A DNA stretch of 64,000 bases from Styela clava (taxonomy: Eukaryota; Chordata; Ascidiacea; Stolidobranchia; Styelidae): NCBI RefSeq assembly GCF_964204865.1, contig NC_135261.1, positions 8,122,001 through 8,186,000 on the forward strand, read 5' to 3'. Both the position numbers and the translations under genes were made by a program. Each line of letters starts with the position of its first letter. The first letter of the stretch is position 1. Shown here piece after piece: positions 1 to 64,000 of this stretch. The notes below the pieces were generated by a model that searched no databases, had not been told where the DNA came from, and saw nothing but the letters and a program-made list of their open reading frames with translations.

Positions 1-343
1 ACACAGCAGCAGAAGCGAGGAGAGTCATCAGCCGAAGATTGATGCACTTGGCCATGACAGCCAAAGATAACGCAAAAAGACCTCTAGTCATATGATAAAG
101 GTTTGATAATAGATCAATTGTATCTGGAGATTTTTGAAAATAATCTGAAGCGACATCATTTACAAATCCAAATATGCCTTGACTGAAGTTGTCCAAAAAC
201 ACAATTCCAGATATGATGCACAAAATACCCCATTTTTTATAAGATATGAATCCAGTTCTTCCTTTCGCTACTAAACCGGTCCTAACAGATATATTATTTG
301 AGATAGAGCTTGCTGGCTTCTCTTCATCCATCCCCTTATACAT
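1..343 (-). CDS. MFS transporter, 5' part only (SLC49/FLVCR-like)
   Basis: Reading the minus strand from the ATG at 343 gives an open frame of about 114 codons that runs off the window edge. A second in-frame ATG lies at 331, and an in-frame stop lies upstream with no further ATG. A short polar N-terminus is followed by a hydrophobic first helix (starting KWGILCIISGIVFLDNFSQG), a loop (NDVASDYFQKSP), and a second segment with LYHMTRGLFALSLAVMAKC. The order TM1, a loop with DVxSxYF, and TM2 with a small-residue-rich face resembles the N-terminus of major facilitator proteins of the FLVCR/SLC49 kind. The substrate cannot be told from this fragment. It is a plasma-membrane or organelle transporter by family inference. 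Whether the frame is interrupted by an intron near the edge cannot be seen. Confidence 0.55.
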   Translation of the reverse strand, partial: MYKGMDEEKPASSISNNISVRTGLVAKGRTGFISYKKWGILCIISGIVFLDNFSQGIFGFVNDVASDYFQKSPDTIDLLSNLYHMTRGLFALSLAVMAKCINLRLMTLLASAAV

Positions 344-3340
344 AAGTGTAATGAAATTATGAATATCAGGCAAAATCACTTTTAATTGATTAATTATATT
401 CGCGACGATGTAATGCAAACGTCATATTATTTCCTGTTCTGCTTATCACGTATAATATTACAACGGTAAGTATAACGAATATAGAGTATGTGTATATGGC
501 GACAATATTTAAAAATCTTTCCCGGTAAGCATTCAGACACTTGTTTTTGGTTCCACTGGACTCCAACAGTCACTGAATGATACGAAAAGTGACTACATAA
601 CAGATTCAATTACATCTGCAGTGCAGGGTATAGGCCTAATATCATATATCCAGCGTACGAGATGCACAGATCTTTTTGATAAATGTTTTATTCTGTAGGC
701 TATACTTTATATATACAGGGTGGCCCCAAAGTAGGTTTGTAGTTTTCATTTAGGCACTTTTAAAGTTCAAGAATGCGTACAGTCTCAGCATTTTCATACT
801 TTCAATATTTCTTTAATATCCATTTTCTTTGCTCTTCATTTAAATTATTTGCCATTAACCCTCAAATAAAATAACGATTTACAAAATGTATTACTTTCCA
901 AGCAGCTAGAAAACTAATGTAAAATTCACACTAGAGTTATTATCTGAAAAACAAGCAATTTTTGTGGTACTTAACAAGTAACATAAAGTGAACTGCAAGT
1001 AGCTTCAAAGCATATAAAATAGTTTAATAACTGTATACCTATTTTTGGGCCACCCTGTATATATATATATATACATATATCAATTGTCTCAAAGCCAGCT
1101 CAACTCAGTGGAAAGTCATTACCAATTTTGAAATTGTCTACAAATGTAGATAAATTATCACGAATTAATCATGGTTGCATAAAGAGTGGCCCATATGCTT
1201 CCATGCATCGCATTGTAACGATATTTGAGGTTCAAGTCAACGCGCCATGTCGGAGCGAGTAAGATATCACAGCCAATGGATGCTTCCTCGACCGTTGAAC
1301 CAAGGAAAATTTTTCTTATACTTTACCACTGCAAAATTTTTGGTGCTCATTTTTAGAGTGGTTTTGGGAGATGGCGCCATAAACCGGTTTATATCTTTCA
1401 AACTATCATTTTGATTCAAAACATTCAACAACTTGTCTATCAAAAGTACCGACAGAAATGTTTAGCCGAGTCAATCACAGACAAATTGATCATTGCGTTA
1501 TATATATTTTGTTTTATGCTTAAAATTTCGAAACACGACTAAAATTAAAAAAATACCACGAAAAAGCACGAAACGAGGTAATATTTACAACCATGCTATG
1601 TCTTAGTGACCAAAGTGTCTGAGCGCTGTTAAAAAGATCTATTGTTACGTCACTTTTTGCATATTGATGATTACCCAATGGTATCGAAGTAAATAAGGAA
1701 GTCGATATGCGGGTAAACATCTATGAATCCCGAAGTCTGAAATATTTACGGCGTTGAACTTCCTACACCATCCGCGCTTCTTGGATTAGAAACAAAGACG
1801 TTGTGTGGTTCACCATATGACTATGCAGTCTATGGTCTCCAATCGGTTGATTGAATACTTAAATCTTATATCAATACCCCACATAAAGACGTAGTACCAT
1901 GTCCGTACTCATTTTAGTTCGCGCCCCACGAAATGGAAATAAATGCCTTACTGAAACTTTGAATTTCAATTTCCAGCATTCGCTTGCAATAGCAATGGGC
2001 CGTTCAATTTGCTACTGTAGTGTATATTATATATATATATATAATAGGGTTCATTTTCAACAAAATGTTAAAAGGCATGTACTTGCCAAATTATTGTGCC
2101 AAATTGTGATTTTCTTGTAGCGGGAAAATAGACTCGAAATAATTGTTGCGCCCAGTTAATTTGATTTTACCAAGAGTCATGACTCAATGTCAGATTTTTT
2201 ATTGACCCTGTTTCGGATTGAACTTTTCTGAGATTCCACGGCCCTGGATGAAATACCCTTTATCGTTGTCACACAATTTGGTATACAGCAATTCATTTAT
2301 GGTTGTGGTGATAATGAAAGATTGAATTAGAATGGATTCGTGGATAGATAATGGCGTAGATATTATTATTCACAGCCCGTTTTTGAACCCAAAGGTTGAG
2401 ATTTGTGAATTTTGGAATCTTCGGAGTCCGATAACATTTTTTCTGACCTATAGCTTTGGTCGCGATCGTCGACAAGCAAATATAACTCAAAACCACAATC
2501 ATGCACATATCTATACTTTTTTTTCTTGATAACTTCATAACCAATCGGCGATCCCTCTTCATGAAACATGATTATTACTGGTCCTATGTCTATTGATATG
2601 AGGAATAATTCATGATGCTTCGAAAAGCGACGTGGGACGTGCTAACGGCGCAATGTCTAAAATTTCTAGCTTTTTTAATCCTGTAGATTGTAGAACACTA
2701 GCACACCGTTCCCTAGAAGATAACAAAATAAACTAATAGACTTCAAGAAATGGCAAAATTTCTTTATCATGAAGTAATGTTTAATATGAACAAAAATATT
2801 GAATAAGAAGATAAAAGTATTTATGTTTTTTCTTTGAAATATTTTGTGAATTGATTCGCCATCTTTGTATGAGGATGCTTCTCTTGTCCTGGGTGCTGAC
2901 TAGCGCGTTTTGATATTCTGTCTTTCGCAATTCAATACATGAACACTAGCCTTCATGTCCTCATTGCAAACTGCTTATTGGGCTTATATGAATATTTCTA
3001 CTTGATCTGTGGTTGTTTGATTTTTTCAACAATGCTTTTTTTAGATACCTGGTACTGAAATTGAACGTCGCCCCACAATATACTACTTCTTTTTCTTAAA
3101 TTGGTCAGATACCATTGTGCGACACAAGTCACAAAACATACATGAACCAAACCGGTGAAACAGCAACCAACGAACCTACGCATGCTCATATAAACAGCTC
3201 CATGTGCGTCTATATACTTTAAAGATCGTTGAAAAACAGTGTGTTTGGTGTGAATAAAATTTACGTTTCACGATAAACGATGTGCATAAATGTTAAGTAA
3301 TGATTACTGCATATCAAATTACATATTTAATATATCATTG
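344..3340. other. Intergenic, no supported gene
   Basis: It holds one MITE (716-1057), AT dinucleotide runs near 1060-1075 and 2024-2042, and only short ORFs. Two overlapping minus-strand ORFs near 2293-2569 have some coding character in competing frames, but neither has a family match or splice context that I can support. Confidence 0.5.
716..1057. mobile_element. MITE with mariner/Tc1-style ends, TA flanks
   Basis: The left end CAGGGTGGCCCCAAA (716-730) is the inverted complement of the right end, TTTTGGGCCACCCTG (1043-1057), with one base of slippage. Both ends are flanked by TA (714-715 and 1058-1059), as expected of IS630/Tc1/mariner insertions. The 342-bp interior has no transposase ORF, so this is a non-autonomous element. 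The flanking TATATA runs make the exact target duplication ambiguous. Confidence 0.8.
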
Positions 3341-3341
3341 T

Positions 3342-3347
3342 TTTATT
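3342..3347 (-). terminator. Poly(A) signal AATAAA next to the stop codon
   Basis: The minus strand reads TGA (3351-3349), then one base, then AATAAA. Cleavage 10-30 bases further on would leave a 3' UTR of only a few tens of bases. Confidence 0.55.
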
Positions 3348-3348
3348 G

Positions 3349-3849
3349 TCACTGAACTTTCATAACAATTTGTTGCATCCCGACTCCAACGACACCTTCT
3401 TTTTGTAGAGACTGAAAGTGTGTTACAGTGCCGTCTATGTCTACATTCAATTCTGTTCTGTATCGTTTTGATGGCTGATCGTTTCCATTAACCAACACTG
3501 CCTTCCATAGTATTGACAAATCCATATCATCTTGTTTTGAGTGCTCGTCAGCTACGTCCGTTTGGGTAGATTTGGTATCGGTTTCTAGTTGTTTTTCCAT
3601 GGTTACATTCAAATTGTTGAGCTGAGTATTGGCGGCATCCTCCGAAGAGGCGATTTCGTTCGTTGGAAGATTTTGGTCATTTTGGGTTGTTGACTGTTCT
3701 TTTTCTGTGTTTATTTTATCTTCTGAAATTTCTAAATTTTCTTGATCGGTCCTCGGTTTATTATTCCAGAGTAGAAATGCCAAGGCCGTAGCTACCACGG
3801 CGAGTGTAATTTCGAGAAATAGTGAATAAGATGGCTCGTTTTCTGCCAT
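3349..3849 (-). CDS. Small single-pass membrane protein, function unknown
   Basis: A 166-aa ORF with an ATG at 3849. Residues about 8-29 are a hydrophobic segment (ITLAVVATALAFLLW) preceded by an acidic and polar N-terminus. It looks like a signal-anchor membrane segment. A long low-complexity linker rich in E, D, T, N and Q follows (about 33-107). The C-terminal 55 residues are less acidic and end in a possible small fold (SKRYRTELNVDIDGTVTHF, then GVVGVGMQQIVMKV). I do not recognise the family. The frame is intronless as read. On the minus strand AATAAA lies one base after the stop (3347-3342), giving a nearly absent 3' UTR. The upstream sequence is GGCGGAATGG, a plausible start context. 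Confidence 0.6.
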   Translation of the reverse strand: MAENEPSYSLFLEITLAVVATALAFLLWNNKPRTDQENLEISEDKINTEKEQSTTQNDQNLPTNEIASSEDAANTQLNNLNVTMEKQLETDTKSTQTDVADEHSKQDDMDLSILWKAVLVNGNDQPSKRYRTELNVDIDGTVTHFQSLQKEGVVGVGMQQIVMKVQ

Positions 3850-6800
3850 TCCGCCCCGATTACGGTTATGACTATGAAATAATAGTTTTCTGTTTAATTT
3901 GTAAATAGAAGTAAATAATTAGGAAAATATATAAATCACATTTATTACATAATAAAAGTATAATCAATGGGTATACATATAATATTCTTTCAGTGAAAAT
4001 AAAAAGCAAACAATTCTTAACATTAGCCGTTATAGAAAAGCTGGTAGCCAGAGCACAAATTTGCATATTTGCGTAAATTTGGTCAGATTACGTCACGTTT
4101 GTCGGCTACTTGGCAAAATTCAGCTCAGTTAGGTACTTTTCATAACTTTCGTTCCTCATATAGTTCGTTCATTTTTCGTGAAACGATTTATAAAGGGTGA
4201 AGTCTAGTTTGATATTTTTACGTGGAAGCTCGATCTGGCATTATAGTATCTTGCCAATAAGAAAGTGTTATTCACCGAATTAATTGTTGTCTCAGTTCAA
4301 CACCAAGTCGTAGACTCGAAAACTCAAAATCGTGTAACGTGGTTGATTAGTTCCTGCTTTTGGAACGATTACCTGGATAGGTATTCGCACGTAGACTGGT
4401 AACATACATATCATACGCCGTGGGATAAAACAGAACAACAGTAATAGTATACGGTCTCTGAACACCATCACAAAATCAGATGCAGCCAGTAATTCAGCGA
4501 GAAACTTGCTCTTTGAATAACGGCATAATACCGAAATTCCACGAAAAAATATCGAGCCTTCCAATCTTTTATTATCGAATGTAAAGTAAATACTGAAGCT
4601 AGCTGTCGTAAAAGAATACGAAATATGACTAAAACCACCGTACCAATAATGCAACACATTCTTCACACCCCCTAATGTTGAAAATTGTTCGTTCGTGCCA
4701 TTTTCTCGCTGAGGGTGTGTACATTTGATGCTATTAGGTACAAATATACATTCGTTTAAATATTCTTGTCGCAAACTGCATTCCCCAAAATAGGCAAAAT
4801 TTTATTCTCGAAAACATACTACATTCTGCAAAGAATCTATACTCTATAATAAGTAGTTCGTAGTACAGTTAACTGATGATCAACATTTATGCTATAACGA
4901 AATATTACAGACTAAAGAGTATAAATTATTCATAATTTGGAAACCTTTATTCTTAGTTGATAATTACATTGTCGTTGCGTGACTTTTCTACGTTATTATA
5001 AGAGCATTTAAAAAGTTCATATATTGACACCCAAATTATCTGGAACGATGGATGAAAAGAGTTCAAAAAGTTTGATTAAATAATTAAGTTCCATTTATTT
5101 TCGGAAATATCATAACGGCATAGACATCGGATATCAGTCACACAGGCCACAGCATAACAATTTGCTACACCTATTTTCGAGATAGACTATCGGTACCTGT
5201 CCTACCATAATCAAACTGGTCCAAAATTTGCAATCGCATTTTGTCTCCGCAGAACTAATCAGCCTATTAAGTCAATACTACCATCTCTGCTCTTTGATAA
5301 CCAGCAGTGTGAAAGCAACCAGCAGTGAAAGTATTGCTTACGTCGCAATTCACCAAACGCAATTCTGTGTGAAACCGATGTGACCGGGTTTATCCAAGCG
5401 AATCCAACGAGTGATCATGTCGCAGGAATAACCTTGGTTGAACTGTAAAATTTAGGTCGCTGCAATATTGATGAAACGGACAGACTTGGCATTTCGTTTC
5501 TCAACGCTGCTGACGAGAAAGTCATAGAGAAATCTAATATATGGTATAGCAATTTAAACGACGTGCCTACCTAGCGATTTTGAATAATAGCTAATAAGTG
5601 ATAACTCGCCTCAAAGTCTGAATATCTCTCCTGAATAAATCAACTAATTAAACCTAGGACTGGAATTTGATAGGAAAGAAAAGCTATTCTAAATTAGAAA
5701 TTTGAATCCGCGAAATGCCTCTGGGATATAAACAGCAGTTAAAAATATTACCTATTAAAACCAAGCATGTCAATTTTGTTGTTAGAAAGCCTTAACTGAA
5801 ATACATCGTACATTTCCAGGTTGGCGAATATTTCACTAGTTGTGAAAAAATATAGTACAGAACTCAGAAATAACCTTCCACAGTATACTATTCAATTAAG
5901 AACAGAGCTTGCTATTATATATTTAAATGTACCAAACTGTGACTATAACACAGCGTAGTATGACGTCAACCTTTCGACTTTGACGACAAGCAGCCAGAGA
6001 TGAACGTCAAATATGTCCTTTCACGAATACGAGAAAGGTCTTCAAATTTGTATTATGTATCGCAGTAAAAAATCTCATTCGGTTTATACGCTTTGTCTAA
6101 AAGAAAATAAGATAGTAAAACAGTAATATCTCAACTTTATTTAACGTTTCTGTCTACCAATATATACAGCTAAACACTTTGACTGTCCGATCGCACTGAT
6201 TGCGAAATCACTCTGTCTCTTTATCGATGTTATGCAATAAATTTATACACGAATATATGTAAACATTTCATTAGTATCGAATTGACTGTAAACCGTATAT
6301 CTGCTGGCTGCTGCTATGTTGAAAAATCTATAATTTACTCAACATCCCACTCGATATAAAAGGGAACGTGCATGTTCCTCCGTTGCTTTTTGTTTTGCAC
6401 CATAAATGTATTTATCCAGTGGGTTAAACGAGAATGTTTTATTTATTCCAAAATTGTCACAGCGAAATGGTCATATCAATACATTTAAATTATATCATAA
6501 TGCCTCTGTACATTGTAAAGATTGCTTACAATAAGAATAACATGACTCTTTGTCTTACCTAACAAAAGTGAACACTGCGCTTGTCTGTAATAACTGCAAC
6601 AGGAAGTGACGTGAAACAAAACGTTTGGTATTGTCATTTATTGAGTGCATGAGAATGTCGCACGTTGTCATTATTTCGGTTTTGGCATGATATATTATAT
6701 TACATAAAACTTTTAAGGAAATTGTGTTGAAGATAATAGTAATGATTGCAAATGAATATATGGATATGTCATTCGTGCTATGATAGGGAAAATAAAAAAT

Positions 6801-8190
6801 GATTTTTGTGTGTACAATTGATGGATATGATATCAGAAAATGAGCCAGAATCATGCACTCAATATTATCCTTCATATTTAATTACGTTTATAAATTATGT
6901 TATGTCCAATCGTCAATGTATTAATTTGAATACACTGGCTCCAACCTTTTGAAATAAATAACGTTCTCTTCTGTCACTAGGTGCGATAATGTGATACTGA
7001 ATGTATAGGTATATCGAAATACAATATTCATTTCAAAATGTAAAGTATAATGAAATTGATCAAGCAAATTTAAAGCGATTACTTTTTCCTCGACCGTGCA
7101 AAATGTTATTGAACAAAGCAATTCGTCCAGTTGTTCCAGAATTATATAGGCCTACACAGTGTTTGCAGTATTCTAAATCGGCTCCATTTATATGTTAATT
7201 ATGGTGATCTCTCAATAAATCCTAATTGGATACGAACATGTGCTTCAAATTTTCATCAACCAAAGACTGAAGAAGTTGTCAGAAGTTTATTGCATTCAAT
7301 TATCTACTTCAATTCGCTGTTTTTGTTAAAGTTCTTTTAAAGTACTGCCCAATTCTAAATCGCGTTTTTCTGTGTTTGTTTTATTTATTCTTCGGTGGGC
7401 CGATGATTGATTGATTGTTGACGAGAAAGGACATGAAGAAGAACAACATAACTAGGGCTGGGCATTTCGAATCGAATATCCGAATCAAATCGAATAGTGA
7501 GTTATTGGAATCTGCTCAGACGAAAATTTCGAATCGCCGCCATCTCGGAATTACTCGGAAGTAGGTCATTAATTTTTTGTCCAAATTTTGAATGTTAATT
7601 TTTTTCTTGACAAGATTTAATGTACATGGATGGAATTTAAGAACCCCGAATAAATCACGGTAAACCAAAAATGTTACGGATTAGCAAACAATGTTAAACA
7701 CTATTCGCAAGAACTGCATGGATGTTTGACATCAAGTTCTCTCGTTATACAGTACTGTGTTTGTAATAATTCTGTGTTTTATAATTAATGCGAATGCGAC
7801 CAAGACAAGCGTAGACTCAGATCGCTCATGCGTGAAAACAAAACAAGCAAATCCTCTCGAGTTGCCGACGATTAGAAGATATTTTGTTCCATCGCAGCGT
7901 TTGGCAATGCCAATCTGTAGCTAGTATATAATATGTAAACCAGTATAATGTTTTATCCCATTACTAGTACAGAAATGTGACTGCCTATCGGTATAATTTC
8001 CTTGTAGAGTTAGTAGATATGTGAGGTGTTGGCACAAGATAGATGAGCATACTATCGCATCTCACCGTTTTGTGTATGTACCGGTACCTTAATTAAAGTA
8101 CCTTTGATTCAAAATTTTAGGTTAGAATTTACTTTGTATCCCTACCGCACACCTACTGTGATTGGTTACTTGGGGGAAACACTACCTACC
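3850..8190. other. Intergenic, no supported gene
   Basis: About 4.3 kb of AT-rich sequence. A minus-strand ORF of 160 codons (4292-4774) begins with ATG but has no recognisable domain. Around 7450-7490 a sequence starting CTAGGGCTGGGCATTTCGAA and followed by repeated TCGAAT units resembles a hAT-type terminus. I could not find its partner end. No tRNA or other RNA gene was recognised. Confidence 0.45.
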
Positions 8191-9051
8191 ATGGAATCCA
8201 GCAATTTTATTGACTTATATTCAGGGGAAAGTTTAGCTGAAAAATATTTGAAATATCGACCTTCCTACCCTAAACACATAGCCGAAACTATTATCGACCA
8301 ACTCAAAAAATCGGGCGCTAGACAGTCTGAAAATGGAAAATTTTCGCGCATGCTAGATGTTGGTTGTGGCAGTGGGCAAGCCACTTTCGGATTTTCTCCT
8401 TACTTTGATTCCATCCTTGCGCTGGATATCAGCGCCGATCAAATCAAAATGGGTAAAAAAGACAATAAATGCGACAACGTATCATTTCAGCAAATGTTTG
8501 ACAAGTATCTACCAGTCGAAGACGAATCAGTGGATTTCATGAACTGTGCTTCAGCAGCACATTTGTTTGACATCAAGTACTTTACTGAGGAATGTCAGCG
8601 CGTACTGAAACCGAATGGTTGTGTCGCGATTTACTTTCGCAGTATAAAATCAATAATGACAATTCCTGTAAAGCCTGCTCCAAACCAAGAAGAACTTAAT
8701 TTGAAACTTCACGGATTAAATTTTCAGTTTCTCCGAAGTGTTGGAATGCATCCCAGTATGGAAATTTGCGAAAGGAAATATGTACCTATCTTCGAGCAGA
8801 TCCCAGCATCGTCGAAGGTCTGGCTCCCTGGTTTGGAATTTTTCGTTGAATGGACGCTGAAAGAATACCGTCACTTTCGAACTACTAATGGCGAGTACCA
8901 TAAGTTCATGGAAACAAACCCTCCAAATGATCCATTAAATGAAGCAATGAATAATATAAAACAATTGCTTAATGTTGAAGGACAAAGTGAAGAACAAATC
9001 AAGACTAGAGTCACTTGGGATGTCCCTACTATTATCTTTAAAAAGGAATGA
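8191..9051 (+). CDS. SAM-dependent methyltransferase (Methyltransf_11 type)
   Basis: 286 aa from the first ATG of the open frame (8191). The frame is open further upstream, but without an ATG. Motif I is LDVGCGSGQ (55-63), the acidic ribose-binding residue follows in LALDIS (D79), motif II/post-I is LPVEDESVDF with SAAHLFD (107-127), and motif III is VLKPNGCVAIYF (138-149). The N-terminal block AEKYLKYRPSYP resembles the animal and fungal group related to trans-aconitate methyltransferase and the uncharacterised vertebrate cytosolic methyltransferases. The methyl acceptor is unknown. The gene is intronless as read. A TTTTAG just upstream (about 8117-8122) could be a cis- or spliced-leader acceptor, which would place the 5' UTR between it and 8191; that is inference. 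Confidence 0.85.
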   Translation: MESSNFIDLYSGESLAEKYLKYRPSYPKHIAETIIDQLKKSGARQSENGKFSRMLDVGCGSGQATFGFSPYFDSILALDISADQIKMGKKDNKCDNVSFQQMFDKYLPVEDESVDFMNCASAAHLFDIKYFTEECQRVLKPNGCVAIYFRSIKSIMTIPVKPAPNQEELNLKLHGLNFQFLRSVGMHPSMEICERKYVPIFEQIPASSKVWLPGLEFFVEWTLKEYRHFRTTNGEYHKFMETNPPNDPLNEAMNNIKQLLNVEGQSEEQIKTRVTWDVPTIIFKKE

Positions 9052-10459
9052 ATCTGTTGGGATTTTATTGGTAATGTTTGATAGTTTATTCGTTCGATTA
9101 AAATGCATTTTGAAATGTAGTTCGTTACTAAAATGTGCCGTATTTTGAAAATTGACAACATCGAGACCGCGAATTAAATGCACGTACGTCATGCACCCTC
9201 AATATTTCTAAATGGTTGAAAAGTTGAAAATATTTTATTTTTCTTCAATTTTGACTTTGATGATTTTTGCCAAATAGTTGTATATCACAACATTCGTATT
9301 TACAATAATCACTAACATTAGTTTGAAACATTTCTGAAGATGTTAAAGATATATATGTTTATGTAAAATACAAGCAACCGGAGCAAATTAATGAATTCTG
9401 TTTTATCTTGGGTGGTTGTGATTCATGTGTGCATGAAAACAGGGATTCGGATACATATGAATCTTTTCATGAGTTCAAAAGAGTATGGGAAGCTGTCAAA
9501 CATATTTTCACCAATTCAGCCAAAGACAGATTAAGCTGTTTACTGTTCTACCTCGGCCATCGCTGTATATTAAGTTTCAAATTACCTACTACTACCCCAA
9601 GTCGAACTTATATGAATGGCGAGAAGCATGTGATTTCATTTAAGATATTTATATATCTCCAAATTCAATATAAAATCAGCGACTCTAATTCGTGTATTCT
9701 TAGAGACCATACCAAGCCCGGCGGTCTAATAAGCTATTGCGGGGCCCCATGCAAAACGGATTCGCGGATTCTGTATGGGTAAACGGGTCCTCTGCGAACA
9801 GGTGGCCTAAGGTCGGTTTTCAATCATGCTTTATACAGCAGTGTACTAAAAGGTCAGAAACATATTTGAAATAACACACAAAACAAAAATGAAAAAGTAA
9901 TAACGGGACAAACACTATTTCAACAAACTCATTGGAAGCATTGCATGAATTTTCTGAGTTAATGAGTCATATACATGATTGTTACGTCACAAGTGAATCA
10001 TAAAACAAATGATTGATTAATCTGTGTATTGAAAGCACAATTGTTTTATCGGACAACGCTACAAAATTAAATGGTATGGTAAATGGCCTATATTCAAATT
10101 TGTATTTCATATTTGTATTTCAGTTCTTCATCTATTGAAAGAGGTCAAGGTTGAATCATCAACCTTTTGCATTAAAAACATGAAAAATCAAAGACGACAA
10201 GCCCATAAGATTCGAGGACTTGTCAGTTCGACTATGGGTGCGGCTGTTATTTATCGAATATTCGATATAATATGTTAATATACGTGAAAATGCTTGAGAT
10301 ACAATAGAAAATATCAAGTAGTAAAGAAGTGTACTGTGACAACCGAGTTTCAAATACCGAACCGTTATTTTAATGTCTTGCTTCATTTTGTATCAGTCTT
10401 AGTTATATTATTATATCAATAGTTTTACATTAATATACAAGTCGGGCGATTTCTTTGTT
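9052..10459. other. Intergenic, no supported gene
   Basis: A plus-strand open frame near 9408-9782 has no recognisable domain and mixed base composition. I treat it as chance. No repeats with clear ends were seen. Confidence 0.45.
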
Positions 10460-11068
10460 TTAATCGCCATATTGGTTTTTATCGCGATCGACGTCAGGAA
10501 TGGGTTCTTCCCTATTGTGGCAGAAGCCATTTTCATTCCATTCATTATGCTCTTCTGCTTCTTCGATATATTCGTTCCCAGTGCATCCGAGGACATCATC
10601 AATGACTTTTGCGCTACAGTAATGCATTCTGCAATCGAACTTAGTCCCGGCATTCGAACGAATATCGTATTTTATATTCTCATCATCGTCATAATCAAAT
10701 TCAGCGTCTTCATCGAATCGGCAAAGATAATTATCTTCTTCAATTCCAAAATCGGTTACGATTGTGAATTCAAGTTGACATTCTTCTCTGAAAACTTTCC
10801 TACGTTGTTTTATATTCTTTTGACGACCTTTTCGACGATAAATCGGACTTCGTTTTTCGCGAGACTTGTCCAACTTATCATAAAAAATTTCAACATAATC
10901 ACTATATTTGCATTTTTCAGAATTCCCTTCACACTTGTCGCTTCCTGTGTCTTTAAGGCATTTTTGTCCAAACATGCACACTAGCTCCTTCTCCCTCCTT
11001 AACTTACGAATTCGTCGCGATGTAACATTTTGGTTGTTGACTTTGCCAGAGCAGTAATAAATAAGCAT
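10460..11068 (-). CDS. Cysteine-containing dibasic-rich protein, unknown family
   Basis: 202 aa read on the minus strand from ATG 11068. It has eleven cysteines (6, 31, 37, 46, 53, 97, 116, 146, 151, 162, 183). A furin-type REKR site ends at residue 73 and begins a strongly basic stretch (RRKGRQKNIKQRRK). Acidic runs follow (FDYDDDEN; IEEAEEHNEW). This pattern fits a processed extracellular factor, but the N-terminus as read lacks a clear signal peptide, so an upstream exon may be missing or the start may be wrong. A consensus TATAAAAGG lies about 30-40 bases upstream of the ATG. The stop overlaps a variant poly(A) signal (GATTAAAAC). The hydrophobic open frame on the opposite strand is the antisense shadow of the acidic runs. 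No family is recognised. Confidence 0.5.
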   Translation of the reverse strand: MLIYYCSGKVNNQNVTSRRIRKLRREKELVCMFGQKCLKDTGSDKCEGNSEKCKYSDYVEIFYDKLDKSREKRSPIYRRKGRQKNIKQRRKVFREECQLEFTIVTDFGIEEDNYLCRFDEDAEFDYDDDENIKYDIRSNAGTKFDCRMHYCSAKVIDDVLGCTGNEYIEEAEEHNEWNENGFCHNREEPIPDVDRDKNQYGD

Positions 11069-12555
11069 AACAGTTGTAGAAAAAATTATTTATGAACAAC
11101 CTTTTATAGATGAAACAAAATATATACATATATATAAGTTTAGAAATTTTGTAATAAGTCAACATCGCAACCCATTATGTCTTTTTATCTGGGTTACAAA
11201 TAAAATCATGCGATATCTTCTAGTGAAATAGAAAATATGATAAAATGAACCGATAACCCAAGCAAACTTGGTTTGACCCGACACGACACGTACGTGATCT
11301 CGTACCCAAGGTGTTCCTTACTACGCGTCTACACATTTGAATGAAACTATAAAATGATGAGGCGTATGACAGGTTTAAAGAAACGAGGAAATAAGATGAT
11401 GAATTCCATTTAAAACAATGTAAAAGTAATTAGATTTGTTTTTACGTCTGGCTCATGTTCGTATCAAGAATGGTCCGCTATCTGAAAGCATGATTACGTC
11501 ATACATCCCGGGTTGTCACATTAAAATTGAATATTCAAATGAATAGTGGTGTGATTGTGAGTAGGCGTATCATATATATCACAAGATTATTTAACATGAC
11601 GTGGATCTATCAATCGTTTTGCTAAATTCTTTTTGTTTGTGGAATTGTTGTTGAACGAGCAGATTTCCAATCATAGTCATGGTGGACAAATGGCGATATG
11701 CATCTTGACTATTCTATCTAGTTGAAGAGCCCTGCTGCGCACTAACACAAATGTATGTCGGTAAAGTTTCGACTCGCCAAAGTCACACTTCCTCACACAA
11801 GCAGTTTGCAACAATGCGTGACGTTCGTAAACGTCTATTGAAACAACTTGTGTTTGTTGGGTCATTTACGTTTGCTGATATTGGACACGAAATGGACTTG
11901 TGAATCTATTTGCTAAATTGTTGTTGTCAGTACTCTTGTTGTGAAAAAATCCCTTTCTTTTCAACTACCGGACCTATCGATTTTAAATTTCCAGTGTTTC
12001 AAGATTGTTATTGTTTCTCGAAGGCTATTATCTTGAAAAATTTCTGTGGGCTCTGTAGGATTCGTTTGTCACTCCAAAGTTTTGTGTAATGACATCATGG
12101 AAATGAAAAATTTCGCATCGTGTGGCGATTCCGCGATCGCACTTCAGAAATATGATGGTTTGCAGAATCGAGAGTTATATGATAAGAAAGACTACCGGTA
12201 CTGTAACATATTTGATACTACTTTGTTTTGGCTTTCGTGTCCATATATTCGAGCATTCCAATATTCTTCATTCTACATTTTTCGATATTAAAAATAGCCC
12301 TATGTTACCCTGCATTATGATGTCAAATCGTGTTCATGGTTATTATTTATTTCAAATAGGCAATGGCAAATGAGGAACTAATAGGGATAATACAGCACAA
12401 AACAAAATTTATATTACATTACATCCAAGTATATACAATAGCGCGAATTTTCGAACAGTGTACATGGTGTTGCCGGCCTTTCTCCAATCGAGGCTTGAAC
12501 ATTTTGGTGGTTCTTTGCTCGACATCTACTTGACCATGAACAAACACATGGAGAT
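11069..12555. repeat. Intergenic with a dispersed-repeat copy (about 11886-12260)
   Basis: From about 11886 the sequence shares ordered blocks with three other places in the window (about 26348-26560, 30600-30930, 35112-35590). The blocks are ACACGAAATGGACTT, GAAGGCTATTA, a GACATCAT-like block and GTCCATATATT. The rest has no gene. The trailer of the T-box gene (12556 downward) lies here; a TTTATT at 12346-12351 is a possible AATAAA for it. Confidence 0.5.
11100..11108 (-). promoter_or_regulatory. TATA box candidate
   Basis: The minus strand reads CTATAAAAGG about 32 bases before the ATG at 11068. If used, the start of transcription would fall almost on the ATG. Confidence 0.4.
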
Positions 12556-14496
12556 TTAGTTGGTTTGTACGATGTTGTCATTGATTGGTGAAGAATATCC
12601 TTCATCTGAATATGGTTTGTAAAGAAATTCTGTTGAGTTTTCGTCCGAACATTCGTCGATTTGATGTGGAGTGATATTCTGCACATAGGGTGTATTCTCG
12701 ATAGTTTGCCATTGAGGTTCTCCTGGATGTTGTTGCTGCTGGTATTGATGTTGCTGATCTATCGACTGAGCAGGTAGTTCGCCATATGCAGTCGAGTAAA
12801 TTTGCTGGCTCGTTGAAGACGCAAGATTCATATGCTGGGTGTACTGTTGCACATGCCCATTTGAGTAGTCTTCTTCCGTTATATTAGTTGTAGGTAAGTA
12901 TTGCTGTGCTTGGACTGGATATTGTGGGACATGCGAAGCATAGTCGGAATATCTGTAGTTGTTTGTAGAATAATAACCAGTATTGTGGGGTAGAGAAGCC
13001 GAAGCGTAAGTCGATGTCACCAAATCATCGGGGACATATGTTGACGGTAATGAATCTGTGCAATAGGGTAGGGCGGAATATTGGCTAGGATCAGCTGATG
13101 GAATATTGGAAACAACGTTTTGTACGTGTGGCACACTTTGTGGGTAATCTGGTCTAAATCTCTTTGCAATAGAATAGTCCGGTATTTGATATTGTTTTTG
13201 TTGGTATTGGGCTCTTGCTGATTTACTTCCTCTTGCTCCGTCTTCGCGAAAGCCTTTTGCGAATGGATTATTTGCAATCTTCAGTTTTGTTAGCTGATAG
13301 AAAAGAATTGATATATTAATTATCAGGAAATTAACAATAAGAGCGTTCGACTCAATTTTTTAAATTGGAATTACGAACACTTACCTCTGTGTTCTGGTAT
13401 GCTGTAACGGTAATGAATGATGTCACTGGCAGTGGAAAGGTTTGCATTGTTTCGAGATTTGATGGATCTTCAGATTCAATAATATGTATACGAACGTGAT
13501 ATTTGTGCATTGAATGCATGATCAACTGAAATTAAAAAAATAAAATGTCAATTGTATACAATTTAACGTTACGAACCAATGAACAGGACAAAAATGATGT
13601 AGTTTTTTTGGGGGTTGCCATTGTATAACTCACAAACAAATCTATGCTCATAGACAGATGGTAGCTAAGTTTGTGCATTCAATTCAATTTGAAATAACTT
13701 ACTTTTCCGTTAACGTAATTTGCAGCCGCGTTAGAGTTTGACAATTTTGCTTTGTGGAAAGATACGAGCCCTTTCATTAACTTTGCTCCAGTAGCTGGTG
13801 AATCTTGGTGGACAAAGTAGCGAGGAGCAAATTCAACTTCCCCTGGACCAGCAGCAGTCCATTCTCCATTTTGAAATCTGTATCGATAAGAGTCATCTCT
13901 GGCAACGCTCATCAAAACACAATACTTTGATGCTGGCTTGAGTCCTGTTAAGCGTATTCGACATCCAGGGAACATTCTCCTGTGATAATCAGAATAATAA
14001 ATAAACTAAATTTCCTTACTTAAATTTAAATTGATTAAATGTAAAATAATGAATATATATAAAAAGTACAAGTGAATAATATTAATATACCTTCCAGTTT
14101 TGGTCAAAATCATTTCAGTACCGACATTGTGAAATTGTTCCCACAGTTCGTGTTGATCTAGCGAGACGTTGATGGAAGAACTGATGGAACTGGATACTAG
14201 TTGTGGAATAGTTGTAGAAGTGGTGGATGATTGTGCTGAGTATGGATGGAGCCGTTCTAAAATTTTAAAAATAATTGTTTAAAATACCCATTCATTTATT
14301 ATGTATACAAACATTATTGTAACAAAATTATTTAGTTACAACAATGAAACTTACCTGTGTTCAAATGACCCCAATATCTCTGTTCGTATTCAGTATTGTT
14401 TTGTTGCCCCTGTACATCGCAGGGCTGGTATCCATAAGCTCCATATTGGTTGGAATATAAATCCGTTGAAACTGCTTTATGGCTCAACAAATTCAT
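12556..14496 (-). CDS. Tbx6: Tbx6-like T-box transcription factor A, 5 exons
   Basis: DNA-binding transcription factor; ascidian Tbx6 genes act in muscle and mesoderm specification. Exons on the minus strand: 14496-14355, 14256-14091, 13979-13703, 13525-13385, 13293-12556. All junctions are GT-AG and the frame is continuous, giving 487 aa. The T-box spans about 85-260: [52 protein letters not shown]. The DSPATGA, VSFH and AKGFRE blocks point to Tbx6 rather than Brachyury. The C-terminus is rich in Q, Y and S (QQHQYQQQQ). Exon 3 is fused where copy B has an intron (after the YRFQ/YKFQ block). Odd residues: HQDSP instead of HPDSP, AKLM instead of AHWM/AKWM, and YHVR instead of YxPR. An in-frame ATG at 14562 would add 22 residues. 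I prefer 14496 (MNLLSHK) because the extra stretch is basic and low in conservation signal. Confidence 0.9.
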
Positions 14497-17400
14497 GATT
14501 GAATATATATTTTTAGTCAACGTTTTCTTGTACTTGATTGCTTGATGGTGGATGCTTTGCAACTGATGTCTTCCTCGAGATTTTCGGGAGATTTATACCT
14601 TATGATATTCGTACTCACTGAGATATTTTTTTTGTAGACGACTATAAAAATTGCATCTGCTTGTGCTTTGGAGATATTGATGCCGCCGTCAACCTACATT
14701 TTCGCAGTTACCTTCGCAGGAAAGCACAGAACTTATCTCATTTCTCACCTAATGCTCTTGATCGGTTGCAATCTTCTCAGTGGGTTCCTGAGCAGTAAAC
14801 TTAAGTTACGATATGGTATCATGCCGTTAAGATAAGCTTTTGATTTTCCGACAAGAACAGTCGAGTCGTATATTCTGATAACAAAGTGACAAAATGATAA
14901 CGACAAGTTATGATAAGCCTTCATTAAAACGGGAGATAAGAAATTCGATATTAAGATAATAAAAATGTTTAATATACGCTAATGAACAGATAAGAAAGTA
15001 AACCTAAACAATTCAAAATGGCGTATATTATTAAATTCATGATCTTTTGTATGTTCAATGATACAACCCAAAACTTTAAATTTTTAAATTCGAATTTTCA
15101 ACAAACCCAGGAAAAAGGCTGCAAACTTTTGTCTCTACTATACTGTAATTTTCCACCTTACAAATACGTTTTTAAGTTGAATATATAATTTTTACATTCT
15201 CCTGAGAACGATTACCGTGAAACAAATAACTAGATTATATGGACTGGTATTGACTTTACAATAGCGATACTGTACAGTTGTTCTCAGATGATAGAATGGA
15301 AATGAAATAATATTTTATGATCACATGAATTAGGTTTTCTTTTCTACCCAATTTCACGCGTGTTGTTATGTATGTTTCCCGTTTAAATACAATAAATTTA
15401 CGATTTAAGGCGATTTCACGCATTTCAATGAATGGTTCAATACAAATGTCATGGCACACTTCACACTTCCTAACAACAGGTAGATGACTGTTTGGATTTG
15501 CAATAAATATTCATTGTAATTGTCCGAAGCGAACTATCTCCTGTTTTAAGAATGTTTCTTCAATATATTGCTCGTTTTTCATCAAAGCAATTTCATCATA
15601 TTTTTGCATTACAAAATTTTACTTCCATTATGAACAATAGTTTTAAGTAATGTTCATCGCTGACGAAGCCAGATACTTCTAAAATATTTCGATTCACCAT
15701 ACACTTATTGTATTGCAAATGTACCTATGTTGGTCCAATCCGAAATTATTTTTCAAATCGCTAAAACAATAGTCAAACATGTTTTTCTAGCAATGAAATC
15801 CCACAGTCAAGGCAAAACATTATTATGAAAACAAAATATTGTCAATGTTAGATTTAAAAGTATTCTTCAATGCACCAAACAACCGTGAATATTGGGAACT
15901 TCCAAAAGAATATTCAGTTTAGTACAGTAAAGTTCAATCCACACTGTATTTGGCGCATAAACTAACAACAAAACTAGCACTGAAATATTATTAGGTGCAC
16001 ATGCTTTTCCTTCCACGTCCACGATGTTATATTACAATCAATAGTTTAAAGCAGTAGCATTTTAGCGTAGAATAAGTACAAAATATACTTTCTTTAATTT
16101 CCACCACCATACAATAAGTCCATCAAATAATATATATAATATAAATTCACCGGAAAAAATATAGTAAAGAATTTGATGAAAGTAAGACAGTAACAAGTAA
16201 TAAATACTAAATGATGCAAATACAGAAATTACTTTTGACTGAGAGATATAGTATGGAAATGTACTGCCTGTTTTGGTGACATAGAATGAAAAACACAATT
16301 GTAAAGTTAATAATAATATAAATTCTCCCAAAAAATATTCACTTCAGAAGTGCGAGCAAAAGTAAATATTATATTATATAATTATATGTAATTTCACTCT
16401 GTTCTATAAAAAATAAGGGTATTGTTCATCGAACCAATGAACATCGTATATTGATAACATCCGCAAAGCCCAACATATGCGGTGATTACATATTGTTATC
16501 ATCGGCGTAAAAACAACTGTCGGGAACTTCAGGAGAACGCGAAGGCGATAACAAAATTGTTTTCATTTCCGTTATCCCCGCTAATTACCGTTAAACAACG
16601 TTGATCAATTAATATTCTGATAGTGTAAAACATTCTCTCAATTAGTCAGTAATAACTGTTTGAAAAGAATAAATTAATAACCGTGTAATAAATATTATAT
16701 TTCCGTTATGATTTTAATGTAGCAATTTTGTAAACTCGTTTTTGGAAATTGAATACATAAACTTTCAAGGTGAAATTTACGTTTTTTTTAAATGTATTCT
16801 GAAAGACCCATATTTATTTTATCTCTGATTTTTACAAACTATGGAATTATTAATATATCACATGTTAGACTAGGATTATTTTGAACAATCTGCAGAAAGA
16901 AACACCCAATTTACATCCTGGGTAACATTTACCAATTTAATTTACAGAGTGTCGACAAAGTTGGGGCACTGGTGATGTACATTTGAAGTTAGTGTTGAAA
17001 GAAGTAGAATTAACAAAACAGACGCATACTTGAGTTATAATTCAAATATGTCATGTGTTTTTGCTATTTTGCAAGAATTGTACTATATCAACTTATATAT
17101 TATTGCCTATTCTTAATTTCTAAATCTACAAAAAATAATATTTCCTCATCAACTAATAAAAAAATTAAAATTAAGTATACTTCAACAAAAATGAGCATTT
17201 TAGCTCTTCAAAGAAATAGCACATATCCAATATCTTCTGCATTTACTTTATGAAAATTCGAGTATCCAATCAGCCTTAAGTTGCAAGTCTTTCGAACTTG
17301 AAGAGACTTGTTTGGCAATAGTTTTTTAGTTTTTCTCACTTACTATAAGTTATTTCGTTTGAAAATTTAGGCGCTGTCATATGTTTCCACGAATGTGTGA

Positions 17401-18832
17401 GATATCGTGCTAATAATGTTTCTCCTAGCAACTGCCAAAATCGTATGTTTTCACAGTTTTGCGTCACCATAGGCTTTCAATACCGAGAGATGAGTTTAAT
17501 TCATAGCACCCTAAGCTCAAGCAGCTGCGATTTATGTCGCTGCTATTCGCAGAGTAAAATTTTACAGTTGGTGAAATTCCATGGAAAAAAACAAAACAAT
17601 GACAGTGCACCGTACGGAATTATGACAGTTACGCTTACATCTTTTAGTTTCATCTACCCGAATCTTTGATCTCTTGCTTTCAAATAAAATACCAGTAGAA
17701 TTTCTTATTTTCGATTTGTATGTTCATCATTGATACAGAAACTTGTTGAGAAGTTACTGAATTTACCTCACTCAGTTACAGAAATTGTCAACAAAGTCCA
17801 TTACTAGTCCACGGTGTTCACCCAATTGGAGTAAAAAAAGAGACCCCAGATCATTTCAAATATAACATTTTCTACATCAATGCAATGTAACCTGAACTGA
17901 CATTTATTTTATTACAAATAGTAATAGTAATATTACTCCGAAAATCTAAACACAAACAGAGTATTAAAGTTAAAGACAGAAGGCAGTGGTTTGTTACAAC
18001 ACGACAAACTCACATTATAAACCTGTGTGTAAGTATGACTGTTTTACAGCAACATCCTAATTTCAACTTGTATTATGTGAATTGGGATTTAGCTCTTTTG
18101 TTGCTTTGAATTCCCAGCGTCATCTTATTCAAGAATCCTGGAACAGTACAGTACAGGAACGAATAATAGACAGTTTGTCACATTATCCCACAACAAATAT
18201 CCTGAATATTTGAGTTGAAATCTCTCATCTTGCGTAGAGTCTGCCTCGATACAGCAAATATCACACAAATACAGCAAATTTTAATCAATGGAATAATTAG
18301 AATTCCATTGTAGGGACATTGGATATATTAGGATCTACTTTCTGTATTCTCCAAAAATATTGGTCCCATTTTGTATAATTTTTAAATGAATTGAAATATG
18401 TCATTTTTACTTTAGAGAAAATTTTTGCATATTGGCCAATATCTTTATTTAGATAAATGTTGCATGCCGCCCAAGTGCGAACGAATGTATCTTGATACCA
18501 CCCACAGTTTTACTACGTCAGATAACCGCTGTATTGGGCGGTTGAATAGGAGATGCCGACACGTTATCTTGCATCTGTACGAAAGAGCGAAAGTGTGAAG
18601 AAGAACAATAGCGGACGACAATACAATAATTCAGCCACCGATAAAAAGTTGCGCGCGATACAAAAGCTACGGAACCAAAGAGGAAATCAGTCATTATAGA
18701 ATTGTCAGCTTAGTAAAAGGTTCTATATTTTGTTACACCGATTCTCTGCCAGAATATTATTATATTGAATTATAGTTTGAACGCATTTGGTCAGTATTGA
18801 AAGAAGAAACATTAAGTTAAAGGTTTCTTACA
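14497..18832. promoter_or_regulatory. Shared 4.3 kb divergent intergenic region of the Tbx6-like pair
   Basis: The two T-box genes are transcribed away from this stretch. It holds no supported gene. It contains the GATA cluster near gene A and a second group of GATAAC/GTTATC sites at about 16458-16575 (both strands). Near gene B (18480-18700) there is a more GC-rich stretch with TACGTCA and GTTATC, which could be its promoter. No TATA box was assigned. Confidence 0.4.
14831..14992 (+). promoter_or_regulatory. GATA-motif cluster upstream of Tbx6-like gene A
   Basis: GATA occurs eight times on the plus strand in about 160 bases (starting at 14831, 14877, 14896, 14912, 14935, 14947, 14955, 14989). 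Several are full GATAAG or GATAAC sites. They lie 335-500 bases upstream of the first exon of the minus-strand T-box gene. GATA factors are maternal and early zygotic regulators in ascidians, so an enhancer is plausible. Confidence 0.45.
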
Positions 18833-21800
18833 ATGTCGGCTTTCCCAATGCCAGATGTCTCAAGCACTTGGGGCTACCATCCAGGAGCTACATCGACGAG
18901 CGTATCAGGATATCCAGGAAGCAACGCTACACTGCCTATGCATTTTAACGGGTATTCATATATGGGAGCAACACCTTTAACACAGCAGCCACGGAGGCAT
19001 TTTCCCAATGCAACACCAGTTTTGGGAAATTATATTGGAAATCCAACAGAAAACGACCTATCGTTAGATCCATACGTTTCAAAGTTTTCACCAACTACAC
19101 AATGGCAAATGACTGGTGAGATTTCTATTTTTTTAATAATGTTAAGTCTTGAAACAGCAACTGTAAAATCTTAGAGGATTAGTAAAAATATAAATTGCCA
19201 AAATTGAAAAATTGCTAGTTTCAATATCATGTTTTATCATAAAACCCACGCTCAATACGTCTGGAAAAGAATATCTTGGCCCAATGTATCGATGGAGATT
19301 TCATAGAAAGATATTCTTTTTGTCTAGTATGGCCAATTTTGTTATAGCGCAAGTGACAAACTTAAGTAATGGCCTAATAAATCATATTAATATTTATTAC
19401 TATCTTTCGGATATTGTATGTTTGTTTTACAATGAAAGTTTTAATTAGCAAAAAGATAACATAATTATTTATTGTTCAATTAAATTTGTTCCCACAGGTA
19501 AAACATACACGGGAGATAATGATCATTATTCACCGCAAGATAACATCGATAACAATAAGAACTTTTACGACTCTCCGGTTAATAATGGACAATTAATGGA
19601 ATTACCGGATCCAAAAATGCAAGTGCAGTTATGTGACAGAGAATTGTGGGACCAGTTTTCAAAAGCTGGAACAGAAATGATTGTTACTAAAACCGGAAGG
19701 TATGGTTACTCACATTGAATTTGGTGTACTGATGAAATATTAAGCATATATTCTGATAATTTGAAAATCACAGGCAATAAAAGTCTGATACATAATAAAT
19801 TAAATATCTCATACTTAACACCCTGTATGTGATTTAATTTTTTCGATCAGAATGCTCGTACATGTTTTCAAATAGATATTTAGAGTTATAATAATCACAC
19901 ATCAGCTACTTACGCATAATGTAACCAGGAAAACTGCAAAGCATTGAAACTGCATTTTGATCATTGAATGAACAATCGCGAAGAGTATCGTTGAATGTAA
20001 TCCCATACATTTTATAAAGCTCTGTTTTTTAATTATGACTTTATCTTCTCTTTCAGACGAATGTTTCCTGGCTACAGAATTAAACTCTCAGGGTTAGACC
20101 GAGACGCAAAATACTGTGTTATGATGGATATTGTTAATGTGGACGACCACCGATATAAGTTCCAGGTAAGCAATATATTAACAACATTATTGTAAATAGC
20201 GAGCTTTTGTATTGATATAGATTTGAAAAATCCCCATTTTATCTTGACAGCATGGTGAATGGACAATTGCGGGAAGGGGAGAACCACATCTTCCGCAGAG
20301 ATTTTTTCTTCATCCTGACTCTCCAGCAACAGGTGCAAAATGGATGAGTGAAATTGTGTCTTTCCATAAAGTGAAACTCACGAATTCAGTAGGAAGAGAC
20401 GTGGATGGCAAAGTGAGTAAAACATTCAGTTTCTTTATTTTTTTTTGTGACTAAGATTTTTACTTTTTTCACATTGAGATTGATTTCGTGTTATAAAGAA
20501 TCAAAACTATATTTTTCTCTATTTTTCTATATTTATGACTTTCTCAAGCAAATTCTATTTAAATCCTCTAAATCAACCAACTTTTAAAATAATGAATTTT
20601 ACAAATGTTTATACATCATTTTCAGATTGTCCTGAATTCAATGCATCGATATCAACCTCGTATACATATTGTTCGCACCAATGATCCTACAAGAGTTCAC
20701 ATGCAACGATTATGTACGTTCGCATTTCCCCAAACAGTTTTCATCACAGTTACTGCATATCAAAATCCAGAGGTAATATTTTATATATAGCAGTATTTTC
20801 AAATTCTTACTTTTGATCTCCAATTCAGAGAACACTGTTTGTAATTCCCTTCACCAAAGTTACTAGGATCATACGACTGCTTATTTTAAATTACCCATGT
20901 CATGTTTCCATTGTTTCTGCTGTATGAAAGTTGTGTAACGACATAAATAAAAGTAAAATGAGGAGGAGAGGAAATGATAAACGGGAAAATACCAATGAAG
21001 ACTTATTGTTAAACTTTATATTATAATTTTATAGGTAACAAAGTTGAAAATTGACAATAACCCATTTGCAAAAGGCTTTCGTGAAGATGGCGCAAGAGCG
21101 AAGAAACCAAGAACGTCGCAGAATCAGTTTAATAACGAATTTCATCAAGTAACACCTTACGCAGAATCAAAAAGGCCTGCTTATGAAATGCATTACAGAC
21201 AAACACCTTTGCAGCATACCCCGGTTATGGGAAATCCTATTTCTCGATTGGGTTTTGACAATGGCGCATCTCCAGAGCTAAACAAACTGAGGTCGCACAA
21301 CAATGGCTTTTCTCAATATAGCGGGACAAGTTTTTCAGAAGACTACAATTCAAATGCACATACCAGCTACGGCCAAAGTGTTTCTAATTCCACATTTCCA
21401 GACTATTGGAAGACACTTAAATCGGATCAGAACTGTTACGGTTCCTCAGAACTTTATTCACAGCCGGGGCAAAATATGCAAATGAATCAAAATCACCATA
21501 CAACAGTTATACTAGCTAACAATCTGTCAATATCCCAAGGTACGCCAGGAGCACAAGGTGCGAGTAGTTTGCCGCATTTCAGCCTTTCACCAGACAATAA
21601 TACAATATACAAATCCAGTACACAACACACAGATCTGAGGACAGGATCCCCGCAAAATTTTGACGATATATTGGAAGAATCTGTTCATAGCATCACACCA
21701 TGTCAAAGCAAAGGCCAGGACAAAGTTACTCGTTCTTCTGATAGCGGGATTGGTTCTTCGCCATCTACCATGTCCGATGACGACAATTCACAAGCGCCAA

Positions 21801-22192
21801 CTATAGCTATGAACAACAGTGTACATTCAGAGGCCAGGGATATTGGAGAAATGCCCAAAGCGCGCACAGAAATAACAGAAGAGCACGATAGTAATAAAAG
21901 TTTCGAAGACCTGCTGACTCAGTCACCACAAAACATTCAAAACCTTCAAGTTGTTAATCCACTCACCGAAGAGAATTTGCTAACAAATGATTCTTCAAAC
22001 GATTCGGCATCTACTCATCACGACAACTCATTCCCAACAACGGCTTATGTTCCTGAAAGCCAGCAAAGTCAATTTGGAAACCCAGAAGCTATTTTTGCTT
22101 TTTCACAAGATACGTTTCATCGTTCTTTCACATCAGAATCGAACGGAACAGATGATGCCATAAACTGGGAAACAGGACTTGTTAAGATGTAA
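18833..22192 (+). CDS. Tbx6: Tbx6-like T-box transcription factor B, 6 exons
   Basis: Exons: 18833-19115, 19498-19699, 20057-20165, 20251-20412, 20626-20772, 21035-22192. All joins are GT-AG and in frame, giving 686 aa. The T-box is at about 143-318: [89 protein letters not shown]. It keeps the HPDSP, W and YxPR residues that copy A has lost. The 368-residue tail, nearly all in one exon, is rich in S, N, Q, T and D with acidic patches, fitting a transactivation domain; no known domain is seen there. Its extra intron falls after YKFQ. An AATAAA lies at 22307-22312. The start is the first ATG of the exon, in the context TTACAATGTC. Confidence 0.93.
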
Positions 22193-22306
22193 TTTTGATA
22201 GAAACAGTCAAACACTTACCAATTGGTCGTATACTGGGCGATCAACTTTTTGCCAATGTTATTTATCTGTATATACTGATTTTACTTCACTGTCTTTTAT
22301 TTTGAA

Positions 22307-22312
22307 AATAAA
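22307..22312 (+). terminator. Poly(A) signal of Tbx6-like gene B
   Basis: AATAAA about 115 bases after the stop codon at 22192, in a GAAAATAAAATTTC context. Confidence 0.6.
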
Positions 22313-23180
22313 ATTTCGAACCGATAACCGGCCAGTTTGTTTATGGAGAGTGACGTCAGGTCCAGTCACTTGGAATCGGCATCGCTAATTGCGCATTTAT
22401 GACGATGATTGGCTGGCCATATGACGTATTTTGTGACTGTGACAGTTTTAGGTTTAAGTTTCTGTGCAAAAATGAAAAGTGATCCGGATTCATGAAAAGA
22501 ATAGCTAGAAAAATGCTTTGCCAAATTATTATCTGTAGTAAATTCAAAAATGCATTAGAACACAGTTTTTTTTATGATAGATTACGGACGCAATCACGCA
22601 ACACTTCATCAGCATTTTGTGCTAACTAGATCAAGATGCGATGCACATTTATATCGAACACACGATGAATCCAAATAAAATGGAAAATATCTCCATGGAA
22701 TTTCGTAACAAATTTATTAAATTGCCTATTTTTTTACGACCTGATATAAAATTAATAACTGGCACACTTTCCGCCAGCAACTGTTGTTGTGAGAAATGTG
22801 GAAGTCGTTAAATCACACGGATATTAGTTTATAATGCGGCATGTCGGTGACCCCTTGTTGTTTTGTTTCAATATTAATAAAATATAAATAACGACATTTT
22901 TTAATATTTACGTGGGAAGTAAATTTACCTCAGCGGTTACTTGAAACATTACTTCATGCATTACTTAAAAACCTTAGTTGCATGCCAACATGAGGTCAAA
23001 ATCAACGAACACCATATGTTATCATGGCTTGACTTTGAATCGTTTGTTATCAACATAACGTTATATACATATTTGGGTGAAAAAATGGTAGTTGAGCCTA
23101 CTTCTTGTACTAATATTAATGATATATTTTTTTACAGATCTGTGTATACTAATCATATATATATATAACATATCGTATAA

Positions 23181-23543
23181 CAGAGGTGTGCAACCTGCGA
23201 CCAGCGGGCCAAATGTGGCCCACGAAAATAAGTTGTGCGGCCCGCGGAGAAGTGCCAATTTTGAATGGTGTGCGGCCCGCGAAACGAGGTTTTGATTCAG
23301 TTCAATCTGGTACATGCGAGTAATTCCAATCCCTTTTGCGTTACCCGATTTCTATTTAATATCTATGCCTATGACGTTACAACGCCGTAACAGCTAGTTT
23401 GTGCGAAGCGAACAACGCATTTCGTGAGACCAATAACTTAAATTTATGGGCCTGCAACTACTAGAAAGTCTATGTGGTGCTGCCCGCGGTGTCACCCAGT
23501 TATTTGTATTGGGCTCTCATGTATTAAAGGTTGCACACCCCTG
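23181..23543. mobile_element. hAT-type MITE, copy 1
   Basis: The ends CAGAGGTGTGCAACCT and AGGTTGCACACCCCTG are inverted repeats. The flanks TCGTATAA (23173-23180) and TTGTACAA (23544-23551) agree at six of eight bases, as expected for an aged 8-bp hAT target duplication. The interior (363 bp) has repeated GCGGCCCGCGG-like motifs and no transposase. Same family as 24246-24610 and 48358-48665. Confidence 0.85.
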
Positions 23544-23600
23544 TTGTACAACCGTCTTGTTTTAGCAATGCGATTTTTAATCAGGATGTAAAGAATATTT

Positions 23601-23710
23601 GGTACTCCTTAAGTATGCGCACCAAGATGTCGCATAACCTGAACCCTAACCTGGTACACAACCTAAGTTCAGGTTGTGCGCCATCTTGGTGCGCATATTT
23701 CAGGAGGTCC
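23601..23710. mobile_element. Foldback MITE, about 110 bp
   Basis: Nearly the whole element is one inverted repeat. Left arm: TATGCGCACCAAGATG then a GCATAACCTGAAC block. The right arm has the complement of GCGCACCAAGATGGCGCAC and AACCTGAAC. The arms end in GGTACTCCTT and AGGAGGTCC. The spacer is about 20 bases. It could fold into a long hairpin if transcribed. Confidence 0.75.
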
Positions 23711-24245
23711 TATTATTTTTAGCAGCATTTTCGTAAACAGAATAAAAATATTGAATTTGGAATGCTTCGATTTAACCTTATATTGAAACGTACATTTTAA
23801 GGTTAATGAATTTATAGCAGTTTGTATGTCACAACCTTAAACCTCTTATGTTTTTATTGCAGCTATTTTTCAGTTAAAACATAAACATATCCAATGTTAT
23901 TATTTTTTCCGCGTCGTATATTGACGCAGAGTGGATCGTTTCTGTATTGTTGAATTAAACTTGCTTCTGTTATTTCGCAATCAGTTAAAGCAATGTCCGC
24001 ATAATATGTTGCATTTTTTGCAAATTGCTTTTTCCATAATCTGCTGCCTGAGAGAAACGAAATAATTTTAATATATTGAAAGCAAGAGAGCAATGCCCAA
24101 GTAAATGGACACGAAAGTACAATAACTACCTCGATGTCAGGAAAATCGCAGTTAAAATGTAAAAAAACTATAACGTTTATGGGTCTTGGCATAAATTATT
24201 TATAAAAAGATTCTTAATATGGGGTAAAATATCAAACTTTACAGC

Positions 24246-24610
24246 CAGGGACGTGCAACCTGTGGCCAAATGGGGCCAAGGAAAAGTTGTGCGGCCCGGA
24301 GCAGTGCCGATTTTAAATGGCGTGCGGCCAGTAAAACAATTTTTTAATTTTATTTAATCTGATATGTGCCAGTAATTCGAATTCTTTTTCGCAAAACTTA
24401 GATACCTGAGTCTAATTTATTATCTATGCCTTTGACGTTACAATGACATGCCCTCGCAGCTGGCTTGTGCAAAGCTAACAACGCATGTCATTGAATCAAT
24501 AACGAAATTTTTGTGCCTGTCGCTACTAGCCTATGGTAAATAAAGCTGCGGCCCGCGGTTCATCTGATTATTTGTACGTGGTTCTCCTGTATTAAAGGTT
24601 GCACACCCTG
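24246..24610. mobile_element. hAT-type MITE, copy 2
   Basis: The ends CAGGGACGTGCAACCTG and CAGGTTGCACACCCTG face each other (the right one read as its complement). Flanks CTTTACAG (24237-24244) and CCTTACAG (24611-24618) match at seven of eight bases. The interior is a diverged version of copy 1. No ORF. Confidence 0.8.
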
Positions 24611-24710
24611 CCTTACAGTATTCAGAGAGAATTCAGCGGAATTTAAAGACGTAGCTTCCTAGCGATTGCGTCCATCTTTAAGTACTTAACATTAGGAATT
24701 GATTGACCCA

Positions 24711-25229
24711 TTAATTACGAAGAGAAGCGATTTTTCCAATCACCACAACAAAAATTAAAAGCAAGCCGGTAGGCGCCCAGGATCTCCGCTGATAACTTTT
24801 TCCCCGGCGGAGGGTATCGTTCTCGGAATTTTCAGTATTTTTACCTGGCATAGTGTAACATATATATCTGCTATCCACAGTCCACGAATATCCGATATAA
24901 AATCGTTTTCCCTGATTTCGAGCTGATTCTATCTTATCCTGCAACTGATTAGGTTCACACTGATATATAGATCTACATTCCGTACATGAATGAGCTTCAA
25001 ATGTTGGAAAATATGTCGGAAGTTTCCGAATTGCGTCTAGTAATCTATATGAATATATAAGAATTAAAAACATGAGTACGGATGTCAGAGTGCCACCTAT
25101 TGGCAAAGAGAAATCGAGAACTACCACAAGTAAACCTCGTCTTATAAATATACCCAGAGTGTGTCCTATGCGTATTACGATAAATGGAACTTTTTCCAGT
25201 GACAATTTAGCAAGAAAATTTTTCAGCAA
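24711..25229 (-). CDS. Putative membrane-protein exon, function unknown
   Basis: An open frame on the minus strand with two or three hydrophobic segments: VPFIVIRIGHTLGIF and LLVVVLDFSLPIGGTLTSVLMFLILIYS in the N-terminal half, and PTGLLLIFVVVIGKI at the C-terminus. Between them is a polar loop with CTEC and a second pair of cysteines (CEP, ICY). There is no ATG at the start of the frame; the first Met is in SVLMFLILIYS. So either a short protein starts there or this is the last exon of a gene whose upstream exons I cannot find. No family is recognised, and chance cannot be excluded. Confidence 0.3.
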   Translation of the reverse strand: MLKNFLAKLSLEKVPFIVIRIGHTLGIFIRRGLLVVVLDFSLPIGGTLTSVLMFLILIYSYRLLDAIRKLPTYFPTFEAHSCTECRSIYQCEPNQLQDKIESARNQGKRFYIGYSWTVDSRYICYTMPGKNTENSENDTLRRGKSYQRRSWAPTGLLLIFVVVIGKIASLRN

Positions 25230-26809
25230 AAGAAGGCCTCACTCGAAATTTTTTTACGACCTATTTGTATGGTATGACGATCGAAGGTAACTTAAACGGT
25301 GCCAATTTGGTATGCGTTCAAACTCATAAAGTCATTCTTATAGAATTCAGTTTCTGTCCCTAGCAAAATCACTTAGATTGCATACCAATGTAGCACCACA
25401 TAAACTTCACAGTGGATTATGTATCCAGAATGATTGTATTTGGCGGCCGCGCGCTCCAGTATCTGCGAGGTTGTGGATAATAAGCAATATTGCAAATTTG
25501 GCTAAAAATGGACTGATGTTGCGTGTATTGACCAGATAGATATAATTCTTTGAATTATCGTGGTCCATTTCTCCTTCAAGACCAATTTGATAAGCAGTAA
25601 CGACCTAAGCAAGTATGCAAGACTGTCAAGTGAATAAATCAAATGCTGCTCACCTCGTTCGTAGCATTTTTTATCATGTTTGAAGGCTTTTGCTTAAAAA
25701 TACCTACATCTAACTTTAACATCAATTTCTTCTTTCATAGTTGCATAGAGTTGTATTTATTTCAAGGCCTAGTAGTCCTCCAAATTCACCATTTATTATC
25801 ACATGATTTCAGTAATTTTGTGACCTTCTGACCTGAATTGTATTTGTTTTATCTTGATCTTCTGTGATGTCATAAATCACTGTTAGTTATAATATGCTTT
25901 CGTATTCGAGTATATGACAAACACGAAAGTTGTAGGCTACTTTACCAGAGTAACAATTCAAATATAATATTTTGGTACTTCTATTCACTCATTAACATAC
26001 TATCTATGCGCCATGATTTAAAACAGTTTATGACATTTCTTCCGAAAATAAAATTATTGTTGGTGATATATTATTTAATAAACAGTGTTTATATATTTCC
26101 ACATTTGATGAAAAGCTGGTGTCTCGACGGGTTATCATCAAGATACCTAGACGAGTTGCTATGAACAAATGAAGACCCGGGACTTACAGAAACACAGTTT
26201 TTATTAGGTAATGCATGAAGCATAAGAGTAAAGTAAAATATAATTGTACAGTCTTACATTGGGGGGAATTCCGTATTGACAATAGCACGATGTACTCGCA
26301 ACAAATACACATGAACGGGAAAAATTCCAATATATCTGCTTTTGTTGAACACGAAATGGACTTATGGTTCGTTTTGGTATTTGTTGTTGTTCTTCTTCAT
26401 GTTGTTACAAGTTACCTTATGAAAAAATGCGCGTTTTCCATTCACTAATGGACCAATTGCTTTAAAATTTCGAGTGGTTGAAGAATGTATTTTCCGCTAG
26501 AAGACTTTAATTTATTCTTCATTTTTCTATGAATCCTTTGAGTTCTGCTTTTCATCCAAAATTACTTTATATTCTAGAAAGTTTCATGGCCACAAAATGC
26601 TTACAACAAAGTTGTCATTGGCGCGAGTTGATTTATCTTTAGCTCGCTACAGATATTCAGTCTTCAAAGTATCAGTTTCCGTATCATTCACTTGAGCATC
26701 ATTTCCGGATGATGCTGTGATGCATGTCATAACCCTGTACAAAAATTCACATTCTCTACTCAAGCCGTAGGGCTTTACTGTTACAGCCGATAAGTCAGAC
26801 TGCGGAGAA
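25230..26809. other. Intergenic with a dispersed-repeat copy (about 26348-26560)
   Basis: No supported gene. From about 26348 the sequence CACGAAATGGACTTATGG, then GGACCAATTGCTTTAAAA, then GTGGTTGAAGA, then GCTAGAAG matches blocks in the other three copies of this family. From about 26585 the sequence is shared with the decayed oxygenase copy near 28080. Confidence 0.45.
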
Positions 26810-27781
26810 ATGGAGATACCGGTTATAAATATTGCAAAAATACTTTCTTTGAGATCGGAAAACGAATCCAATATCGGGTATTCCGATTCAGTAAAAGTAG
26901 GTGAAAAATTAGTCAAATCATTTTCAACTCATGGATTTGCATTAGTCGAAAATCACGGAATTCCTAAAGAAAATATTGATGAAATTCGCTCTTTATCTTA
27001 CAAGTTTTTCGCATGTGACTTGGATTATAAAATGAAGTTTCTCTCTAAAAGTGGAACCACGTTATGTTATGATCCGGTTGGAAGTCAATTTGCTACACCT
27101 GGACGACCTTTTGATTATCATGAATGCTTTCGTGTGCCGTCATGTGCTTATGATTGCGACTGGCCAAATATTAAGGAACTGAAAACAAAATGTCAACAAT
27201 TTGAAAAAGTGTGTAACAAGTTGCTTCTTCGTCTGCTCACATCTATTGGTCAAGGAATGGGTTTGAAAGATTCTCAATTATTCCTCAGGTATCACAAAAA
27301 AATTGGACACAGTACCAATACGACCAGACTAAAATTTGTTCATTACCCTCCAATACCTGATGACGTTGTAATTCAAGAATACCAGCTTCGAGTTGGGGAA
27401 CATACTGATATCGGCTCCCTGACCATTTTATTTCCGGACGGTGTTGGTGGCCTACAGATAAAAAGAAGGGATGGAAGTTTTATGGATGTACCTTACATTC
27501 CTGGAACCGCCATTGTCAACGTTGGTGACATGCTACAGTACTGTAGTGGAAAGAGATTGAAGTCCACCGTCCATCGAGTAGTCATACCAGAAGAAACAAC
27601 TAATCGAGCAATCTCCAAACTGACAGTTGGATATTTCGGTTGCATGGACAATGAGGCCGAGCTCAGAAAAGTGGAATTCAACGATGCGGAACTCGACAGT
27701 GAAACCACGAAATCGATGGATTTCATCAAAGCGGGTGATTTCTTCAACAAGCGATTCAACGGTTTTGTGAACTACGAATAA
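26810..27781 (+). CDS. 2-oxoglutarate/Fe(II) oxygenase, isopenicillin-N-synthase-like
   Basis: 323 aa, single exon, ATG at 26810. N-terminal DIOX_N domain about 3-110 (IPVINIAKIL; HGFALVENHGIP). The 2OG-Fe(II) oxygenase core spans about 170-280. The iron ligands are visible: H198 and D200 in GEHTDIGSLTIL, and H255 in KSTVHRVV. NVGDMLQYCSG follows the usual NxGD pattern. The family's RxS motif, which binds the 2OG carboxylate, aligns with K270-L-T272 in SKLTVGYF, a conservative but unusual change. Length is normal for the family (300-350). Substrate unknown. Plant, fungal and bacterial relatives oxidise many small molecules. It sits next to its own decayed copy (28080-28560). Confidence 0.85.
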   Translation: MEIPVINIAKILSLRSENESNIGYSDSVKVGEKLVKSFSTHGFALVENHGIPKENIDEIRSLSYKFFACDLDYKMKFLSKSGTTLCYDPVGSQFATPGRPFDYHECFRVPSCAYDCDWPNIKELKTKCQQFEKVCNKLLLRLLTSIGQGMGLKDSQLFLRYHKKIGHSTNTTRLKFVHYPPIPDDVVIQEYQLRVGEHTDIGSLTILFPDGVGGLQIKRRDGSFMDVPYIPGTAIVNVGDMLQYCSGKRLKSTVHRVVIPEETTNRAISKLTVGYFGCMDNEAELRKVEFNDAELDSETTKSMDFIKAGDFFNKRFNGFVNYE

Positions 27782-28079
27782 TTGGGTTCTACAGCTAAGA
27801 GAGATGCAAAAATGCAGATTGATCAGGACTTTTGTATTCGTGTGATGCACTCACTACTCTATAAATCCATCCAAAATACGTGAACTATAACTTTCTTTGA
27901 TTTTTGAGCTCAAGAAAGCTTTGCAACTTCAGATCCCTACTACTTTTTTAAGGGGTTTCAAAGTTTTTTAAAGAAGGATTAGCAATTTTTTACGAAAAAT
28001 TAAAATTTTAACAAACATATACTCGTGAATGGAAAAAAAATAATTTCTGTTGTTCAACAAAATTTAATTATCATAAACA

Positions 28080-28560
28080 GCCTACAGAAAAGTTGTCATT
28101 GTCGCGAGTTGTTCGTTATAAATTTTTAGTCATACAACATTTCATTATCAATCACTTAGACATCATTTCCGGAAGAATTTGTAACGCAAACAACGTATCA
28201 ATTATGATGTTGCTACTGTATAAGATAGGCCATAGTACAAATTCTACTTTTAGAGACTTTCCGCCCGACCTCGAAATAGAAATACTAGACTTAGACTGAT
28301 TTTGGAGAATTATCAATTCAAATATTGCATGAAGTCTTGTTGATTTCTTCGTCATTGGATTCAATGGCTATGTGTACTGTGAATAATTGTGTTTTTGATT
28401 AATGTTTGACTGATTTTATCTGAAACTAATTTAGGATGTAGTCAGAAATGTAGATTGGTCACGACATTTATATTCCTTTGATGTACCTACCCCTTGATAT
28501 CCATTTAAAATTTGTGAACTATAACTTGCATTGATTTTCGAGTTTAAAAACGACTTCCAG
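28080..28560 (+). pseudogene. Decayed, internally deleted tandem copy of the oxygenase gene
   Basis: Order and sequence repeat those of the intact gene and its flanks. TTGTCATTGTCGCGAGTTG (about 28095) matches TTGTCATTGGCGCGAGTTG (about 26612). CATCATTTCCGGA matches the 5' flank again. A frame fragment then reads KIGHSTNSTFRDF against KIGHSTNTTRLKF in the intact protein. A terminal piece reads DFFVIGFNGYVYCE-stop against DFFNKRFNGFVNYE-stop. The trailer contains GTGAACTATAACTT in both. The iron-ligand core (H198 to H255 region) is missing, so no active enzyme could be made. Confidence 0.75.
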
Positions 28561-28794
28561 CGATTTCAAACCGCCATTTATATATTCAAAAAAAGCGAAA
28601 GTGGTTCAGGAGAGAATCAGTAGGCTAATCGGTACCAATTTTTTATGTAAAGAAACAAGCTGAAATGTTATTGAATAAATAGATTCAAAAGCCAATGCCG
28701 CATTGGTAATCATCCATTAGCCCATGAGGCAATTGGACTGATAAAAATTCAGTATAATTAGTAATTAGGCGTGAATCACTGATACTGATTGGAT

Positions 28795-28995
28795 GGTGAC
28801 CGTACATTTGAACCCATGTACATTTGAACCCATGCGTATATCCACGGGTTCAATCTATATGCGGGTGCTAAAACCCATGGGTTAGGGTTAGTATGGGTTC
28901 AACTATCCGTGAAACAAAAAAAATTCCATAGGTGCAATAGCATACAGGTGCAATTGTCATGGGTTCAAATGTACGTGGGTTCAAATGTAATGGAA
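28795..28995. mobile_element. Foldback element with 11-bp flanking direct repeats
   Basis: The left arm contains ACATTTGAACCCATG twice in tandem; the right arm contains the complement of the same doubled unit. The element is bounded on both sides by ACTGATTGGAT (28784-28794 and 28996-29006), a perfect 11-bp direct repeat. No ORF. Internal sub-blocks are further variants of CCCATGGGTT. Confidence 0.65.
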
Positions 28996-29532
28996 ACTGA
29001 TTGGATAAAAAGGGACTATTCTTGTTTACTAATAAGAATTGATTGTCTCAAACCGTTCATGAAAACTAGCATTTTAGCACGACATGCTAACTGGACAGCA
29101 GTCTTAGACAAATAAGTTTTTTCACGCTGCACTACACTACTTTGATTGATATTCATTTTATGGATGACAACACCCTCACACGTCACAACTCTCAGAGTTT
29201 TTCAAGTAATTGGCCAAATTAATCATTTTAAACCTCGGACCACATTTGCGCAAAATTTCAGGCTTCGTCTTAGCGTGCATATACGTTCGACAGCCTCTGG
29301 TTATGATTCCTTTGTGACGCTTCGATTACTTTCTTCGCCCTCATATTGCAAACGTGAAAAAAACGGAAACTAACTGGCGGCTAACTGAACCATCATACAA
29401 CGATTTTGCGGCATTTGCAGGGAGACACAAATTCGCGCGTCATTTTCAACACTATTTTGGCCACTTTTTCGTGGGCGATTTACCGATAGGTCGACGTTTT
29501 TGGCGTGACTATTACCAATCCTTCCTCCAGCG

Positions 29533-30025
29533 CAGGGCTGCTCAACTGGCGGACCGCGGTCCGAATACGGACATTTTAAGTATTTGATTCGGACCTCATC
29601 TCAATTCTATATTTTAAAGCACTGCCCTGTTAAGTTAGGATATGTATAGATTTTCTTCCATTAAATTCCTTTTTTTTTTCAATATTTTTGGAACTTATGT
29701 TAATTATTTGCTCATATTGACAATTATAAGAAAAAAAAACTGTGACGACTGTGACGCCGTAACATTTAGAATGGCGTTGTCTGGATCAAAGTGGTCTGGA
29801 TTAGCGAACAACCACTAGCCGGAAACTACCGGTGCGTTTTAAGTTTTTGCATTCACCCAGTTTTTCGTGAATCGGTTTTCTGTTTACTTTCTAATCTCAA
29901 TGTTGAACGCACTGAAAAATAAATATGGAGGCGCCACGTACAATATTATGTTCTGGAAAGACCAGATCCCAATAATTCTAAAGTTTTGTATAGGGATTTT
30001 CGGCGAAAATAGTTGAGTAGCCCTG
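29533..30025. mobile_element. hAT-like element (CAGGGCTGCTCAACT ends)
   Basis: Left end CAGGGCTGCTCAACTGGCGG, right end complement CAGGGCTACTCAACTAT. The ends match at 14 of the first 15 bases. Flanks share AGCG but a clean 8-bp duplication is not evident. About 490 bp with no transposase frame. Its GCGGACCGCGGTCC motif resembles the GC-rich subterminal motifs of the other hAT copies here. Confidence 0.6.
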
Positions 30026-30158
30026 ACTAGCGAACCAATCAAGATTGCGCGTTGTATAGCTTGGAGAACTTCGACAGAAAAGTCTCTGCAGAGCTTCTAT
30101 AAGATGTCATTAGTACTATTAGCCGTTGTACATGCCTTTGGAGTTAAACCCTTGAAAG

Positions 30159-31021
30159 CAGGGGTGCACAACCTTTCTGCTATTGGCGGCCACATTGCAT
30201 TTATTTGTATTCAATACGGCCACCAGGGGTTTGATGAGCGTTTTTTGCTTTTATGACGTCATAACCGCGTATTCGACCCATGCGAGGTGCAGTCTGCACA
30301 ATTATGAAGTATGTAGGACTACTTGGAAGTATAATATTCGCATTATAAACGGATTTTTTTTATTTCGGGGGACCTATTCTTGAGCAGATACATTGTAGCA
30401 AGTTGCATAATGGTTGCACAATTTTGAAAAAAAATCGAAAGTCGGATAAGGGGGAGGGGTGGTCTTCCCCACTTTCTTGTCCCCAAGAGTATAATAAAAT
30501 GTCAAATATTTTAATGAATTTATTGGACACGTAGTGGATCGTTTCAATATTATGTTGATCTTGTTGTTTGATACAGAATACCACACCTAGTGGAAATATT
30601 AAAAAACCGCTTTTCTCTTCGAATACTGGACCAATTGCTTTGAAAATTTCAGTGGTTGAAGATGAAATTTTTCCCCAGAAGGCTATTACTTTTACTCATT
30701 TTAAATATTTCTGTTAGCTCTGAGAGATCTGTTTTTGTTTGCTATGACGTCATTAAACGTTCTGCGGGCATCGGACGCCATTTTGTGTCCTACTAGTCTG
30801 TACTGCTTCGCTTGGTGTGAATATATTTGTAGACTGACGGCACGGTAAACCGTACTGCGAACAGACGTGTCCATATATTTGGGCGTAGCTCTCTTGTTCT
30901 ATACAAGTTTGCAAAGCATAACCGCCAAATCCTCTATTCTGAACTTTTATTTTGTTTATAGGATTTTGTAGGTGTACGGCCGCACTATTTTTTCACGACG
31001 GCCGCAGGTTGTGCACCGTTG
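30159..31021. mobile_element. hAT-like element, 863 bp, with 7/8 target duplication
   Basis: Left end CAGGGGTGCACAACCT; complement of the right end CAACGGTGCACAACCT. Flanks CTTGAAAG (30151-30158) and CTTGAAAT (31022-31029). GGCGGCC lies just inside the left end and GGCCGC just inside the right end. The interior contains a copy of the dispersed repeat also found alone at three other sites. No transposase ORF. Confidence 0.75.
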
Positions 31022-31445
31022 CTTGAAATGCATGAATAAGCGTCGTATTGAAAAACAAATTGACACACCTCCAAAATTTTGGACTGGCTCCATCCTTGCC
31101 TATGAAGACTCTCTATAGCAGTGGTTGTCAAATTTTTTGAGCCGCGCCCCTATTTAGAATTTATCAAGTATTTATCCCAGGGCAGAGGAAAGTCGGTAAG
31201 CCGGCTTAACCATATGGCGAACCACGGCCTCTCGTCCGGTTACCATTTCATGTCGGGTATGGGATAAGTTACAGTAGTTATTTGTTTTCGGAGGCATGGA
31301 CACAAATAGGTAGAATATTTTTGAAGTCACATATTATCGGAAGATGGTTTAAATATATGATGTAAATTTCTTTTTAACAATGATCCAAAGAGAAGTTGAT
31401 AAGCGTGAACTATTCTTGGTGAACATTTGTTTCACATGGAAAGTG

Positions 31446-31530
31446 ACTCGGCAGTGTTGCGCATCGTGCTAAGCGTTAGGAAGCTGGTATTGATTACATT
31501 TCGTCTCATAATATTTAGAATCCATTCTCT
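31446..31530 (+). repeat. tRNA-derived SINE-like fragment, copy 1
   Basis: Shares GCATCGTGCTAAGCGTTAGG with the copies at 35662 and (complement) 48075. No clear B-box here, so it is truncated or diverged. Confidence 0.35.
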
Positions 31531-31669
31531 TGCTAAAGTGAGCCAAATCATCAAAGGATAGAAATTGATGTTTAAAACATTGCAGACATTCAGTCAGACT
31601 TAGAATGTGAATTCATAGGCTCAAATCTTATTCCTATTATTAAGAGAATACTCAGATTAAAAATCTGTA

Positions 31670-31675
31670 TTTATT
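31670..31675 (-). terminator. Poly(A) signal AATAAA directly after the WDR12 stop
   Basis: Minus strand: TGA at 31679-31677, one base, then AATAAA at 31675-31670. Confidence 0.55.
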
Positions 31676-31676
31676 T

Positions 31677-32993
31677 TCATGATACAGAATTGTATCGAAA
31701 CTTGTACAAATTTTTATCTGCACCTCCACTGAATATAATGTCATCATTACTCCAATCCAAACACATAACTTTATCTTGGTGTGCATTCACATCAAAAAGT
31801 GGAGTTTGCGGACTTCGTATATCCCATAATTTAACTGTATAATCGAGAGATCCAGACACTAGTTGATATTGATTACTGGGTGACCACTTTACACAGGTGA
31901 TCCATCCAGTATGTGAAGTTAGATTACATTTAATTAAAGATCCTTTAGAGAATATTTCATCTTTTCCTCGTGGATCCCAAATTCTGATATGCCGATCCGA
32001 ACTTCCGGTCGCAAGTAGATTACTATGAAAAGAGTAGTCACATGCTAAGAATACTTTTGCTCCACGCAAGTTTAATTTTTCTTTACCCTCATTTATGTCC
32101 CAAACATTGATTGTATGATCCCAAGACACACTGCATAAATCGGAAGATGATAACCATACAAGTGATGACACTGCTTCTCGGTGACCTGCTAATGTCGATT
32201 TTGGAACTCTAGTAACACCACGCTGCTCTATACGCTGACGTTTTTTCTTGTTTCTTGCTTTTCGAAAATCTTCTGGCTCATTTGAGTCATCTTGTGGAAC
32301 AGGAGATGTCGACCATAATTTTATTGAACTGTCCCACGAACCGGTAGCAAAGGCTTCCATTTCAGGATGAACTGACACGCAATCAACACTTTTAGAATGC
32401 CCCCGGCAGCAAAATAAAGGTTTTATAGTTTCTTCACCTTTTTCCCATTGCCATAAAATGGCACTTTGGTCCTGGGATGAGCTTATCAAATAAGCAGTCT
32501 TATCATTATTGACACGATTTACCCATGATACTGCCTTTACAGGTTCTGTATGACCGAAACCATATATACAAGGTTTTGAACTATCCATATTCCAAATTGA
32601 TACAGTGCAATCATACGATCCTGTCAAAATGAATTCTTTTGTACTTTGTACACTGCTAATCCAATCATCCTGTGTAAATTGATCTTCTGGTTTCGGACTT
32701 TCTTGTTTCAAAATGTATTCAATTTCCACAACCTTTTCTGTCGATATACCTTTATTCTCGATGTATTGGTTAAGTGGAATTCTCAAAAACTCTCCATTCA
32801 CAAGAAAATCAAATTCCATATTTTGATATTCATTTTCATCATCTATCGCATCTTTGACTCCTTCCTTCAAAACTTTATTTACGAGATTTGTTAATTCTGT
32901 AACAGTTACTTCTCCCGGCAGTTCAAACATGGTATCTGCAATCTTATATTTCTCATCCTGAGTTACAAGCTTAGCTTGAATATGATCCGCCAT
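31677..32993 (-). CDS. WDR12: Ribosome biogenesis protein WDR12 (Ytm1 homologue)
   Basis: Component of the PeBoW complex (Pes1-Bop1-WDR12), needed for 27S/32S pre-rRNA processing and 60S subunit assembly in the nucleolus; that role is family knowledge. 438 aa in one exon, close to the usual 420-430. An N-terminal NLE-type ubiquitin-like domain (about 7-90, MEFDFLVNGEFLRIPL, VVEIEYI) binds the AAA-ATPase Rea1/midasin in relatives. Seven WD40 repeats follow from DDWISSVQS to the C-terminus: LTGSYDCTVSIWN, SSSQDQSAILWQW, TGSWDSSIKLWS, VSWDHTINVWD, TGSSDRHIRIWD, SGSLDYTVKLWD, SGGADKNLYKF. A basic insert (RKARNKKKRQRIEQ) lies between repeats 3 and 4, as in other WDR12 proteins. AATAAA lies one base after the stop. 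Confidence 0.96.
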   Translation of the reverse strand: MADHIQAKLVTQDEKYKIADTMFELPGEVTVTELTNLVNKVLKEGVKDAIDDENEYQNMEFDFLVNGEFLRIPLNQYIENKGISTEKVVEIEYILKQESPKPEDQFTQDDWISSVQSTKEFILTGSYDCTVSIWNMDSSKPCIYGFGHTEPVKAVSWVNRVNNDKTAYLISSSQDQSAILWQWEKGEETIKPLFCCRGHSKSVDCVSVHPEMEAFATGSWDSSIKLWSTSPVPQDDSNEPEDFRKARNKKKRQRIEQRGVTRVPKSTLAGHREAVSSLVWLSSSDLCSVSWDHTINVWDINEGKEKLNLRGAKVFLACDYSFHSNLLATGSSDRHIRIWDPRGKDEIFSKGSLIKCNLTSHTGWITCVKWSPSNQYQLVSGSLDYTVKLWDIRSPQTPLFDVNAHQDKVMCLDWSNDDIIFSGGADKNLYKFRYNSVS

Positions 32994-33488
32994 ATTGTTA
33001 GGTATCTTTTAAAACAAAATATTATTAACACATTATTACATAAAGAGTACATGTGAATGAGGCTCTTTGACACACGATTTACGTTCGTTCATTCACTGAA
33101 TATGCAGAAAAAATGTGAATCACATCATAAAAAATATTGTTTTTTATACAGTGATTTCATGCGTCCACCCCAAACGCTCTATAGATACATTGATATCTGG
33201 ATATGCAAGACATATTGTTTTATTTCTGGTTCAGCATTGCCAAGCAAATTAATACACCCCAGGCAGCCGGGATAAATGGTGGACAAGAGGCTTGTACCTG
33301 TGATCATGAAAATGTGATGTTAACATAGTTAATTACAACGCTTCATCCTTTGCATTAGAATATAATAAGAAACATGAATTATTCAACATTGGCCTATGTC
33401 TGTATGTATTACATATAATCGGATGAAGGCAACCAAACCCAAAATAATGGGTCTCGTGTAGTTTCATACCATAACTAACTTGTAAAGA

Positions 33489-34590
33489 TTTTTGGGGTCT
33501 GGTATAGTTTAGTACAACATGTACTTCTAGTTGACCTGGCTCAACAATTTTTGCATATGTCAATCCTAACCCCCAACTGACTACGTCACCGAAAAATTAC
33601 GTCATTTCGACGTCACAGTGGCGTAATAAGGCCCTCCGAAGCCAGTCTGGATTTCAGGGCCTTTTCGAACGAGAAATCGGGCGTGCAATCAGAAATTCCC
33701 GCGTGCAAATAAGAATTTCTGGCGTGCAAAACAACTGCGCCCGCTAAACTGATTTCGAACTAAGATGCCTCTCAATACATCCGCGTAAAAATAAGTTGGA
33801 TCATAGCAAAAATGGACGTTTGACCTTTGACCCCAAAACATCATTTCTATATTTTGTCACTAATTTTGAGAGTGTTTGTGCGACTTTAGATACCGGTACT
33901 GTTCAGTACATCCGTGTAAAATTATTGTATTAAAAATGCGCTGAATCAGAGCCATAACTGCCCAGCGTCGGTGAGGAGGCGATTTTTCTCACGGGATTCC
34001 TATCATTCAACACGATATGGTGATTTTTGCTTCGCATTTTTCGATCAGGCCAAATCTTGCAAGAAAGTATTAGTCGACAATTGTAAAGTTATAATTTTTT
34101 GGCATCTTTATATTACTAGATTATTGATTTAAAAACTATTTAAACCGATTTACATTGGTGAGCAATTGCAAATTTTCGGCGTGCAAAATTGAATTCGCTC
34201 GCGTGCATTTTTGTGGAGCGCTAGCGCCCTCGGGCGTGCATCTGCCATGAAATCCAGTCTGGCACCAAAGTACAGAAGTATGTGGATGGTCGTTTAAAAC
34301 GCGCAGACGATCACCCGAAATCGAGCAAGCAATTTCTCTCGTTTTCTCGCCACAACAATCACTATAGGAGAGAGATCGCCGGCTTTAGCAAGTTCGTTAT
34401 CGGCGGCGCAGATGTCATTTCGGGCGATCGTAATTATACTTTGGCAATCTCTATGACGTGATGGTGACGCCGTAGTGACGTAATTTTTGGATGGCATAGT
34501 CAGGTGGGGGTTAGGAATAGCATATGCAAAATTCGTTATGCTACGCCCACCGGAAGTACTTGTGGTACTAAACTATACTAGACCCCAAAA
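33489..34590. mobile_element. DNA transposon-like element with over 100-bp inverted repeats
   Basis: Left arm about 33489-33605, right arm about 34475-34590. Shared blocks in order from the tips: TTTGGGGTCT, GTATAGTTTAGTAC, GTACTTC, TTTTGCATATG, CCTAACCCCCA, and AAAAATTACGTCA at the inner edge. The 0.9 kb interior has no transposase frame. A related end-like sequence (GGGTCTCGTGTAGTTTCATACCAT) lies just outside at about 33449, suggesting nested or adjacent copies. Target duplication not resolved. Confidence 0.65.
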
Positions 34591-35111
34591 TACTACCGGT
34601 ACCGTAATTGGTATGCAGGTAATGTACCGGTACGGTACCGGTACCCGGTCATTTATTTTGGTTCTCTGACATAAACAATACAAAAAGTAAACAGACAAAA
34701 CAAAATGCAGAGATACCTGAGAGACTGGCATAACTTAAAAAGCGTACAATGTACGTGCCCGCCCACCAAAAAAGATGAAAACAAACACAGAAAAACGCGA
34801 TTTGCAATCGGGCAGTACTTTGAAAGCAATTTAACAAAAACAGCAATTGAAGCAATTGAACAATTGAAGTAAATAATTGAATGCAATAAACTTCTACCTT
34901 TTAAATTAAAATAGTGCTTTTCCTACAAAACATGGAATAAACCATTTTGCCTGCCTACGCCTTACGAAAGTCTGCACACGTGCTAGTTGTAGTAGTTCGA
35001 TTAACTTCAAAGTGACGGACAATGAAAACTAAAATACAGTGGTGTATGGAGTCGAGCATGCTTCTAATGGACGTTTTTGGATACAAAATAGAACTGTGGA
35101 TTGTTTTGTTC

Positions 35112-35590
35112 TTGGACACGAAATGGACCTATGGTCATGAATCGTTTTGTTGTTATATCATTTGTTTTGGAATATTCATTGGTTAAAGATTGGGTACTTC
35201 TGCAGTATGCGACAGGAGCACCAAAGTTTGTATTTTTCGCTAAAAGGTTATTACTTTTATTTATTTCGAAACTTTTTGTGGGCTCCATGGGATTCGATCA
35301 ATGCTGAGTTTGTATTTTTCGCTAGAAGGCTATTGCGTTTATTTATTTCCAAAAATTGTATGAAATTTATGATTTGTTTTTGTGTGCGATGAATTCATCA
35401 AAATTAAAAATTCCCATCTTGTGGCGGTTCCGCGTTCGTATAACAGCAAAGCGAATTCGTTGAAGACCCCGGTACTTGTAGTCTTTTGTAACCGGTATGT
35501 TAGTCGTTGTTTGTAACAGATGGCATAACCGTACTACTTCATGTCCATATATTTGTGCATTGCTCTTTTGTATCTCAACATAGTATAATT
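35112..35590 (+). repeat. Dispersed repeat, longest copy (D)
   Basis: Contains, in order, GGACACGAAATGGACC, GGCTATTGCGTTTATTTATTT, CATCTTGTGGCGGTTCCGCG and GTCCATATATTTGTGCATTGCTCTTTTGT. The same blocks in the same order occur at about 11886-12260, and subsets at 26348-26560 and 30600-30930. No ORF. Confidence 0.55.
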
Positions 35591-35661
35591 TGACAACAAA
35601 AAAGTAGAAACTACTGAAAATTTAACAAAAGTATAATTTAGTGTTTAATCTAAACTAAAAA

Positions 35662-35745
35662 CTCGGCTCCACGGTATGATGCATCGCGCTAAGCGTTAGA
35701 AATACGCTCGCCACCACTCTAATTATCTTGCGTGGGTTCGAATAA
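35662..35745 (+). repeat. tRNA-derived SINE-like copy 2
   Basis: GCATCGCGCTAAGCGTTAGA resembles an A-box region and GTGGGTTCGAATAA a B-box. The two are about 50 bases apart, as in a tRNA-related SINE head. Shared with the copy on the minus strand at 48075-48165. Confidence 0.45.
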
Positions 35746-36134
35746 ACAAGAGCTGGATATTTCAATGAAATAGAAAATGTCAGATTTACCTGTATCCAGC
35801 TCTGTGTAAATATCTCATCCCAACCCCACCGCAATTTAAAAAAAATGACTAACTCAAATTGTACAAGGACAAGAAAATGGCAAAATCATCGCTGTTGAAA
35901 GTGGGATTGATAATTACTCCTCATTCTTATTCCTATCTACAAACTAATAACTATACGGCGTCTTAAACACCTATTTGGAAACCCAGCGACAAGCAATTTT
36001 TATATCTAATTTGACGAAGTTTATTTAGCGCCGGCCTGGTCTGTTGAAATGGTCGAATCGGTCTCTATATATTCTAACCTGCTTAGAATTAGCTTTCAGT
36101 AACCAAACCTGGTTTTATTTTGCACGGGCGGTAT

Positions 36135-36494
36135 CCCCCTGCACCAACTCAAATATTGAAGTCTTGAGTCTGTTCAAGAGTGCTGTACTACTCTCTTGAT
36201 GAAGTTTAAAGCTGGCCAGAGAAGAAAGGCAACATCTACGAGGCATTGATTATTCGCTGTATAATTAAGGTTTTAAATCTAACCTAAACTAGCAGAATAG
36301 TCTAACTTGATTCTCCCCCTGCACCAACTCAAATATTGAAGTCTTGAGTCTGTTCAAGAGTGCTGTACTACTCTCTTGATGAAGTTTAAAGCTGGCCAGA
36401 GAAGAAAGGCAACATCTACGAGGCATTGATTATTCGCTGTATAATTAAGGTTTTAAATCTAACCTAAACTAGCAGAATAGTCTAACTTGATTCT
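36135..36494 (+). repeat. Two perfect 180-bp tandem monomers at the LINE 5' end
   Basis: The 180 bases from CCCCCTGCACCAACTC (36135) recur without a difference that I can see from 36315. The second copy runs into the ORF1 leader. Position just upstream of ORF1 recalls the promoter monomers of mouse and some invertebrate LINEs. Perfect identity implies a recent duplication or an active source. Confidence 0.85.
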
Positions 36495-36548
36495 TCGCTG
36501 CCTATTTTAACATCAATTCCAGCGTATATCTCAAACATCCACAACAAC

Positions 36549-37496
36549 ATGGCTTCGATCAATAATACCACCAAACCAAAGCCTAAGCAACGCCTGAGTA
36601 GAAGTCTTCCCGATCCAGGCCTTTCACCAATTGGATCTGTATTGCAACAACAGAAGGAACACTCTAACTTCCAGATAAACCTACAGGAGGCAATACAAAC
36701 AAACATCATGAACCAGTTACCATCCCTAATTGCCAAATGCTTAACAGAAAACTTCAGCTCTGCAAACTTTTCATCAGAATACCTACCAATGAGTCCAGGT
36801 CTAAAAGAATGCATGGAGGAACAGATGATATCTCTGAAAGAAATTAAACAAGACCTTGCTTCTATCAGAGAATCACAAAGCTTCCAATCTGAGAAATATG
36901 ACGAAGTTATTGCAAAGCAAAAAGTTACAGATGAGAAACTTACTCTTTATAGCAAAAAAATACGAGATCTCGAAGAGTTAGTTTACGATCTTGAAGATGA
37001 GTTATTTTATGTCACAGAAAAAATAGAAGAACATGAACGTCGATCTAGGATGGATAACCTAGAATTTCATGGCATTCCATCAACCGAAAATGAAGATACT
37101 GATGAACTAGTAACACAAATCGGAAAAATTATCCATGTAGACATAAAGCCTTCAGACATCTCCGTAACACACCGCTGTCCAACAAGGAATACCAACATCC
37201 ATAAACCAATTGTAGCGAAATTCACAAACCGCAAAATCCGAGCCAAGATACTCAAAAATCGAAACTTGATCAAAACCTCTAACAATACAACATCTATAAG
37301 AGACTTGTCAAAGGTGTTCGTGGTTGAAAACCTAACCGAAAGAAATAAAAACTTATTTTACCAAGCGAAGGTCCTCAAGAAGCGATGTGGTTACGCCTTT
37401 CTGTGGACATCAAATGGCAAGATATTGATTAAAAAGAACAAAGACACGAACACTCTGTCCATAACTGATGAAGACGATCTGGATAAAATAAGATAA
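36549..37496 (+). CDS. LINE ORF1 protein, coiled-coil RNA-binding
   Basis: 315 aa from ATG 36549. A basic N-terminus is followed by a long heptad-rich helix (about 90-165: LKEIKQDLASIRE, KKIRDLEELVYDLEDELFY). A middle domain begins RRSRMDNLEFHGIP and continues with DISVTHRCPT and IVAKFTNRKIRAKIL. This order (coiled coil, then an RRM-like and C-terminal domain) is that of L1-type/transposase_22 ORF1 proteins, which trimerise and coat the element RNA. No internal stop. Confidence 0.8.
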   Translation: MASINNTTKPKPKQRLSRSLPDPGLSPIGSVLQQQKEHSNFQINLQEAIQTNIMNQLPSLIAKCLTENFSSANFSSEYLPMSPGLKECMEEQMISLKEIKQDLASIRESQSFQSEKYDEVIAKQKVTDEKLTLYSKKIRDLEELVYDLEDELFYVTEKIEEHERRSRMDNLEFHGIPSTENEDTDELVTQIGKIIHVDIKPSDISVTHRCPTRNTNIHKPIVAKFTNRKIRAKILKNRNLIKTSNNTTSIRDLSKVFVVENLTERNKNLFYQAKVLKKRCGYAFLWTSNGKILIKKNKDTNTLSITDEDDLDKIR

Positions 37497-37652
37497 GTCC
37501 AATGATTTTTCCACTGCTATACTTAAGTAAATTATTAATTCCCCTTATGACCTATTTAAGAACCTTCAGTATCTTTTGGAAAATTTCAAGCTATGACATT
37601 CCCCCCATCGCACTAGCCTATTTGATCACAATCTATTACATGTTCTTTAAAA

Positions 37653-40600
37653 TTGTATCCATTATCATCACCTATCTATGACCTAAACAGTGATCCCAAC
37701 CCAAACTGGGAATCTATCAACTTTCACCCTGAAATTTCTTCTACCCCAAGTCAATATCTTGAAATATCTGATATCAACAGGGTAACGTCAAGTTTTCTAC
37801 CTTCAGAGTTCATCATTTTGCACCTTAATATTAGATCATTACCTAAATATTCTGATAATTTAGTTGAATTGATTTCCAATTTTTGTACTCCACCTCAAAT
37901 CATCGCCTTAAGCGAGACCAGGATCATAAGTGACAGTGTTGCGAATGTTAATATCCCTGGGTACACCTTCATACATGCTCCATCCCCAACTCGAGCAGGC
38001 GGTGTTGGTTTTTATATTGATAGCAATTTAAATTATCATGCATGCTCTAAACTCGGCTTAGAATTTCCTAACTGCGAAGACATTTGGATTGAATTAAAGA
38101 ACTTCCAACCAACCTCAAAAATTCAAAATCTTGTTGTTGGTGTAATATATAGGCATCCCAAAAATAATATTCCAGCGTTCACCACAGCAATGTCCTGTCT
38201 ATTCGAGAAGCTGACAATGGCTAAAAAGCAATTTATAATATTAGGTGATTTCAATTTAAATCTTCTTGATTCTCATAACAATCTCACTACCAAGTATTTA
38301 GACATGCTCATGACTAATTTTATATGCCCGCTCATTACCAAACCAACCAGAGTTACCTCGACCTCTCACACCCTTATAGACCATATTTACACCAATACCG
38401 TAAATTTCTGCAATTCATCATTTATTTTGCTCAGTGATCTCACTGACCACTTTCCCGTAATGTGCACAATATCAGCAACTACTGGCAATATAAAGACAAA
38501 CACTCGCATGAAACGTGACATGACTAAATTTTGTGTTGACCTGTTCAGATTGGAGGTTGAGTCGATCTGTAACAATTATACTAGTATTAGCATACATGAG
38601 GAAAACTTCAATAGCTCATTCGATCTTTTTCTTAGTCACTTCAAATGGTTGATTAATAAACATGCTCCATTAAGACCATTTTCGCGTAGAGAAAATAAAC
38701 TTTACTCTAAACCGTGGATTACTAAAGGAATTCGTAAGTCCATCAAACATAAAAACAATATGTTTAGAAAAAAATTCTTAAAGGGAAACTCATCCCAGCG
38801 TCTCCACTTCAAAAAATACAAGAACATTTTGACGCACTTGCAGAGAAAATCAAAACAAATGTATTACCATAATATCCTTGAAAACAACAGAGGGGATGTG
38901 AAGCACACTTGGAAAACTATCAATGACATTATTAAAGTTAGGTCCAAAAATGAATCCATCGTCTCTGAATTGGAGCTTGAAAATGGTGCCACAGTTTCCG
39001 ACCCCGCCAGAATATCCGCCGAATTCAATAAATTCTTTTCATCTGTAGGAAAGAAACTTGCTGACAATATTCCACATAGCAAGAAATCTTTCAAAGCTTT
39101 CTTGAGTGCTCCCTCACAGCACTCTTTTTTTCTGGAGCAAACGACACCTTCCGAGGTTCACCAAATAATATTGAACCTGAAAAAGGGCAAAGCAGTTGGA
39201 CATGATGGTATTTCCCCGTTTTTCTTAAAAATAGTTGCAGATATTATTTCTCCAGAACTGAGTCACTTTTTTAATTTATCATTCAATTATGGTATTTTCC
39301 CCTCCTCATTAAAGATTGCCAGGGTTATACCAATCTTCAAAAGCGGCAACAAAAATAATCCCTCTAATTATCGGCCAATTTCCATTCTATCTTCAATTGG
39401 TCTTATTCTGGAAAAGTTAATATACAAGAGAATGCTAATTTTTTGTACCAAATTCAACTTGATCAATAAATGCCAATTCGGATTCCAACCCGACCACTCT
39501 ACTAGCCATGCCATCCTAGACTTAACATCATATATTTATGACAAAATAGATAAATGTGAGTTTGTCTGCTGTGCTTTCCTTGATCTAAAGAAAGCCTTTG
39601 ACACGGTGGACCACAAAATTCTTATTCAAAAGTTGCAACATTATGGTTTCAGAGGTAATGTAAGCAAACTACTAGCTAATTACCTGAGTGGTCGTTTTCA
39701 ATTTGTTGAATTAGGTTCTCATAAGTCCCCAATGTTGCCCATTCAGTGCGGAATTGTCCAGGGTTCAATTATCGGGCCTTTGGCTTTTTTACTCTCTGTA
39801 AATGACTTGTCGAACTGCTCTAATCTTCTAACCAAGCTCTTCGCCGATGATGCCTGCCTGCTTGCTAGTGGAAAAGACTTGACCACACTCCAACACACTG
39901 TAAACTCAGAAATAAATAAAATATATGAGTGGATGTTATGCAACAAACTTACTGTAAATGTCGAAAAATCTAAAGTCATGGTTTTCAGCCGAAAATCGCT
40001 AACAACACATGCCAACATTCTAATCAAAATCAGGGGGGTTGCCTTGGAAGTCGTCCAATCCTATATATATCTCGGGCTCCATATAGATAATAATTTAAAA
40101 TGGAACACCCATACTATCGAATTACATAAGAAATTGTCGAGATCGGTTGGGATATTGGGAAAACTCAGACATTATGTCCAGGATGCCACCCTGCGAACTG
40201 TCTACTTTGCTCTCTTTCAATCCCACATACAATATGCCATAACCGCTTGGGGCTCAGCAGCGCAAACTAACATTCATAAATTGGAGATCTTACAGAATAA
40301 AGCTGTTAGAACCCTCTCTAGAGCATCTATTCGTACAAACCTAAACACCCTATACCATAAAACAAGGGTGTTAAAACTATCTGACATTCACACTCTAGAG
40401 ATCTCCAAAGTTATGCACCAATTTCAAAACAACCACTTGCCCACAGCTTTCGACAATTATTTTGTTTCGCTTACCTCTGTGCATGAACACAACACTCGCT
40501 CTTCAACCAAGTCCAATTTTTTCGTACCTCGCTTTTCACTGAGCAAATCTCAAAATTCCCTGAAATACAAAGGTGTCATAATATGGAATAGTATTCCACA

Positions 40601-40694
40601 AAGTTTACGTGAAAGCACATATGTCTCTTTTAAAATAAAATATAAGAAGGTCATGCTTTCATCTTACCTGTCTCGGGTCACCACATCTGTTTGA
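37653..40694 (+). CDS. LINE ORF2: AP endonuclease plus reverse transcriptase
   Basis: An open frame of about 1013 codons. The endonuclease is at about 53-270: HLNIRSL (N59), ALSETR (E88), ILGDFN (D199, N201), LIDHIYT (D243, H244), TDHF (D265, H266), so the apurinic-type catalytic set is present. The reverse transcriptase spans about 500-770: RVIPIFKSGN, NYRPISILS, FLDLKKAFDTVDH, QGSIIGPLAF and the catalytic FADD at about 730-733. A C-terminal region with W and H residues follows (HNTRSS, WNSIPQSLR). The frame opens with TTG; there is no ATG in frame before the endonuclease (first Met at about residue 180), so initiation must be by non-AUG start, reinitiation or a recoding event, or a base has changed. 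It is otherwise undamaged and could be active. Confidence 0.9.
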   Translation: MYPLSSPIYDLNSDPNPNWESINFHPEISSTPSQYLEISDINRVTSSFLPSEFIILHLNIRSLPKYSDNLVELISNFCTPPQIIALSETRIISDSVANVNIPGYTFIHAPSPTRAGGVGFYIDSNLNYHACSKLGLEFPNCEDIWIELKNFQPTSKIQNLVVGVIYRHPKNNIPAFTTAMSCLFEKLTMAKKQFIILGDFNLNLLDSHNNLTTKYLDMLMTNFICPLITKPTRVTSTSHTLIDHIYTNTVNFCNSSFILLSDLTDHFPVMCTISATTGNIKTNTRMKRDMTKFCVDLFRLEVESICNNYTSISIHEENFNSSFDLFLSHFKWLINKHAPLRPFSRRENKLYSKPWITKGIRKSIKHKNNMFRKKFLKGNSSQRLHFKKYKNILTHLQRKSKQMYYHNILENNRGDVKHTWKTINDIIKVRSKNESIVSELELENGATVSDPARISAEFNKFFSSVGKKLADNIPHSKKSFKAFLSAPSQHSFFLEQTTPSEVHQIILNLKKGKAVGHDGISPFFLKIVADIISPELSHFFNLSFNYGIFPSSLKIARVIPIFKSGNKNNPSNYRPISILSSIGLILEKLIYKRMLIFCTKFNLINKCQFGFQPDHSTSHAILDLTSYIYDKIDKCEFVCCAFLDLKKAFDTVDHKILIQKLQHYGFRGNVSKLLANYLSGRFQFVELGSHKSPMLPIQCGIVQGSIIGPLAFLLSVNDLSNCSNLLTKLFADDACLLASGKDLTTLQHTVNSEINKIYEWMLCNKLTVNVEKSKVMVFSRKSLTTHANILIKIRGVALEVVQSYIYLGLHIDNNLKWNTHTIELHKKLSRSVGILGKLRHYVQDATLRTVYFALFQSHIQYAITAWGSAAQTNIHKLEILQNKAVRTLSRASIRTNLNTLYHKTRVLKLSDIHTLEISKVMHQFQNNHLPTAFDNYFVSLTSVHEHNTRSSTKSNFFVPRFSLSKSQNSLKYKGVIIWNSIPQSLRESTYVSFKIKYKKVMLSSYLSRVTTSV

Positions 40695-41998
40695 TGTGCT
40701 GACACCCTCCACCCCTTGTCATTGTCAGCTCAACACTTGACTTCCCCAAAATCCACAGTAACTGAAATAGATAGAGACTCTGTAAATATTGAACTTGTTA
40801 TTTCCCCCACCGTGTCAGTGCACAGCCATGTGCCACTCATACAATAACCAAACTATTTATCTTGCCAACATCAGGCTCAGACGGGTTATCTTGGATCCAA
40901 ACCATACCGGTAGTCTATACCGGTGGGTCACTTCACCCATGATCCATAATTTTGGTCTCAGATTGTGTACAAATACTTAGCTATCCTTTATGTCTTTGTC
41001 AAGTGCCAGTATACTCACCAATTTCATAATTTTAATGATATTGCAACTTACTAAATTTATGTCTTTTCCATATACTGTTTGCTTGGGTATCGATACCGTA
41101 AAGTGTTTACTGCATTCATGTTTTCAATGATGGACTAAAATTTTCTAATATACTAGTTTCTTTATGTACATATTTTGTCTAACTAGCAATACTATTTACT
41201 TCCACATTTATTTATTTTGTCGATTATTTTCAATCGCCAATTAAATTTTATTATTTTTTACCTTTAACCGTCAGGTTGGGTCCTTAGGCTCTTCCCTCTT
41301 CACACGACGTCTCCGGCACCAAAGCACCTTACCACTATACTTCCACTTGTTTACACACTCTCGTATCCCTAACTGCGACAAACAAAACTATTTTATAATA
41401 ATATAAATATGCCAAGTTATCGGCTTCCCCTCGCGGGATAAATATGAATTCAAGCTCAACTCAGGCAGTGTCTGTATTCCGCAGTATAAGATTTCGCTGA
41501 CGTTGCCATGGTTACTAACAAGACGGTGCTCGGAGTCGTTATCCGTTTCTCCTTGGATCGGGTGTCTTTTGGGTATGCAGGTCGCCTCGACTTACTTTAA
41601 CGTAAACCTGTTCTAATATTTATTGTTTGTTTGATTTATATATTACTGTTATTTATCTATTACTGTTAGACTTGTCATGGGTGTCGCTGCTCGATCACCA
41701 GTCTTGGTGTCTCGCGCCTCCCTTCGCCCTAAAGTACCATATTTCCTATTTCTTGTATTGTGTATTCACATTGTGTGCTTTAGAATGGTGAAAAAATAAA
41801 TTACTGATTACTGATTACATAGAAGACGACTTTGCTTTGGCGAGCAGTTGGTCTAATCGTTTTCAGTTTCAAATTCCAATGTTTCACCACCATCATGTTT
41901 CTACATGGTTTCGGAGTCTAAATAAAAAATGTGCACTGCAATTTGTGTGCTATAATGCTAACGTACTCATCAACTACCATTCGCCCTAGTCTAATCTA

Positions 41999-42026
41999 CC
42001 TTACCAGCAGCTTGGCGCTGGTAAGG
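41999..42026. other. Perfect 10-bp stem hairpin
   Basis: CCTTACCAGC and GCTGGTAAGG are exact complements separated by eight bases, in a stretch with no gene just after the LINE. Function unknown; possible remnant of a small foldback repeat. Confidence 0.4.
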
Positions 42027-44043
42027 AAGGCTTTGCAACATTGACTCGGGCTTCAACAAGCAGAACCCCCAGTCACTATTAAACATACCAAGACTTACGT
42101 CTCTGAGTGAAATAGTGGCCAATGGTTTTCAAATAAATCCGAATATCGAAATAATCAGATCAAATGATTCAAAAACTTTCTCAGACCATTTTTTTGATAT
42201 ATTTAAAATGTATTGCCATTTATTGCATTAGAAAAGCTCCTTCCGATGTCTTTCGTCTGCTTTGTCCTTCAATTTGTAGGCATTCATTCTGTACCATGGC
42301 CTAACATGCAAAGGGAAAAACTAAAGCTTCATCCAAATATGAGTGACCACAAGAAGCTATGCTTCAGAAGAGAACGCAAGCTCACGTATCATGTGAATAA
42401 GTGTTCCATATGGGCTACCGATTATATTTAGGAGGCGTTGAAGCTTAATTCTCTAAGAGAGAACCAAATCAGTATAAATTTACGGTCAAATTTAAGGAGC
42501 AAATTTTGCAAGATTCCAGAGATACTGCTAAATAAAAGTCACATTACTAATTAAGCATAGATAGGCTTAGGCATTGAATCGAGAAAACATGATTAATTCA
42601 CCTATTAGCCTACGCCACTTTCAGTTATTGTCCATATTTGGTCCTGGACAGCCACAAAAAGTAGTCCACGAGTTATTATTGCGTGGAACGAAACAACAGA
42701 ATTGTAAACAACATGATGCGCAACTCCGGCATTTTTGTCCGAAGATCGTATTCGATAGCACGCTCCAATGCACATACTTGACGAGACGAAAAGAAGCGGA
42801 TGTGTGCTGCTTTCAAGGCGTAGCACGAATGGTGTTCGTGCCTGCTTTGACAGTTGTTGTCGATTTTAATGATATTTTTGAAAGTTGGGGTAAAAAGAAA
42901 TCAGTAAAAGGTAAGGTGAATACCATTGTTGTATATCACACCCGGGCATCGCACTGTTAAGTACATGTGGGAAAGCCAGCCTTTGTCAAATACTACGAAG
43001 TTATTAATTCAGTACGGTACGTAGTTGCCCATTTGCCGAAATTACATATTTACTTACCCGTTATGGTTTCAAATAGTTCATGCACCTCCAGTTAGATTTT
43101 TTTAATCAGTGAGGATATATACTCATTATTGATTGCTGCTCATTGTAACATACTATTACGCATTCACTTTTATTTGCGTATTGAATCAAAGTGTTAACAA
43201 GTTCACCTAACATTTCACTCACACCGGTCTATATTGTATAGTCTGATTTCTCAAGTATTTGGAGCCACGAATGCTTGTAATTTTCTGATTAAACCCTTTT
43301 ATTAGTTGGTTTATATACCAAATTCAGTAAAATATTTTTTAAATAAAACATGAGATATTGGATTTATTAGCTTTTCCATTCTGAATCATATAGACTGCTT
43401 TATTTATTCTTAACGAAAATTAATAAATCTCCTCTCTTTCTTCAGATGTGAAAGTTGTGGACAAACCTGTCTAAGCATTGTGAGACTCTTGCAGCACAAG
43501 AGGCAATAGCAGAAATAGTAAGTATATCAATCAAGAAATTAAGCCGACATAAAGCAAAACTTTCAACTATTCGTCTAATCTCAATTTCCTATTATTTTAT
43601 TCAAGGGACAACTATAGCAGACGGGGAGATATCAGAAGTCTGGCGACATATCAGTGACAGTGTGATTCCAAGAAATATAATGCAATTGAAAATAGAAATT
43701 TGCAATAGAAAAACAACCTATGGAGGCATGCAAAGACATTTGACCCTCCGGTAGAGTTGTGTATGGCCCCCACATCCTGCAGGGCTTGAGGAAAATAACT
43801 AAAAATTCCAAAGCGTAAGATTGCTTAAGCGGTCTTATTTGTAAAAAGGCACAAAACACGCCAGACATACTTAAAACAGCTTTGGAAATGAGGATTACGG
43901 GTACCTCACTGCACCTGTGTTATATTTGGTTCATCAACTATACTATAGAAGAAATAGTACTATAGAAGAAATTCCGGAAGGGGTATAATCATCATTCATG
44001 ATAAAATACTATCATATATTTTTTGAACAACTTCAATCTAGAC

Positions 44044-45227
44044 CAGGGATCTCAAACTCGCGGCCCCAGAGAACTTCCAGTGCGGCCCTCGATTAACAAT
44101 AATTGTAATAGTATTTTGGAAGTTTTTTTTTTTATCTAAATGTAATAGATTTTTCAAACCTTCTAAAGTGAAATTGATTATTTACACAGAAAACTATTCA
44201 CTGAAAGTAGTTTTGGAATATCGATTTTTTTTGTCCACATTTTGACCCAATTAAGAATACACATCAAGCTAGCAAAAGAATACTTGAATAAAACACTTGA
44301 GTAATTAAATTAAACGCAAAGTACATGAAGAAGGTGGCATTTTCGAAGAAAATGGGAGTTGTAACATTTCTGCTCTTCACAAAATTCTGAAGCACATTGT
44401 TTAATTTGTCATATTTCCATCAATACAATCAAAAAACACAATAAGCTCAGCAGTCAATATGACAAATTCGAAGACCAACTTCGAACAGAAAATTTCCATG
44501 TGTTTGTATATTAATATAATTATACAACGACTTAGTTACTAAAAATCAATATCAATAATAATTCAAGCAATCCTATGCCACGCAATGTAGTGCGAAATGT
44601 CTTGTCGAAAAAATCTGTCATTTGTTTTTTTACTGATCTATACTTGAAATGATAAAAGTAACTTTTTTGCATTACTGGAATTAATTAAACATTCGTAAAG
44701 ATCCAGATAAACCCATGATCATGTGGCCTCGTTAGTTAGAGTTGGTACTATAAAATCATTTCAGACTGGCCTTAGTATGCTGGTGACACAAAAAAGATGC
44801 CAAACGCCAGGACAAATGTAATTATTAAAACATTGAGTTTATACTGTAGTATTTTTGTTAATTTTAGGTTCATATATTTAGATTAAGTTATTTTTAGTGT
44901 ATGTATTATTCTTTCCTTATTCAAAGCTTGTTCAAAAATGATTTTGATGGTTGTACATAGAATTTTACGATTTTTTATAATAAATACTGTAACTTGCAAA
45001 TGTTGCAATAATAGTGGAATGCAAATATTAATATGTAATTGCATTTGAAATTGAAGAAAATAATAAAACTTAATCCAACTGTTTAGTTGCATCACAATAT
45101 ATGTCACAAATTAAAACTATCTTAAAAATATCTTTTAAGTATACATTATCAAAAACTGTTTGCGGCTCTTTTTACAATTTTCAAAATGCAATGCGGCTCT
45201 CGAAAACCCATGAGTTTGACACCACTG
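44044..45227. mobile_element. hAT-like element, 1.2 kb, no transposase
   Basis: Left end CAGGGATCTCAAACTC, complement of right end CAGTGGTGTCAAACTC. Flanks ATCTAGAC and ATCTATTC share six of eight bases. GCGGCC and GCGGCTC motifs lie inside both ends. Interior is AT-rich with no long frame. Confidence 0.65.
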
Positions 45228-48074
45228 ATCTATTCTAGACGATTCAAGCATTGCTTTGGGAGATTATATCACTTCAATTAAATTGAAATAATCTCGCTAT
45301 ATTAAATACAAAATCGTTGCTATCATAAAGGTAAACCAATTCAGCCACTCGAAATATATTGGCCTTCACAAAGCAATGGAGGCAAAATTGAGAGTTCATG
45401 AGCTATGAACATTTGTCTTTTTCTTTGTCTTGAACTTTCCATACTCCACAGCCCCTATTAATTTTTTTTAATTTTAATTACCATGTGATGGTCATACATA
45501 TCTTTAACTTGTATTTTCTGTCATGATGTATTATCTCAATGTGCCAAACTATTAATTAGTGTGCATATTTTGCTTCCAGATGACATAAATGTATTGTCAT
45601 GTTTATTACCTCAGCTTGGAGTATTGACAAGAAAAAGGTGCCAGTAAATTAGGTAAAAAAATTTTCAACTCATTGTTATAATCAGAATTCACAATCAATA
45701 GGAATTATAAACAGCCAACAATCAGTGAGAATTATATGCGAAATCCCTCAGAATAAATTTGTCTAAAATCGGAGGAAGGCAAAAAATATAGGTAGTTTCC
45801 ATCCACACAAGCATTTCAAGGAGACTTGCTCGAGCCAAACTAAATGAGCATCGTCAGGTGATTGGTAAGGCTGCAAGTTGAATTCAGCCCTGCAACCTCC
45901 TGCATAGAAGATAATATTAATTAGTGGGCTATGAGCTAAATTCCTAAATTTAAACAAACCTCTATGATGCATTATGTACCAGCAATGTTACCTACGATTA
46001 ACTGAATATGTAATATGTCTAATAAATTCACCTACAAAAGCAAGTTCGATAGGTGCAAACTTTGTGTTATGGAATTGTATCGCAGCACAGTTTTGTATGA
46101 CACCCTCTTTAAATGAAATTTCAATGATTAAGCGCAAACATTAAAATTACTAACTTTGAACTTTGTCATTATCTGCAAAATGTTCCACACAAATCTTTCC
46201 GCTATCGCGTTTGTAATCTTCTCTGATAAAAAAAAACGTCTATGATGTCCAGAATTGCTCTTTACAGCTTGCCTGTTATTCCAGCTTTCCAAGTAAGCAA
46301 AACTTCTTAGATATAGAGATTATTTTGTTTCGTTACAGGCGCAAAAAGGCAGGTACTACACGTAAAAAAAACGCCGAGTAGCAAAAGCGAGCGGAAAACG
46401 GACGCGAAAGGCGACGAGAAATATGTGCATTGGAGCGTATCATGAAATACAATGTTTTGCCTGTAGTCTTATGGAGTGACGTCAGAGTTGCCTATCATGT
46501 TGTTTAATGTCATTGATTAAACTAAATAGAAGTACAATCATCAATTTACACTGGCAAATGTATGCATCATGTACACGCCCATAAAGAGCAGATTATCATT
46601 AAAAAAAATTAATTTCTAAATTCCTATTATACGCGGACTGTTGTTCCCAACTCGACAGTGTTGACAATAGTATTCTGAACACCTAGTTAAATTCGTCAGT
46701 CGAACCTTATCTAGTCATTCATTGCTGACTAAGTGCAAATCGACAGACGAGAACAAAATTCCAGTACCATACTAGTGGCGAATCCTTTCAATCTTTCATT
46801 TTTGTGCCCTTTGCTCTTCGCCTGATGGCTCTGGTTCTATATCGTGAAAAAATCGTATATATATAAGTATTACAACCTTACTTTGTACTTTGTCATTCAG
46901 ATTGAAATTCATTATATCAAATCATGGGCATATTATATCATAATGGAATATCTATTCAGTTCAGAATTTCCCAGTTGAAACTTTACTACTATATTTAACC
47001 TGGGACTATATATTTATTTTCAGTAGTTGCATTCTGATTCGTTGTTAGATGAGGAAGGTCCTTAGTACTATAGTAATATACATTTTAATTATATACAATA
47101 TTGCACTCCAAACTTATATTTCAGTATAGGTGTCTGGTGAACACTTCCTGTGAATAAAATATATATATAAGACTCGTTGTGGCTTGACCATGGTTTTAGG
47201 TATCATTGAATACAGTATTTTCTTCCATGTCTGATATCATCATTATAGTCCTGGAGTAAAATCAAATCATGCTAACCATAGTGTTCATTGTAAGTTAATT
47301 ACTCACAACCAATTCTAAAACAAATCTTTCAAGTTGTACACCCCTATGGTTAACCCAGCACTAAATTATACTTTAACATTGTATTTGTGTTTTGGCCAAT
47401 TTTTTTTTTAACATCAATATTCTTCAACTTGATATATCTTACTAGCACTCATATTCGGGATTGTTTACAAATCATCATATGTTTATTCATGTATAACTTA
47501 TCTCACCAGTGGTGCTCTTTATATTCATATTTTATGAAAATGATGGACTTCATCTCTGCATAGTATTTGATGTAATTTTGTTATTACGATGACTGCTATT
47601 TATTTTGATTGACAAAATAATAAATCTCTCCCTCTCTCTCTTAGTCAGCTCGTGACAACACAAACAGACATGGCAGGAATTGCAAATTAGGTTTCAAGAT
47701 CGTCGTCCTTAACTGAATCTTTTTCGGCTTCTGTGAAACGTTTAGGACTCAGTTATCACTGCAATTATTAAATATTTAATAAGTATCACGCGTATGATGC
47801 AGGAGCAGATGCCAAATTAAAATGATTTTATGATTTAAACTTAAGTTCGAATTAGGTGAGAATATTTGCAAACTAATATTGATAAGATTTTTCAAATTTA
47901 TCCCGTCGAGAGAATAACCGACAGTACGAGTCTACGACCTATATTCATGACCAGAACTACAGTTTCTCGTCGGTTGCCATTTCAGCTAAATGCGTGTACC
48001 AGATGGAAAGCTATCTACAACCTGCTTCCGCCTGAACCACCTTCTACGAATGTCAGGAATTTATCAATGATACA

Positions 48075-48165
48075 GAACACGGATTCAAACTTACGAGTTC
48101 ACGCAAGGTAATAAGTGTTAGTAGTGAGCCGGATTGCATCCCTAACGCTGAGCACTGGGTACCCA
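48075..48165 (-). repeat. tRNA-derived SINE-like copy 3
   Basis: Read on the minus strand: GCTCAGCGTTAGGGATGC (A-box-like) and, about 55 bases later, GTTTGAATCCGTG (B-box-like), with TTACCTTGCGTG between. Matches copy 2 at 35662. Confidence 0.5.
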
Positions 48166-48357
48166 CGGTTGAGTGGAATAAACTCATGAAAGTCCTTTGA
48201 CATCTTTGAATAGCATGAATAGACGATTGCATTTTCTTTCGAATAGACAACCTCTCTGAGTTTGCAGCATGTTATATATATTACAGTGAAACAATAAAAT
48301 GAGTTGATAAATCATCACACTTGATCAAACACCTACTCAATTTCTATCAGTCTAATG

Positions 48358-48665
48358 CAGGGGTGTGTAAACTGCGGCACGTGAGGAAAATTATGCGGCC
48401 CGCGGAGAAGTTCCAGTTTTGAATGGTGTGCCCACGAAACGAGTTATATGGTTTAGTTATTCTGGTACGTGCGAGCAATTCCAATTCACTTGCGTCGCAA
48501 AGGATATACCAGTACCCGAGTGCCACTGTAATATTAGCAAAACTAGCTAGCAAAAACTTCAACTACTTTAACTACTAGAAATTAAACCTTAGATAAAAGT
48601 GCGGCCCGCGGCTTCACCCAATTACTTGAATCTGGCCCTCCTGTAATAAAGGTTGCACACCCCTG
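48358..48665. mobile_element. hAT-type MITE, copy 3, perfect 8-bp target duplication
   Basis: Ends CAGGGGTGTGTAAACTGCGG and GGTTGCACACCCCTG. Flanked by GTCTAATG on both sides (48350-48357, 48666-48673), exact. 308 bp, same family as 23181-23543 and 24246-24610. The perfect duplication suggests the youngest of the three. Confidence 0.9.
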
Positions 48666-50740
48666 GTCTAATGTATCACTCAGTGACAACTAATCGATTC
48701 CCATCAGTTGCCAAGTAAGCTAACTGAAGAATAAACTGCCGCACTTCTAGCACTGGGTGCGCCTGCACCGGTGATGACTGACCTATGGAAGCTGATCTAA
48801 AACAAAACAGTCCAATCAGACACACCCGCCTGAGCGTTGATTACATCGGGCGTTTTCGCGAGTTGGCTTTTACTAACTTATGTACATGGATTGATCAGTC
48901 ATTTTGTTTCAAAATATTCAAAAACTTGGCATTGAAAATTACCGGCAGTTTATTTTAGCCTGTAGTATAGTCTATATCTATAGTCCATCCCAGATTTGAG
49001 TCCGTTTTTGATTAAACCTCAACCCTCCTAGCGGCAAAATTACCAGTAATTTCTTTTATTTACGTCTAAATGTTACAAATATGGGGTGAACTAGGGTATT
49101 GTGTATTGAACTGCAGGTCCTTTCTCCTCAACTAAACTAAATAATGACTAATACTTGTCGACACTGTGATGACTAGTCAACCACAGTTGAATATCTGGCT
49201 TTCAACTGTTATGTCAACATTATGTTATTGCTCATTGGCGACTGCTACGTTATAAGAAATAAGTAACGGTCGGGGAAAAACCCATTCAGGGCCAGGGCGA
49301 ATCCCGTCGAAATTAAGATAACAGAAGATAATAATGATTCATGAACAACTGATTGACACAACCGTGGTCGGGTCGGCGTTGATTACCCTGAAAATTATCT
49401 AGTTTCTAGATTTTTCGGCCCATCATCCACTCTTTGGTATGGCCAGAAGAATATCAAATCACCCGTTGAGAATAATTAAATATCACCCTAAGACACTGAA
49501 CACAATAAAAATCAAATTTGCTCAATATATTGTCATCGTAAGTGCTTCACAGTGAACATTGTACATACAAACACAAACAGAAAGTAAAAAAAGTCGAAAA
49601 CCATTCAACACTGAAAAGTGACTCAAGTATATCATCTTCTTTCAAACATTATCAGTGAATAAAAATTATTTAATAATAAAAACTTATCGAAATTAGGATT
49701 TTCCACAATATTTAAATCGTGTGGTTAATACAATATCAGGCAAGTATAAATAATCAATCTATGGCTTATACCGGAACGGAAGTAGTTGTTGCAAACTGAA
49801 CCCAACACAAAAGAAAGGGCAATGTAACTTTCTTTGAGTTATGCTAGCAGAGTTTTGTACAAGTAAGACAGCAGCACATTCACTAGTATTATATGCAGGT
49901 TTAAATGTTTTTGCCAATATGTTTATATATATATCATTCTCCACCAAAAGTATTGCATGACTGGTCACATATATTTCACCCAGTGTTATCTGACTAATGG
50001 GAATAGCCATTAAAACACATGTCATCTGTAGGTCTAAAGCTCTATACAAGGAGCCGAGATACACCATTGTCAAAAAGTAAGAAAACCCGTATTTCTCCAT
50101 ATGATAAAATCATTATGGCTTCAAAAATGTGCTTGATAGCAATTTTTTTATTCGAACCTAAATGAGAGCTCATGATTTTTTAATTATATGAAGATAAAAA
50201 AGAAAGTTAAAATGGCTTTCAAAAATATTGTGAATTGAAGGCTTTTTAGATATTCTTTTCACATGGCTTTGAAGTCTAATAATTATAGCAGATTTCATTT
50301 TTATTTAGTGCTTTGACTGCTATACATAGTATGGCTCAGTTTGGTTTAGTAAAACACAGTCGAATTATTTCATACAAAGAGATAACAGTGCAGATATAAA
50401 CAGTGCGTCACCTAAAACTATTCTTCAAATAGGCGTCGATAGAAGTAGACGAAAATTAAAATTTGGAAAACTAAAATTTCACGACCACAAAGACAAGGAA
50501 ATATCAAACAAAAATTTGGTAATGTAAAGTTAAAATGATTATAAATGGCTTTCTCGTCTTTGTATCGCAAAATAATGAGCAAATCCAGCTCGGATACACC
50601 TATTTAAATATTTCTCCTTCTCCTTCTTTACAGCATACGGAGTGAAATATTTAAATAAAATAATAGCAATACTGCATTGGAACAACATATGCGTACACTG
50701 GGTATGGCTTATCAACATAATCCCTTTTCTAATTAGTATC

Positions 50741-60631
<9,891 letters not shown>

Positions 60632-60696
60632 TGCTACTTCATCTAGTTCACCTTTGACCTCGCATCCGTTGATAAGATTGTTGTTTATCCCGGTAA

Positions 60697-63600
60697 CTAT
60701 AAAAATTATTGAAAATAAAAATGAATTAGAAATACAAAAGAGATATACAACTCCATTTCTGTATGTAAAAGATCGAATATCCACAAACGATTGGTATATA
60801 ATAATGTTATTAAATGATAAAACAATCAAAAAAATATCTGATTATGAACTCTTGGGTTCAGAAGTTGCCTTAGTGCATCTGAGCACATTTAAAGTTTATA
60901 TTCGCCGTCATTCGTTCGTGCGTAAATAAATTTGTCAAGCAATTCAGACAGACGATCATTTTTAAGTTCTCGTTGATAAGATTTTACATGACTAAGAGTT
61001 CGGAATTTTAACCAATTTCCATTACTGCTTTAATAAACCTAAGAGTTCAATATGTCTAAATGTCACAACAAAGAGTTCTAGTCGTTCGTCAATGCTATCT
61101 ATTAAAGGTCGATATTTTGATAAACAAAACATTTTTTTAACAGTCTAATGCTGTAATTTTCAATGACACGCACTATCTGACTAATAGAGCATAGCTTATT
61201 CATGCTAAAAAATCTATCTCATGTAACTGATCAAACATGATTGGACCAAACTAACTCATGAACATGAACTATCCCCCGATCTGATAAAAATCGTACAAAG
61301 ATAACATAACAATCATAAGATTTAATCGCTGATAAACTTCACAAACAATAAACAAACCTTATTATTACTGACCAATGTAAAAACTAAACGCGGCCTGTAC
61401 ATGAAATATATATAAAATTGCTCAACTTTTTTACGAGAATACGTGGCCTTTCCATAGCTACCGTAACTATTTGTCGTGTTTTATGATCAGAAATTACGGG
61501 ATTTTGAAAGCAATCTATCGCGTTTTAAAATCCTGTACAGTACGCGAATTTACTACAAAGGCCGACGCAATTACGCTTTGGGCGGTTGCCTTGGCACCAA
61601 AAGGTAAACAACAGTCGTGGGATAATATTTCTCCAACGACGATCAATCACATTTGAATAAATACAGTAGCTTATACATTGATTAGTGATAAATTGGATGA
61701 ATATTTGCTCTTTGCTCAATCTATGCCCTATTGCCCTAGTCTCATATTTTATGTACACAAAAAGGGCGTTAAAATTCAATACCCATTTTAATAGCAAATT
61801 GCGATACATCTTCGGTTCTTATATAGGTCAGGGGACCGCGAAGCTGTACAATAGTTAAATTCAATATTAAAACTATGTTTTGCATAAATCTATGGTTATA
61901 TAAAATAAAAAGTTAATACCCTTGACAAGCAGTATTACTTATTTTTTGTGAGATGTATGGCTGATTGTGAGCAAAAGCTAAATGAAATCTGTTCGATGTT
62001 TTGAAATATTCCGGTATATGATTGTTAATGACATTTCCCCTCCCTATTTCTCAGACACTCTTCCTTTGGGAGTAAATATAATATCAGACCACAATAACGT
62101 ATTATTTCATTTTAGTCTTTTATTTTCCGATACTATTGTTGGACGTAGCGGGTGGCATCGGTCTAGTTTTCAATTTTCTATCAATTAAGATACTACTCCC
62201 ACGACGCTTGAAGGCTGTTCCCGACGGGGAGCCTGCGCTTCATTATAGCTACCGCGTAGCGTCGACGTTTATCAGGCGCCTGGCCAAATCAATCACCAAC
62301 AAAGTATAGCTTGGTTGTATTTAGTCATTTTCATTTCATTATTTTCAACTGAATGTTATGTGACGTATTCTCATGCGAACAGGGTTACTGATCAGGCGAT
62401 GTACACTGCGTGCAATCAGCAGGTGTTTCCGTTAGTTGATCAAATTCGCGGCAACGAATATTGTCTCAATCTTAATCCGATTTCGTTTGAAGTCTACCAA
62501 AAATTTCGAATAGTGTTGTGTTCATCACTTCAAAAGCGTAATTTATGCCTCAAACACCAAACACCTCACCAAACTTTATGTTGAAAAATAGCTTATTCCT
62601 TGTTGTTCTCTATAATATTAAATTGAAAACCAGACAATAAAAAATGATTGACTGCTTTTAAAACTGCTTGTATGATAAATTGAGCTTATATCTGGATTAT
62701 TAAAATCTCACGATTATGAAACATCCGTCCGTATAAATGATCGATAAGTTGGAATTCTTTAATGATATTAATCATGTTATCAAACTTGACAAAGCTTTAA
62801 AATATAAGCATGTGACAACGCCACAATAATAAGTATGCTATTAAATTGCCGCCCACATAAAGCTTGTTATTTATCAGAAAGTTAGTACTCCACATTTCAT
62901 AAAATTCTAATTGAATCCTACGCTCATAAATATTTGGAACTGAGCATGTGGTTTGTTTCACTTATGTAAAAAATATGATTTAATATTATGAGTCGTTTTT
63001 CAATCTGTAATTGCATCCAAACAACTTCATCTTTTATATTTTGTAAATAAACTGGATTTATGAAATTTACCAATTTGGGATCATATATGTACTTCTACTC
63101 CGGGAATCGAAATAGTAATTTACGTATGACAGGTTGATATATATATCGAAATGGCCGTTCTGATATATATATATATATACATATAAGGTATTTTCTGCAT
63201 TGCGCTTTTTTAGCACATTCTTATAACACAACAAGACTTTATTTACTTCTCAGACGGATAATGGAACCTCAGGTATATCTTATCTACCACATACCGGTTT
63301 TGTAATCATATCTGCGCAATAAGGATGATTTCACGTATATAATATGCAGCCATAGGCTAAATAATATTCGGAATAATATTTTAGCATCGAAAATGTAACG
63401 TATTTCCAATGTTTGCTGCAGCTAAAATCTTGGATTGAAGCATAAATTTCACAAAAAGAGGATAGAACATATATACTTGTTTGAATGAAATGTAAAAAAC
63501 ATTGCGTCAATTGCTATTGCAACCAAACCTGTAAAGTTTTACACTACCATCCACCTACCGGTACGTCGCCTCCGTTTTCGTTCTTCATTTGGCTTGATAT

Positions 63601-64000
63601 CATGTGCCGGTAGCCTCATTTTGTACGCAACCGTCTTATTATTGTTTGCACCTTGGTTTAGTTTTCTGGTATGAATTATATCCGTGTGAATAGCTTTAGC
63701 TGTAAACACTGTGCTCTTCTCTATATAGATACCATATCCTCTATGTCGTCAATGTTGTACTAGTAAATAATAAATACCTCTGCGTATGGGACAAGAATAA
63801 ATAAATAATTTAGGTGTTAGTTAATTATACATTACACGCTCGTATATTTGGCCTGTCTGAGGCGAGCTTGAAAATTTGGTAAAGAACTATGGATGGTTAT
63901 ATATGTGTCTGCGGTTTAGTTTTTGAACGATAACACCTTTTTGAGAAAATCAAACGAAATCCATGTGTAGACTGATACGTAAGACGTTATACGCCGATAC
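60697..64000. other. Upstream of HUNK, no supported gene
   Basis: AT-rich. A GC-richer island at about 62195-62290 (CGACGCTTG, CCCGACGGGGAGCC, GCGTAGCGTCGACG) stands out and could be a promoter or a small repeat. A frame at 62315-62584 begins without ATG; it has a hydrophobic start and six cysteines but no family. TATA microsatellite at 63138-63183. Confidence 0.4.

Follow-up and report, generated by a model that had tools for sequence, protein, structure and literature searches.

The window analysed here is a 64,000-nucleotide stretch of the Styela clava genome (NC_135261.1, 8,122,001 to 8,186,000), and it holds two complete T-box genes that point away from each other (Table 1). Copy A lies on the minus strand, with five exons encoding 487 amino acids, and copy B on the plus strand, with six exons encoding 686. 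The splice sites of both were picked by hand; all nine introns of these models (four in copy A, five in copy B) have GT...AG ends, and both spliced frames are open. The preliminary description had reported a complete divergent gene pair arising from one 4.3-kb region. This stands, with a gap of 4,336 bp and exact limits (the stop codon of copy A ends at 12556 and that of copy B at 22192). Exon 3 of copy A is the counterpart of two copy B exons, copy A having no intron between KFQ and HGEW.

Table 1. Features of the divergent T-box locus, in positions of the window.
Feature	Position	Strand	Details
Copy A coding span	12556..14496	-	exons 14496-14355, 14256-14091, 13979-13703, 13525-13385, 13293-12556
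Copy A exon 3	13703..13979	-	D127S, K148P, P151V, P154A, P161Q, W170L, T183S
Copy A exon 4	13385..13525	-	YHVRIH (Q205H, P206V) replaces YQPRIH
Possible poly(A) signal of copy A	12346..12351	-	AATAAA
Intergenic gap, start codon to start codon	14497..18832		4,336 bp; 5' regulatory region presumed to be shared
Seven WGATAA sites, one strand	14830..14993	+	164 bp; 334-492 bp upstream of copy A ATG
Zic-like core CCGCTG (18526) and T-site-like AGTGTGA (18592)	18526..18598		just upstream of copy B; numbers at chance
Copy B coding span	18833..22192	+	exons 18833-19115, 19498-19699, 20057-20165, 20251-20412, 20626-20772, 21035-22192
Possible poly(A) signal of copy B	22307..22312	+	AATAAA

Copy A matches the Pfam T-box profile (PF00907) over its full length (profile 1-182 of 182, residues 78-259) with 222.4 bits against a cut-off of 26, and its best-scoring solved T-box is TBX5 (5flv). 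Copy B matches T-box structures over residues 132-320, the best solved one being TBX3 (1h6f, 256.6 bits). The two T-boxes are identical at 111 of 186 positions (60%); identity to TBX3 is 90/182 for copy A and 106/184 for copy B. In a tree of six sequences, two of them provisional references, the copies group as putative sisters (support 0.98), with branches of 0.48 for A and 0.20 for B. By sequence alone the Tbx6 label is weak, since the best structure for copy B is TBX3 and this copy shares 55% identity with a provisional TBX6 sequence and 58% with TBX3 (51% and 49% for copy A). A Tbx6-r identity of the locus is nonetheless suggested by arrangement, similarity and the literature taken together. 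Head-to-head Tbx6-r pairs were reported in three Molgula genomes (PMC4356046, Stolfi et al. 2014), with the same organization of two Tbx6-related genes as here, although about 2 kb separates the transcript starts there and 4.3 kb the start codons here. The arrangement is thus already described in other sea squirts, and the present locus is a useful further example. According to the available text of PMC6589888, Tbx6-r copies cannot be matched one to one between species, and copy A, compared so far with non-tunicate T-boxes, may match no r.a gene.

All residues quoted for the two copies in the preliminary description were correct when re-read from the spliced frames: copy A carries its version of a 12-residue segment plus YHVRIH, and copy B its own version plus YQPRIH. 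Three near-invariant scaffold residues (in HPDSP, the W of HWM and the P of Y-x-PR) are lost in copy A (P161Q, W170L, P206V) and all kept in copy B; HPDSP, the W and YQPR are all present in human TBX3 (1h6f) and TBX5 (5flv, 4s0h), which belong to other T-box subfamilies. Copy A reads CAA (P161Q), TTA (W170L) and CAC GTT (Q205H, P206V), where copy B has CCT, TGG and CAA CCT. Counted by eye, seven nucleotides differ at these codons, and explaining the amino-acid differences takes at least six substitutions; sequencing error is thus not credible and was rejected. The accompanying claim that the rest of the copy A T-box is intact was too strong, given D127S, K148P, P151V, P154A, T183S, E229V and others. 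Four reference T-boxes (two of them provisional sequences) agree at 75 columns, of which copy A breaks 15 and keeps 60, whereas copy B breaks seven, all conservatively, and keeps 68; five of the columns broken in A (111, 148, 158, 229 and 243) are also changed, conservatively, in B. We do not claim a clustering of the copy A changes in residues 148-170, since the Fisher p of 0.006 obtained with four references fails scan correction (971 of 5,000 permutations reach it) and the signal also fails with TBX3 and TBX5 as the only references (p 0.15, permutation 4,629/5,000). The basic cluster after the T-box is weaker in copy A, whose residues 256-300 contain no 8-residue stretch with four K/R, while copy B has GARAKKPR. 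The C-terminus of copy A is long and rich in Q and Y, which account for 30 and 24, respectively, of its 225 amino acids.

In Tajima relative-rate comparisons, 25 changes were found in A only and nine in B only with TBX3 as outgroup (chi2 7.5), and 23 and 10, respectively, with TBX5 (chi2 5.1). The contrast between the copies is beyond chance, and the rate excess falls on copy A. Synonymous sites between them are saturated (pS 0.76), and pN is 0.26, averaged over both branches. Under simulated neutral substitution, the copy A frame stayed open in two of 2,000 runs at 0.1 per site and in none of 2,000 at 0.2; neutral decay of copy A is unlikely. Nor does copy A look like a pseudogene, with its open frame, GT-AG ends in four of four introns, a downstream AATAAA and the simulation all against it. 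The preliminary description had proposed altered DNA binding, or a dominant-negative or specialized role, rather than simple decay, and the argument against simple decay is supported: the frame is open over 487 codons, the Pfam T-box match is 222 bits, pS is saturated and pN is 0.26.

Copy A retains all five base-recognizing residues named for brachyury (R103, T236, A237, F253 and F257), as does copy B, the numbering of brachyury having been transferred to both through a provisional TBXT sequence. The brachyury residues named in the available text of PMC11828899 are R69, T196, A197, F213 and F217. The lost proline and tryptophan had been placed next to the DNA-contact strand, for which we found no confirmation. 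In TBX3 the histidine of HPDSP is H187, a number reached by counting along the TBX3 chain from G129/R130, and it lies in strand C', to which the authors of PMC4625211, in the available text, assign a structural role and no DNA contact. The c-c' loop preceding that strand does contact DNA in brachyury (PMC11828899). Binding can nevertheless be weakened by scaffold changes, in the HPDSP strand as in other parts of T-boxes (PMC4625211; PMC12588321), and all five TBX5 T-box missense variants studied in PMC12588321 had lowered DNA affinity, which fits weaker DNA binding by copy A.

The reading that we favor, and hold to be probable with some reserve, is that of a tunicate-type head-to-head Tbx6-r locus, in which a conserved, canonical copy B is accompanied by a retained, functional and faster-evolving copy A with a remodelled scaffold. 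Copy B would be the conserved partner and the Tbx6-r of myogenic type, most likely binding T-sites and activating muscle and Mesp-type targets. Copy A would be the faster-evolving partner, retained as functional with a different output, its scaffold changed around the base contacts in the loop (GKxEP to GPGEV), in the HPDSP/W segment, at the P adjoining R207/H209 and at the Asp of the D93-R169-H171 triad. It would still recognize T-sites, though less tightly or with changed partner contacts, and could probably not replace copy B in vivo. Of the roles offered in the preliminary description, altered DNA binding and dominant-negative action are hypotheses, set against the retained base-recognizing residues and the structural part played by the HPDSP strand in TBX3. 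A specialized or non-equivalent role has more behind it, because of the published Molgula parallel: M. occidentalis Tbx6-r.b, in its head-to-head pair, activates the Ciona Mesp reporter in 58% of embryos (n=100), whereas r.a has no effect (PMC4356046). In Ciona the Tbx6-r duplicates are also unequal, as Tbx6-r.b and r.c induce muscle and Tbx6-r.a does not; Ciona differs in having three or four copies, and head-to-head order, no defining feature of its Tbx6-r genes, is not mentioned for it in the available parts of PMC6589888. In Xenopus, Tbx6r is a diverged copy of Tbx6 that is co-expressed with it but differs in output (PMC2877776); T-domain identity is 53% there and 60% for A versus B, and work cited in that paper traces the capacity to induce mesoderm to the C-terminus rather than to the T-domain. 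The ascidians Ciona and Molgula each have a Tbx6-r copy that fails where a paralogue works, on muscle targets in Ciona and on Mesp in Molgula, and the available sections of PMC6589888 and PMC4356046 give no protein-level cause for this inequality. The present locus supplies candidate residues (K148P, P151V, P161Q, W170L, P206V and D127S) in a natural, swappable pair, which could show which part of the T-box scaffold governs output while the base contacts stay.

Copy A could instead be an intrinsic competitor, sitting on T-sites in the cells of copy B while being a poor activator itself; it would then be a natural dominant-negative, or would buffer the activation of muscle and Mesp targets. The kept base-contact residues, beside an altered scaffold and possibly altered partner surfaces, would agree with this, as would two vertebrate cases: the rat Tbx6 Oune allele (I174N, near a predicted dimer interface) is semidominant, with normal DNA binding and less transactivation (PMC4474719), and Tbx18 competitively antagonizes Tbx6 (mentioned in PMC6589888). 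We nevertheless regard such a competitor as unlikely, considering that DNA binding by copy A is itself a prediction, that its own Q/Y-rich C-terminus could activate, and that Molgula r.a is described as having "no effect" on the Ciona Mesp reporter, loss of the native signal not being mentioned in the available text of PMC4356046. Little credence is likewise given to a changed DNA preference, by which copy A would bind a new secondary motif, or half-sites at a new spacing, and regulate targets of its own. There is precedent in Tbrain, which differs in secondary motifs between sea star and sea urchin while sharing the primary motif (PMC4166925), and the GKxEP lysine of the references is proline in A and arginine in B, in what would be the DNA-contacting c-c' loop of brachyury (PMC11828899). 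However, K148 is a putative DNA contact, and copy A has no change at any base-recognizing residue named in the available text of PMC11828899.

Recently relaxed constraint, with the T-box eroding and copy A on its way to loss, appears very improbable to us. The faster rate, the weaker basic cluster and the replacement of one tryptophan and four prolines at near-invariant places would be expected of it, but the 487-codon frame is open over five exons with GT-AG introns and a downstream AATAAA, the Pfam match is full-length, and such a frame is quickly lost in the neutral simulation, although a sufficiently recent relaxation would be compatible with all of these counterpoints.

Between the genes, the array of WGATAA sites lies on the copy A side. 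None of 2,000 dinucleotide shuffles of the intergenic region reached six in 164 bp (maximum five), and among 36,864 hexamer families with two-fold degeneracy WGATAA alone reaches seven in the window. The array was picked out post hoc and is weakened by controls, as ATATT, at another place in the window, equals the 5-mer GATAA (seven in 164 bp), and 20 of the 36,864 families reach at least six. Beside copy A, it suggests that the expression of this gene has also diverged, through a putative GATA input, and would predict unlike expression of the two copies. More speculatively, and with low probability in our estimate, a single myogenic determinant may have become a two-gene, one-locus switch, with copy B as muscle/heart-founder activator and copy A, its base contacts kept, its scaffold rebuilt and a dense GATA array at its side, as a built-in modulator dampening or redirecting the targets of B, either where their cells overlap or in a territory under GATA control, for instance the epidermis. 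Tunicate Tbx6-r genes are typically expressed in the posterior muscle lineage under Zic-r.a and beta-catenin. Total GATA sites between the genes here number 14 against 11.0 expected, which is no excess (59/300 shuffles), no count of Zic, TCF, E-box, CRE or T-sites between the genes exceeds shuffles, and the window has no Rfam match at gathering score. Ets-like MGGAAR, one of 12 motif patterns tried, occurs 11 times in the intergenic region versus 5.8 expected (10/300 shuffles). Eight inverted pairs were found between the genes, two of which are coding exons. A leftover inverted duplication in the intergenic region was rejected, the other six having arms of 22-33 nt at 71-77%; arms so short and diverged suggest that the duplication is old.

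The minus-strand gene (copy A) and the plus-strand gene (copy B) form a real, intact head-to-head T-box pair, one copy of which is fast-evolving. Such a pair had been proposed at this place in the preliminary description, and the positions given there proved correct. Both genes were rebuilt by hand from the sequence, with five exons coding for 487 residues in copy A, six exons coding for 686 residues in copy B, and GT...AG boundaries at all introns (4/4 and 5/5, respectively). The start codons are separated by 4,336 bp. Three intron positions within the T-box are common to both copies (after TKTGR, after GK and after Q-N-x-E), and copy B has an intron between KFQ and HGEW where copy A has none.

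Coordinates of the gene pair and other features within the window
Feature	Position	Strand	Remark
Copy A coding exons	14496-14355, 14256-14091, 13979-13703, 13525-13385, 13293-12556	minus	hand-built model
AATAAA downstream of copy A	12346	minus	
Copy B coding exons	18833-19115, 19498-19699, 20057-20165, 20251-20412, 20626-20772, 21035-22192	plus	hand-built model
AATAAA downstream of copy B	22307	plus	
Seven WGATAA sites	14830-14993	one strand	164 bp; 334-492 bp upstream of copy A ATG
Overlapping open frames, 3' of copy A	10403-11089	both	193 aa plus, 209 aa minus
Dioxygenase-like open frame	26771-27778	plus	336 aa
NLE/WD40 open frame	31680-33008	minus	443 aa
Inverted repeat	33490-34590		139-nt arms, 79% complementary, 823 nt apart
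Non-LTR retroelement	36134-40691		two ORFs
Tandem units before the retroelement ORFs	36134-36493		two, identical, 180 nt each

The Pfam T-box profile matches copy A over all 182 positions (222 bits). Among solved structures, the top match is TBX5 for copy A (5flv, 194 bits) and TBX3 for copy B (257 bits), with no TBX6 chain in either set of 14 matched sequences. The two T-boxes are identical at 111/186 positions, and their identity to TBX3 is 90/182 for copy A and 106/184 for copy B. A tree of six sequences (the two copies, TBX3, TBX5, and human TBXT and TBX6, the last two entered by hand) shows the copies as sisters (support 0.98), with branch lengths of 0.48 for A and 0.20 for B. Copy B is 58% identical to TBX3 versus 55% to the hand-entered TBX6, and copy A 49% versus 51%. 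By sequence alone, TBX6 would thus not be singled out, and the label Tbx6-r (Tbx6-related) rests on the arrangement and the literature.

The asymmetry of T-box change is seen in the relative-rate counts, with 25 A-only versus 9 B-only sites against TBX3 (chi2 7.5), 23 versus 10 against TBX5 (chi2 5.1), and 16 versus 4 at sites where both outgroups agree (chi2 7.2). Of 75 columns invariant in four references, two of them hand-entered, copy A retains 60 and copy B 68; the seven altered in copy B are all conservative changes, and the 15 altered in copy A, five of which are also altered in B, include D127S, K148P, P151V, P154A, P161Q, W170L, P206V and E229V (copy A numbering and residue last). The motifs previously named as altered in copy A are real, and the change is broader than was described. 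With seven nucleotide differences between the codons concerned (CAA, TTA and CAC GTT in A; CCT, TGG and CAA CCT in B), base-call error was ruled out. Clustering of the changes within residues 148-170 was not found after scan correction (reached in 971/5000 permutations, and in 4629/5000 using TBX3 and TBX5 only as references).

Simple decay of copy A had been disfavored in the preliminary description, and the comparison agrees: synonymous sites between the copies are saturated (pS 0.76), with a pN, averaged over both branches, of 0.26. In neutral simulations of substitutions only, an open frame survived in 2/2000 cases when 0.1 changes per site were applied, and in 0/2000 at 0.2. This supports long retention of copy A under constraint, with which a recent relaxation may be compatible. 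The C-terminal 225 residues of copy A contain 30 Q and 24 Y, and no basic stretch like the GARAKKPR of copy B directly follows its T-box, so that its tail could plausibly be of activation type and its candidate nuclear signal weaker. Near the C-terminus, both copies carry a D[SED]GxxS motif (A 472-477, DEGYSS, exon 5; B 537-542, DSGIGS, exon 6), found in 0.98% and 4.1% of the respective shuffled tails, which we take to resemble a phosphodegron pattern.

As for the effect of these changes, the parts of brachyury that touch DNA are the A-B loop, the c-c' loop and the C-terminal helices, with R69, F213, F217, T196 and A197 in base recognition (PMC11828899), and copy A retains all five (numbering mapped via the hand-entered TBXT sequence, consistent with the residue names in that source). 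The GKxEP loop would lie between c and c'. The polar triad D93-R169-H171 adjoins a conserved cleft, in a pocket lying no more than 3 A from the possible dimer interface (PMC11828899); in copy A the Asp is Ser127, R207 and H209 are retained, and the Pro before R207 is Val206. In TBX3, H187 lies in strand C' without DNA contact, and H187Y still strongly lowers binding (PMC4625211). Counting from G129/R130 along the structure chain places it at the His of HPDSP, which copy A retains with the following residue altered (P161Q). In addition, DNA affinity was lowered in 5/5 TBX5 T-box missense variants (PMC12588321), and the rat Tbx6 substitution I174N, which maps to the T-box close to a predicted dimer interface, is semidominant with normal DNA binding and weaker activation (PMC4474719). 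In view of these precedents, copy A might bind more weakly, contact its partners differently or act as a competitor.

In the intergenic region, neither T-site, Zic, TCF and E-box counts nor the total GATA count (14 versus 11.0 expected) exceed shuffles. The WGATAA array upstream of copy A was noticed post hoc, after 12 motif patterns had been scanned; six sites within 164 bp occurred in 0/2000 dinucleotide shuffles of this region (highest five) and in 0/100 shuffles of the whole window. When 36,864 hexamer families, each two-fold degenerate at one position, were compared, 20 reach six or more in the window and WGATAA alone reaches seven; taken as a 5-mer, GATAA ties with ATATT. Tandem Repeats Finder gave no hit across the array. 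In Ciona, GATA sites drive animal-hemisphere expression, and Tbx6.b requires Zic-r.a and beta-catenin, Gata.a knockdown being without effect on it (PMC4859511); epidermal cells at the tip of the tail are among those that express Tbx6-r.a (PMC6589888). GATA input to copy A may thus be put forward as a hypothesis for testing.

Tunicates have two to four Tbx6-r copies without 1:1 matching between species (PMC6589888). All three Molgula genomes examined have two, head-to-head, with ~2 kb between transcript starts; in M. occidentalis the posterior embryo expresses the two genes, and a Ciona Mesp reporter was switched on by Tbx6-r.b in 58% of embryos (n=100) and left unaffected by Tbx6-r.a (PMC4356046). 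Similarly, Ciona Tbx6-r.b and r.c induce muscle and Tbx6-r.a does not (PMC6589888), and Xenopus Tbx6r is a divergent duplicate comparable to the present case (PMC2877776). Given these reports, the arrangement and functional asymmetry are already known in kind. Among the matches listed for Tbx6-r, head-to-head and tunicate literature, no title or abstract opening announces a residue-level account. For an asymmetry seen in other ascidians, the pair offers specific residues and possibly also a difference in regulation.

Elsewhere in the window, the 209-aa minus frame 3' of copy A, the one scanned of the two overlapping frames, has no Pfam match. The NLE plus WD40 frame and the dioxygenase frame (DIOX_N, 2OG-FeII_Oxy) each resemble a single-exon gene; they may be retrocopies, or the dioxygenase may have been horizontally acquired. 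The retroelement, possibly young, has stop-to-stop ORFs of 336 aa (Baculo_FP_2nd, 46 bits) and 1022 aa (endonuclease, 31.6 bits; reverse transcriptase, 96.6 bits), and the tandem units before them look like 5' promoter monomers. The inverted repeat is possibly a transposon remnant.
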